In this document: positions 1 through 45,396 of the stretch, piece after piece
Numbering within the stretch: position 1 is the stretch's first letter
How the letters are laid out: the number at the start of each line of letters is the position of its first letter
DNA from: Pseudomonadota bacterium
Lineage (GTDB): Bacteria; Pseudomonadota; Gammaproteobacteria; Burkholderiales; Sulfuricellaceae
Assembly (NCBI GenBank): GCA_021792335.1
Contig: JAJYUW010000005.1
Coordinates: 1 to 45,396, forward strand
Length of the DNA stretch: 45,396 nucleotides
Direction: 5' to 3'
Program-made: the position numbers and the translations under genes
Notes under the pieces: model-generated
Database searches by the model: none
What the model was told of the DNA's origin: nothing
What the model saw: only the letters and a program-made list of their open reading frames with translations

Positions 1-833
<833 letters not shown>

Positions 834-837
834 TGAG

Positions 838-937
838 CTAGTGTAGTGCTGCACTCTTGATGGAACTTAAAATAGGCGGGAAACCCGCATAGATACTGGG
901 TTTCATATGATTCTATTAGCGTGCAACACTACACTAG
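838..937. repeat. 100-bp MITE-like element with 17-bp terminal inverted repeats
   Basis: The left arm CTAGTGTAGTGCTGCAC (838-854) and right arm GTGCAACACTACACTAG (921-937) are reverse complements with one mismatch. Between them is a short internal hairpin (GCGGG-AAA-CCCGC). The element starts 4 bp after the icd stop codon, and its right arm supplies the stop codon of the small minus-strand ORF next to it. It has no coding capacity, so it could be a miniature transposable element or a transcribed repeat. No target-site duplication is obvious. Confidence 0.6.
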
Positions 938-1101
938 CCGGGTTCGGAAGGCGGCGTTACGCCGGCGCTTCGCAGCAGCATAATCAGCTCTTCGCCGATC
1001 GCCCCCAGCTCGCTGCGGAGGGCTTCCAGCCGCTCAAGCAGAATGGCGGCCTGACCGGATGGCAGGCCGATTTGAATGTCGGGATTGTCGGGTTCCATCA
1101 T
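934..1101 (-). CDS. Small hypothetical protein, possibly 3'-truncated by the inverted-repeat element
   Basis: An ORF of about 55 residues starting at one of two adjacent ATG codons (MMEPDNPDIQIGLP...). The ORF track start is an upstream TTG. The translation looks protein-like: a long amphipathic helix (AILLERLEALRSELGAIGEELIMLL) follows a short polar N-terminus. No family is recognised. Its stop codon lies inside the right arm of the 100-bp repeat, so the natural C-terminus may have been replaced. The ribosome site is weak (AAAG). It may simply be a chance ORF. It is divergent from the peptidase gene downstream and antiparallel to icd. Confidence 0.35.
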   Translation of the reverse strand: MMEPDNPDIQIGLPSGQAAILLERLEALRSELGAIGEELIMLLRSAGVTPPSEPG

Positions 1102-1137
1102 GTCTTTACTTCTGCCGGACAGTATGCGGAATCGCAA

Positions 1138-1389
1138 AAGGCATTAGTTAATTATTAGCATGTTGTCTTGAGAATGCCAGTAGAGAACGCCGGCTTAATG
1201 GTGTTCGCGTCTCGCGCGAAGCCCGCGGTTGCAGATGATTCTGGCATGAAGTATGCATGATTTATTCTGTAATTGTTCAAATAAATTATGGTGATAAACT
1301 AGAATCCTTAGAAAATGGTTTTACCTTTTTCAGGGAAATGGTTTACACTAGACTCTGAATTTTTCAATCCTGATTTCTGGGGAGGAAGC
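1138..1389. other. Intergenic leader of the PBP7-type gene, possible promoter
   Basis: This AT-rich stretch precedes the peptidase gene. TTGTTC at 1273-1278 and TAAACT at 1295-1300, spaced by 16 bp, are a possible weak sigma-70 promoter. No other structure is convincing here. Confidence 0.3.
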
Positions 1390-2385
1390 ATGCGATTACA
1401 CTGGATAGCGGGATGTGCCCTTTGGATGGCGTCGGCAGCAATAGCCGGCGAGACTGGGGCAGTGCCAACCCAATCTCAGGCTCAGACTGCTGGCATTGCC
1501 CTCCAGTCCGAGTCCCGGATCGGGAGCGAAGAGGTGTCTACCTCCTTACGCAAGGCCGGACTCAATCTGCGTTCCTCGTCGGCGATGGTGGTGGATCAGA
1601 AAACCGGGCGCACGCTGCTCGCCAAGAATACCGATGCGCTCATGCCGATCGCCTCCATCACCAAACTGATGATGGCAATGGTAGTGCTGGATGCGGAACT
1701 GCCGCTCGAAGAGAAAATTTCCATAGGCAAGGAGGACATGGATTCCCTGAAGGGCACACATTCCCGCCTGAAAGTGGGTACAACGCTCAGCCGCCACCTG
1801 GCCCTGCAACTGGCGTTGATGTCTTCCGAGAACAGAGCTGCATCGGCTTTGGCCCACGCCTACCCGGGCGGCTTCCAGGCTTTCGTCGGCGCCATGAACC
1901 GCAAGGCGGCCAGTCTCGGCATGGCGCATACCCACTTTGTCGATTCCACCGGCCTCAACAGCAATAATGCCTCTACAGCCCAGGATCTGGTCAAGATGGT
2001 GAATGCTGCCTATACGTATCCCCTGATCCGCGAGATCACCACCACGGGCTCCTATGATGTGGCCATGCGCGGTGGACCGCGGCGTGTCCAGTTCAGGAAC
2101 ACCAATCAGCTGGTAAGGAACAAATCCTGGGATATCGGCGTTTCCAAAACCGGTTTCATCAACGAGGCCGGCCATTGCCTGGTGATGCAGGCGAACATCG
2201 CCAATCAGCCCATGGTTATCGTACTGCTCGACTCATGGGGCAAGCTATCGCGCATCGGCGATGCCCAGCGCATCAAGAAGTGGATGGAAAGCAGCCGAGG
2301 CGCCAAGCACCGCACGGCGATCCTCAGCGCACCGGGAAATCGCTGGAAAACGGCTGTGGCAGTGAGCGCCGCTTCGGGTAGTTGA
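1390..2385 (+). CDS. pbpG: D-alanyl-D-alanine endopeptidase, PBP7-type (peptidase S11)
   Basis: Periplasmic serine peptidase that cleaves D-Ala-mDAP crosslinks of peptidoglycan. The start at 1390 is chosen over the track start at 1315 because GGAGG lies just upstream and the protein then begins with a normal signal peptide (MRLHWIAGCALWMASAAIAG). The S11 motifs are in order: S89-I-T-K92 (nucleophile and base), S146-E-N148, and K253-T-G255. Length is 331 aa, in the usual range for PBP7/8. The protein lacks the C-terminal anchor extension of PBP5-type carboxypeptidases, which favours the endopeptidase assignment. It is monocistronic and closed by a strong bidirectional terminator. DacA-like carboxypeptidase activity cannot be excluded from sequence alone. 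Confidence 0.88.
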   Translation: MRLHWIAGCALWMASAAIAGETGAVPTQSQAQTAGIALQSESRIGSEEVSTSLRKAGLNLRSSSAMVVDQKTGRTLLAKNTDALMPIASITKLMMAMVVLDAELPLEEKISIGKEDMDSLKGTHSRLKVGTTLSRHLALQLALMSSENRAASALAHAYPGGFQAFVGAMNRKAASLGMAHTHFVDSTGLNSNNASTAQDLVKMVNAAYTYPLIREITTTGSYDVAMRGGPRRVQFRNTNQLVRNKSWDIGVSKTGFINEAGHCLVMQANIANQPMVIVLLDSWGKLSRIGDAQRIKKWMESSRGAKHRTAILSAPGNRWKTAVAVSAASGS

Positions 2386-2400
2386 CCCTCGCTCAAGCTC

Positions 2401-2433
2401 AAAAAAGCCCGGCGGAACCGCCGGGCTTTTTTT
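2401..2433. terminator. Bidirectional intrinsic terminator
   Basis: A perfect 9-bp stem GCCCGGCGG/CCGCCGGGC with an AA loop is flanked by six A on the left and seven T on the right. It can therefore end both the pbpG transcript and the convergent antiporter transcript. Confidence 0.93.
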
Positions 2434-3670
2434 ACTCCTCGACCAGAAGGTCGAGCTTTCTCGCCAGCCACTTGGTGGTGGTGGCCTGGATCAGGATAGT
2501 CATCAATATGGCGATGAAGGTGACGGAAGCGATGATCTGCGCGCCCGGCGCTTTCATTCCCAGGAGCAGGCCGGCGAGCGCGCCTGGAATCACGCCGGTT
2601 TCGCGCGTCCAGCACATGAACAGCATTTCCTTGAAACTCCACTTGGCACGGCGGTCTGGCAGGGCGCACAGGAACACCGTGGCCGGCCGCGCTACCAGCA
2701 TGAATAGCGTGACCACCGCGACGCCGCCGAGCAGATATTTGTTCATCAGGGCGAAATCCACCTGCGAGCCGAGCAGGATGAAGATGAACATGCGCATGAT
2801 CAGCGCAGTGGTCATGATAAAGTCTTCGAGTATGGTCTCGTCGTGGTGGATGCGCCTGAAACCGAGTGACTCCTGGTTGCCCAGCATGATGCCGAAGACG
2901 AACACCGCCATGAAGCCGCTGGAATGGAGCCCGTCCGCGCTCATGTAAGCCCCGATTACGGCCATCAAGGTCACGACCGGCGCGTATTCGGCAAGAAAGC
3001 CGAACCTTTCGTGCGAAATCATGAAAGCGGCCAGATAACCCAATACCCCCCCGATGACGATGCCGAGCACCGATTGTTTTATCAGGTCCATAACCGCATC
3101 GCCGGGCGAGAACTCACCCGCACCCATCGCCACCCCCAGGACAGCGAAGGTGACGATTGCACCCATCGCGTCGTTGAAGGCCGACTCGCTCATGACGGTC
3201 TGTGCCACGCGTTCCTTGATCCTGATTTGCTTGAACACCGGCACCAGGGTGGCCGGGTCGGTGGAGGCGAGTGTGGCGCCCAGCAGAAGCGCCACGATGA
3301 AGGGTACGCCGAGGATGTAATAAGCGGCCGCGCCGGTAATGGCGGCGCTGATCAGCACCCCGATGGTGGCAATCACGACAACGGTGATCCACACCTCCTT
3401 GAGCACTTTAAGGCGAATGGATGCACCGCCGTCGAACAGGATGTAGCTGGAGCCGAAGATCAGAATCAGCTGGTTGACCGCCGAATCCGTCTTGATATCC
3501 ACCAGTCCGAGCACGCCGGGCCCGAGCAGCATGCCGATCAGGAGGAACACAACCACGTCGGGCACTCTCGCCAAACGCGCCAGCAGGCCTGAGAGCGTGC
3601 CCACGGCAAGCAGGATGCCGAATACCAGAAGGGTATGCTTGGCCAACTCGAGTGATGCGGTGGCTTCCAT
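2432..3670 (-). CDS. Cation:proton antiporter, CPA1 (NhaP-like) family
   Basis: Inner-membrane protein that should exchange Na+ or K+ for H+ and serve pH or ion homeostasis. The 412 residues form about 12 hydrophobic segments, beginning HTLLVFGILLAVGTLSGLLARLARVPDVVVFLLIGMLLGPGVLG, the typical first helices of CPA antiporters. The central part contains LGATLASTDPATLVPVF and SESAFNDAMGAIVTF, where the paired acidic residues (ASTDPA and FNDA) correspond to the ion-binding ND/DD region of CPA1. There is no long cytoplasmic C-terminal regulatory tail. The start codon lies only 9 bp from the end of a MITE-like element, and no Shine-Dalgarno sequence is visible, so the original leader was probably displaced. 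Ion specificity cannot be read from the sequence. Confidence 0.85.
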   Translation of the reverse strand: MEATASLELAKHTLLVFGILLAVGTLSGLLARLARVPDVVVFLLIGMLLGPGVLGLVDIKTDSAVNQLILIFGSSYILFDGGASIRLKVLKEVWITVVVIATIGVLISAAITGAAAYYILGVPFIVALLLGATLASTDPATLVPVFKQIRIKERVAQTVMSESAFNDAMGAIVTFAVLGVAMGAGEFSPGDAVMDLIKQSVLGIVIGGVLGYLAAFMISHERFGFLAEYAPVVTLMAVIGAYMSADGLHSSGFMAVFVFGIMLGNQESLGFRRIHHDETILEDFIMTTALIMRMFIFILLGSQVDFALMNKYLLGGVAVVTLFMLVARPATVFLCALPDRRAKWSFKEMLFMCWTRETGVIPGALAGLLLGMKAPGAQIIASVTFIAILMTILIQATTTKWLARKLDLLVEE

Positions 3671-3679
3671 TTTTATTTT

Positions 3680-3908
3680 TTAACCCGGATGTTTCATAAA
3701 TTCGCGTGATGATCGCGCAGGATTTTGGTTGATAGGGAAGTTTTGTGAAGGAGCGGCGTAGTTATTCATACGCCCGAGACTGTCTCGCCGTGGTCGACGC
3801 GTAGCGGCGGGAACCCGGCGGGGACACTCCTTGCGGGTGAACAAAATCTTTCATATCAAGCAAAAGACCAGCGAGGGCGCGCGTCAATTTATGAAACATC
3901 CGGGTTAA
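3680..3908. mobile_element. MITE-like element with 23-bp perfect terminal inverted repeats, TTAA ends
   Basis: TTAACCCGGATGTTTCATAA(ATT) at 3680-3702 is the exact reverse complement of the 23 bases at 3886-3908. If the palindromic TTAA at each end is the target duplication, the arms proper are 19 bp starting CCCGGATG. The 229-bp element has no ORF. It contains a GC-rich internal part with imperfect palindromes (GCCGCTACGCGTCGACC region). It lies between mobA and the antiporter gene, both on the minus strand, and forms almost the whole antiporter leader. Confidence 0.8.
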
Positions 3909-3965
3909 CTCACCTATAAGATAAATAGGTGCAAGCTTAGCCCGAATATTGGCTGACTACAAGCG

Positions 3966-4565
3966 TCAGCGCGCATCGAGAGTCTCCGCGCTGGCAGCCA
4001 ATTCCTCCCGTGTGTTGAGGTTGAGAAACGCCTGTGCATCACTGAACGCGACCTCGACGCGATTCAGCTGCGCCTGCCATTCTCCGACGCGGCGACCGCC
4101 CTGGTCGAGGAAATTTTCCAGGCCGGGCCGGAGTGTCAGCCGGCACAGGCAAACCGCGCGGTGAACCTGGCCATCCACCACCGGGATGGCAATGTCGGCG
4201 CCGCTTTCCTCCAGCGCGTCAAGCAAGATCTCAACCAGGTTGTTGGGCAAAAAAGGCGTGTCGCACGGGACGCACAGCAGCAGGGGATGGGCGGCCTTGG
4301 TCATGGCGCTGCACAGTCCGGCAAGGGGCCCCTGAAAACCGGGTGTAGCGTCGCGCAGCACCGGGTAGCCGAATTGCCGGTATCGTTCGAGATTGCGATT
4401 GGCGCTGATCAGGATTTCATCCACCTGCGCAGAGATGCGTTCCAGCACCCAGGCGACAAGAGGGCGGCCGTTCAGGAGGGTCAGGCCCTTGTCTGTCCCC
4501 TCCATGCGCTTTGCCTGCCCGCCGGCGAGAATGACTGCACTGAGCTTTGATCGTTTGGTGGGCAA
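3966..4565 (-). CDS. mobA: Molybdenum cofactor guanylyltransferase
   Basis: Transfers GMP from GTP to molybdopterin-bound molybdenum to make the bis-MGD cofactor of DMSO-reductase-family enzymes; cytoplasmic. The nucleotide-binding loop LSAVILAGGQAKRMEGTDKGL (residues 8-28) is the MobA signature, with E in place of the usual second G of RMGG. LLCVPCDTPFLP is the metal-binding PCDTP motif. The 199-aa length is normal. The only reasonable start is the TTG at 4565, preceded by GGATAAG; the ATG just upstream meets a stop after two codons. A MITE-like element follows the gene, and the antiporter gene lies beyond it on the same strand. Confidence 0.92.
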   Translation of the reverse strand: MPTKRSKLSAVILAGGQAKRMEGTDKGLTLLNGRPLVAWVLERISAQVDEILISANRNLERYRQFGYPVLRDATPGFQGPLAGLCSAMTKAAHPLLLCVPCDTPFLPNNLVEILLDALEESGADIAIPVVDGQVHRAVCLCRLTLRPGLENFLDQGGRRVGEWQAQLNRVEVAFSDAQAFLNLNTREELAASAETLDAR

Positions 4566-4751
4566 TTTACTTATCCATCAAATGCTACGCTGGAAGAGTG
4601 CTGATGTTAGCAATTCCTGCTCACTCCGCCTAGTTGACACGGGCGCGATATGTGCTAAACATAAAAATTAAAAAAGGGTAACCACTATATAAGATGATTT
4701 TGTGTAGCATACGGTATTTTCTTTATCCCGCAATTTCTTGGAAGATTAATT

Positions 4752-5150
4752 ATGATGAACCAGCGTTCCATGCGTATTATCGGCCGTTTTCTGATCGTCA
4801 GCACGTTGGGTCTTGGCTTGCCGCTACAATCGGCCCAGGCTGGGCTGGTAGGCACGGACAGGGTGACGGTTTCAGCTCAATCCCAATCCGATCGTGACCG
4901 TATCCGCAGCTTCCTCGACCGTGAAGACGTGCGCAAGGAGTTGCAGCAGCAGGGCATCGATGCCAATACTGCCAAAGCCCGTGTGGATGCCCTGACTGAT
5001 GCGGAAGTGCAGAAAGTTGCGGGCCGGCTGGACAAGATGCCGGCTGGCGGCGACATACTCGGCATTCTGTTCACCATTTTCGTGATTCTGCTGGTGACCG
5101 ATATTCTGGGCTTTACCAAAGTGTTCAGCTTTACGCGTCCAATTAAGTAA
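4752..5150 (+). CDS. PA2779-family exported protein
   Basis: Small membrane-associated protein of unknown function, 132 aa. A signal peptide (about residues 1-30, ending QSAQAGLVGTD) is followed by a charged helical region (SDRDRIRSFLDREDVRKELQQQGID...DALTDAEVQKVAGRLDKMPAGGD). A C-terminal hydrophobic segment (ILGILFTIFVILLVTDILGFTKVF) comes last. This layout and the pattern RVxxFLxREDVxxxLxxxGVD are those of the PA2779 family. The partner gene for a PA2778-family cysteine peptidase follows directly, as in Pseudomonas, so the two products probably act together. The RBS GGAAGA lies 7 bp before the double ATG. The region 4566-4751 between mobA and this gene holds only AT-rich leader sequence. 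Confidence 0.82.
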   Translation: MMNQRSMRIIGRFLIVSTLGLGLPLQSAQAGLVGTDRVTVSAQSQSDRDRIRSFLDREDVRKELQQQGIDANTAKARVDALTDAEVQKVAGRLDKMPAGGDILGILFTIFVILLVTDILGFTKVFSFTRPIK

Positions 5151-5170
5151 AACATAAAAAACGGCTACTA

Positions 5171-5300
5171 GCCACAGATTGACACGGATTAACACGGATA
5201 AAACAATTTGTTACGTGAAGTTTGCCATTCATCCAGAGGATGCTTGAGATGAGAAAGATAACTCGTTGATAATCTGTGTACATCCGTGTTAATCCGTGGC
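5171..5300. repeat. Imperfect inverted repeat of the CACGGATTAACACGGAT type
   Basis: GCCACAGATTGACACGGATT...ACACGGAT (5171-5199) faces ATCTGTGTACATCCGTGTTAATCCGTGGC (5272-5300). Each arm carries tandem copies of a short ATCCGTGT/ACACGGAT unit. The minus-strand ORF across it (61 aa) is a by-product of the repeat. It separates the PA2779 and PA2778 family genes without an evident terminator U-tract. Confidence 0.7.
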
Positions 5301-5330
5301 TGAACTGCTTTTTATAGGGTAAATTCATAG

Positions 5331-6281
5331 ATGTGTCTCCAAACTTACGCCCGCTTTATCGCGGGCGTTTTTTTCGTGCTTTGGCTGGGCGGGTGCGCCA
5401 CCCCGCAGACCCAGGCGCTGCTCGAGGCGAATTCAAGGGAGCTGCCGCAACGGATTGAATTGAGCCAGGTGCCGTTTTATCCTCAGGAAACCCACCAGTG
5501 TGGCCCCGCCTCGCTTGCCATGCTGCTGAATGCCGCAGGCACGCCGGTTACGCCGCAGGACCTCACAGCCCAGGTATATCTGCCCGGGCGCGAGGGCAGC
5601 CTGCAGGTGGAAATGCTTGCAGCAGCGCGTCGCAATGGCCTGTTCGCCTATGAGTTGGCGCCGAAGCTGGATGATTTGCTGGCGGAAATTGCGGCCGGTT
5701 CGCCGGTGATCGTGCTGCAAAACCTGGCGCTAAGCTGGTATCCGGTTTGGCATTACGCGGTGGTGATGGGCTACGATCTCAAGCGCGAGGAAATTATCCT
5801 GCGTTCCGGTCTGGAGCGGCGGCAGGTGCTGCCCTTTACGACATTCGAGCACACCTGGGAACGCGCCGGGCATTGGGCCATGCTCGCCTTGCCGCCGGGC
5901 AGGATGCCCCGCACTGCGACCGAGGCCGGCTATGTTCCCGCGGCCATGGCGCTGGAGAAGGCCGGACCTCCAAAAAGTGCGGCAGCGGCGTACGAGGCGG
6001 CACTCAAACGCTGGCCGCGCAACCTCACTGCCCGCATCGGCCTGGGCAACGCCGCCTATGTCCTGGGCGATTTGAAGCGAGCGGAACGGGCCTACCGGCA
6101 GGCGACGCTGGATTACCCGGAATCCGCCATTGCCTTCAATAATCTCGCACAAACGCTTGCCGACCGGAAGCGTTATGCTGAAGCGCTGGCCGCGGCGCAT
6201 CAGGCTGTCCGGCTGGGCGGTCCGGAACAGGCTGTCGCCAGGGATACCCTGGCGCAGATCAAAAAGAAAATGCGGCGGTGA
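5331..6281 (+). CDS. PA2778-family cysteine peptidase with C-terminal TPR repeats (lipoprotein)
   Basis: Predicted lipoprotein of 316 aa. The N-terminal hydrophobic segment ends in the lipobox WLGGC (Cys22). A papain-like C39-type domain follows: FYPQETHQCGPASLAMLL carries the catalytic Cys57 after the oxyanion Gln, and WYPVWHYAVVMGYD carries His141 followed by the downstream acidic position. From about residue 205 there are two to three TPR-like repeats (AAAAYEAALKRWPRNLTARIGLGNAAYVLGDLKRAERAYRQA..., NNLAQTLADRKRYAEALAAAHQAV). Pairing with the PA2779-family gene is the known context of this family. The substrate is not known. The gene ends 5 bp from the convergent glycosyltransferase gene. 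Confidence 0.85.
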   Translation: MCLQTYARFIAGVFFVLWLGGCATPQTQALLEANSRELPQRIELSQVPFYPQETHQCGPASLAMLLNAAGTPVTPQDLTAQVYLPGREGSLQVEMLAAARRNGLFAYELAPKLDDLLAEIAAGSPVIVLQNLALSWYPVWHYAVVMGYDLKREEIILRSGLERRQVLPFTTFEHTWERAGHWAMLALPPGRMPRTATEAGYVPAAMALEKAGPPKSAAAAYEAALKRWPRNLTARIGLGNAAYVLGDLKRAERAYRQATLDYPESAIAFNNLAQTLADRKRYAEALAAAHQAVRLGGPEQAVARDTLAQIKKKMRR

Positions 6282-6286
6282 CGGTT

Positions 6287-7951
6287 TCAGGAGGGATTGC
6301 GCTGGAACAGCCAATAACGTTCCGATCTGTCTCCAGGCCGGTTGCCTTCCCATATCTTGCGCCATTCCGGGCCGGGGGCGGCCTCCGGATTGCTGGCGCT
6401 GCCCTGTATCAGCAACAGATCGCATTCGATCCGCTTGTGAACCTCCGTACGCCGAGTCAGGATGCCGGCGTAGTACTCCAGCAGCGCCCGCTGCGGTTCG
6501 CCCAGCTTGCTGCTGGAAATGCATGCGTGCTGTGCGGGCAAGGTTTGCCGCAGGGAAGAGATCATGGAGCGGTAACTCTTTCCGGCATCGAGCCAGGGCA
6601 GCCATAGCGTCATCATGATGATCCAGACCAGCGTGATGCCGGCGGCGGAGTTGAGTACGGTGCGCGGATTGCGGGGCAGGGATTTTGCCCGGAAGGTGAT
6701 GGCCAGCCACGCGACTGTGGCGAGCAGGGCCAGGGCAAAGAGCACAGGCTCGAACTCTGGAATATAGCCGGGCTGGAGGCCGCGCAGGTGAGCGGCACGT
6801 CTCGCCGGGTGGCCGGTGATCAGGGCGAACCAGAAGAACCAGAACAGTCCGGCAAAAAAGCCGAAAGTCGTGATGCTGAACCAGTTCAGTGCACTGGCAG
6901 CCCCCCGGCGCAAGGTAGTGACGCCCGGCGCGGCAAGCAGGGAAAGGGGCAGCAGCATCGGTATGGCATACAGTTCGCGGGCGTCGGCGGCCATGCTGAG
7001 TACCGCCAGCATCACCAGGAAAGCGGTGAGCACAAGCTGGATCCCGGGGTGTCCAAAGACCGCACGCCGGCCGTGCCATAATGTCCAGGCCGCAATTGGC
7101 AGCGCAGGCCAGGCGAACCAGGGCAGGATCTCGAAATAATGCCAGTGGTTGTTGCTGGGGCCCAGCCTGACGAAGCCGAAGAACCGCCCCAGATTGTTGA
7201 TCCAGAACCATTCCATGAACAGTGCCGGCGACCGCAGGTAAAGCAGGGCCGGCCAAATGGTGAGCCATGGCACAGACGCGAGGAATGCAGCCAGCAGGAC
7301 AAGCGCGTAATGTCTGCTGCGCCAGTGGCGGAATACGAGCGGCAACAGCAGCGCGGTCAGCCCAATGATCCCCGGCGCGATCAGCCCCTTGGCCATGAAG
7401 CCGATGCCTGCGCCGGTGCCGACGAGAAGGCCACCTGGCAGGGCGCGCTGCGGGCTCAGGGCAAAGCCGTAGAGGGCCACGGCGAACCCGGCCAGCAGTG
7501 CGGTGTCGGTGATCATTTCATGGCCGCGGAGCAGCAATCCCAGGCAGCCGATCAGGGTGAGCACGGCGATGCGGCCATAGCCCTTGCCCCACAGTTCCCT
7601 GCCGGTCAGCCCGGTAAGCAGCAGCGTGATCGACATAAAGAAGCCGCTGGCCAGGCGCGCGCCATCGTGCAGCGGGAGCGCGAAAGAGAAGGTTTTTGCG
7701 AACAATGCCGCGGTGATGTAATAAAGCGGCGGTTTTTCCATGAACGGCTCGCCGCCCAGAGTCGGGACGATCCAGTCGCCGCTCTGGATGATGTGGTAGA
7801 TCAGCCCGAAGCTGTAGGCCTCGTCGGGCTTCCACGGTTCATGGCCGACCAGGCCGGGCAGGATCCAGGCGAGACTGATCATGACCAGCAGAAGCAGGCC
7901 CATGCGGCCGCTTGCTTCCGGGTTGTCGTTCAAGGTGGCGGGCTGGTTCAT
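6287..7951 (-). CDS. Glycosyltransferase family 39 / ArnT-like integral membrane protein
   Basis: Inner-membrane glycosyltransferase of the GT-C fold, which uses lipid-linked sugars on the periplasmic side. The N-terminal part contains the DEA motif (HEPWKPDEAYSFGLIYHIIQSGDWIVP) and GEPFMEKPPLYYITAALF, the catalytic acidic loop and EKPPLYYW-like motif of ArnT/PMT-type proteins. About a dozen hydrophobic segments follow, then a soluble C-terminal domain (CISSSKLGEPQRALLEYYAGILTRR). The start at 7951 (MNQPATLNDN) is preferred: the track start is a TTG lying inside the rpmE terminator. The chosen ATG overlaps the stop of a possible 35-codon leader ORF. Whether the acceptor is lipid A, protein or a polysaccharide cannot be told. 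Confidence 0.8.
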   Translation of the reverse strand: MNQPATLNDNPEASGRMGLLLLVMISLAWILPGLVGHEPWKPDEAYSFGLIYHIIQSGDWIVPTLGGEPFMEKPPLYYITAALFAKTFSFALPLHDGARLASGFFMSITLLLTGLTGRELWGKGYGRIAVLTLIGCLGLLLRGHEMITDTALLAGFAVALYGFALSPQRALPGGLLVGTGAGIGFMAKGLIAPGIIGLTALLLPLVFRHWRSRHYALVLLAAFLASVPWLTIWPALLYLRSPALFMEWFWINNLGRFFGFVRLGPSNNHWHYFEILPWFAWPALPIAAWTLWHGRRAVFGHPGIQLVLTAFLVMLAVLSMAADARELYAIPMLLPLSLLAAPGVTTLRRGAASALNWFSITTFGFFAGLFWFFWFALITGHPARRAAHLRGLQPGYIPEFEPVLFALALLATVAWLAITFRAKSLPRNPRTVLNSAAGITLVWIIMMTLWLPWLDAGKSYRSMISSLRQTLPAQHACISSSKLGEPQRALLEYYAGILTRRTEVHKRIECDLLLIQGSASNPEAAPGPEWRKIWEGNRPGDRSERYWLFQRNPS

Positions 7952-8055
7952 TTGGGTTGGGTCGGTCGCGGCATTCTTGCCCAGGGGCAATTGGGGAGCA
8001 GGCCCAGGCAGAACAACAGGGCGGAAAACAATCCGGATGCGCGAGAGAATCTCAT
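7948..8055 (-). CDS. Possible 35-aa signal-like leader ORF coupled to the glycosyltransferase gene
   Basis: ATG at 8055 opens a short frame encoding MRFSRASGLFSALLFCLGLL..., a basic start followed by a hydrophobic core, as in a signal peptide. Its TGA overlaps the glycosyltransferase ATG as ATGA, an arrangement typical of translational coupling. There is no good Shine-Dalgarno sequence. It may instead be a chance ORF or a remnant of an exported protein. Confidence 0.25.
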   Translation of the reverse strand: MRFSRASGLFSALLFCLGLLPNCPWARMPRPTQPK

Positions 8056-8084
8056 GACGGGGTATTTTAAACCAAGCGAGACAC

Positions 8085-8114
8085 AAACAAAAAAGGCAGC
8101 CTCAAGCTGCCTTT
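8085..8114 (-). terminator. Intrinsic terminator of rpmE
   Basis: Read on the minus strand, a 9-bp stem AAAGGCAGC/GCTGCCTTT with a 5-nt loop is followed by a T run, 25 bp after the rpmE stop codon. Confidence 0.85.
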
Positions 8115-8138
8115 AATGTTGCTGCGATGTGTCGAGGC

Positions 8139-8342
8139 TTACTTCATGCCATATTTCTGGCGGAATTTCTCGACGCGGCCGGCGGTGTCCACGATCTTCT
8201 GTTTGCCGGTGTAGAACGGGTGACACATCGAGCAGACTTCAATGTTCAGCGCCCTGCTCATGGTGGAGCGGGTCTTGAACTTGGAGCCGCAGCTGCAGGT
8301 CACGTCGATTTCGTTGTACTCGGGATGAATTTCCGGTTTCAT
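8139..8342 (-). CDS. rpmE: 50S ribosomal protein L31, zinc-binding (C+) type
   Basis: Ribosomal large-subunit protein of 67 aa. The start [22 protein letters not shown] is canonical. It has the four zinc-ligand cysteines of the C+ form: C16-S-C18 and C37-S-M-C40. It lies downstream of rho on the same strand, the usual betaproteobacterial order, and has its own terminator. Confidence 0.97.
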
Positions 8343-8390
8343 GGCTTAAATCCTTGGGGAATCTGGCGGCTTTTTTTAGGGCCTAATTCG

Positions 8391-8411
8391 TAAAAAAACG
8401 GGATTATCCCC
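8391..8411 (-). terminator. Weak candidate terminator after rho
   Basis: On the minus strand GGGATAATCCC is followed by G and seven T. The stem is only 4-5 bp, so efficiency is doubtful. Confidence 0.3.
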
Positions 8412-8437
8412 TAAAAATCGCCTGTTATCAAGTCCGG

Positions 8438-9697
8438 TTATCCGCGACGCATCGAGTCGAAGAAATCGGCATTATTTTTGGTGGCCTTGATCTTGTCGAG
8501 CAGGAACTCCATTGCTTCAAGATCATCCATCGGGTAGAGCAGTTTGCGTAGCACCCAGATCTTTTGCAGGATGTCGGGTTTGATCAGCAGTTCTTCCTTG
8601 CGGGTGCCGGAACGGTTGACGTTGATCGCCGGATACAGGCGTTTCTCCGCCATCTTGCGATCCATGTGGATTTCCATGTTGCCGGTGCCCTTGAATTCCT
8701 CGTAGATCACGTCGTCCATGCGCGAGCCGGTATCCACCAGGGCGGTGGCGATGATGGTGAGCGAGCCGCCTTCCTCGATGTTGCGCGCCGCGCCGAAGAA
8801 GCGCTTGGGGCGCTGCAGGGCATTGGCGTCCACGCCGCCGGTGAGCACCTTGCCGGAGGCCGGTACCACGGTGTTGTAGGCACGCGCCAGGCGGGTGATG
8901 GAATCAAGCAGGATGACCACATCCTTCTTGTGCTCGACCAGGCGCTTGGCTTTCTCCAGCACCATTTCGGCGACCTGGACGTGGCGCGTGGCGGGTTCGT
9001 CGAAGGTGGAAGACACCACCTCGCCGCGCACCGAGCGCTGCATTTCCGTCACTTCTTCCGGGCGTTCGTCGATCAGGAGCACGATCAGATAGCATTCCGG
9101 GTAATTGGCGGCGATGGAGTGGGCGATGTGCTGCAGCATCACGGTCTTGCCGGATTTAGGGCTGGCTACCAGCAGACCGCGCTGGCCCTTGCCGATCGGC
9201 GCGACCATGTCGATCACGCGGCCGGTAATGTTTTCCTCGGCCTTGATGTCGCGTTCCAGGATCAGCGGCGAGGTCGGGAACAGCGGCGTCAGGTTTTCGA
9301 ACAGAATCTTGTGCTTGGCGTTTTCCGGCGGTTCGCCGTTGACCTTGTCCACCTTGACCAGCGCGAAATAGCGTTCGCCCTCCTTGGGGGTGCGGATCTC
9401 GCCCTCGATGGAGTCGCCGGTATGCAGGTTGAAGCGGCGGATCTGCGAGGGGCTGACATAGATGTCATCCGGTCCGGCCAGGTAGGACGTGTCAGGCGAA
9501 CGCAGAAAGCCGAAGCCGTCCGGCAGCACTTCCATCGTGCCTTCGCCGTAGATGCTTTCGCCCTTCTTGGCCTGGTTCTTCAACAGCGCAAAAATCAGGT
9601 CCTGCTTGCGCAGGCGGCTTGCGCCATCAATTTCGTTGGCGATCGCCATTTCGACCAATTCGGTCACGGGGAGGTGTTTTAAATCAGATAAGCGCAT
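8438..9697 (-). CDS. rho: Transcription termination factor Rho
   Basis: Hexameric RNA-dependent ATPase/helicase that terminates transcription. It has 419 aa, the normal length. The N-terminal helical domain ([18 protein letters not shown]) leads into the cold-shock RNA-binding domain ([35 protein letters not shown]). The ATPase core has P-loop [20 protein letters not shown], Walker [17 protein letters not shown], and the Q-loop/R-loop segments [26 protein letters not shown] and [11 protein letters not shown]. trxA lies upstream with a 139-bp gap that may carry rho's own leader, since rho is autoregulated in well-studied bacteria; no specific attenuator can be identified here. rpmE follows. 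Confidence 0.98.
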
Positions 9698-9836
9698 GGC
9701 AAAAACCGGAATGAATCAAAGGACAGGGTGGTGTGGAACGTAATGAGTCGGGAAGGAAGCTGCGCCTGAATCCGCCGGGTCTTGAAGCCCGTGTTATGTG
9801 GAATATTTCGGGTGATCAGGCGCTAGGTTAACGGCT

Positions 9837-10163
9837 TTAGATATTGCTGTCAATAAACGCGGTCAATTGCGACTTGGACAGGGCGCCGACTTTGGTGGCT
9901 TCGATGTTGCCGTTCTTGAAAATCATCAGGGTCGGAATGCCGCGGATGCCGTATTTCGGCGGTGTGGCCTGGTTTTCGTCGATGTTGAGCTTGGCGATTT
10001 TGAGGCGTCCGGCGTATTCCTGCGCCACTTCATCGAGAACCGGGGCGATCATCTTGCACGGGCCGCACCAGTCCGCCCAGTAGTCGACCAGCACAGGCAA
10101 GGGAGATTGCAGGACTTCCTGCTCGAAAGAGTCATCGGTGACGTAATGAATGTGCTCGCTCAT
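9837..10163 (-). CDS. trxA: Thioredoxin
   Basis: Cytoplasmic dithiol-disulfide oxidoreductase, 108 aa. It has the canonical active site W32-C-G-P-C-K37 within [22 protein letters not shown], the cis-proline segment [14 protein letters not shown], and the usual C-terminal helix. The start ATG follows a GGAG ribosome site. It heads the trxA-rho-rpmE block. The divergent AddB-like gene begins 236 bp away; promoters for both should lie in that gap, but no clear consensus was found. Confidence 0.98.
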
Positions 10164-10399
10164 GGGGGACTTGCTCCAAATTAAGAGAGAATTGATGGAA
10201 ATGGGATGTTACTAACGGTTCTGTTTATTGTTGCGCTATAACAGCGGCTATGTCAGCCAGAAAGCTGGGGGCGAAATTTATATTTCAAACTGTATCCTAA
10301 ACAAAATAAACAGGCAAGGGAAGCACGCTGAATTACGCCCGGTCGCTCATTCAGGATAAAATCCCCTTGTCACCGTATTTCCCCCGCCCACTTAAACTT

Positions 10400-13177
10400 A
10401 TGCAAAATCATCAGGCCAGCCCTGCACCGGATTTCGATTTGCCAGCCGCTGCCGCGCGGGAGATCGTCGCGCTGGAGCGGGTGCGCTTGCCCAACCTGGC
10501 CGGGTTGACCATACTCCTGCCCAATTTCCACGCTGCCGATTCGATGGCGGCTGCGCTGTGCGAGGCGGCGGGCGTCGCTGCATTGCTGCTGCCAAGAATG
10601 ACCACCCTGGCGGATTGGTCGGAGGATGTGGCGGTTGAGCGCGAGTCAAGCCCCGACAGTTGTCGCGCATCGCTGCTGTATCAGGCTTTGCGCGCCCGGC
10701 ACTGGTTTGGCGACGCCGACTTATGGAATATCAGCCGGGAGCTGCTCGACCTGTTCGACGATATCGCCCGCCAGGGGGCAAGCCTGCCCGCCTCCTATCC
10801 CGAATTCGTGTCATGGCTGGAGCAAGCCTATCAGGCGCGGGCCGGCGCGCCGCTGCACTTCGAGGCGCGTCTGGTGCACGAATTGTGGTATGCCATGAGC
10901 CGGGGGGTCGATAGCCGCGTGGACGGCGTCACCGCCTACCATATGCGGCTGGCGCGATTGGCGGATTCGGCTGCCGCGCCGTTATATGCGGTAGGACTTT
11001 CCGGCCTGACGCCGATGGAGCAGGAATTTTTCCGTCGCTACGGGGAAAAGCGGCCGGTGCGCCTGTTCGGTTGCGCCGGGGAATTTCCCGGCGCTGGTGC
11101 GGGGGCTTTGCTGCAGGCGGCCTGGCAAGCACCCATTCCGTCCGGTGGCGAAATGCCTCAGGCACCGCCGTGCCTGCGCGATCGTGCCGAGGATTTTCGC
11201 CGCCGCTGCCCGGAAAACCCCCTGAGCGGCCGCCTGGCCCTGTTCGAGGCGCACAGCCTGGAGGATGAGGCGCAGGCGGTGGATGGAAAGATCCGCGAAT
11301 GGCTGCGGGCGGGAAAAGCCGCGATTGCGGTGATCGTTCAGGATCGCCTGGTGGCGCGGCGCGCCCGTGCCCTGCTGGAACGCGGCCAGATCCTGGTGGC
11401 GGACGAAACCGGCTGGACCTTCTCCACCGTGGCGGCCAGCGCCGCCATCATGCGCTGGCTGGATACCATGGCGAGCGGGTTCCATCATCTCGATTTGCTC
11501 GACCTGCTGAAATCCCCGCTGATTTTCGCCGACTGGGACATGGTTGCGCGCAAACGCGCAGTCTACGGTCTGGAGCAGCTGCTGCGTCGTCACAGCGTGG
11601 TGTCGGGATTACGGCATTACAACGCGCTGGCGCAGAAAGAGGGCGCGGCGGAGGTGCTTGGCCTGCTGCAGCGGCTGGAGCAGGCGCAGGTCAAGTTCAG
11701 CCGGCGCGCCCGTTCCCTGTCGGCATGGCTTTCCAGCCTGCTGGAAAGCCTGGATGCGCTCGGACTGAGCCAGGGTTTGGCGCAGGATTTGGCCGGCGAG
11801 CAGCTGCTGCGGTTGCTGGCCCGGTTGCAGCGGGAGCTTGGGCAGGATCAGGGTGTGTTCTCCCTGAGCGAATGGCGCCGCTGGCTCGACGGCCAGCTCG
11901 AGACCGCCACTTTCCGCGATACCGGTATAGTCAGCACGGTGGTGTTCACTCACCTCGGCGCTACCCGGCTGCGCCGCTTCGAAGGCGTGATCGTGGCCGG
12001 CGGCGACGCCGCGCATTTCCCCCCGCAAGGACGGGAAAATGCCTTTTTCAACCAGGCGGTGCGGGCGCAACTGGGGTTGCCGACCTTCGAGCAGGATCTG
12101 AAGCAGATGGAGCAGGACTTCGCCGCGCTGCTGGCGGGCTGCGGCACGATGCTGGTCACCTGGCAGGCGCAGAAAAACGCCGAGCCCAATCTGGCGAGCC
12201 CGTGGATAGAGCTGCTGGAAGCCTTTCACGAGCTGACCTACGGAGAAAAGCTGCCGCGCAGCGAATGTAGGGTGCGTCCCACGCACCAACTTATGCTGTC
12301 ATCAACCGGTTTGGTGCGTGAAACGCACCCTACGCTCCCCGCCACCTCAAACCCCGCTCTCCCCGCCGAGCTGGTGCCTGCTTCCCTGTCCGCCAGCGGC
12401 TACAACAGCCTGGTGGCTTGCCCGTACCAGTTTTATGCGCGCCATGCCCTGCACCTGAACGAGCTGGATGAAGTGCAGCAGGTACTGGAAAAAAAGGATT
12501 ACGGCGAGCACGTGCACGCCATCCTGCACCTTTTCCATCAGCGTTATCCCGCTATCGGCCGCTGCGACCGGGCGGAGGCGGAGCTGGCCCTGCGCGACAT
12601 CAGCCGGGTAGAGTTCGCCCAGGCGCTGGAGGCGGATTACCTTGCCCGCGCCTGGGCACTGCGCTGGGATGCGCGCATTCCCGCCTACCTCGACTGGCAG
12701 GCGGCGCGGGAGCGTGAAGGCTGGCGCTGGCACGACGGCGAGCTGTGGCGCACGCTGGAACTGGAGCTGGACGGGGGGCGCAGCTTGACCCTGAAGGGCC
12801 GCATCGACCGCGTCGACACCCGCTCGGACGACGGGGTGCCCGCCTATGCCGTGCTGGATTACAAGACCCAGAGCCGCGCCGGGCTGAAGAAAAAGCTGGA
12901 AACCCCGGGCGAGGACGTGCAGTTGCCGGTATATGCGCTGCTGCTGGCAGAGCCGGTGGTCGAAGCGGCATACGTGCCGGTGGACGAGGACGGCAGCGTC
13001 AAGCTTGTGCCGCAGGAGGAAATCCATGCGCTGAGCGTAGCCACCGGGCAGCGCCTGCGCGCCCTGTTTAACGCCATTTACCGGGGCGCGGCGCTGCCTG
13101 CCCGGGGAGGGGGCGACGCCTGTGCCTGGTGCGAGATGAGCGGCCTTTGCCGCAAGGATTATCATGACGGGCAATGA
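10400..13177 (+). CDS. AddB-like PD-(D/E)XK nuclease subunit of a RecBCD/AddAB-type complex
   Basis: Predicted partner of the downstream helicase in double-strand-break resection. It has about 925 aa from the ATG at 10400; the track start is a TTG 33 bp earlier. The N-terminal two thirds resemble an inactivated helicase fold: FEGVIVAGGDAAHFPP and QLGLPTFEQDLKQMEQDF are AddB-type features, and no Walker A is visible. The C-terminal nuclease domain contains LKGRIDRVDTR and YAVLDYKTQ (catalytic D and D-x-K). Four Fe-S ligand cysteines are visible: one in LVACPYQFYARH and CAWCEMSGLC (C-x2-C-x5-C) at the extreme C-terminus. Codons about 623-645 derive from a palindromic repeat read in frame. The 3' end overlaps the next gene by 14 bp. 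Confidence 0.85.
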   Translation: MQNHQASPAPDFDLPAAAAREIVALERVRLPNLAGLTILLPNFHAADSMAAALCEAAGVAALLLPRMTTLADWSEDVAVERESSPDSCRASLLYQALRARHWFGDADLWNISRELLDLFDDIARQGASLPASYPEFVSWLEQAYQARAGAPLHFEARLVHELWYAMSRGVDSRVDGVTAYHMRLARLADSAAAPLYAVGLSGLTPMEQEFFRRYGEKRPVRLFGCAGEFPGAGAGALLQAAWQAPIPSGGEMPQAPPCLRDRAEDFRRRCPENPLSGRLALFEAHSLEDEAQAVDGKIREWLRAGKAAIAVIVQDRLVARRARALLERGQILVADETGWTFSTVAASAAIMRWLDTMASGFHHLDLLDLLKSPLIFADWDMVARKRAVYGLEQLLRRHSVVSGLRHYNALAQKEGAAEVLGLLQRLEQAQVKFSRRARSLSAWLSSLLESLDALGLSQGLAQDLAGEQLLRLLARLQRELGQDQGVFSLSEWRRWLDGQLETATFRDTGIVSTVVFTHLGATRLRRFEGVIVAGGDAAHFPPQGRENAFFNQAVRAQLGLPTFEQDLKQMEQDFAALLAGCGTMLVTWQAQKNAEPNLASPWIELLEAFHELTYGEKLPRSECRVRPTHQLMLSSTGLVRETHPTLPATSNPALPAELVPASLSASGYNSLVACPYQFYARHALHLNELDEVQQVLEKKDYGEHVHAILHLFHQRYPAIGRCDRAEAELALRDISRVEFAQALEADYLARAWALRWDARIPAYLDWQAAREREGWRWHDGELWRTLELELDGGRSLTLKGRIDRVDTRSDDGVPAYAVLDYKTQSRAGLKKKLETPGEDVQLPVYALLLAEPVVEAAYVPVDEDGSVKLVPQEEIHALSVATGQRLRALFNAIYRGAALPARGGGDACAWCEMSGLCRKDYHDGQ
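12267..12333. repeat. 67-bp palindromic repeat inside the AddB-like gene
   Basis: GTAGGGTGCGT...CACGCACCAA faces TTGGTGCGTG..ACGCACCCTAC, giving 11-bp outer and 10-bp inner perfect stems separated by a 2-nt internal loop. This sequence type (GTAGGGTGCG...) is familiar as an intergenic repeat. Here the coding frame runs through it (RVRPTHQLMLSSTGLVRETHPTL). Confidence 0.85.
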
Positions 13178-16100
13178 GATCAACCGCGCCGCCCTCGACC
13201 CTGCCCGTTCGGCGGTGGTCGAAGCCTGCGCCGGCAGCGGCAAGACATGGCTGCTGGTGTCGCGCATCGTTCGGCTTCTCCTGGCCGGGGCGGCACCGTC
13301 CGAAATCCTGGCCATCACCTTCACGCGCAAGGCGGCGCAGGAGATGGCTTCCCGCCTGCGCGACTGGCTGCGGCTGCTGGCGCTGGAATCTGACGACGAG
13401 GTAAGAAAGTTTTTGCGCGAACGCGCCGTGCCGGAGCATGAGATCGAGCCGCTGCTGCCCCGCGCCCGCAGCCTGTTCGAGATCTTTCTTTCCGCCCGGC
13501 CCGGCATCACCATCAACACCTTCCACGGCTGGTTCCTGCAATTGCTCCAGCGCGCCCCGCTGGAGAGCGGCGCGGGGGGAGATTGGGGGCTGCTCGACCA
13601 GACTTCCGCCCTGCTGGAAGAAGCGTGGCAGCTTTTTGCCGAAGACCTGCAATCCGACCGCAACGCCGAGACTGCCCAAGCACTGGATTTCCTGTTCGCC
13701 GAGCATGGCCTGCACAACACCCGCAGCCTGCTGCTCGACTTCGTCGCCAGGCGCGCCGAATGGTGGGCATATACCGAGGGCGCCGACGATGCTGCGGCCT
13801 TCGCCGCCGCAGCCCTGCGCCGCGATCTGGCCGTGGAGCCGGAGCGGGACATACTGGCCGATCTGTTTGCCGATAGCGGCCTGATGCTGGATTTGCAGTC
13901 CTTGCTGGGGCTGCTGGAAATCAACACGGACACGGATAAGGCGCTTGCATTCGATCTTTCACGGGTTCTGACGGATGTTGACGAGCTGGCTCCCTCTCCC
14001 CCAGCCCCTCTCCCACAAGTGGGCGAGGGGAGTGTAAGTCCCTCTCCCGCAGGCGGGAGAGGGGTTGGGGAGAGGGGGTTTTCTCAATGCTTCGAGGCGA
14101 TCTTTGCCGTTTTCTTCACCCTGAAAGGCGAACCGAGAAAGCGCAAGGCGAGCAAAGACCAGGCAAAGCGTTTGGGTGCGGAGGGCGAAGCGCGCCTGCT
14201 CGAATTGCACTGGCAACTGAGTGAGCGTCTTGCGGCGGTGCGGGATGCGCTCGCAGCCCAGGCCGCCTACCGCCTCAACCTCGCCGGTCTGCGCTGCGGA
14301 GCGGGGCTGCTCGCGGCCTACCAGCGCCTCAAGGCGGAGCGGCAGACGGTGGATTTCACCGATGTCGAATGGCGCGTCCACCAGCTGCTCAACCGCTCCG
14401 AGCACGCCGAGCACATGCAATACAAGCTCGATTCGCGCTACCGGCACATCCTGCTCGACGAATTTCAGGACACCAATCCTCTGCAGTGGCAGATCATGCG
14501 CGCCTGGCTCGATGCCTCGACCGGCGCGGGCAGCGCGCCGACCGTGTTCCTGGTGGGCGACCCGAAGCAGGCGATTTACCGCTTCCGCCGCGCCGATGCG
14601 CGCCTGTTCGGTATCGCAGCCGATTTTCTGGAACAGGGTTACGGCGCGCATCGGCTGCAGCAGAACGTTTCCCGCCGCAGCGCGCCGCCGGTGCTGGAGG
14701 CGGTGAACCGCCTGTTCGAAAAAGAGCCGGGATTCTCCGGCTTCGAACGCCATGAAGCGCATCATGGCGGCTTGCCCGGCCGGGTGGAGGCCTTGCCCTT
14801 GGCCGAGGATGAAAGCAGGGAGGTGTCCTTCGGCGAAGCGCAGCCGTCCGTCCTGACCCTGCGCGACCCCCTGACCGAACCGTCAGAGGAGGCGGAAGAC
14901 CGGCGTGTCGAGCGTGAAGCGCAGCAGCTGGCCGAAAAGATCGGCGCTATCGTGGCTACCTGGCAGGTGGCCGAACAAGACGGCACAACGAGGCCGGCGG
15001 AATTTCGCGACATCCTGCTGCTGAAGCGCAGCCGCACCCGCCTGGAAATCTACGAACGCGCCCTGCGCTCCGCCCGCATTCCCTACGTCAGCTCGCGCCA
15101 GGGCGGCTTGCTGGAAACCCTGGAGTGCAGCGACCTGATCGCCCTGCTGACTTTTCTCATTACCCCCTTCGCCGATTTGTGCCTGGCCCAGGCGCTGCGC
15201 TCGCCCCTGTTCGGCTGCAGCGACGACGATCTCATGGCGCTGGCGCTCGAGACCGACGGTTCCTGGTGGGCGCGCCTGCACGCCGTGGCCGGGAGGGAGA
15301 AGGCCAGCCCGGCGCTGCAGCGCGCCTGCGGCCTGTTGCAGGGCTGGCTCACCCTGACCGACACCCTGCCGGTGCACGACCTGCTCGACCGTATCTATTT
15401 CGAGGGCGAACTGCCGCGAGCGTATGTCTCTGCAGTACCCGAGGCGATGCGCGGCGCAGTGCTGGCCAACCTTCACGCCTTCATGGAGCTGGCGCTGAAC
15501 ATCGACAGCGGGCGCTATCCCAGCCTGCCCAAGTTCATCAACGAACTGCAGCAACTGCGCCGGGCGCGGGCGGAAGAGGCGCCCGACGAGGGTGTCGTCG
15601 GCGATGCCGGCGACGCGGTGCGCATCCTCACCATCCACGGCGCCAAGGGCCTGGAGGCGCCCATCGTCTGGCTGCTGGATGCGCATGCCTCGCCGCGCAA
15701 CGAGCGCGGCTATCGGGCGGTGCTGGATTGGCCGCCGGAAAGCGCCCGGCCGAGGAGTTTCTTTCTGTGCGGCGGCAAGGGCGAGCGCGCGGCGCAGTGG
15801 CAGCCCGTTTTCGATGCCGAGGCGCAGCTGGAGGCACGCGAAGACCTCAACCTGCTCTACGTCGCGATGACCCGCGCCCGGCAGTCGCTGATCGTGAGCG
15901 GCTGCCAGACCGCACGCGGGGGAGGGGTGGAAAGCTGGCACGGAAAAATCCTGCGCGCGCTGGCGGGCGAAGAGCAGGGAGCGGCTGCCGAACTCGGACA
16001 GATGCCGCTCGTTTGCGGCGGGGAAATGCATGTTTCTGCCGCGCCATCGGACGTGTTCCTGGCTTGCCCCGGACCCGCCATTCCGACCGGCAAACGAGTC

Positions 16101-16574
16101 AGCCAGCGCCAGACCGAGGCGCAACGCCACGGCATCCGCTTGCACGCGCTGCTGGAATGGATCGCCCCGCCTGAGCCGGTGCTCGACAAGACTGGTCTGC
16201 GGGACAGGCTGGAGCTGGACGGTGCCGGGTTCGACGCGTTATGGCGCGACGCCGTGGGTCTTACCCAGGCGGCTCATCTGCGGCGATTTTTCGATCCGGA
16301 GAGCTACCTGCATGCCTGGAAGGAGCTACCTTACCGTACGGCGGCGGGAGAAAACCGGCGCATCGACCGGCTGGTCGAGTTCGAGGACAGTGTCTGGGTA
16401 CTGGATTTCAAGGCTGCCGAACGGGCGGAGGAGGGTAAGCTGGCAGCCTGTGCCGCGCCCTATCTCGGGCAAATGGCGGAGTACCGCGCCGCAATGCGGG
16501 AAGTATTCCCCTCCAAGCCGGTGCGTGCCGTGCTGGTGTTCGCTAATGGCGGGGTATTCGAGCTGCCGGAGTGA
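13164..16574 (+). CDS. AddA-like UvrD/Rep-family helicase-nuclease
   Basis: Superfamily 1A helicase of 1136 aa with a C-terminal nuclease domain. Helicase motifs in order: Walker A ACAGSGKTWLL (residues 21-31), motif Ia ITFTRKAAQEM, FHGWFLQLL, Walker B LLDEFQDTNPLQWQ, motif III VGDPKQAIYRFR, motif V LTIHGAKGLEAPIVWLL and motif VI LLYVAMTRARQSL. The C-terminal PD-(D/E)XK domain shows GENRRIDRLVEF...VWVLDFK followed by YLGQMAEYRAAM. Length and layout match AddA rather than UvrD or PcrA. Translation should be coupled to the AddB-like gene through a 14-bp overlap. Residues about 277-305 are encoded by an in-frame intergenic-type repeat, probably in a surface loop of the 1B/2B region. Alternative label: RecB-like exodeoxyribonuclease subunit. 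Confidence 0.88.
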   Translation: MTGNEINRAALDPARSAVVEACAGSGKTWLLVSRIVRLLLAGAAPSEILAITFTRKAAQEMASRLRDWLRLLALESDDEVRKFLRERAVPEHEIEPLLPRARSLFEIFLSARPGITINTFHGWFLQLLQRAPLESGAGGDWGLLDQTSALLEEAWQLFAEDLQSDRNAETAQALDFLFAEHGLHNTRSLLLDFVARRAEWWAYTEGADDAAAFAAAALRRDLAVEPERDILADLFADSGLMLDLQSLLGLLEINTDTDKALAFDLSRVLTDVDELAPSPPAPLPQVGEGSVSPSPAGGRGVGERGFSQCFEAIFAVFFTLKGEPRKRKASKDQAKRLGAEGEARLLELHWQLSERLAAVRDALAAQAAYRLNLAGLRCGAGLLAAYQRLKAERQTVDFTDVEWRVHQLLNRSEHAEHMQYKLDSRYRHILLDEFQDTNPLQWQIMRAWLDASTGAGSAPTVFLVGDPKQAIYRFRRADARLFGIAADFLEQGYGAHRLQQNVSRRSAPPVLEAVNRLFEKEPGFSGFERHEAHHGGLPGRVEALPLAEDESREVSFGEAQPSVLTLRDPLTEPSEEAEDRRVEREAQQLAEKIGAIVATWQVAEQDGTTRPAEFRDILLLKRSRTRLEIYERALRSARIPYVSSRQGGLLETLECSDLIALLTFLITPFADLCLAQALRSPLFGCSDDDLMALALETDGSWWARLHAVAGREKASPALQRACGLLQGWLTLTDTLPVHDLLDRIYFEGELPRAYVSAVPEAMRGAVLANLHAFMELALNIDSGRYPSLPKFINELQQLRRARAEEAPDEGVVGDAGDAVRILTIHGAKGLEAPIVWLLDAHASPRNERGYRAVLDWPPESARPRSFFLCGGKGERAAQWQPVFDAEAQLEAREDLNLLYVAMTRARQSLIVSGCQTARGGGVESWHGKILRALAGEEQGAAAELGQMPLVCGGEMHVSAAPSDVFLACPGPAIPTGKRVSQRQTEAQRHGIRLHALLEWIAPPEPVLDKTGLRDRLELDGAGFDALWRDAVGLTQAAHLRRFFDPESYLHAWKELPYRTAAGENRRIDRLVEFEDSVWVLDFKAAERAEEGKLAACAAPYLGQMAEYRAAMREVFPSKPVRAVLVFANGGVFELPE
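13992..14077. repeat. CCCTCTCCC-type palindromic repeat inside the AddA-like gene
   Basis: CCCTCTCCCCCAGCCCCTCT ... GGGGTTGGGGAGAGGG forms the outer inverted pair, with two internal hairpins (CTCCCACAAGTGGGCGAG and CTCTCCCGCAGGCGGGAGAG). This is a well-known style of dispersed intergenic repeat. The helicase frame continues through it as SPPAPLPQVGEG...SPAGGRGVGERG. Confidence 0.88.
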
Positions 16575-16637
16575 ACCGGCAGCCTGCGTTCCCGTGCTAT
16601 ATGCGGGCTTGATCCTGCCGCTTGTTCGGGGATGGTC
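16575..16637. other. Short gap after the AddA-like gene
   Basis: The 63 bp between the convergent AddA-like gene and the lysine-rich small gene hold no convincing terminator. Confidence 0.4.
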
Positions 16638-16814
16638 TCAGCCTTGTTCGGCGGCTGAATCCGGATGCTCTTGGGACGCGCTCTGGGGCTGGTCTGGATT
16701 GTCTGTGGGCGGGGTCTCGGTTTTGCCCGATTTGCGCTGTTGTTTTTCTTCTTTCTTTTTTTTCTTGGCTAGATCTTTCTGTCGCTTTTCATATTGATAA
16801 TTAGGTTGGGCCAA
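16638..16814 (-). CDS. 58-aa lysine-rich conserved-type small protein (not in ORF track)
   Basis: A frame starting TTG at 16814 encodes (M)AQPNYQYEKRQKDLAKKKKK followed by EEKQQRKSGKTETPPTDNPD and an acidic, Gln/Ser-rich tail ending DSAAEQG. The TTG has an AGGA Shine-Dalgarno 6 bp upstream. The product is a basic, probably helical N-terminal half joined to an acidic, disordered C-terminal half, with no membrane segment or cysteine. The MAQPNYQYEKRQKDLAKKKKKEEK-type start is, from memory, that of a small uncharacterised betaproteobacterial family; this needs a search. Nucleic-acid or ribosome association is only a guess from charge. It is missing from the track because it is just under 60 codons. 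Confidence 0.68.
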   Translation of the reverse strand: MAQPNYQYEKRQKDLAKKKKKEEKQQRKSGKTETPPTDNPDQPQSASQEHPDSAAEQG

Positions 16815-17089
16815 TTTTTTGTCCTATTTGCAGGTGCTTGATTGCGAAAGGCAGCTCCTGAACGGAGGTGCTGCATCCGATAATTTTTTGAACGTCCGTT
16901 ATCGGGTCTAGCGACATTATCCCATAAAAAGCCGCCGCCAAGACGCCAAGCAACGGCGAAGAAAAGGCCGGGTGAGCCGAATCACACTATGGGTGATCTG
17001 CAGGATGTGCAGGCGCGAATTCATTCGCATATTTGGCCGAATGAATTCGGCCCTACAAGAAAATCACGCAAATTCAACATGACAGGCTG
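16815..17089. other. Intergenic region with short dispersed repeats
   Basis: It contains the upstream region of the lysine-rich gene, a CGCCAAGACGCCAAG-type stretch near 16934-16950, and the inverted repeat GCGAATTCATTCGC with a near copy GAATGAATTCGGCC at about 17015-17053. No gene was found. Confidence 0.5.
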
Positions 17090-17581
17090 CTAGCCCGGAT
17101 TGAGCCTGCGGGCCATTTCCTGCCAGCGTTCCAGCTTCTTCCTCATGCGCTTGTAATGCGATCCGCGCCAGTAAACCCGGCCGCAACCCGGGCAGGCCAG
17201 CAGGTCTTCCTGCGGCTGGCGCGCGTCTGGCGGCACTTGCAGGACGTGTTCCGGGGAGGCGGGCTTCAGCGGCGCGTTATCCACCAGGCAGCGGGTGAAA
17301 GCATGGCCGAGCCAATCGATGCCGAACTTTTCGCTCAATACGGACGCCTGCTCATCGAGCGAGCCGAACGGCAACTGGATGGCGTGCCCATTAGCGGCCT
17401 TGTGCTCCATCATTTTCCGATCGGCTGTCAGCAGCCAGCGCTGCCCGTCGATCGCCTCGCGCAGGATTTGCGCATCGCTGGCGGCCGGATCGGCCAGCGT
17501 GATGTCCAGCCCGGCAGCCCGCAGGTAGCGGGCCAGCCGCGCCAGCATCACGTCGCACAGGAAGCGGGGAGCGGTTTTCAT
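17090..17581 (-). CDS. Mut7-C RNase domain-containing protein (DUF82)
   Basis: 163-aa protein of the Mut7-C family, whose PIN-like fold and zinc ribbon are predicted to give an RNase. The N-terminal part has FLCDVMLARLARYLRAAGLD with the first conserved Asp, then LLTADRKMMEH with the second acidic cluster. The C-terminal ribbon ends with LACPGCGRVYWRGSHYKRM, typical of the family. The first zinc knuckle reads TRCLVDNAPL, with Asp where family members usually have a second Cys, so the ribbon has only three Cys ligands. No N-terminal ubiquitin-like domain is present. It is monocistronic; the neighbouring exported-protein gene is divergent, with a 61-bp gap. Confidence 0.85.
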   Translation of the reverse strand: MKTAPRFLCDVMLARLARYLRAAGLDITLADPAASDAQILREAIDGQRWLLTADRKMMEHKAANGHAIQLPFGSLDEQASVLSEKFGIDWLGHAFTRCLVDNAPLKPASPEHVLQVPPDARQPQEDLLACPGCGRVYWRGSHYKRMRKKLERWQEMARRLNPG

Positions 17582-17642
17582 AAGCCCAACTATAATAGAT
17601 CAAAAGGGGTTCGATTAACTTGATATCCAAAGGAGAAACATT

Positions 17643-18020
17643 ATGGTCAGGAAATTATGGTTATTGCCGCTCACCGCAGGCATTGCGGCTTTGTCACCGG
17701 CTGTTTTCGGCGAGGAGCCGGCGCAGATTCGCCAGCAGGAGCAGGCTCGCCAGCAGGAGCAGATTTACGGCTCGCAGTTGATGACGCCGGAAGAGCGCAC
17801 GGCATACCGTGCCAGAATGCGTGCGGCGAAAACCCAGGAAGAGCGGGAAAGAATCCGTGCCGAACACCACGAGCAGATGAAAATGCGCGCCAAGGAGAAA
17901 GGCGTTACCCTGCCGGATATGCCGCCCGCGATGGGTGGCGGCATGGGGCCGGGTGGCGGCGGAATGGGACCCGGAGGCGGGATGGGTGGTGGTATGGGCG
18001 GCGGGGGGCGCGGCCGTTAG
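17643..18020 (+). CDS. Exported Gln/Glu- and Gly/Met-rich hypothetical protein
   Basis: 125 aa with a clear signal peptide (MVRKLWLLPLTAGIAALSPAVFG). A short repeat IRQQEQARQQEQ follows, then a charged helical block (LMTPEERTAYRARMRAAKTQEERERIRAEHHEQMKMRAKEKG) and a C-terminal tail of GGGMGPGGG-type repeats ending GRGR. The middle block (LMTxEERxxYRxRMRxAKTxEERExIRAEHHxxM) recurs in many proteobacterial periplasmic proteins of unknown function and looks like a LTXXQ-style helical hairpin. The RBS AAGGAG lies 8 bp before ATG. The Met/His content could bind metal, but this is a guess. Confidence 0.7.
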   Translation: MVRKLWLLPLTAGIAALSPAVFGEEPAQIRQQEQARQQEQIYGSQLMTPEERTAYRARMRAAKTQEERERIRAEHHEQMKMRAKEKGVTLPDMPPAMGGGMGPGGGGMGPGGGMGGGMGGGGRGR

Positions 18021-18127
18021 TTTGCCGAATTAAGCAGCGTGCCGCCTGAGCGGGCATCAATAGCCAGACCTGCCGGGCTTGCCGCCAAGCCGTATCGGCG
18101 GGCAGACTGCCAGGTACGAGAAATCTC

Positions 18128-18589
18128 CTAATGCCGCCCGGTGCTGCCAAATCCACCGGCACCCCGCTCGCTTTCCTCGAAGTCTTCCACTACCTTGAAA
18201 TCGGCATGGATCACCGGCACGATCACCATCTGTGCAATGCGCTCCAGCGGGTTGAGGATGAAAGGAGTGTGGCCGCGGTTCCAGCAGGAAACGAAGAGCT
18301 GGCCCTGGTAGTCGGAGTCGATCAGGCCGACCAGGTTGCCGAGCACGATGCCGTGTTTGTGGCCCAGGCCTGAGCGCGGCAGGATCATCGCCGCCATGCC
18401 GGGATCGCGCAGGTGGATGGCGATGCCGGTGGGGATCAGTTCGGTGTGGCCGGGGTGGATGGTCATGACGTGCTCGATGCAGGCCCTGAGGTCGAGGCCC
18501 GCCGCGCCGGGGGTGGCATAGCTGGGGGGATGCTGCTTGAGCCGGTCGTCGAGGATTTTGACGTCGACGGTTTTCAGCGTTTTTTTCAT
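18128..18589 (-). CDS. dut: Deoxyuridine 5'-triphosphate nucleotidohydrolase (dUTPase)
   Basis: Hydrolyses dUTP to dUMP and PPi, keeping uracil out of DNA and supplying dTMP synthesis; a homotrimeric cytoplasmic enzyme. All five trimeric dUTPase motifs are present: [11 protein letters not shown] (I), [11 protein letters not shown] (II), [15 protein letters not shown] (III, catalytic Asp), [14 protein letters not shown] (IV) and [12 protein letters not shown] (V). Length is 153 aa from the ATG at 18589; the extra Met in the track is an upstream TTG. The ATG shares one base with the coaBC stop codon (TGATG), so the two genes form a coupled coaBC-dut operon, the standard order. Confidence 0.97.
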
Positions 18590-19785
18590 CAACCTTTTCC
18601 CTTCTGGTAAAGCTTGGCGACACGCTCGATCAGTTGGCGCGCCAGCACGATTTTTGGCGCACGCGGCAGCGGGTGGGCGCCGTCATCGTCGAACAGGATC
18701 AGTTCGTTGTCTTCGTGGCCGATGGCATCCTGCACCAGGTTGGCGGCCAATAAAGGTAAATTTTTCCGGCGCCGCTTGGTTTCGGCGAATTCGTAGAGGT
18801 TCTCGCTTTCCGCGGCGAAGCCGACGCAGAACGGCGGGTTGGGCAAATTCATCACGTTGGCCACGATGTCCGGGTTGGGGGCCAGTTCGAGGGTGAAGAT
18901 GTGGGCGTCTTTCTTGATCTTCTGCTCGCTCGGGTTGAGCACGTAATAGTCGGCCACCGCGGCGACGCTGATGAAAATGTCGCAGCCGGGGATTTCATTG
19001 TTGACAGCCTCGAGCATCTCCTGCGCGCTGGTGACGGAGAGGGTCTTGGCCGCTGCGGGCGGGGTCAAACAGGTCGGGCCGCTGATCAGCGTGACTTCGG
19101 CGCCGGCTTCGATGGCGGCGCGGGCGACGGCGTAGCCCATCCTGCCTGAGCTCAGGTTGGTGATGCCGCGCACCGCGTCGATCGCTTCGAAGGTCGGCCC
19201 GGCGGTGACCAGTACGCGTTGCCCTTGCAGCAGCTTGGGATGCCAGAAAGATTCGACGTCCTCGACCAGGGTCTCCGGTTCCACCATCCGCCCCATGCCG
19301 GTTTCGCCGCAGGCCTGGGGGCCGCTCGCCGGGCCGAGGATGGTTACGCCGTCGCGCTTCAGTTGGGTGACGTTGCGCTGGGTGGCGGGGTAGTCCCACA
19401 TTTCGCGGTTCATCGCCGGCGCCACCAGCATCGGGCAGGCGCGCGCCAGGCAAAGGGCGGAAAGCAGGTCGTCGGCCGCCCCGTGCGCGAGCTTGGCGAG
19501 AAAGTCGGCGCTGGCCGGTGCGATCAGCACGGCATCGGCGCCGCGCGTGGCCTCGATATGGGCCATGCCGTTGCCACCCTGGCCGTCCCACAGATCGCTC
19601 AGCACCGGCCTGCCGGACAGCGCCTGGAAGGTGGCCGGGGCGACGAAGTGGCGCGCGGCTTCGGTCATGACCACCTGCACGTCGATGTCATTCTTCACCA
19701 GCAGACGCGTGAGTTCCGCCGCCTTGTAGGCGGCAACGCCGCCGGTGACACCGAGAACTAGCCGTTTTTTCGCATAATCAGTCAT
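18589..19785 (-). CDS. coaBC: Bifunctional phosphopantothenoylcysteine decarboxylase/phosphopantothenate-cysteine ligase
   Basis: Catalyses two consecutive steps of coenzyme A synthesis. The N-terminal CoaC flavoprotein domain (about 1-190) has [21 protein letters not shown], the His-bearing [25 protein letters not shown], the [14 protein letters not shown] motif and the catalytic-flap Cys in [13 protein letters not shown]. The C-terminal CoaB domain begins [31 protein letters not shown], the CTP-binding and dimer motif, and continues with [13 protein letters not shown] and CVGFAAESE. Length 398 aa is normal. It is divergent from radC with 31 bp between start codons, so the promoters overlap. 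dut follows with a one-base overlap. Confidence 0.97.
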
Positions 19786-19816
19786 AATCCGATCATTCTA
19801 CTAAATTAAATATGTC

Positions 19817-20491
19817 ATGGCGATTACCGATTGGCCCGAAGACGAACGACCCCGCGAGAAGCTGCTCAAGAAGGGCGCGGCCAGCCTGTCGGAGGCGGAG
19901 CTGCTGGCGATTTTCCTGCGCACCGGCATGGCCGGCAAGAGCGCGGTAGACCTGGCGCGGGAGCTGCTCGGACGCTTTGGCAGCCTGGCCGCGCTGTTCG
20001 CCGCCGGGGAAAAGGAATTCTGTCAGACCCCCGGCATGGGCGCGGCGAAATATGCGCAGTTGCAGGCTGTGCTGGAAATGGCGCGGCGCGCGCTGGGCGA
20101 GGAGATCGCGCAGCGCGACGCCCTGTCCTCGCCGCAAGCCGTGCGGGATTATTTGAGGCTCAGGCTGCAGGGGCTGCCCCATGAAATATTCATGGCCCTG
20201 TTTCTGGATGCGCAAAACCGCGTGGTCGCCAGCGAGGAGCTGTTCCGCGGCACCCTCACCCAGACCAGCGTCTATCCGCGCGAAGTGCTCAAGCGCGCCC
20301 TGCACCACAACGCTGCCGCACTGATACTGGCACACAACCATCCTTCCGGCGTGGCGGAGCCGAGCCATGCCGACCAGTCGCTGACCCAGTCTTTGAAGAA
20401 TGCCCTGGCGCTGGTGGATGTCCGGGTGCTTGACCATTTTATCGTTGCCGGAAGCGGTTTCCTGTCTTTTGCAGAGCGTGGATTGCTGTAG
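19817..20491 (+). CDS. radC: RadC family JAB-domain protein
   Basis: 224-aa protein with an N-terminal helix-hairpin-helix-like region ([40 protein letters not shown]) and a C-terminal JAB/MPN+ domain. The metal site is intact: upstream Glu in [23 protein letters not shown] and H-x-H-x7-D as [14 protein letters not shown]. The historical DNA-repair label is weak; the biochemical role of this family is still unsettled. Its position before rpmB-rpmG is common in beta- and gammaproteobacteria. The start ATG at 19817 is the only sensible one. Confidence 0.93.
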
Positions 20492-20508
20492 GGGTATGTA
20501 AGTTTGTC

Positions 20509-20538
20509 TTGAGTTGTCCGGGCAAAATATGGTATAAA
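20509..20538 (+). promoter_or_regulatory. Probable sigma-70 promoter of rpmB-rpmG
   Basis: TTGAGT (20509-20514) and TATAAA (20533-20538) are separated by 18 bp, about 45 bp before the rpmB start codon. Confidence 0.45.
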
Positions 20539-20581
20539 TCGCGTTTTTCGCAATTCTATATTCTATTTCTGGAGCAATACC

Positions 20582-20818
20582 ATGGCCCGCGTATGCATGA
20601 TTACCGGCAAGAAGCCGATGTCGGGGAACAACGTCTCCCACGCCAATAACAGGACCAAGCGCCGCTTCCTGCCGAACCTGCAAAACCGCAAGTTCTGGGT
20701 GGAAAGCGAGAACCGCTGGGTGAGCATGCGTCTTTCGAACGCTGCCCTCCGCACCATAGACAAGAACGGCATCGACGCCGTGCTGGCCGAGCTGCGCGCT
20801 CGCGGCGAACGCATTTAA
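20582..20818 (+). CDS. rpmB: 50S ribosomal protein L28
   Basis: 78-aa ribosomal protein beginning [34 protein letters not shown], the classical L28 signature. The conserved [29 protein letters not shown] end is present. The RBS GGAG lies 7 bp upstream. It is followed by rpmG after 11 bp. Confidence 0.98.
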
Positions 20819-20829
20819 GGAGCTGAAAA

Positions 20830-20997
20830 ATGGCAAAAGGCGGACGCGAGAAAATCAAGCTGGAATCCACTGCTGGAACCGGCCACTTTTACACAACCGA
20901 CAAGAACAAACGTACCATGCCGGAAAAAATGCTGATCAAGAAATTTGATCCGGTGGCACGCAAGCACGTGGACTACAAGGAAACCAAGCTGAAATAA
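20830..20997 (+). CDS. rpmG: 50S ribosomal protein L33 (not in ORF track)
   Basis: 55 codons starting [20 protein letters not shown] and ending VDYKETKLK. This is the zinc-independent (Cys-free) form of L33. The ribosome site AAGGAG lies just upstream. It was missed by the track only because of its length. It is the last chromosomal-type gene before the conjugation module. Confidence 0.97.
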
Positions 20998-21315
20998 GCG
21001 GTTTCCCGGCATTGCGCGATAAAAAATGTCCGCTGTCAAGACTTTTTTGATGGCGGGCATGACGCGAGAAACCTATATACAGCAACAGTTTAGGGTATTT
21101 CCTGACGCCTTCAGCCCACTATGGATTTGTAGGCTGGGGGCCACATAGGAGCCTTGCGGTTGCGGGTCTTGGCGTGCCAGGGCGGGCAACACGGATGAGA
21201 GCATCGGCCGCTTCCTCCGTAATCATATGCGACCAATACATAAGGCTGATCCCCAAAATGCGAACGCGCAGTTCGGAGACTGCGCGTTCAAGGGTGCTTT
21301 GGACTGTGACTTTGC
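20998..21315. other. Junction between rpmG and the conjugation module
   Basis: No confident gene. An open minus-strand frame (LERAVSELRVRILGISLMYWSHMITEEAADALIRVARP...) crosses it but lacks a good start and may be chance. ATAAAAAA at 21019-21026, read as TTTTTTAT on the other strand, resembles the T-rich 8-bp attachment sites I recall for Tn4371-like elements. This is a weak candidate for the element end. Confidence 0.3.
21262..21289. repeat. Perfect 11-bp hairpin near the end of the conjugation module
   Basis: GAACGCGCAGT and ACTGCGCGTTC flank a 6-nt loop. There is no adjacent T run, so it is a weak terminator candidate. It lies just past the DUF2274 gene, the last gene of the trb operon, and could be a transcript-end or element-end structure. 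Confidence 0.6.
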
Positions 21316-21585
21316 CTATGGAGGTGTTGCTTCCCGCTGAGGTAACTTCTGCGGCGTCGGCTTTGATGCGTCCCTTTTCTTGAATCCCCGATCTCCAGCC
21401 ATGAACGCATCCAGCATGTGCGGAATCAACGCCACCGCATCCACTGTTTCGCCGTAGGCCTGGGCGTGCAGCGCCGCATAGTGGTCGAGGTCGGCCTTCA
21501 AGCTGGCCGGGCAAGCAAAGGTCAGCTTGACGCTTTCAGTCTTTGGGAGCGGACCGAGGCGAAGTTTTGCGGTGGATGCGCTCAT
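21316..21585 (-). CDS. DUF2274 domain-containing protein
   Basis: 89-aa protein, usually the last gene of ICE-type trb operons. It begins MSASTAKLRLGPLPKTESVKLTFACPASLKADLDHYAALHAQAYGETVDAVALIPHMLDAFMAGDRGFKK, the conserved core of the family. The layout, a short beta-strand followed by two helices, recalls ribbon-helix-helix proteins, but the function is unknown. Its ATG overlaps the trbI stop codon (ATGA), so it is translated with trbI. The C-terminal 20 residues are polar and probably disordered. Confidence 0.85.
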   Translation of the reverse strand: MSASTAKLRLGPLPKTESVKLTFACPASLKADLDHYAALHAQAYGETVDAVALIPHMLDAFMAGDRGFKKRDASKPTPQKLPQREATPP

Positions 21586-22892
21586 CGTGACGTACCCCTG
21601 TTGAAAAAAAGTGGCTGATACGGTCGCAACACCAGATCCCGGTTGACGATGACGCGCACTGGCAGGCCGGGTCGCTCAGTCAGCGTCGGTTGGATATTCA
21701 TGTTGCGCCGGGTCATCTCCTGGCCCGCCTGGTTCACGGAGTCTTTCAGGCTGTCGCGCCCGGCGATGATCACGCGGTCGCCACCATTGCGATTCTCCGG
21801 CGCGGCCAGTTCGGCACCGACGCCCAGCAAGGTGGTCAGCGCAGCACCGGCAAAGACACGATCCCAATGCCAGTCAACGCCATCCTCTAGGCCCGCATAG
21901 CCGGCCGGATCGGTGCCGACCAGTTTGTCCAACTGGAAGGATGACGTATCCGGCAGGATGACCCGATTCCACACCACCTGCACGCGGCTCTGCCCATAGC
22001 TCACCTGGCTGTTGTATTTGCCCAGCAAGCGCGAGCCTTGCGGGATCAGCATGTACTTGCCGGTGGCCGTGTCGTAGACCGGCTCCGTCACCGTGGCGAT
22101 CACATCGCCCGGCAGGTCAGACTTGATGCCCGTCACCAGCGCGGCGGCGATGACCGTGCCGGCCATGACCTGATACGGCGATGCGGGCATTTGCAGATTG
22201 CCGGAATTGCGGGTTTCCGTAGAACCGGTTTTGGACAGAAACGCCTCCTTCTGTTCTTGCCGGTTCTGCACCGCCGTGGGATCAGCGGACTGCGCTACTG
22301 TCGAGGCTGGGCCAGCGGCCATCGGATCGAAGGCGGCATTCGCGGCCAGCGCTATGGCCGCAGGAAAAGCCTGCGGCTGCGCAGAAGCGGCCCCCTTTTG
22401 ACCGCCGGAGCGGAAGAACACTGACGAAGCCGCCGCTTCCTCGGCCTGCTTCAAACGCGCCAGGCGCTCGGCCTCGGCTGGATCATGGCCGGGCTGCGGG
22501 TAGCCATAACCCTGCGCCTGTTGCTCGGCCTTGTGGATCGGTCCACCCAAGTCACCCGGCAGCGGCGCGCCAAGCTGCTGTACCGCAGGCGGCAAGGTCG
22601 GCGGCAGTTTGGAGTAGTCGGCCGGCAGTCGGTCGAGCCCCTCGGAACGCGACACGCGATCGACGTTGTACAACTCCGCCGGCACGGCATTGCCACGGCG
22701 CTGCGTCGATTGCAGCGACCAGAGGGTGCCGCCGAGCACAGCAGTCGCCAATCCTCCAGCAAGGACGGCCAGCATGCGCCGGTTCAGGCGCGTAACTGGA
22801 CGCGGCTGGGAGCGCAGCGTCACGTTTTCCGGAGCCACCTTGGGCGGCACGTCTGGCACCGGAGTGTCAGGGGCATTGTTCGCTTGGCTCAT
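21582..22892 (-). CDS. trbI: Conjugal transfer protein TrbI (VirB10 family)
   Basis: Bitopic envelope-spanning protein of the type IV secretion core complex, 436 aa. A cytoplasmic N-terminus is followed by one membrane helix (LAVLAGGLATAVLGGTLWSLQ, about residues 43-63) and a Pro/Gln-rich periplasmic linker. The VirB10 C-terminal barrel domain follows: YQVMAGTVIAAALVTGIKSDLPGDVIATVTEPVYDTATGKYMLIPQGSRLLGKYNSQVSYGQSRVQVVWNRVILPD. It ends with LPVRVIVNRDLVLRPYQP. The RBS GGAGG lies 9 bp before ATG. It begins 2 bp after the trbG stop and overlaps DUF2274. Confidence 0.95.
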   Translation of the reverse strand: MSQANNAPDTPVPDVPPKVAPENVTLRSQPRPVTRLNRRMLAVLAGGLATAVLGGTLWSLQSTQRRGNAVPAELYNVDRVSRSEGLDRLPADYSKLPPTLPPAVQQLGAPLPGDLGGPIHKAEQQAQGYGYPQPGHDPAEAERLARLKQAEEAAASSVFFRSGGQKGAASAQPQAFPAAIALAANAAFDPMAAGPASTVAQSADPTAVQNRQEQKEAFLSKTGSTETRNSGNLQMPASPYQVMAGTVIAAALVTGIKSDLPGDVIATVTEPVYDTATGKYMLIPQGSRLLGKYNSQVSYGQSRVQVVWNRVILPDTSSFQLDKLVGTDPAGYAGLEDGVDWHWDRVFAGAALTTLLGVGAELAAPENRNGGDRVIIAGRDSLKDSVNQAGQEMTRRNMNIQPTLTERPGLPVRVIVNRDLVLRPYQPLFFNRGTSR

Positions 22893-22894
22893 GG

Positions 22895-23908
22895 TCAGTT
22901 CCTCCGCGTCCCGCTCACAATCCCGTCTGTGCGTTCAATATGCACCACGTCGCCTTTGTCCGCGCCAAGGCGAAGTTCGGCCGCGCCGAACAGCCGATCC
23001 ACGATGTAGTACGGTGAACGGAAACGGTAGTTCACGAGTTGGCCGTCCCCCTGCGCGCCGATGACGAACAGCGGCGGCAACTCGCCCTGCGCAATGCCGC
23101 CGGGGAACTGGATATAGACCTTCTCGCCATCGTCGAAGGCGCGCAGCGGTTTCCAGGGCGGATTGCTGCCGGTAATCGCGTAGCGAAACCGGATCTTCTC
23201 AAGGGACAGCCCCGCATCGACTGGCGCGGCAACCTGTGCCGCCTGTGCCTGGCGTTGCAAGGCCAGCATGCGGTCTTTCGGATAGTCCCAGGATACGGAA
23301 GCCATCCATGCCTTTTCGGTCGAGGTCAGCTCAATCAGGTAGGTGCGACGGTTGGTGGTCACAACCAGATTGGTCTTGAGACCGCTGCGCGTAGGTTTAA
23401 CCAGCACGCTCACGCGCAGGTCGGCACCCGTACCGCTGGACGTGTCGCCCACGATCCAGCGCACGGTATCTCCGGCCGCAACCGTCACCAGTTCCTCGCC
23501 GGGTTGAAGGGAAACGACCGTCACCCGGCCCGGACTGGCATAGACCTGGTACAGCGCACCATCGGTGAACGGCCACACCTGGATCGCATTGACGTAACCC
23601 TCACGGGTGGGCGCGATACGCGCCTCCTGATTGGCACGGAATACGCGCAGCTTCTCGTCGGCGGATTCTGGCGTGGACTTTTCATCAGCCAGCCCCGGCA
23701 ACGGCTTCAACTGCTCGGGCAATGGCAAAGGCTGCGAAACGGTCACCACTTCGACTGGCTTGGGCGGTTCCGGCAAAGGCTGCGCCTGCACCGCCTCATC
23801 CAGCGTGATGGTGGGCGGCGGCTTGCCCTGCGTAGCGCAGCCCGAGAGTGTCATGGATGTGGCCACCAGCAGGGACAGAAATACGTCAATGCGTAAAGTC
23901 GGTTTCAT
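22895..23908 (-). CDS. trbG: P-type conjugative transfer lipoprotein TrbG (VirB9 family)
   Basis: Outer-membrane/periplasmic subunit of the mating channel, 337 aa from the ATG at 23908, which has AAGGAG 9 bp upstream. The track ORF reaching to 24469 is an artefact of an open frame inside trbF. The N-terminus is a lipoprotein signal (LVATSMTLSGCATQ) and is followed by a Pro-rich stretch (LPEPPKPVEVVTVSQPLPLPEQLKPLPG). VirB9 beta-domain features include NAIQVWPFTDGALYQVYASPGRVTVVSLQPGEEL, GDTVRWIVGDTSSG, LVVTTNRRTYLIELTST and RFRYAITGSNPPWKPLRAFDDGEKVYIQFP. Its start overlaps the trbF stop (ATGA). Confidence 0.95.
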   Translation of the reverse strand: MKPTLRIDVFLSLLVATSMTLSGCATQGKPPPTITLDEAVQAQPLPEPPKPVEVVTVSQPLPLPEQLKPLPGLADEKSTPESADEKLRVFRANQEARIAPTREGYVNAIQVWPFTDGALYQVYASPGRVTVVSLQPGEELVTVAAGDTVRWIVGDTSSGTGADLRVSVLVKPTRSGLKTNLVVTTNRRTYLIELTSTEKAWMASVSWDYPKDRMLALQRQAQAAQVAAPVDAGLSLEKIRFRYAITGSNPPWKPLRAFDDGEKVYIQFPGGIAQGELPPLFVIGAQGDGQLVNYRFRSPYYIVDRLFGAAELRLGADKGDVVHIERTDGIVSGTRRN

Positions 23909-24609
23909 GGTTTGGCTCCTTCGGAAGAATCGAGTTCGCGGCTCCACGACAGACCATTGACGTAGATGCCCAGCGGATTGCGGCGCAGCTTTTCTTCGGT
24001 GCGTGGCGCTTGCAGCACGATGGACACAACCGCCGTCCAGCGCTCCAGTCCAGCGGCTGCGCCGTTGACATAGCGGCGCTCCGTCCAGCGCACGTTGAAC
24101 GACGCATCGCTGGCGCGCACGATGCTGGTGATCTGCACCGTCACCGACTCTTTGCCGACACGCGCGAACGGATCGTTGGTCCGCGCGTAGTCGTTGAGCA
24201 CCGCCGCGCCGCGGTCGGTGGTGTAGTCGTAGGCATCGAGCCAGTTCTGGCGCACGACGATGGGGTCGATGGACAGCGAACGCACCAGCGTGATGAAGCG
24301 CCCCAGGTGATGCGCCGTCTGCGCATCGTTGGGCTTGTACGGCGTGGCGGCTTCGCCGACAGCGCGCACTTGCCCGGCACTGTCCACCTCCACCACAAAG
24401 GGCGTGACGATGGACTGCGCCGAGCGCCAGACCAGGCCGCCAGCCATCAACAGCGCCAGCATCAAACAACCGAAAGCCATCAGCCGCCAGTTCTTTGCCT
24501 GCACGCGGGCCGAGCCGATACGGTCATCCCAGACCTGTTCAGCGGATTGATACGGGGTGGCGGGCTGCGGCGTGTCCGCATAGCGCACCAGTGGGCGTTT
24601 GAATCGCAT
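23905..24609 (-). CDS. trbF: Conjugal transfer protein TrbF (VirB8 family)
   Basis: Bitopic inner-membrane assembly factor of the conjugative channel, 234 aa. The N-terminal cytoplasmic piece (RFKRPLVRYADTPQPATPYQSAEQVWDDRIGSARVQAKNWR) precedes one membrane helix (LMAFGCLMLALLMAGGLVWRS). The VirB8-like periplasmic domain follows, with TPFVVEVDSAGQVRAVGEA, HHLGRFITLVRSLSIDPIVVRQNWLDAYDYTTDRGAAVLNDYART and the C-terminal PLGIYVNGLSWSREL. These are typical TrbF motifs. It starts 12 bp after trbL and overlaps trbG by 4 bp. Confidence 0.95.
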   Translation of the reverse strand: MRFKRPLVRYADTPQPATPYQSAEQVWDDRIGSARVQAKNWRLMAFGCLMLALLMAGGLVWRSAQSIVTPFVVEVDSAGQVRAVGEAATPYKPNDAQTAHHLGRFITLVRSLSIDPIVVRQNWLDAYDYTTDRGAAVLNDYARTNDPFARVGKESVTVQITSIVRASDASFNVRWTERRYVNGAAAGLERWTAVVSIVLQAPRTEEKLRRNPLGIYVNGLSWSRELDSSEGAKP

Positions 24610-24621
24610 GAGATGTTCTCC

Positions 24622-26013
24622 TTATGAATCCGAGGGGTCGCGCAGGCTGGGGCCGCTGCCCGAGCCGCCGCCGTCTCCACCGCGCAGCGTGTGGGCGGCG
24701 GTCGAGGCGGCTTGGCTGATCTGCTGGCGGCGATGCAGGCGCTTGGCCCAGGCGGGTTGTTGGGTGTCGGCGGGTGTGGCATCGGCACCGCCTTGAGTCG
24801 CCGGGCCATTCGCAGCGCTGGCCGCACTACCAGCAGCACCAGCGCCGGATGCCGGGGCATCCGGCCGGATGGCTGCCGCAGCCCGATCCTTCATCGACCT
24901 GGCTCCGGCTGCGACCTTCTGCCCCACCGATTGCGCGCCCGTCTTGGCGACGTTGCCCAAGCCTGCAGCCGCGCCCTTGAGTCCGCCACCTGCACTAGCA
25001 GAACCGGCCTGGAATGCGGACTTCGCGCTGCTGGCGGTCGAGGCCATCGAGCGGGCACCGCTCGCGGCCATCCTTGCGGCACCCGGCGCCATACGCGCAC
25101 CGGCCGCGACGGCGCTACCAACACCCGTGGCGGCAGCACCTACGGCGACCGCTGCTCCAGCGGAACCCAAGGCCGTTCCCGCGACGGCACCTGCACCCAA
25201 TTGCGGCGCCCCGGACACCAGCCCGGTCGCAATGCCTGGCCCGAAGATCCCCAGGCCCAGCATCGCCAGTGCAGCCAGCATGATGGTCAGCGCGTAGTCA
25301 ATGGACGGGTCAGCCCCTGGAGGCGTCCGGAATTCGGCGAACAGGCCCGTGCCAATCCCCACGATGACCGCCAGCACCAGCACCTTGATGCCCGACGACA
25401 CCACGTTGCCCAACACCTTTTCAGCCAGGAACGAAGTCTTGTTCCACAGTGCAAACGGCACCAGCACGAAGCCTGCAAGCGTGGTCAGCTTGAACTCGAT
25501 CAAGGTGACAAAGAGCTGCACCGCGAGCACGAAGAAACTCACGATCAGCACCAGCCAGGCCAGGAACAACACGACGACCACGTCAATGTTCACAAACACT
25601 TCAGGGAATCCCGCCACGTCGCTGATCTGCTTCAAAATTGGCGCACCGGCGTCGATGCCGACCTTGGCCAGCCTGCCCGGCTGCAGGAACTCGGCCTGGG
25701 TGATGGCCGAGCCAGACGCTAGCAACCCCAGTCCAGAGAAAGACCGGAACACGATGCCAGCCAGCAGATTGAAGTTGCCGATGATGTAGGCGAAGGCCCC
25801 CACATACAGCACCTTCTTGATGAGTTTGCCCATGATGTCGTCGCCGCCACCGCTGGCATGGCTCATGGCCCAGAACAGTCCGGCCAGCGTCATGTCGATC
25901 ACCACCAGCGTGGCGGTCAGGAAGGCAACTTCTCCTCGCAGCAAGCCGAAACCGGAGTCGATATAGCGCGAGAAGACGTTGAGGAAATGATCAATGATGG
26001 AAACGTCGTTCAT
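24622..26013 (-). CDS. trbL: P-type conjugative transfer protein TrbL (VirB6 family)
   Basis: Polytopic inner-membrane component of the mating apparatus, 463 aa. The first about 270 residues contain five to seven hydrophobic segments (VAFLTATLVVIDMTLAGLFWAMSHASGGGDDIMGKLIKKVLYVGAFAYIIGNFNLLAGIVFRSFSGLGL is the signature N-terminus). The C-terminal part is a long Ala/Gly/Ser-rich cytoplasmic tail ending in a polar, Pro/Gln region. Such tails are variable in TrbL. Start ATG at 26013 lies 9 bp after the trbJ stop. Confidence 0.94.
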   Translation of the reverse strand: MNDVSIIDHFLNVFSRYIDSGFGLLRGEVAFLTATLVVIDMTLAGLFWAMSHASGGGDDIMGKLIKKVLYVGAFAYIIGNFNLLAGIVFRSFSGLGLLASGSAITQAEFLQPGRLAKVGIDAGAPILKQISDVAGFPEVFVNIDVVVVLFLAWLVLIVSFFVLAVQLFVTLIEFKLTTLAGFVLVPFALWNKTSFLAEKVLGNVVSSGIKVLVLAVIVGIGTGLFAEFRTPPGADPSIDYALTIMLAALAMLGLGIFGPGIATGLVSGAPQLGAGAVAGTALGSAGAAVAVGAAATGVGSAVAAGARMAPGAARMAASGARSMASTASSAKSAFQAGSASAGGGLKGAAAGLGNVAKTGAQSVGQKVAAGARSMKDRAAAAIRPDAPASGAGAAGSAASAANGPATQGGADATPADTQQPAWAKRLHRRQQISQAASTAAHTLRGGDGGGSGSGPSLRDPSDS

Positions 26014-26022
26014 GACGCCCCC

Positions 26023-26751
26023 TCAACGACCGTAGAAATCGACGGTCTGCGGGGTGTACGGCGTGCCGTCGCCGATGAAGCGACGCCGCACTTCGCGGGC
26101 ACGCTCCTGCACGGCAACGACGCGCGCCTGCTCCAGCGCGGTCGCCCGGTCTTGGGTGATCTGCAGTTGCTGTGCCTGGATGGCCTGCCGCGCCTGCAAG
26201 GCCAGCAGTTGGTTGGTGGCCTGCGTGGCTTGCAGCGCACCCACGGCAGACTGGCTGCGGTTCACCAGATCGGCCAATGTCTGCTCGTCGGATGCGAAGT
26301 TCTGCACCGCCTGCGACTGCACCTTGGTCGCGGTGCGCAGCGCTTCCAGCGAATTGCGCCAGCGCGAACGCGCATCAGTCGCCATCTGGCTTCCCGAGAT
26401 GGAGGCGGAATACGCATCGGGGTAGAGTCGCTGGAATTCGGACTCCATCTGCGACACGTTGAACGCCAGGCCTTGGGCTTGCTGGATGAGCTGGTTGGTG
26501 GCCGACAGCGAGGCACGCAATTCATTCAATGCACTGAAGTCCAGGCCGGTGAGGTTCTTCGCCTCGTTCATCAGCGACTGCGCCTGGTTCTGGAGCTGCC
26601 TGATCTGGTTGTTGATCTGCTCCAGCGAACGCGCGGCCGTCATGATGTTCTGGGCCAGGTTGGACGGATCGATCACGACCCACTGCGCATGTGCGGCGGG
26701 CATGAGGGTCACCAACGTTGCGGCGGCAATGGCGAGGATGGTTTTTTTCAT
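26023..26751 (-). CDS. trbJ: P-type conjugative transfer protein TrbJ (VirB5 family)
   Basis: Secreted minor pilus/adhesion component, 242 aa. The true start is the ATG at 26751, overlapping the trbE stop as ATGA; the longer track ORF runs back into trbE. The signal peptide MKKTILAIAAATLVTLMPAAHA is followed by WVVIDPSNLAQNIMTAARSLEQINNQIRQLQNQAQSL, the family signature, then mostly coiled, Gln-rich helices. The C-terminus ends RRRFIGDGTPYTPQTVDFYGR. The GTPYTP motif is shared with the EexN-like lipoprotein encoded at the head of this module. Confidence 0.94.
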   Translation of the reverse strand: MKKTILAIAAATLVTLMPAAHAQWVVIDPSNLAQNIMTAARSLEQINNQIRQLQNQAQSLMNEAKNLTGLDFSALNELRASLSATNQLIQQAQGLAFNVSQMESEFQRLYPDAYSASISGSQMATDARSRWRNSLEALRTATKVQSQAVQNFASDEQTLADLVNRSQSAVGALQATQATNQLLALQARQAIQAQQLQITQDRATALEQARVVAVQERAREVRRRFIGDGTPYTPQTVDFYGR

Positions 26752-29198
26752 GATGCGTACTCCTGTGGGGTGGATGAATAGGACGGAAATGACGGAACAA
26801 GGTCGGCAGCCCAGTCGAGGCCGCGATGGCGCAGCCAGGCGGCTGCGAAGTCGGAAGACGATGCCGAACGGGAAACCGCATCGCGTACTTCGTCTATTGC
26901 GCGCTGGTCCTGCGGCGTCGAGGCGCCGGCAAAGGCCAGCGTGACCGGCCCCAGGTCCAGGTCGAACAAGCGATTGCCCAGCCGCGACTGGTAGTAGTAG
27001 TCGCGCTTGGGAACCGCCTCGGCCACGATGTCGATCTGGCGGCGGTTCAAACCGAAGCCTTCGTAGATCACCCTGATCTGCGGTTCGGTCGCCTGCGGGT
27101 TGGGCAAGAAGATGCGGCTCGCGCAGCTCTCGATGATCGCGGGCGCGATGGCAGAATCCTTGATGTCGGCCAGTGACTGCGTGGCGAAGATGACGCTGAC
27201 GTTCTTCTTGCGCAGCGTCTTGAGCCACTGGCGGATGCGTGCGGCAAACACCGGGTCGTCGAGGAACAACCAGGCTTCGTCCAATATGAGCAAGGTCGGC
27301 GCACCGTCGAACCGTTCATCGAAGCGCGCGAACAGATAGCCCAGTACCGCCAGCACTGCCGCCTTGCTGTGCATCAGTTCTTCCATCTCGAAGCACTGCA
27401 CGGAACCCGAGCCCAGGCGATCCGAGTCCGCGTCCAGCAGCTTGCCGTGGGCGCCGCCGAGCACGTAAGGTTGCAAGGCCTGGCGCAGCGCGTTGGATTG
27501 CAGAAGTACCGACAGCCCGGTCAAGGTGCGCTGCTCCACCGGCGCACCTGCAAGACTCCCCAGCGCCGACCAGATGGCGGCCTTTTCTTCCGGTCCGACG
27601 GTCACGCCTTCATGCAGCAACCGACCTTCCAGCCACTCGGACGCCCAGGTGCGGTAGCCCTCCTGGTCGATGCGGGCCAGCGGCTGAAAAGCAATCTCGC
27701 CGTCCATGCCCAGGTCGTAGTGTTCGCCCCCAAGTCCCAGGATGGTGGCGCGCATCGAGCGCCCCATGTCGAAGGCAAAGATGCACGAGCCGGGATAGCG
27801 GCGGAACTGCATCGCCAAGGTGGCCAGCAGCACCGACTTGCCCATGCCGATGGGACCGACCACCAGCGTGTTGCCCACGTCGCCAATGTGCGTCACCAGC
27901 CGGAACGGCGTGGCGCCATCGGTGCGCGTCACGATCAACGGCGGCCCATCGAGATGCGCATTGCGCTCCTGCCCGGCCCACACCGCCGATACTGGCATCA
28001 GGTGCGCCAGGTTCAGCGTCGAGATGATGGGCTGACGCACGTTGGCGTAGGCATTGCCCGGAATCGAGGACAACCAGGCGTCCACGGCATTGAGCGTTTC
28101 CGGGATCGTGACAAAGCCGCGGCCCTGGATGACACGTTCAATCCGACGCAGCTTTTCATCGGCAACCGAAGGATCGGAGTCGAGCACCGTCACCGTGGCC
28201 GTGACATAGCCGAAGGCCACTTGATCGCTGCCCAGTTCCTGCAGGGCCGCATCGGCATCCGCTGCCTTGTTCGAAGCGTCGGTATCGACCAGCGGACTTT
28301 CCTGCTGGAAGATGGTTTCGCGCAGCAGCGCCACCACGTTCTTGCGTTTGGCGAACCACTGGCGGCGCAGGCGCGTAAGTTCCTTTTCTGCTTCTGATTT
28401 GTCCATGCAGAGAAAGCGCGTGGACCAGCGGTAGGCGAAGCCCAGGCGGTTCAAGTCGTCCAGTAATCCCGGCCAGGTCGAGGTAGGAAAACCGCGCACC
28501 GATGCCACGCGCAAGTGCTGGTCACCCAGCATGGGTGCCAAACCTCCAACCAAGGCAGAATCGGCCAGCAAGGCATCGAGATAGAACGGATGCTCCGGCA
28601 CAGCCACTCGATAACGCCGCGTCGAAACGGTCGCATGCAAGTAGGTCAGCGTCTGGCTGTCGTCCAGCCAGGCTATCTCCGGCATGACGCCATCGAGCAG
28701 GTCAAAGAAGCGATCCGTCTCCGAGACGAACGACTCCAGCCGTTCGCGCCAGTCCACGCCGCCCTGCGGCGTGTTCTCGTACAACAGCTTGGCGGCGCGA
28801 GCACGGGATTCCTCGGCAGGCAGGTACGCCAGCGTCAGGTGGTAGCTGCTCTCGAAATGGCTATGGTCTTCCTCAAACGAGGCCCGGCGTTCTTCGTCCA
28901 CCAGCCAGGACAGCGGCTCGGGAAACTTCGACTGCGGATAGTCGGCAGCCGTGCGCCTCTCGGCTTCCACGAACAAGGCCCAGCCCGATCCCAGTCGGCG
29001 CAGCGCGTTGTTCAAACGCGCCGACGTGGCGATCAGTTCGCCTTGCGTGGCGCTGTCCAGGTCCGGCCCGCGAAAGCGGGCCGTGCGCTCGAAGGAACCG
29101 TCCTTGTTAAGCACGAGGCCCGGTGCAACCAACCCGGCCCAGGGCAACCAGTCGGCCAGTAGCGCAGGCCGCTTGCGGTATTCAGCGAGATTCTTCAT
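26748..29198 (-). CDS. trbE: Conjugal transfer ATPase TrbE (VirB4 family)
   Basis: Cytoplasmic/inner-membrane ATPase energising pilus assembly and transfer. It has about 816 aa from the ATG at 29198 (MKNLAEYRKRPALLADWLPWAGLVAPG, the normal TrbE N-terminus). The CagE/VirB4 N-terminal domain is followed by the P-loop GNTLVVGPIGMGKSVLLATL. The Walker B region APTLLILDEAWLFLDDP comes next, then KNVSVIFATQSLADI. The gene is full length, but an IS1111-type insertion ends immediately upstream of the ATG. The GAGGAG ribosome site still present beyond the IS probably belonged to this gene. No Shine-Dalgarno is visible in the new upstream sequence, so translation is likely reduced. Confidence 0.94.
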   Translation of the reverse strand: MKNLAEYRKRPALLADWLPWAGLVAPGLVLNKDGSFERTARFRGPDLDSATQGELIATSARLNNALRRLGSGWALFVEAERRTAADYPQSKFPEPLSWLVDEERRASFEEDHSHFESSYHLTLAYLPAEESRARAAKLLYENTPQGGVDWRERLESFVSETDRFFDLLDGVMPEIAWLDDSQTLTYLHATVSTRRYRVAVPEHPFYLDALLADSALVGGLAPMLGDQHLRVASVRGFPTSTWPGLLDDLNRLGFAYRWSTRFLCMDKSEAEKELTRLRRQWFAKRKNVVALLRETIFQQESPLVDTDASNKAADADAALQELGSDQVAFGYVTATVTVLDSDPSVADEKLRRIERVIQGRGFVTIPETLNAVDAWLSSIPGNAYANVRQPIISTLNLAHLMPVSAVWAGQERNAHLDGPPLIVTRTDGATPFRLVTHIGDVGNTLVVGPIGMGKSVLLATLAMQFRRYPGSCIFAFDMGRSMRATILGLGGEHYDLGMDGEIAFQPLARIDQEGYRTWASEWLEGRLLHEGVTVGPEEKAAIWSALGSLAGAPVEQRTLTGLSVLLQSNALRQALQPYVLGGAHGKLLDADSDRLGSGSVQCFEMEELMHSKAAVLAVLGYLFARFDERFDGAPTLLILDEAWLFLDDPVFAARIRQWLKTLRKKNVSVIFATQSLADIKDSAIAPAIIESCASRIFLPNPQATEPQIRVIYEGFGLNRRQIDIVAEAVPKRDYYYQSRLGNRLFDLDLGPVTLAFAGASTPQDQRAIDEVRDAVSRSASSSDFAAAWLRHRGLDWAADLVPSFPSYSSTPQEYAS

Positions 29199-29224
29199 GG
29201 CATGTTTATATGGACGCCTCCCGT

Positions 29225-29486
29225 TTGCCAAGGACGATGTGGGTGTGTTGGGACAGATAGGCTGCAGTTTTATATCCGGCCTGTGGTGCAGGCGGATGCC
29301 TGCTGGCCCTGATGGAATCCGCTGACCCGCGCCTCATTTCTCCAAAGGACTCGGAGTCCTTCACGCCATACAGGCTTGGCGGGTCACGGTCTGACCTGTT
29401 TGCCATCACACTTTTATCGACCTTGCGCAACCTTTATGGCGACCACTCCTTTCATCAAAGTGGTTGATACAACGTTGTGTGCCGTC
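29225..29486 (-). ncRNA. Candidate guide (seek/bridge) RNA region of the IS1111-type element
   Basis: The non-coding 3' side of IS1111-group recombinase genes encodes the guide RNA. Here it contains a perfect AAGGACT-CGG-AGTCCTT hairpin (29345-29361). The hairpin is nested within an outer stem made by TGACCCGC (29323-29330) and GGCGGGTCA (29378-29386). Exact RNA ends and guide bases cannot be defined from one sequence. Confidence 0.4.
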
Positions 29487-30512
29487 CTACGCGGGCCGAC
29501 TCACAAACCCTTTTTGGTACGTCCGTTCATGGGCGAGTAGCGCCCAGATCGTGCGCGCCATCTTGTTGGCCAGCGCCACCACCGCCACATTCAGCGGCCG
29601 GCGTCGGCGCAGTTCCGTGATCCACGGTTCCGGTTCCTTGGCGTGCGTCAGCACCGACCGCGCGCCGTGGATCAGCAGCGTGCGCAGGTAAGTGTCTCCG
29701 CGCTTGCTGATGCCCAAGAGCCGTATTCGTCCGCCGGTGCCGGTTTGTCGAGGAACCAGGCCCAGCCAGGCAGCGAACTCGCGTCCGGACCTGAAGGCCT
29801 TGGCATTGCCCATCGTGGCGACCACCGCCGTCGCAGTCAGCAGACCCACGCCGGGAATATCCACGATGCGCTGACAGGCTCGATCCTCCTTCTGCCAGAC
29901 CTTCAGCCTGCGCTCGATCTCGCCGATCTGCTCGTCGAGCTTGCCGATGCGTTCCCATTGCTCGCGCAGGGTGTCGATCACCATCGCCGGCAGCCGGTCC
30001 GAAAGCCGCCGTAGTGCTTCGGCGATACCTTTCCCGACGCCGGCCTTGCCCTGCGGCATGACCTCGCCATACTCAGCCAGAAGCCCGCGCAGGCCGTTGA
30101 TCTGGGCCGTCCGAAACTTCACCAACTGCTGGCGCATGCGGTGCAGGGCCAGGATGGCTTGCTGTTCCTCGGTCTTGACGGCGACCGCCTTGACGTTGGG
30201 CTGTTGCACCGCCGTCCAGATGGCGCGGGCGTCATGCGCGTCGCTCTTGTTGCCGCCGACGAAGGGCCGCACCGCCTTGGCCGGCATCAGCTTGACCCGG
30301 TGACCCATCGCCATGAGTTCCCTCGCCCAGTGCTGTGCGCCACCGCAGGCTTCCATGCCGATCCAGCACGGCGCCCGGTTGGCGAAATGTTCGAGAAACT
30401 TCTCGCGCTTGAGCTGCAGACTCACGATTTCTCCGCTCTCCATGTCGATCCAGTGCAACTGAAACACCCTTTTGGCGATATCCACGCCGACCACTGGTTT
30501 GCTATCCTTCAT
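29487..30512 (-). CDS. IS110-family transposase (IS1111 group, DEDD recombinase)
   Basis: 341-aa recombinase with an N-terminal RuvC-like DEDD domain: VVGVDIAKRVFQL (Asp), WIGMEACGGAQHWAREL (Glu) and GGNKSDAHDARAIW (two Asp). A helical middle section follows. The C-terminal Tnp_20 domain is IVDIPGVGLLTATAVVATMGNAKAFRSGREFAAWLGLVPRQTGTGGRIRLLGISKRGDTYLRTLLIHGARSVL, with the conserved Ser in the GISKRGD region. The frame is intact, so the element may be active. It inserted into the trb operon in the same orientation, so read-through from the trb promoter or its own transcript could still reach trbE. The 190 bp between the right repeat and the ATG hold its promoter. Confidence 0.95.
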   Translation of the reverse strand: MKDSKPVVGVDIAKRVFQLHWIDMESGEIVSLQLKREKFLEHFANRAPCWIGMEACGGAQHWARELMAMGHRVKLMPAKAVRPFVGGNKSDAHDARAIWTAVQQPNVKAVAVKTEEQQAILALHRMRQQLVKFRTAQINGLRGLLAEYGEVMPQGKAGVGKGIAEALRRLSDRLPAMVIDTLREQWERIGKLDEQIGEIERRLKVWQKEDRACQRIVDIPGVGLLTATAVVATMGNAKAFRSGREFAAWLGLVPRQTGTGGRIRLLGISKRGDTYLRTLLIHGARSVLTHAKEPEPWITELRRRRPLNVAVVALANKMARTIWALLAHERTYQKGFVSRPA

Positions 30513-30735
30513 GTCGGACCCTCCGGTTTGCCTGTGAAGATCTTCGTATCTTCCACCTTGGGCACTTCGATGCCGTCGGCCCGTGAGGGTCCACCTCTCA
30601 ACTCGTTACCACCGCAGAGTTATCCACGGCACCGGGCGCCGACGGTCCCTCTATCACCAGAAGCGACCGGCGCGGTGGGTAACTCGGGTTCAGCGCTCAC
30701 GGGGTGGGAGGCGTCCATTTCATTTCTCCTCGGTC

Positions 30736-31020
30736 TCACACATCCAGCAGCGGGCGGTGTTTGATGTGCCGGGCGAACACGGCCATGAACTGCGGATCAA
30801 GCCGCGCACCCCAGACCGCCAGCGAATGGCCAACGATCCACAGCACCAGACCGGGAATCCACAATTGCAGGCCCAGCCCGACGGCGGCAGCCAGCGTGCC
30901 GTTGGCGATCGCCACGGTGCGCGGCGCGCCGCCCAGCAGGATCGGTTCGGTCAGCGAGCGATGCAGCGGAATCTCGAAACCACTGGCGAAGCCCGCAGCG
31001 AACTCATTGGTGGCATTCAT
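30736..31020 (-). CDS. trbD: Conjugal transfer protein TrbD (VirB3 family)
   Basis: 94-aa inner-membrane protein of the mating channel. FEIPLHRSLTEPILLGGAPRTVAIANGTLAAAVGLGL is the strongly conserved TrbD N-terminal part, followed by a second hydrophobic stretch (LWIPGLVLWIVGHSLAVW) and RLDPQFMAVFARHIKHRPLLDV. The start overlaps the trbC stop (ATGA). The gene appears complete. The IS begins about 12 bp after its stop codon, in what was the trbD-trbE junction. Confidence 0.94.
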   Translation of the reverse strand: MNATNEFAAGFASGFEIPLHRSLTEPILLGGAPRTVAIANGTLAAAVGLGLQLWIPGLVLWIVGHSLAVWGARLDPQFMAVFARHIKHRPLLDV

Positions 31021-31385
31021 GCGACCACCGCCCCGCCCGAGAACGAGAAGAACGACAGGAAGAACGAGGAAGCGGCGAACGCGATCGAGAGTCCGAACAC
31101 GATCTGGATCAGCTTGCGAAAGCCGCCCGAGGTATCGCCGAAGGCCAGGGCCAGGCCGGTGGAAATGATGATGATCACCGCGACGATCCGGGCCACCGGC
31201 CCCTGGATCGATTCAAGAATGGATTGCAGCGGCCCTTCCCAGGGCATGCTGGAGCCGGCGGCGTGAGCCGTCGTCGCCAGGCACAGCATCAGTGCGGCGA
31301 GCACGACAACGTGCAAGGCCAGCCGCAGTTGCGGATTTACGGAGAAACGGGAAGTCGAAAAAGTGGTGTGCACGCTGTACGTCAT
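31017..31385 (-). CDS. trbC: Conjugal transfer prepilin TrbC (VirB2 family)
   Basis: Pilin subunit precursor of 122 aa from the ATG at 31385, which overlaps the trbB stop. The track start at 31679 lies within trbB in another frame. A long basic signal region (up to LMLCLATTAHA) precedes the mature, hydrophobic peptide GSSMPWEGPLQSILESIQGPVARIVAVIIIISTGLALAFGDTSGGFRKLIQIVFGLSIAFAASSFFLSFF, which has two membrane helices. This is the typical TrbC/VirB2 layout. Confidence 0.94.
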   Translation of the reverse strand: MTYSVHTTFSTSRFSVNPQLRLALHVVVLAALMLCLATTAHAAGSSMPWEGPLQSILESIQGPVARIVAVIIIISTGLALAFGDTSGGFRKLIQIVFGLSIAFAASSFFLSFFSFSGGAVVA

Positions 31386-32431
31386 GGCAGTTCTCCAGGG
31401 GTGGTTGAGGACGGGAGGAAAAGAATCGGAAGCGGCGGCGCGAGCGCGTCGTCGAGCTGGTAGCCGTGACCATCGAAACCGACGATGCGAGCGATGGTCT
31501 GAACATGGCGGGCGCGACCGCGCCCGGCGATGAAGACGACGACATTCACCGCCTCGGCGATCAGCGCACGCGGCGGTGTCAAAGCGACTTCGAGGATCAG
31601 TTGTTCCAGGCGCAGCAGCGCACCGTGGGCGGAACTGGAGTGAATCGTGGCAATACCGCCGGGGTGGCCGGTGCCCCAAACCTTGATGAGGTCCAGCGCT
31701 TCGCCGCCGCGCACCTCGCCGACGATCACGCGATCAGGGCGCAGCCGCATCGTGGCCCGCACCAGCTCGGCCATCGACACCACGTTAGCCCGCGTGCGCA
31801 GCGATACGTGGTCGCGGGCGGCACACTGAAGCTCCACGGTGTCTTCGAGCACCAGCACCCGATCACCGGTGGCGGCGATCTCGGCCAACAAGGCGTTGGC
31901 CAGCGTGGTTTTACCCGTGCTGGTGCCCCCAGCAATCAGGATGTTCTGCCGCTCGCGCACCGCGCGGCGCAGGAACTCGGCTTGTTCTTCGGTCAGAATG
32001 CCGTCCGCGACATAGCGCTCCAGACCGATGATGCTCACGGCGCGCTTGCGTAGGGCAAAGGCCGGCCCCGGCGCAGCCGGTGGCAGGATGCCTTCGAAGC
32101 GCTCCCCCGTTTCCGGCAGCTCGGCGGTCAGCAGCGGCTGGCCGTGATGCACCTCGGTGCCGACATGAGCAGCGACCAGCCGGATGATGCGTTCGCCATC
32201 GGCCTCGGACAGTTTGACGCCTGTCGGCGAGCGGCCCGACGACAAGCGATCAATCCACAAGGAGCCGTCCGGGTTGAGCATGATCTCCACCACGTCCTGG
32301 TCTTCCAGCGCGGCGGCGATCAGCGGCCCCATCGCTGTGCGCAGCATGCGGATACGCCGGTCCAGCGATGTGGCGGCGGATGATGGCGGCGCGGGCTGCA
32401 ACTTAGGAGGCAACTTCGGGACGGCGATCAT
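31382..32431 (-). CDS. trbB: P-type conjugative transfer ATPase TrbB (VirB11 family)
   Basis: Hexameric secretion ATPase of 349 aa. The N-terminal domain contains VVEIMLNPDGSLWIDRL. The ATPase core has Walker A NILIAGGTSTGKTTLANALLAEI, the Asp box VLVLEDTVELQC, Walker B-type VIVGEVRGGEALDLIKVWGTGHPGGIATIHSSSA (the His box) and the conserved C-terminal VVVFIAGRG. The start overlaps the copG-like stop (ATGA). Confidence 0.95.
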   Translation of the reverse strand: MIAVPKLPPKLQPAPPSSAATSLDRRIRMLRTAMGPLIAAALEDQDVVEIMLNPDGSLWIDRLSSGRSPTGVKLSEADGERIIRLVAAHVGTEVHHGQPLLTAELPETGERFEGILPPAAPGPAFALRKRAVSIIGLERYVADGILTEEQAEFLRRAVRERQNILIAGGTSTGKTTLANALLAEIAATGDRVLVLEDTVELQCAARDHVSLRTRANVVSMAELVRATMRLRPDRVIVGEVRGGEALDLIKVWGTGHPGGIATIHSSSAHGALLRLEQLILEVALTPPRALIAEAVNVVVFIAGRGRARHVQTIARIVGFDGHGYQLDDALAPPLPILFLPSSTTPGELP

Positions 32432-32880
32432 GCTCCGTCCTCCTGCATTGCTGCTTCTGCCAGCCGCGCAGCATCAGGCTGGATTTCCTCGTAGACCTCC
32501 TTGACCAGGCTGCGCCCGCGCAGCAGATGCCGGCCGAGTTGTTCGATGAACTGCTCGAAGCGTGCCTTGCCTTGGGCTTTCGCGGCTTCCTGATGGGCCT
32601 CCGGCACGGGCGTGCTGACCGTCAGGTAGTAGCGCACGTACAGCGCCAGCGTCTCGATCAGGATGTTCTGGTCGCGCTCCAGACGCTCGAACTGGCGCGA
32701 CAGCCGGTCCAACCGTTTGGCGGTGGCCGCTTCGCGCTGGTCGCCCGCATCCGGCGACAGCCAGGACGCCAGCGCCGCTGCGACGATGGATGACTTGGAC
32801 ACGCCTTTCTTGGCGGCCAGTTCGTCCAGGCGCTTGGCATGGTCGGGTTGGATGAAGAGGTTCAGGCGGGCTTGGCTCAT
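32428..32880 (-). CDS. CopG-like ribbon-helix-helix protein of the trb operon
   Basis: 150-aa protein. The N-terminal segment ARLNLFIQPDHAKRLDELAAKKGVSKSSIVAAALASWL is a ribbon-helix-helix DNA-binding fold. A charged helical and probably coiled-coil section (RLDRLSRQFERLERDQNILIETLALYVRYYLTVS) and a further C-terminal helix follow. It lies between traG and trbB with 4-bp ATGA overlaps on both sides, its constant position in Tn4371-like modules. It probably regulates the operon or helps DNA processing; neither can be shown here. Confidence 0.88.
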   Translation of the reverse strand: MSQARLNLFIQPDHAKRLDELAAKKGVSKSSIVAAALASWLSPDAGDQREAATAKRLDRLSRQFERLERDQNILIETLALYVRYYLTVSTPVPEAHQEAAKAQGKARFEQFIEQLGRHLLRGRSLVKEVYEEIQPDAARLAEAAMQEDGA

Positions 32881-34889
32881 AGCTGGATTCCGTCGTCAGG
32901 GTCAAGGGCTGCCAGCCGCGTCGTGCGCTGCAAGCGCGGCGAAATCGAATCAGGCTGGAATGGGAGGGATGCCGAAAGAGGCAAAGGGAAATCGTCGTCA
33001 TCGAGCAGCGACAGGTCGCTGGCCGACTGCTCGGGTTCGGGGCTGTAGGTGGCAACCTCGGACAGCTCCGGCTGCTGGCGCGGGCCGCCGTCATCAGCCG
33101 ATTCACCCAGCCCAGCCGTGGCGGACGTGGCTGGCACGGCGGGGATGGCCAGGGCGCTCCAGTCGTCGGCGCGGGTGGCAGGCACGTCGGCGTAGTGCCC
33201 CGGAGTCAAGGTGGGCGGCGGCAGTACGCGCCGCTTGAAGTTGGCGTCAAGGTAATAACGCAACTTCTTGGCCTTGATCGGCGCTTGGCCGGAGACCATC
33301 ACCACCGATTCATCAGGTGGCAGTTGCATGACTTCACCGGGCGTCAACAGTGGCCGCGCCGTTTCCTGGCGCGACACCATCAGGTGGCCCAGCCACGGTG
33401 CCAGACGATGGCCGGCGTAGTTGCGCTGCGCGCGCAGTTCGGTGGCGGTGCCCAGCGTCTCGGAGATGCGCTTGGCCGTGCGTTCGTCGTTGGTGGCGAA
33501 GGTCACGCGCACATGGCAGTTGTCCAGAATCGAATGGTTCTGGCCGTAGGCCTTGTCGATCTGGTTGAGCGACTGCGAAATCAGGAAGGCGCGCAGGCCG
33601 TAGCCGGCCATGAAGGCCAAGGCCGACTCGAAGAAGTCGAGACGTCCGAGCGCCGGAAACTCGTCGAGCATCAGCAGCAGCTTGTGTTTGCGTTCGATGC
33701 CATCGGAGCCATCCAGCGACTCGGTGAGGCGCCGGCCAATCTGGTTGAGGATCAGACGGATCAGCGGTTTGGTGCGGCTGATGTCCGAAGGCGGCACCAC
33801 CAGGTACAACGACACCGGATGTTCGGCAGAGATCAGGTCGGCGATACGCCAGTCGCAGCGCGAGGTCACTTCGGCCACCGTGGGATCGCGGTACAGCCCC
33901 AGAAAACTCATGGCCGTGGACAGCACGCCCGAGCGCTCGTTGTCCGACTTGTTGAGCACTTCGCGTGCGGCCGATGCAACGACAGGATGCGGTGTTTCGC
34001 CCAGGTGGCGCGTGCTCATCATCCGATGCAGCGTCACCTCGAACGGGCACGCCGGATCGGACAGAAAGTTGGCGACACCGCGCAGCGTCTTGTCTTCACC
34101 GGCATAAAGCACATGCAGGATCGCCCCGACCAGCAGCGCGTGACTGGTCTTCTCCCAATGGTTGCGCCGCTCCAGCGCACCTTCGGGATCGACCAGGATG
34201 TCAGCGATGTTCTGCACGTCGCGCACTTCATGCGCGCCGCGTCGGACTTCCAGCAGTGGGTTGTACGCGGCCGACTTCGGATCAGTCGGGTTGAACAGCA
34301 GGCAGTGCGAGAAGCGCGAGCGCCAGCCAGCGGTGATGTTCCAGTTCTCACCCTTGATGTCGTGGATGACTGCGGACGCTGGCCATGACAACAGTGTCGG
34401 CACCACCAGACCCACGCCTTTGCCCGAACGCGTAGGTGCGAAGGTCAGGACGTGTTCCGGCCCTTCGTGGCGCAAATACTGACGGTCATGCAGGCCGAGG
34501 AAGACACCGGCCGGGCCGGTCAGCCCGGCCTTGCGGATTTCCTCGGTATCGGCCCAGCGTGCGGAGCCGTAGGTCGTGACCAGCTTGGACTGCCGCGAGC
34601 GCCATATCGACATGCCGATGGCGACCACCACGGCGACCATGCCGCTGACACCGGCGATGGCGCCGCCCGTGTTGAAGATATGCGGCGCATAGGCATCAAA
34701 GAAGAACCACCACTCGAACAGACGCCAAGGGTGGTAGACTGGTGTACCGAAGAAGTCGAACCAGGGAGTGCCAAGGCGTAGCTGATAACCCAGGGCGGCG
34801 GCGGTCCATTGTGTGGCACCCCACACGCCGGCTATGACGATGCCAAACACCGTCAGTACCTGACCGAACAGCACACTGGTCCCTTGCAT
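32877..34889 (-). CDS. traG: Conjugal transfer coupling protein TraG (VirD4 family)
   Basis: Inner-membrane ATPase that couples the relaxosome to the secretion channel, 670 aa. The start at 34889 (MQGTSVLFGQVLTVFGIVIAG) is chosen for its GGAGG ribosome site; the track start adds 12 unlikely residues. Two N-terminal membrane helices are followed by Walker A HVLTFAPTRSGKGVGLVVPTLLSWPASAVIHDIKGEN, Walker B HKLLLMLDEFPALGRLDFFESALAFMAGYGLRAFLISQSLNQI, and a C-terminal polar tail. It heads the long trb operon, 285 bp downstream of the EexN-like gene. TTGACA occurs in that gap, but no matching -10 was found. Confidence 0.95.
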   Translation of the reverse strand: MQGTSVLFGQVLTVFGIVIAGVWGATQWTAAALGYQLRLGTPWFDFFGTPVYHPWRLFEWWFFFDAYAPHIFNTGGAIAGVSGMVAVVVAIGMSIWRSRQSKLVTTYGSARWADTEEIRKAGLTGPAGVFLGLHDRQYLRHEGPEHVLTFAPTRSGKGVGLVVPTLLSWPASAVIHDIKGENWNITAGWRSRFSHCLLFNPTDPKSAAYNPLLEVRRGAHEVRDVQNIADILVDPEGALERRNHWEKTSHALLVGAILHVLYAGEDKTLRGVANFLSDPACPFEVTLHRMMSTRHLGETPHPVVASAAREVLNKSDNERSGVLSTAMSFLGLYRDPTVAEVTSRCDWRIADLISAEHPVSLYLVVPPSDISRTKPLIRLILNQIGRRLTESLDGSDGIERKHKLLLMLDEFPALGRLDFFESALAFMAGYGLRAFLISQSLNQIDKAYGQNHSILDNCHVRVTFATNDERTAKRISETLGTATELRAQRNYAGHRLAPWLGHLMVSRQETARPLLTPGEVMQLPPDESVVMVSGQAPIKAKKLRYYLDANFKRRVLPPPTLTPGHYADVPATRADDWSALAIPAVPATSATAGLGESADDGGPRQQPELSEVATYSPEPEQSASDLSLLDDDDFPLPLSASLPFQPDSISPRLQRTTRLAALDPDDGIQL

Positions 34890-35174
34890 TCTGACCTCCG
34901 AATTTTTCCTGCACATCACGCGCACAAATACGTGCCGCAGACGTGAGGTTCGGTGTCAACTCAGTGCCGGTCAAAGACCGTTATCGGCACAATCCAGGGA
35001 GAAAAAGAAAGATTTCCAGCAGGGGCGTAGACGAGAAAAACGCCGCAAGCGGATGCGCGTTGCGGCGTGTATGGCGATTTGTTGAAAGATTTTTTGCCGA
35101 TATGAAGAATCGGCACGTACAGGGCCATGCGACGGGTATTGACCAGCCGCAGTATCGCTATCTGCGCGAGGCGA
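34890..35174. other. Leader between eexN-like gene and traG
   Basis: It contains the intrinsic terminator at 35035-35070 and then the upstream region of traG. No gene was found. TTGACA lies at about 34956-34961 on the minus strand without a good -10 partner. Confidence 0.4.
35035..35070 (-). terminator. Intrinsic terminator after the EexN-like gene
   Basis: On the minus strand ACGCCGCAA...TTGCGGCGT forms a 9-bp stem with a 10-nt loop, followed by TTTTTCTC. It separates the lysR-eexN unit from the traG-trb operon. Confidence 0.8.
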
Positions 35175-35417
35175 TCAGTTCTTCGGGGCCGGCCCGGGCG
35201 TGTACGGTGTGCCGTTGCCCATGAAGCGCTTGTGCGTGGCTTCGGCGACGGCATTACACAGCGCATCGCCCAGCTTGGCACGGTCGGCCTTGCATTGCTT
35301 ACGCAGCTCCTTTAACCGCTCGGGGTTGGCGGCCAGCGATTCAACAGTCTCTGTGGGCGCGGACTGGCCGCAGGCGGTCAGCAGTGCCACGAGCATCAGG
35401 GCAGTAATCATCTTCAT
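35175..35417 (-). CDS. EexN-family lipoprotein (putative entry exclusion)
   Basis: 80-aa lipoprotein from the ATG at 35417 (MKMITALMLVALLTACGQS, lipobox LLTAC), with GAGAGG just upstream. The mature part PTETVESLAANPERLKELRKQCKADRAKLGDALCNAVAEATHKRFMGNGTPYTP matches the EexN family found at this position in ICE modules. That family is thought to limit uptake of the same element by cells already carrying it. Two Cys in the mature region could form a disulfide. The C-terminal RF-x-G-x-GTPYTP motif is also found at the C-terminus of TrbJ in this operon. It lies 11 bp after the LysR gene. Confidence 0.85.
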   Translation of the reverse strand: MKMITALMLVALLTACGQSAPTETVESLAANPERLKELRKQCKADRAKLGDALCNAVAEATHKRFMGNGTPYTPGPAPKN

Positions 35418-35428
35418 GGCATGGCCTC

Positions 35429-36358
35429 TCACTGAACGGTAGCGGGATTCGATGCTTGCTCATCGACAGGGCTCACCCTGTCGATGAAGCGGCTCAACTG
35501 CTCGGAAGGTTCAATGTCTGGGCGCAGCAGATAGGTGGTCAGCATCGGCGAACGACCGGCCAGTGGGCGGGCAATCACATCGGGATTGCGGCATGCGGCA
35601 ATCTGGCTTTCGCCTGCGAACCCCAAGCCGTAACCAGCGGCCACCAAGGTCATCATCAAGTCCAGCGTTGGCACACGATCCGCCACGATGGGCTTGGTAT
35701 CCACTGTGCGCAGCACCCGCTTGACCTGCTGCCAGAAGCCCTCGCAGGTTTCGGGATGGCACAGCACCAGCGGATAGCGCAACACTTCGTCGAGCGGAAT
35801 TCGGCGGTGCTTCAGGATCGGGTGGCGCGCCGGTACAGCGATCACCAATGGCTCACTCCAGATAGCCTCAGCGAGGATGCCTTCGCCCACTTCATCGGAT
35901 TGTGCAAACCCCGCGTCATACAGGTCACTGTTCAGCCCCTTGATTTGCTGCGACAGCGGTGTTTCTGATAAGCGAATCTCCACCTCTGGTTCATCCTCGC
36001 GACACTGTGCCAGCAAAGCTGATAGTCGTGGCTGGGCGATGCCATCGGACAGCGCGATGCGCAGGCGGCCGTGGTAACCGGTAGCCGCCGCCTTCACGCT
36101 GGCTTTGGCTTGGTCAATCGCTGCGAAGACGCGATGAGCCTCCTCCAGAAAAACCTTACCGGCCCAGGTCAACTGCGTGCGTCGTGTCGTCCGCTCGAAC
36201 AACTGCACAGCCAAGTGGGATTCCAGTTCCTTGATAGCCCGCGACAACGGCGACTGCTCGATGTGCAGCCGCTCGGCCGCGCGAGCGAAGTGCAGTTCCT
36301 CGGCCACGGCGATAAAGTAGCGTAAATGGCGCAATTCCAATTCAGCGCCCCCCGCCAT
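35429..36358 (-). CDS. LysR-family transcriptional regulator (TraR-like, ICE-borne)
   Basis: 309-aa regulator from the ATG at 36358 (MAGGAELELRHLRYFIAVAEELHFARAAERL); the track start adds 35 doubtful residues. The N-terminal winged helix-turn-helix includes HFARAAERLHIEQSPLSRAIKELESHLAVQLFERTTRRTQLTWAG. The rest is a LysR substrate-binding domain (GRLRIALSDGIAQPRLSALLAQ...). It is the regulator that precedes traG in Tn4371-like elements, and its target is probably the transfer operon. The effector is unknown. Its upstream flank (36359-36535) separates it from a P-type ATPase remnant, not from the relaxase genes expected in complete elements. Confidence 0.9.
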   Translation of the reverse strand: MAGGAELELRHLRYFIAVAEELHFARAAERLHIEQSPLSRAIKELESHLAVQLFERTTRRTQLTWAGKVFLEEAHRVFAAIDQAKASVKAAATGYHGRLRIALSDGIAQPRLSALLAQCREDEPEVEIRLSETPLSQQIKGLNSDLYDAGFAQSDEVGEGILAEAIWSEPLVIAVPARHPILKHRRIPLDEVLRYPLVLCHPETCEGFWQQVKRVLRTVDTKPIVADRVPTLDLMMTLVAAGYGLGFAGESQIAACRNPDVIARPLAGRSPMLTTYLLRPDIEPSEQLSRFIDRVSPVDEQASNPATVQ

Positions 36359-36535
36359 CTCTTTCACTCTTCCACGTGCGTCCCCGACATTCCGGTTCAA
36401 GTGGCAAGCGAAAAACGCAGCACAACCATCGCTCGCTCCACCAACCTCCATGCAGCAGGACAAGCGATCGTGTCATGATGTCTATTGGTGTACCCATTGC
36501 AAAGTGGTCGCTCATCCTTTGGGGGTGCCGACAGC
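36359..36535. other. Boundary between conjugation module and metal cargo
   Basis: This should hold the LysR promoter. No gene is supported; the 62-aa minus-strand ORF here looks like chance. The sequence marks a junction, because the expected relaxase-side genes are absent. Confidence 0.4.
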
Positions 36536-36850
36536 TCAGGCAGAAGCGCTTGCCTGATCCTCATAGGCCAACAGACGCAAGGCATTGATCACTACGACCA
36601 CCGTCGACCCTTCGTGGATGAGCACCGCCACACCGATCCCCGCCCAGCCGAACAAAGTGGCGGGAATCAGCAGCGCCACCACGCCGAGCGACACCCGCAG
36701 ATTCTGCCGGATGATGCGCCGCGATGCGCGGCTCAAGGCCACGGCAAAGGGCAGCTTCCCGAGATCGTCGGCCATCAGCGCCACGCCGGTGCACGCCGCC
36801 CCTCGGGTAATGCCAAGGATTGCTTGCGCCTTCGCCAGAGTCGGCAACAG
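36536..36850 (-). pseudogene. Truncated C-terminus of a heavy-metal P-type ATPase
   Basis: The frame ending at 36536 reads ...VALMADDLGKLPFAVALSRASRRIIRQNLRVSLGVVALLIPATLFGWAGIGVAVLIHEGSTVVVVINALRLLAYED. This is nearly identical in its last about 80 residues to the intact ATPase at 39717-42053. The upstream part keeps only a blurred match to GDGVNDAPAMARATVGIAMGG and lacks the ETADVAL segment, the phosphorylation domain and most membrane helices. It has no start of its own; the open frame at 36905 enters it out of frame. It is probably the scar of a recombination between two related ATPase genes. Confidence 0.8.
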
Positions 36851-36905
36851 CAATCTCCATGAATTGGGGATGAGCCTCAACAAACTTCAAAATAACGTCT
36901 GTCAT
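36851..36905 (-). pseudogene. Orphan 5' coding fragment coupled to the FlgB-like gene
   Basis: ATG at 36905 overlaps the FlgB-like stop codon (ATGA) and opens MTDVILKFVEAHPQFMEIAV..., a sensible N-terminus. After about 18-28 codons the frame runs out of register through the ATPase remnant. It may be the beginning of an unknown gene cut off by the recombination that left the remnant. Confidence 0.4.
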
Positions 36906-37519
36906 GTCAGGTTCCTCAGCAACGCCAGCATGTCCTTGAATTCCCCGCTCACCCGATCCATGGCGAACTGGTACATCAATGCGTTCTCGGTGAATTTGGC
37001 CCTCTCCACATCCATTTCAACGGTATTGCCATCGATGCTGGCCTGTTGGGGAACGTGATATTTCAGAGGGATACTGGAATATTGTGCCGGCGCCGGAGTG
37101 GATAGGTGCCCTGCGGCGGTCGCCGACAATTTCACGGCGCCCCCTTGCATCGTCGTCCGTGCAAGACGCAATGCCGCCTGAAAATCTATATCGACCGCCT
37201 TGTAGCCGGGCGTATCCGCATTGGCGATATTCGATGCCAGGAGCTGCTGGCGATAGGCGCGCAGCCCTAGCGCAACCTCATGGATATCTTCGCCGCCCTC
37301 TTTTTGCTGCTGGCCCGCTAAGGGAATGTGCCTGGACCCGTTGGCCGGCGACGAGGAATTGGCTGCTGTGGCCGCCTCTCGGGAAAGCGATGCATTGGCT
37401 AACGCAAGCCTATAAGAGGCAGAGAACGCCTGCGCTGTTCCCTGGCCGGAATAATCATTGCTGGCAACCCCGGTAAGGCCGCCAGGGGTTACGCTGCCAA
37501 TTCCTTTTATCTGACTCAT
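36902..37519 (-). CDS. Orphan FlgB-like flagellar rod protein with long N-terminal extension
   Basis: 205 aa. From about residue 75 it is clearly FlgB-like: VALGLRAYRQQLLASNIANADTPGYKAVDIDFQAALRLA is the rod-protein N-terminal motif, and PLKYHVPQQASIDGNTVEMDVERAKFTENALMYQFAMDRVSGEFKDMLALL is the FlgB C-terminal signature. Ordinary FlgB is about 135 aa. The extra 70-75 residues (MSQIKGIGSVTPGGLTGVASNDYSGQG...) are low-complexity, Ser/Ala/Gly-rich. No other flagellar gene is in the window. The gene sits at the distal end of the metal-resistance array, 61 bp after a SHOCT gene. It could be a stray cargo gene, a remnant, or a specialised rod protein. The GAG ribosome site and start at 37519 are plausible. 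Confidence 0.8.
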   Translation of the reverse strand: MSQIKGIGSVTPGGLTGVASNDYSGQGTAQAFSASYRLALANASLSREAATAANSSSPANGSRHIPLAGQQQKEGGEDIHEVALGLRAYRQQLLASNIANADTPGYKAVDIDFQAALRLARTTMQGGAVKLSATAAGHLSTPAPAQYSSIPLKYHVPQQASIDGNTVEMDVERAKFTENALMYQFAMDRVSGEFKDMLALLRNLT

Positions 37520-37580
37520 ACCATTCTCCTTGATCGTTCAAGTTCATGAACCTGGCGCTTGCAGCGCAGCCGGGCGCCTC

Positions 37581-37832
37581 CTAGCCCCGCTTCAGATCGT
37601 CGCGCTTCTGCAAGTACTCCTCGCGACCGATTTCTCCCCGAGCATATCGTTCTTCCAGGACGGACAGCGCGTCGGGCTTTTTCTCACCATCCGTGGCGTT
37701 CGAGCGGCGACCACCCATCAGGTACTTCACTACGGCCAGCACCAGCAGTATCGGAATCAGCCAGAAAAACGCCATGCCCAGCCAGCCCAGCCAATGCCAG
37801 CCCATGCCGTAGCCTTCATAATCCATCCACAT
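37581..37832 (-). CDS. Small membrane protein with SHOCT domain
   Basis: 83 aa. An aromatic, Gly/Trp-rich N-terminus (MWMDYEGYGMGWHWLGWLGM) precedes one membrane helix (AFFWLIPILLVLAVVKYLMGG). A C-terminal SHOCT motif follows: DALSVLEERYARGEIGREEYLQKRDDLKRG. SHOCT domains are short oligomerisation-type helical hairpins common at protein ends. It lies downstream of copy 1 of the unknown membrane-anchored protein. The second copy also has a SHOCT-containing neighbour, so the association looks functional. Confidence 0.85.
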   Translation of the reverse strand: MWMDYEGYGMGWHWLGWLGMAFFWLIPILLVLAVVKYLMGGRRSNATDGEKKPDALSVLEERYARGEIGREEYLQKRDDLKRG

Positions 37833-37898
37833 GCTATTCTCCTTTAGCTAGCCATCGAGCAAAAGCGTATTCCCCAAGGATGCTGCTATGGGATCGCG

Positions 37899-38494
37899 CG
37901 GCGTCTCTTCTGTCTGAATGTTTTTCCAGCACCTGCCGTCATGTCGGCAGTTTACAATTCCCGGACTTCCACCTCGGTCATCTCCGTGCCGAGTCGCGCC
38001 GTTTTCACAAGCTTAAGCGCAATGCGACGGTTTCCCTTGGCGTAGACATGGGTCTCTTCCGTGGGGGAGGCGGCAGTTACTTCTTTGGTGAATCCCCGCG
38101 TCGCCATCTCGCGGGCGTAAAACGCGATGACCTCGGCGAAGCTGGCCTTGCCTTTATAGGCCACACGTCGTTTTTGCTCCTGGACACTGAAGGCGACTCG
38201 CATCATGCCGGGAAAACGCGGGACGCCCGCGATGTCTTCTCCGCCCACATCCTGCCTGGGCAGGGCCGCGCCCGGCGCCCACTCTTCGACCTTTTGCCCC
38301 AGCTCGGGCGGCACGAGCGCCTTAACTCGCTCCTTGAGTCCGGGCAACATCTCCTCGGCCTTTTGCACGGGCTGCGCGGCGATTTGTTTGCCACCGGCGA
38401 GCCACTGGGGCAACCTGTCCGTGACAAGACCTACGCCGGCGATAACCCCCCAGACGAGGAGCACCAGTAAAATCACCAAGCCCAGACCGCCGAT
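37899..38494. repeat. Copy 1 of a duplicated segment of about 600 bp
   Basis: From GCGTCTCTTCTG at 37901 through most of the coding region, this sequence closely matches 44076-44672. The match includes the non-coding tail TTTTTCCAGCACCTGCCGTCATG. Similarity ends at about codon 9 of each gene. Confidence 0.85.
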
Positions 38495-38518
38495 CCAGAA
38501 CCATCTGCTCATACCCAC
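37952..38518 (-). CDS. Membrane-anchored protein of unknown function, copy 1
   Basis: 188 aa, not recognised. One N-terminal membrane helix (FWIGGLGLVILLVLLVWGVIAGVGLVTDRL) is followed by a Lys/Glu/Pro-rich helical linker (AAQPVQKAEEMLPGLKERVKALVPPELGQKVEEWAPGAALPRQD). A compact alpha/beta domain of about 95 residues completes it (VPRFPGMMRVAFSVQEQKRRVAYKGKASFAEVIAFYAREMATRGFTKEV...YAKGNRRIALKLVKTARLGTEMTEVEVREL). The pattern VxxFYxxEMxxxGF followed by strands resembles small periplasmic domains that pair a predicted lipoprotein fold with a trans-envelope role, but no family is claimed. A paralogue (44130-44696) differs at about 24 of 188 positions, mostly in the first 10. It starts 3 bp after the frameshifted zf-TFIIB gene. 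Confidence 0.8.
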   Translation of the reverse strand: MGMSRWFWIGGLGLVILLVLLVWGVIAGVGLVTDRLPQWLAGGKQIAAQPVQKAEEMLPGLKERVKALVPPELGQKVEEWAPGAALPRQDVGGEDIAGVPRFPGMMRVAFSVQEQKRRVAYKGKASFAEVIAFYAREMATRGFTKEVTAASPTEETHVYAKGNRRIALKLVKTARLGTEMTEVEVREL

Positions 38519-38521
38519 CCC

Positions 38522-38772
38522 TCAGTCGAACAAATCGCGCAGGAAGGACTTGCGCGGCTTACCCCGGTACTCGTCATCGCGGTAGTGGCGCTCTTGCCGC
38601 TCGGGGTAATCGCCGCGCGGCCGGTCGCCGGCCTGACGCTCCGCATGCTCGATGAACTTGTCCAACTCACCCCGGTCCAGCCACACGCCGCGACATTCGG
38701 GGCAGTAGTCGATCTCGATTCCCTGACGCTCAGTCATCACCGATTCACTTCTTTGCATACTGGGCATTTCAT
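38522..38772 (-). pseudogene. zf-TFIIB domain protein, frameshifted after the first zinc knuckle
   Basis: The natural start is the ATG at 38772: it has AGGAG 8 bp upstream and overlaps the preceding stop as ATGA. It reads MKCPVCKEVNR and then meets TGA TGA. The rest of the domain, VMTERQGIEIDYCPECRGVWLDRGELDKFIEHAERQ, lies in the next frame, which the track opens at another ATG (38767) as MPSMQRSES. Together they form the usual CPxC...CPxCxGxWLDRGEL zinc ribbon, so one base is missing or two are extra near 38737-38742. The C-terminal tail is Arg/Asp-rich (DRPRGDYPERQERHYRDDEYRGKPRKSFLRDLFD). It may be a real mutation, a sequencing error or programmed slippage. Confidence 0.82.
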
Positions 38773-39005
38773 AATTTATCTCCTGTTGTCAGCAAGATTT
38801 TGATCTGTCCCTCCATCAGGCCATCCACGGGGATGACGCGCGTCTCATCAATGATCAGCACGGGACAATGACGAATCTGGAAACGCTCCACGAGTTCCGG
38901 GTGCTCTTCAGCGTAGCAGTACTCGTAAACGAGCCCCAGGTCCCGCAATTCCTGCTCGATGTTGCTGCAGTGGCAGGTCCGGGTGGTAAGCAGCTTGATG
39001 TCCAT
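38769..39005 (-). CDS. Small thioredoxin/glutaredoxin-fold protein
   Basis: 78 aa from the ATG at 39005 (MDIKLLTTRTCHCSNIEQELRDLGLVYEYCYAEEHPELVERFQIRHCPVLIIDETRVIPVDGLMEGQIKILL), preceded by GGAGG. The beta-alpha-beta layout with a cis-Pro segment (RHCPVLIIDE) is thioredoxin-like. The active-site loop is T-C-H-C-S rather than C-x-x-C, so it may bind metal or use a different thiol pair. It lies between a DUF302 gene (13-bp gap) and the zf-TFIIB gene (4-bp overlap), within the metal-resistance operon. Redox repair under metal stress is the likely role (inferred). Confidence 0.75.
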   Translation of the reverse strand: MDIKLLTTRTCHCSNIEQELRDLGLVYEYCYAEEHPELVERFQIRHCPVLIIDETRVIPVDGLMEGQIKILLTTGDKL

Positions 39006-39019
39006 GGCGACCTCCACCG

Positions 39020-39628
39020 TTAATGGCCGCAACACATGCATTTGCCATGCATCTCGCCACCCATCGAGCGCATGGTCTCGCGCATTTGCTGCATGTGTTC
39101 CCGCATAAGCCGCTGCTGTTCCTGGGGATTCTGGGCCTGATGGATCTTTTCCATGCTCGCTTGTATCTGCTGCGTATCCACCTTCACCTTTGCCATGGTC
39201 TCGTCGGCTTGCGCGCTGGGTGCTTCTTCAGACCCGCCTAGCGCGACGGACACCTGCTCTAGCCGTTGTCTGACCTCGCTCGCCAACGCCGTGATCTCGG
39301 GCTTGTTCACCAGTTCCAGTACCGCATTCGGGTCCATGAATTCCACATGAACCGTGCCAGCCCCATCCTGCCGCACCACCACGTTGCAGGGCAGGAGCAA
39401 ACCGATGGACGGTTCGCTTTCCAGGGCGCGGTGCGCCAAAGGTGGATTGCACGCGCCCAGTATTCGATAGGGCGGCATGTCCTGGTTGAGCTTCTTCTTC
39501 AGAGTGGCCGCCACGTCGATGTCCGTGAGCACGCCGAAGCCTTCCTTTTGCAGTTCCTGGGTCACCTTCTCGATGGCCGTATCGAAAGAAGACGCTACTG
39601 TTTTGCCGAAACCGTACTGGGTGTTCAT
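39020..39628 (-). CDS. DUF302 domain-containing protein with Met/Cys/His-rich C-terminus
   Basis: 202 aa from the ATG at 39628 (MNTQYGFGKTVASSFDTAIEKVTQELQKEGFGVLTDIDVAATLKKKLNQDMPPYRILGACNPPLAHRALESEPSIGLLLPCNVVV), with AGGAG upstream. This first part is a typical DUF302 domain, including GACNPP and LLPCN. An extra helical region (QADETMAKVKVDTQQIQASMEKIHQAQNPQEQQRLMREHMQQMRETMRSMGGEM) and the tail HGKCMCCGH follow. The Met/His/Cys content suggests metal binding. No signal peptide is visible. It lies 88 bp downstream of the P-type ATPase in the same direction. Confidence 0.85.
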   Translation of the reverse strand: MNTQYGFGKTVASSFDTAIEKVTQELQKEGFGVLTDIDVAATLKKKLNQDMPPYRILGACNPPLAHRALESEPSIGLLLPCNVVVRQDGAGTVHVEFMDPNAVLELVNKPEITALASEVRQRLEQVSVALGGSEEAPSAQADETMAKVKVDTQQIQASMEKIHQAQNPQEQQRLMREHMQQMRETMRSMGGEMHGKCMCCGH

Positions 39629-39716
39629 GTTATTGCTCCTTCGTTGAGTATGAATATAAATATGGGCCAAGATTTTTACGTTCTGGGCATGCGCGCGCTC
39701 GTTTAGCTGAGAGTGC

Positions 39717-42053
39717 TCATAAAGCGCTTGGCTGGTCCTCGTAGGCTAACAGACGTAACGCATTGATGACCACGACCACGGTCGAGCCCTCGTGGATCAG
39801 CACCGCAAGTCCGATCCCCGCCCAGCCGAACAGGGTGGCGGGAACCAGCAAGGCCACCACGCCCAGGGACACCCACAGGTTCTGTCGAATAATGCGCTTC
39901 GATGCGCGGCTCAAGGCCACGGCGAACGGCAGTCTGGAAAGATCGTCGCCCATCAGCGCGACATCGGCGGTTTCCAGCGCCACATCGGTGCCGGCGCCAC
40001 CCATGGCGATGCCGACGGTGGCGCGCGCCATCGCCGGCGCGTCGTTGACGCCGTCACCGACCATCGCGACCTGGCCGTAGCGCTGCGCAAGTTCCTCCAT
40101 AGCTTTGACCTTGTCTTCCGGCAACAGGCCGGCCTTCACTTCGTCGAGGCCGACCGCGTCGGCGATGGCGCGGCCCACGCGCTCGTTGTCGCCGGTAAGC
40201 ATGATGGTCTTGCGGATGCCGGTCTGGTGCAGACGTTCCAGCACCTGCTTCACGTCCTCGCGCGGCGTGTCGGCCAGGGCCACCATGCCCAGAAACTGTC
40301 CGTCCATCCGGATCAGCATGAGGGTCTTGCCTTCCGCCTGCAGGCGCGCCGCCTGTTGCTGAACCGCGTCGGGAATGGTTTCGCCTTCAAAAAGTTTGCC
40401 GTTGCCGATGGCGATTTTCTTTCCATCGAACTCGGCGCGCACGCCTTTGCCGGTGACGGCTTCGACCTCGCCTGCTTCGCTCCAGGTTAAACCGCGCCGC
40501 TTCGCTTCCGTCACCACCGCCTGCGCGAGCGGATGGCCGCTGCGGCTTTCCACGGCGGCGGCCACGGTCAGCAGACGCGTCTCGTCGCCGCTGACGGCGA
40601 CAACGTCGGTCACTTCCGGCTTGCCGATAGTCAGGGTGCCGGTCTTGTCGAAGGCGATGGCCGTGAGCACGCCCAGATTCTCCAGATGCGCGCCGCCTTT
40701 GATCAGCACGCCGCCGCGCGCGGCGCGCGCGATGCCGGACAGCACCGCCGAAGGCGTGGCGATGGCGAGCGCGCAGGGGGAGGCTGCCACCAGCACGGCC
40801 ATCGCGCGGTAAAAGGATTCCGCAAAAGGAAAACCGAACAGCGGCGGCAGCACGATGAGCAGTACGGCGCCCACCAGCACGACGGGTACGAAGATGCGCT
40901 CGAAGCGATCGGTGAAGCGCTGGGTGGGAGACTTCTGCGTCTGCGCCTCGGCCACCATCGTAACCATGCGCGCCAGCGTGCTCTCCTGCGCCAGCTTGGT
41001 TACCTCGATCGTCAGCACGCCTTCGCCGTTGACCGTGCCGGCGAACACCTTGTCGCCCGGCTGCTTGTCCACCGGCATGGATTCGCCGGTGATGGGCGCC
41101 TGGTCCACCGCCGAGTTGCCTGATGCCACCTGCCCGTCGGCGGGGATGCGCTGACCGGGTTTGACCACCACCCGGTCGCCGCGCTGCAAGGCTTCGACCC
41201 GCACCTCGATCTCGGCACCATCGCGCTGCACGATGGCGGTCCTGGGCGCCAGTTCCGCCAGCGCCTCGATCGCCTTGCGCGCCCGGTCCATGGCCATGTG
41301 TTCCAGCGCATGACCGAGGCTGAACAGGAATAGCAGCAGCGCGCCTTCTTCCCAGGCACCCAAAGCCGCGGCCCCGGCCGCTGCGACGATCATCAGGGTG
41401 TCGATGTCGAAGCTGCGGCTCTTCACACTCTGCCAGGCGTCGCGCAGGGTATAGAAACCGCCCGCCGCGTAGGCGCCCAGCAGCAGCCCGAGCGAGAGGG
41501 CGTGCGGGGCGCCGGCGAGGCCGGCCAGCCAGCCCGCCAGCAGCAGCAAGCCAGCAACGCCGCTCAAAATAAGCTCGCGATGCTCGGCGAACCATCCGGC
41601 CTCGCGGCCTTCCTCCAGCACGGCGTAGCCGAGCGCCTGGATGCGCCGGACAATCGTCGGGCGCGCAATTTTCTCGCCGTCGTATTCCAGGCGCAGGCGC
41701 TCGGCGGCGTAACTCACCGAGGCTTCCAGCACACCGTCCATGCGCGTCAGCGCGTGCTCGATCACGGTGGCGCAGATGGGACAGTCCATGCCGTCGATGC
41801 GCAGACTCTCGTGGCGATAGCGACTGCCGATCTTCGCGCCGGCCGCCTGCGCCAGCTCGCGCACCCGACTCACGCTGAATTGCCGCGGGTCGTAGTGCAG
41901 GCACAGGCGGGCGCCGCCGTCCTCGCGCACCAGGTGGACCTTTTCCAGGCCTTCGGCCTGCAGCAGTTTGGTCAGACGCTCTACGCAGGCGTCGCGCTCG
42001 TCGGGGATTTCCGGCAAGACCAGGGACAAGTCCAGTTCAAGTTTTTCAGCCAT
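39717..42053 (-). CDS. Heavy-metal-translocating P1B-type ATPase
   Basis: Inner-membrane metal efflux pump, 778 aa from the ATG at 42053 (MAEKLELDL, with AAGGAG upstream). The N-terminus holds a degenerate HMA-like domain without CxxC and then a second HMA domain with the metal site GMDCPIC (Cys91/Cys94). Core motifs are TGES (actuator), DKTGTLT (phosphorylation), SGHPLA and GDGVNDAPA. The transmembrane metal site is SPC (VAASPCALAIATPSA) rather than CPC, and the last helices carry HEGST. SPC plus HEGxT are the marks of the P1B-4 group (Co, Zn, Cd or Fe export), although that group usually lacks an HMA domain. The last 80 residues recur in the remnant at 36536. It heads the DUF302/thioredoxin-like group. 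Confidence 0.93.
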   Translation of the reverse strand: MAEKLELDLSLVLPEIPDERDACVERLTKLLQAEGLEKVHLVREDGGARLCLHYDPRQFSVSRVRELAQAAGAKIGSRYRHESLRIDGMDCPICATVIEHALTRMDGVLEASVSYAAERLRLEYDGEKIARPTIVRRIQALGYAVLEEGREAGWFAEHRELILSGVAGLLLLAGWLAGLAGAPHALSLGLLLGAYAAGGFYTLRDAWQSVKSRSFDIDTLMIVAAAGAAALGAWEEGALLLFLFSLGHALEHMAMDRARKAIEALAELAPRTAIVQRDGAEIEVRVEALQRGDRVVVKPGQRIPADGQVASGNSAVDQAPITGESMPVDKQPGDKVFAGTVNGEGVLTIEVTKLAQESTLARMVTMVAEAQTQKSPTQRFTDRFERIFVPVVLVGAVLLIVLPPLFGFPFAESFYRAMAVLVAASPCALAIATPSAVLSGIARAARGGVLIKGGAHLENLGVLTAIAFDKTGTLTIGKPEVTDVVAVSGDETRLLTVAAAVESRSGHPLAQAVVTEAKRRGLTWSEAGEVEAVTGKGVRAEFDGKKIAIGNGKLFEGETIPDAVQQQAARLQAEGKTLMLIRMDGQFLGMVALADTPREDVKQVLERLHQTGIRKTIMLTGDNERVGRAIADAVGLDEVKAGLLPEDKVKAMEELAQRYGQVAMVGDGVNDAPAMARATVGIAMGGAGTDVALETADVALMGDDLSRLPFAVALSRASKRIIRQNLWVSLGVVALLVPATLFGWAGIGLAVLIHEGSTVVVVINALRLLAYEDQPSAL

Positions 42054-42140
42054 GCTGTTGCTCCTTATAGAAACCATCGATTTCGGCGCGGGGTTTCGCT
42101 CCTCATGGAACGGACAAAGACCTGCGCTTGGCAGGTGCCC

Positions 42141-43124
42141 TCATAAGGTCTCGCGTTTTGTTGCCGGCTTAACCAAGCGCGGGATCCAGCGCACATAGAC
42201 AAGTTCGCCGACGAGTTCGACCAGCGTTTGCGTCACCACGACCGCGGGGATGAGGGCGCCGCCACCGGGGACGGCGAATGCCAGCGGCAAGACCACCAGG
42301 GAATTGCGGGTGCCCGCGCTGAAGGCCAGGGCACGGCCCGCGCCCACGTCGAGTCGCAGAAGCTTGCCCACCGCATAGGCGACAAGCGGCATGGCGATCG
42401 CGAATGCCGCATAAATCGGCACCGTCCGGGCAACATCGGCCGACGCGGCGCCGATCCGCGGTGCGACGGCCGCGAACACCAGCGACAGCACCAGCGCCAT
42501 CAGCGGGACCGGCAGCCATCCCATCACCCCCTCGACCCGCCTGCCCGACGCGCGGCGGGCGGCCCAGTACTGGGTTGCCCCAGCGAGCACAAGGGGGATG
42601 GCAATCAGCCAGAAAAACGCATGCAGGAAGGGGCTTGCCTGCACCAGGCCTGCGGCGTCGGACCCGAGAAACAGCCCGATATAAACGGGCAGCAGCAGCA
42701 TTTGCGCGATGAGCAAAACCGGCGTCGCCGCGAGGATGAGCTTCGCGTCTCCCCGCCCCAGGTGCGTAAATACGACGACGTAATCGATACAGGGCGCCAG
42801 CAATACCAGCAGCACGGCAAAGTGAAGAGCCGGATGGGCAGGAAGGAACTGGACCAGCCCGAGTACCACCAGCGGAACCGCAACGAAGTTGACGATCAGC
42901 AGCGCCAAGAGGAAGCGCCCGTGCGTCAGCGCCTGCCCGAAGGCAGCCATCGGCACTTGCAGGAAGGTGACATACAGCAGCGCAGCCAGCGCCGGATTGA
43001 TCCAGGCTTCCAGGGCGGCAGCGGATGGCCCCGCGACGGCGGCCGCCAGCAGGCCGGCAAACACCGCCATGAAATAAATGACGACCTGATGCTTTTCCAG
43101 CGTCGGCTTGGAGATGCGAATCAT
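42141..43124 (-). CDS. ACR3/bile acid:sodium symporter-family transporter (arsenic resistance protein-like)
   Basis: 327 aa from the ATG at 43124 (MIRISKPTLEKHQVVIYFMAVFAGLLAAAVAG). The track extension to 43406 is a shadow of the neighbouring zinc-ribbon gene. About 10 hydrophobic segments are present. The conserved motif VLLAPCIDYVVVFTHLGRGDAKLILAATPVLLIAQMLLLPVYIGLFL matches the ACR3 APC...LxRGD region, including its essential Cys. AFSAGTRNSLVVLPLAFAVPGG is the second core motif. ACR3 pumps export arsenite or antimonite, but related members take other solutes and there is no arsR or arsC nearby. It is in the same direction as the P-type ATPase, 87 bp upstream of it. Confidence 0.82.
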   Translation of the reverse strand: MIRISKPTLEKHQVVIYFMAVFAGLLAAAVAGPSAAALEAWINPALAALLYVTFLQVPMAAFGQALTHGRFLLALLIVNFVAVPLVVLGLVQFLPAHPALHFAVLLVLLAPCIDYVVVFTHLGRGDAKLILAATPVLLIAQMLLLPVYIGLFLGSDAAGLVQASPFLHAFFWLIAIPLVLAGATQYWAARRASGRRVEGVMGWLPVPLMALVLSLVFAAVAPRIGAASADVARTVPIYAAFAIAMPLVAYAVGKLLRLDVGAGRALAFSAGTRNSLVVLPLAFAVPGGGALIPAVVVTQTLVELVGELVYVRWIPRLVKPATKRETL

Positions 43125-43143
43125 GCCTGGAAAATGCGTTGTG

Positions 43144-43452
43144 CTACTGCCGGGGTTTGCCGCACTGGCCGCAAAACCGGGCGCCCGCCGGCAGTTCCGC
43201 GCCGCAGCCGGAACATTTGGCGGGCGACAGGGAAGCCCCGCATTGCCGGCAGAAGCGCGCATCGCGCGCATTGGCGCTGCCGCACTTGGGGCAAGGATTG
43301 CCGGGATTGCCCCCACCTGGGCCAGTGTCCTGCGGATATCCTTGATAGCCGCCATGTTTGGAACCGCCACGATGACCGCCCTGATAGCCGCCGTGGTGGC
43401 CTCCATATCTGCCGCCCATCAAATTGCCCAACATTCGTTCGAAGAATCCCAT
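43144..43452 (-). CDS. Gly/His/Tyr-rich protein with two C-terminal zinc ribbons
   Basis: 102 aa. A short amphipathic start (MGFFERMLGNLMGG) precedes a GGHHGGYQGG-type low-complexity stretch. Two zinc ribbons follow: NPCPKCGSANARDARFCRQCG and KCSGCGAELPAGARFCGQCG (four CxxC pairs). The family role is unknown; the His/Cys content and the metal-efflux neighbours suggest metal binding or sensing. A paralogue at 44693-45094 shares the start and the first ribbon but replaces the second with a SHOCT domain. It starts upstream of the ACR3-like gene with a 19-bp gap. Confidence 0.82.
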   Translation of the reverse strand: MGFFERMLGNLMGGRYGGHHGGYQGGHRGGSKHGGYQGYPQDTGPGGGNPGNPCPKCGSANARDARFCRQCGASLSPAKCSGCGAELPAGARFCGQCGKPRQ

Positions 43453-43517
43453 GGTTTACTCCTTTGCAGTTGATTTAACGATGACAAAAGTTGTCCCTGC
43501 TAATTGACGACACCTGC

Positions 43518-43958
43518 TTATTCGGGATGATTTTGGTTGCCGGGCTTTTGGCTAAGCCGTTTCCAGCCGGGCAGGTGATGAAGCGCGAGGGTTGCAAAAA
43601 TCAGCCCCCCCGTGACGATCGCCAACACATACATCCCGTAAGCGCTGGCCATGCCGACTGCCGCTGTCGCCCAAAGCGTTGCGGCGGTCGTTAGCCCTGC
43701 CACGCCCCCCTTATCCTGAAAAATGACGCCCGCTCCAATAAAGCCTATGCCGGTGACGACTTGCGCCGCGATACGGGTCGGATCGTTGTCCACGTGAGCG
43801 GATATCAGGCTGAACGCGCAAGCACCTATAGAGATCGCCATGTAAGTTCGAATGCCCGCGTCGCTTGCATGGCGCTCTCTTTCCCAGCCGATCAAGCCTC
43901 CTATCAGCGCAGCGAGAATCATGCGCGAGGCATAAAGAAGTTCAGTTTCGATATCCAT
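43518..43958 (-). CDS. MgtC/SapB family inner-membrane protein
   Basis: 146 aa with four to five hydrophobic segments. The MgtC N-terminal signature is clear: LLYASRMILAALIGGLIGWERERHASDAGIRTYMAISIGACAFSLIS. TRIAAQVVTGIGFIGAGVIFQDKGGVAGLTTAATLWATAAVGMASAYGMYVLAIVTGGLIF follows. It lacks the C-terminal ACT-like domain of virulence-type MgtC, so it belongs to the short SapB-like group of unknown function, often linked to Mg2+ limitation or membrane energetics. It lies 65 bp upstream of the double zinc-ribbon gene and about 170 bp downstream of copy 2 of the unknown membrane-anchored protein. No terminator was seen between them. Confidence 0.9.
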   Translation of the reverse strand: MDIETELLYASRMILAALIGGLIGWERERHASDAGIRTYMAISIGACAFSLISAHVDNDPTRIAAQVVTGIGFIGAGVIFQDKGGVAGLTTAATLWATAAVGMASAYGMYVLAIVTGGLIFATLALHHLPGWKRLSQKPGNQNHPE

Positions 43959-44075
43959 TTTCTTCGTTCATCTCCGCATGCCTATACCACGGCCACAAGG
44001 GCCAGCGCTGCGCCATACCCTGCCAAAAAACTTGCAGCCAAGGCACGCGGCTCACCGCCCTTGCCATAGACCGTA

Positions 44076-44672
44076 CGGCGTCTCTTCTGCCTTATGTTTT
44101 TCCAGCACCTGCCGTCATGGGCAGGCGGTTTACAATTCCCGGATTTCCACCTCGGTCATCTCCGTGCCGAGCCGCAACGTTTTCACGAACTTCAGTGCGA
44201 AGCGACGGTTTCCCTTGGCGTAGACATGGGTCTCTTCAGCGAGGGAAGCGGCGGTCACTTCTTTGGTGAATCCCAGCGTCGCCATCTCGCGGGCGTAGAA
44301 CGCGATGACCTCGGCGAAACCGGCCGCGCCCTTATAGGCCACGCGTCGTTTTTGCTCCTGAATACTGAAGGCGACTCGCACCATGCCGGGAAAGCGCGGG
44401 AGGCCCGCGATGTCCTCGCCGCCCACGTCCTGCCTGGGCAGGGCCGCGCCCGGCGCCCACTCCTCGATCTTTTGCCCCAGCTCTGGCGGCACGAGCGCCT
44501 TAACTCGCTCCTTGAGTCCGGGCAACATCTCTTCGGCCTTTTGTATGGGCTGCGCGGCGATTTGCTTGCCGCCGGCGAGCCACTGAGGCAGCCTGTCCGT
44601 GACGAGGCCAAAGCCGGCGATAACCCCCCAGACGAGGAGGGCCAGTAAAATCACCAAACCCAGGGCGCCGAT
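44076..44672. repeat. Copy 2 of the duplicated segment of about 600 bp
   Basis: It matches 37899-38494 across the coding region and the shared downstream tail beginning at the GGCGTCTCTTCTG motif. The flanking genes differ, so the segment moved or was duplicated as a unit. Confidence 0.85.
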
Positions 44673-44696
44673 GATGAGACCGTATTTGCTGTTCAT
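44130..44696 (-). CDS. Membrane-anchored protein of unknown function, copy 2
   Basis: 188-aa paralogue of the gene at 37952-38518, about 87% identical by eye. It has the same layout: a membrane helix at residues 8-31 (IIGALGLVILLALLVWGVIAGFGL), a helical linker and a C-terminal alpha/beta domain with VIAFYAREMATLGFTKEV. Most substitutions are conservative (V/I, L/F) outside the first 10 residues, so both copies appear to be under selection. The ATG overlaps the stop of the zinc-ribbon/SHOCT gene (ATGA) and has GGAG upstream, which implies coupled synthesis. The function is unknown; a periplasm-facing role beside metal pumps is inferred. Confidence 0.8.
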   Translation of the reverse strand: MNSKYGLIIGALGLVILLALLVWGVIAGFGLVTDRLPQWLAGGKQIAAQPIQKAEEMLPGLKERVKALVPPELGQKIEEWAPGAALPRQDVGGEDIAGLPRFPGMVRVAFSIQEQKRRVAYKGAAGFAEVIAFYAREMATLGFTKEVTAASLAEETHVYAKGNRRFALKFVKTLRLGTEMTEVEIREL

Positions 44697-45094
44697 CTTA
44701 TCTCCGTGTATTTGACCTTCCGATCTTGTTCGATTTGGCCATGAGATTGTTTCTTTTGCAGGTCATCGCGCTTGCGCAGATACTCCTCGCGCTCGATCTC
44801 TCCGTGCGCGTATCTTTCTTCCAGGATCGCGAGTGCATCGCTCCGGCCCGCCATGGGCTCCGGTTTGGAGCGGGACCCGCCGCATTGCTGGCAAAAGCGC
44901 GCATCGCTCGCATTCGCGCTGCCGCACTTGGGGCAGGGATTGCCGCCGCTTGGGCCAGTGCCCTGCGGATAGCCTGGATTACCCCCATAGCCGCCATGCC
45001 CGGAACCGCCGTGATGGCCGCCCCGGTAGCCGCCGTGGTGGCCGCCGAGTTTGCCGCCCATCAAACTACCGAACATGCGTTCAAGGAATCCCAT
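44693..45094 (-). CDS. Gly/His-rich protein with zinc ribbon and SHOCT domain
   Basis: 133 aa. An amphipathic start (MGFLERMFGSLMGGKLGG) and a GGHHGGYRGGHHGG low-complexity region precede a zinc ribbon (NPCPKCGSANASDARFCQQCGG). A SHOCT motif follows (DALAILEERYAHGEIEREEYLRKRDDLQKK) with a polar tail. It combines the N-terminal half of the 43144 protein with the SHOCT end of the 37581 protein. It lies between the RND pump gene (60-bp gap) and copy 2 of the unknown membrane-anchored protein (4-bp overlap). Membrane or partner recruitment through SHOCT is only a suggestion. Confidence 0.83.
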   Translation of the reverse strand: MGFLERMFGSLMGGKLGGHHGGYRGGHHGGSGHGGYGGNPGYPQGTGPSGGNPCPKCGSANASDARFCQQCGGSRSKPEPMAGRSDALAILEERYAHGEIEREEYLRKRDDLQKKQSHGQIEQDRKVKYTEIR

Positions 45095-45154
45095 GATTTT
45101 CTCCTTCGCAGTGGATTGATTTGACGCCCCAGCCTGTCGGCCAGGGCGTTCCGG

Positions 45155-45396
<242 letters not shown>

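Follow-up and report, generated by a model that had tools for sequence, protein, structure and literature searches.

We show, by comparison of sequences, that a gene for a FlgB-like protein in a heavy-metal resistance run belongs to a clade of FlgB paralogues that is tied to metal loci, co-occurs with flagella, and carries a conserved export-like motif. Heavy-metal resistance loci of many Betaproteobacteria repeatedly include a structural protein of the flagellar base. The gene was found in the window, which is the whole stretch of 45,396 nucleotides that was analysed. The original prediction had described it as an orphan in metal cargo with an N-terminal extension of 70 residues, and had raised the options of a moonlighting or a secreted paralogue. 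The features of the window that bear on this are the following:

45155..45394 (-), C-terminal end of a CzcA-type RND pump at the edge of the contig, where the visible metal run begins (tblastn, 78% identity to CzcA)
39717..42077 (-), P1B-type heavy-metal ATPase of the Zn/Cd/Pb type (TIGR01525, E 3.6e-194)
39020..39670 (-), DUF302 protein with a Met/Cys-rich tail (Pfam, E 5.9e-29)
38769..39041 (-), thioredoxin/glutaredoxin-like protein of 90 aa (by eye, from a CHC motif; no Pfam match)
38522..38767 (-), Zn_ribbon_TFIIB protein (Pfam, E 8.2e-15)
37952..38518 (-), membrane-anchored protein of 188 aa without a Pfam match (second copy at 44130-44696 (-))
37581..37832 (-), SHOCT-domain membrane protein of 83 aa, directly upstream of the FlgB paralogue (Pfam SHOCT, E 5.6e-8)
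36902..37519 (-), FlgB paralogue with N-terminal extension, 205 aa (TIGR01396, E 9.2e-30)
37292..37519 (-), N-terminal extension, residues 1-76, largely disordered apart from a helix predicted at 29-49 (AlphaFold2)
37412..37426 (-), F32-S-A-S-Y36, of the form F-x3-hydrophobic, resembling the flagellar gate recognition motif (conserved F32; shuffle test)
36905..37291 (-), FlgB rod core, residues 77-205, with two D0-type helices at 77-99 and 169-203 (AlphaFold2 model, Foldseek)
36536..36883 (-), remains of the C-terminus of another P1B ATPase, just downstream of the FlgB gene (TIGR01512, E 2.7e-17 over the last 92 positions)
32877..34925 (-), traG coupling protein of an IncP-type conjugation module beside the metal cargo (NF010450, 1198.6 bits)

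Along the minus strand, the end of czcA is followed by genes for a zinc-ribbon/SHOCT protein and the 188-aa protein, an mgtC-like gene, a zinc-ribbon gene, and a gene for an SBF transporter. After these come the genes for the P1B ATPase, the DUF302 protein, the 90-aa redox-like protein, the Zn_ribbon_TFIIB protein, the second 188-aa protein, the SHOCT protein, and the FlgB paralogue, which is the last gene of the metal-resistance run. Past it lie the ATPase remnant, a LysR gene, and the IncP-type conjugation genes (21582-34925), which encode TrbI, TrbL, TrbE, TrbB/T2SSE, and TraG, as in integrative conjugative elements. The metal run, together with the FlgB paralogue, is mobile cargo. As most of its genes are closely spaced, we infer that the paralogue is co-transcribed with the metal genes. 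The window holds no other flagellar gene, and a flagellar operon cut by the ends of the window is ruled out, with metal genes reaching back to czcA upstream and the ATPase remnant, the LysR gene, and traG downstream. The remnant is 76% identical to the C-terminus of the intact ATPase at 39717-42077, and is likely a trace of recombination between repeated metal modules. The two copies of the uncharacterised 188-aa protein each stand beside a SHOCT/zinc-ribbon gene; the protein is also encoded on contig C26 of the host assembly and at loci L007 and L008.

By profile and by structural model, the window protein is predicted to be a member of the FlgB family with the FlgB fold. TIGR01396 (FlgB) covers residues 78-201 with 103.5 bits against a cut-off of 59.05, which bears out the FlgB-like assignment of the original prediction, and the cut-off of Pfam Flg_bb_rod is passed as well. 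All 41 aligned members match TIGR01396. The nearest PDB sequence is that of Salmonella FlgB (E 1.4e-27). In the AlphaFold2 model (mean pLDDT 62), only the helices at 77-99 and 169-203 are confident, and the top Foldseek matches of this model were flagellar proximal-rod entries (E 9.7e-9, target TM 0.66-0.82). The rod motif, the D0 helices, the DGNTV region, and the fold are common to the paralogue and Salmonella FlgB (PDB 7bin, 7cg0), whereas the paralogue carries about 68 extra N-terminal residues, is encoded outside a flgBCD operon, and falls in a separate clade. A core arginine present in 17 of 17 ordinary FlgB sequences is replaced by histidine in 28 of 40 orphans, among them the window protein (residue 155).

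The 80 relatives nearest to the window paralogue by similarity were taken from genome_contigs, and describe the clade of the query rather than all FlgB proteins; most come from Rhodocyclales and other Betaproteobacteria. Their neighbourhoods were searched with probes for eleven flg genes (flgA, C-J, L, and M) and for flgK. None of the eleven was found near any of the 80, and the flgK probe matched a single gene, at locus L027. Metal-resistance markers were present near 73 of the 80 relatives, and most of the other seven lie on short contigs. Among 20 ordinary flgB loci used as a control, the same probes detected flagellar genes at all 20 and metal markers at none. In a maximum-likelihood tree of the core, one branch (95/94) set off 17 ordinary FlgB sequences, and another (96/90) had 40 metal-associated rows beyond it. 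Two short Cupriavidus copies, which may represent a separate recruitment, were placed in between, and the window paralogue did not group with ordinary FlgB of the same hosts. This tree, together with relatives that carry both a window-type gene and an ordinary flgB, makes it well supported, as judged from sequence, that the window gene is a paralogue rather than the ordinary rod-building FlgB, as had been proposed.

The conserved NIANADTP stretch begins at residue 97 in the window paralogue; in E. coli FlgB it begins near residue 29. The extension thus amounts to some 68 residues, close to the 70 first claimed. A start-site error is ruled out, as the ATG of the open reading frame is preceded by a Shine-Dalgarno sequence (AAGGAG, coding strand) and homologous extensions are found in relatives: more than 45 residues precede the core in 37 of 42 representatives. 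The length of the extension varies across the clade (about 50-100 residues), and its abundant residues are G, S, A, H, P, T, and N. A Pfam scan of clade members revealed no family in common besides Flg_bb_rod. In the window paralogue, pLDDT is below 50 at residues 1-30 and 46-76, and the helix at 29-49 is of low confidence. The start of this helix bears a short likeness to FliE, the rod-base adaptor (F-x3-L-x2-A). A FliE-FlgB fusion, suspected by eye, was rejected after hhalign gave a non-significant result (P 0.14) and family scans yielded no FliE match.

One motif stands out in these otherwise variable extensions: a phenylalanine separated by three residues from a hydrophobic one (in most cases L, I, or Y), which as a rule is located at residue 31-40. 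Of the 37 long members, 36 have this motif in their extensions, whereas 1000 shuffles gave 9.6 on average and 19 at most. In the alignment of the A2 group, F32 is the sole nearly invariant residue of the extension apart from Met1. Early flagellar subunits dock at the export gate by way of a gate recognition motif of this kind (FLTLL, 36-40, in FlgD), and in the rod and hook subunits of Salmonella it is separated from the N-terminus by 30 residues or more (PMC8983047). F32-S-A-S-Y36 lies, by sequence, at such a distance. Early flagellar export signals combine an N-terminal hydrophobic signal with the gate motif, and the window protein similarly has its F-x3-hydrophobic motif after a small hydrophobic start; the motif was defined in Salmonella, while its counterpart here is known from sequence. 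In all 16 ordinary FlgB proteins examined, the core contains a comparable F-x3-[LM] near residue 44. Unlike ordinary FlgB, about half of the orphan representatives have lost this phenylalanine, which relaxes the core export-type motif, and every long-form member among these has the motif in its extension. We read this as a putative export signal that has been kept at the right spacing from the new N-terminus. The presence of an export-gate-like motif makes secretion of the window paralogue, one of the two roles originally raised, plausible.

A membrane-anchored HD-GYP protein (Pfam HD_5, E ~1e-37), predicted to be a c-di-GMP phosphodiesterase, is encoded next to the orphan FlgB gene in about 40 relatives, and in about 22 loci the two genes share a 4-bp stop-start overlap (ATGA). 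Examples of the HD-GYP gene are found in L049 (8393-9700) and L034 (8450-9748), and in many cases copK-like and czcE-like genes come after it, on the opposite strand. Neither in the window nor on contig C26 is there an HD-GYP gene within 5 kb of the FlgB paralogue. Zinc-ribbon genes recur beside plasmid copies of the orphan flgB.

At the level of genomes, fliF was present in 34 of 36 hosts of the orphan, compared with 172 in a set of 246 well-assembled genomes from the order (Fisher p ~0.001, uncorrected for kinship). The bit scores of orphan and ordinary FlgB (about 180 versus 172) differ by a margin too small for a wider survey, and FlgB was therefore counted in fliF-negative genomes instead. 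Among 80 such genomes of the order, 45 of them with CzcA-type pumps, no orphan FlgB was found; the single FlgB match lay within an ordinary flgBCDE stretch. Since the gene occurs together with flagella, a role linked to the flagellum is likelier than an unrelated job, which leaves the suggestion of moonlighting unsupported. As an exception, a short orphan flgB was noted at 3907-4290 of a small linear plasmid record of Klebsiella variicola EMBL-1 (L138), beside cadR, P-type ATPase, and zinc-ribbon genes. Klebsiella is usually non-motile.

Two orphan flgB genes on pMOL30 of Cupriavidus were already known. One is part of the flgB-czcP operon (Rmet_5971) in the czc region of C. metallidurans, where FlgB has been listed among proteins of unknown function (PMC9045368). 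This gene is up-regulated by a metal mix, as is the second flgB, with mmrQ (PMC11647585). The second gene (RMET_RS30460) is located near mmr and a GGDEF-EAL gene. Like the window gene, the pMOL30 orphans are FlgB-like, lack flagellar neighbours, and are found beside czc genes, a P1B ATPase, zinc-ribbon genes, or c-di-GMP genes; unlike it, they are of ordinary length (140 aa), lack the extension, and fall outside the 40-row clade. For the extended clade, its motif, and the HD-GYP pairing, no earlier description was found in the open-access literature, and an earlier account may exist. c-di-GMP enzymes on metal-resistance elements, as in the relatives of the window, also occur in mer transposons, whose Mrp (urf2) is a metal-regulated EAL-type c-di-GMP phosphodiesterase without a FlgB partner. 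In contrast to this EAL enzyme, the neighbours of the orphan flgB are HD-GYP proteins, and these only in the relatives.

The explanation that we favour, although we give it slightly less than an even chance, is that the metal-linked FlgB paralogue joins the export and rod pathway of the flagellum and, under metal stress, modulates how flagella are built. Metals would induce the locus, and the paralogue made would dock at the flagellar type III export gate through the signal in its extension. It would then compete with or replace FlgB at the proximal rod, with the outcome that the number of flagella built is adjusted. A brake or plug, in which a disordered tail, 70-100 residues long, would lie beside the export gate, seems somewhat likelier than a metal-proof substitute for the rod subunit. 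In Salmonella, early flagellar subunits exert a dominant-negative effect on export and motility when they are overexpressed (PMC10936197). The HD-GYP and EAL partners of relatives suggest a link between this adjustment and the control of the motile/sessile switch by c-di-GMP. Put in its fullest form, mobile metal loci might carry a dedicated regulator of the flagellum: a FlgB look-alike with an export signal, made under metal stress, that enters the gate or rod base and switches flagellum building along with c-di-GMP signalling. This we advance tentatively, as a possibility. The recurrence of such copies in metal-resistance loci suggests that the flagellum could be a direct target of metal stress. 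If the paralogue does act on the flagellum, mobile resistance elements would manage the motility of their host as well as its pumps, and the flgB of the well-studied czc region, said in 2022 to be of unknown function, would gain one.

Several observations weigh against this flagellar explanation. The export motif is short, the group of the window lacks the HD-GYP neighbour, and a short orphan flgB is found on a Klebsiella plasmid. HD-GYP neighbours, which would promote motility, fit poorly with a brake. In addition, proteomics of C. metallidurans under metal stress failed to detect the FlgB encoded in the czc region (PMC11647595).

A rather unlikely alternative is that the paralogue replaces FlgB under metal stress as an alternative rod subunit, with flagella still being built, and that cells swim away in step with lowered c-di-GMP. 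The intact rod core and the HD-GYP or GGDEF-EAL neighbours are in line with this, as is the observation that cadmium lowers c-di-GMP and blocks the initiation of biofilms in C. metallidurans (PMC6629876). In the Uliginosibacterium isolate (L027, 7710-10418), moreover, a complete FlgK-like gene follows the orphan within a few bases, with czcRS-like genes near. However, paralogues of FlgC, FlgF, and FlgG do not accompany the orphans, and a tail of 70-100 residues would be hard to accommodate at the base of the rod.

To a similar, low degree we consider a metal-binding helper, which would stay in or around the cell envelope and buffer or hand over metal via a His-rich disordered tail, with the rod core as a mere scaffold. 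Its genes adjoin efflux pumps, and histidine accounts for 5.0% of residues in the extensions, compared with 3.4% in orphan cores and 1.8% in ordinary FlgB. The extensions of several Rhodocyclales members contain 5-9 histidines in HxxH-like runs, and the replacement of the core arginine by histidine fits as well. The extension of the window protein, however, has a single histidine and thus no His-rich tail, and cysteine is absent from all clade extensions examined; His-rich metal binding was accordingly rejected as a general property of the clade, as it is not common to all members. Furthermore, the rod core is conserved to the degree of a working FlgB, and no Sec signal peptide was evident by eye in the window paralogue.

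Less probable still is a functionless hitch-hiker, an old flgB duplicate carried along by metal islands. Its place in mobile cargo, the repeated copies of the module, and the adjacent ATPase remnant would suit such a passenger, but core dN/dS among the closest copies was mostly 0.17-0.31 (one pair 0.62), and 0.23-0.29 in pairs involving the window copy. The conserved motif, the neighbours conserved across many genera, and the translational coupling in relatives likewise argue against it. dN/dS of the extension among the closest copies was mostly 0.45-0.84 (one pair 0.08), which, together with its retention by family members, indicates that the extension is real.

That an ordinary flgB was placed beside metal genes by misassembly, or given a wrong start, is very improbable: the assembly is fragmented and lacks a standard flgB, but the idea is refuted by independent assemblies that repeat the arrangement (L007-L009), a second copy exists in the host, the extensions have homologs, and the clade is separate.

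The host assembly comprises 2.65 Mb in 262 contigs and is 75% complete. The second orphan paralogue, on contig C26, is 84% identical and lies in a second copy of the metal module. As to whether the host has a separate standard flgB, none was found in its assembly, where flgG-flgL are located on contig C82, which breaks off inside flgF; in four other sampled genomes of the genus, the best FlgB match was ordinary in all four, with an extra orphan in one. As these congeners have one FlgB match, or one plus an orphan, the host lineage normally has its own flgB, and that of the host is probably in an assembly gap. At 75% completeness, some chance is left that the host has no standard flgB besides the two orphans (C246, C26). 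Elsewhere in the window, a tandem of a PD-(D/E)XK nuclease and a UvrD helicase, AddB/AddA-like, is encoded at 10367-16574 (+), near a rho gene.
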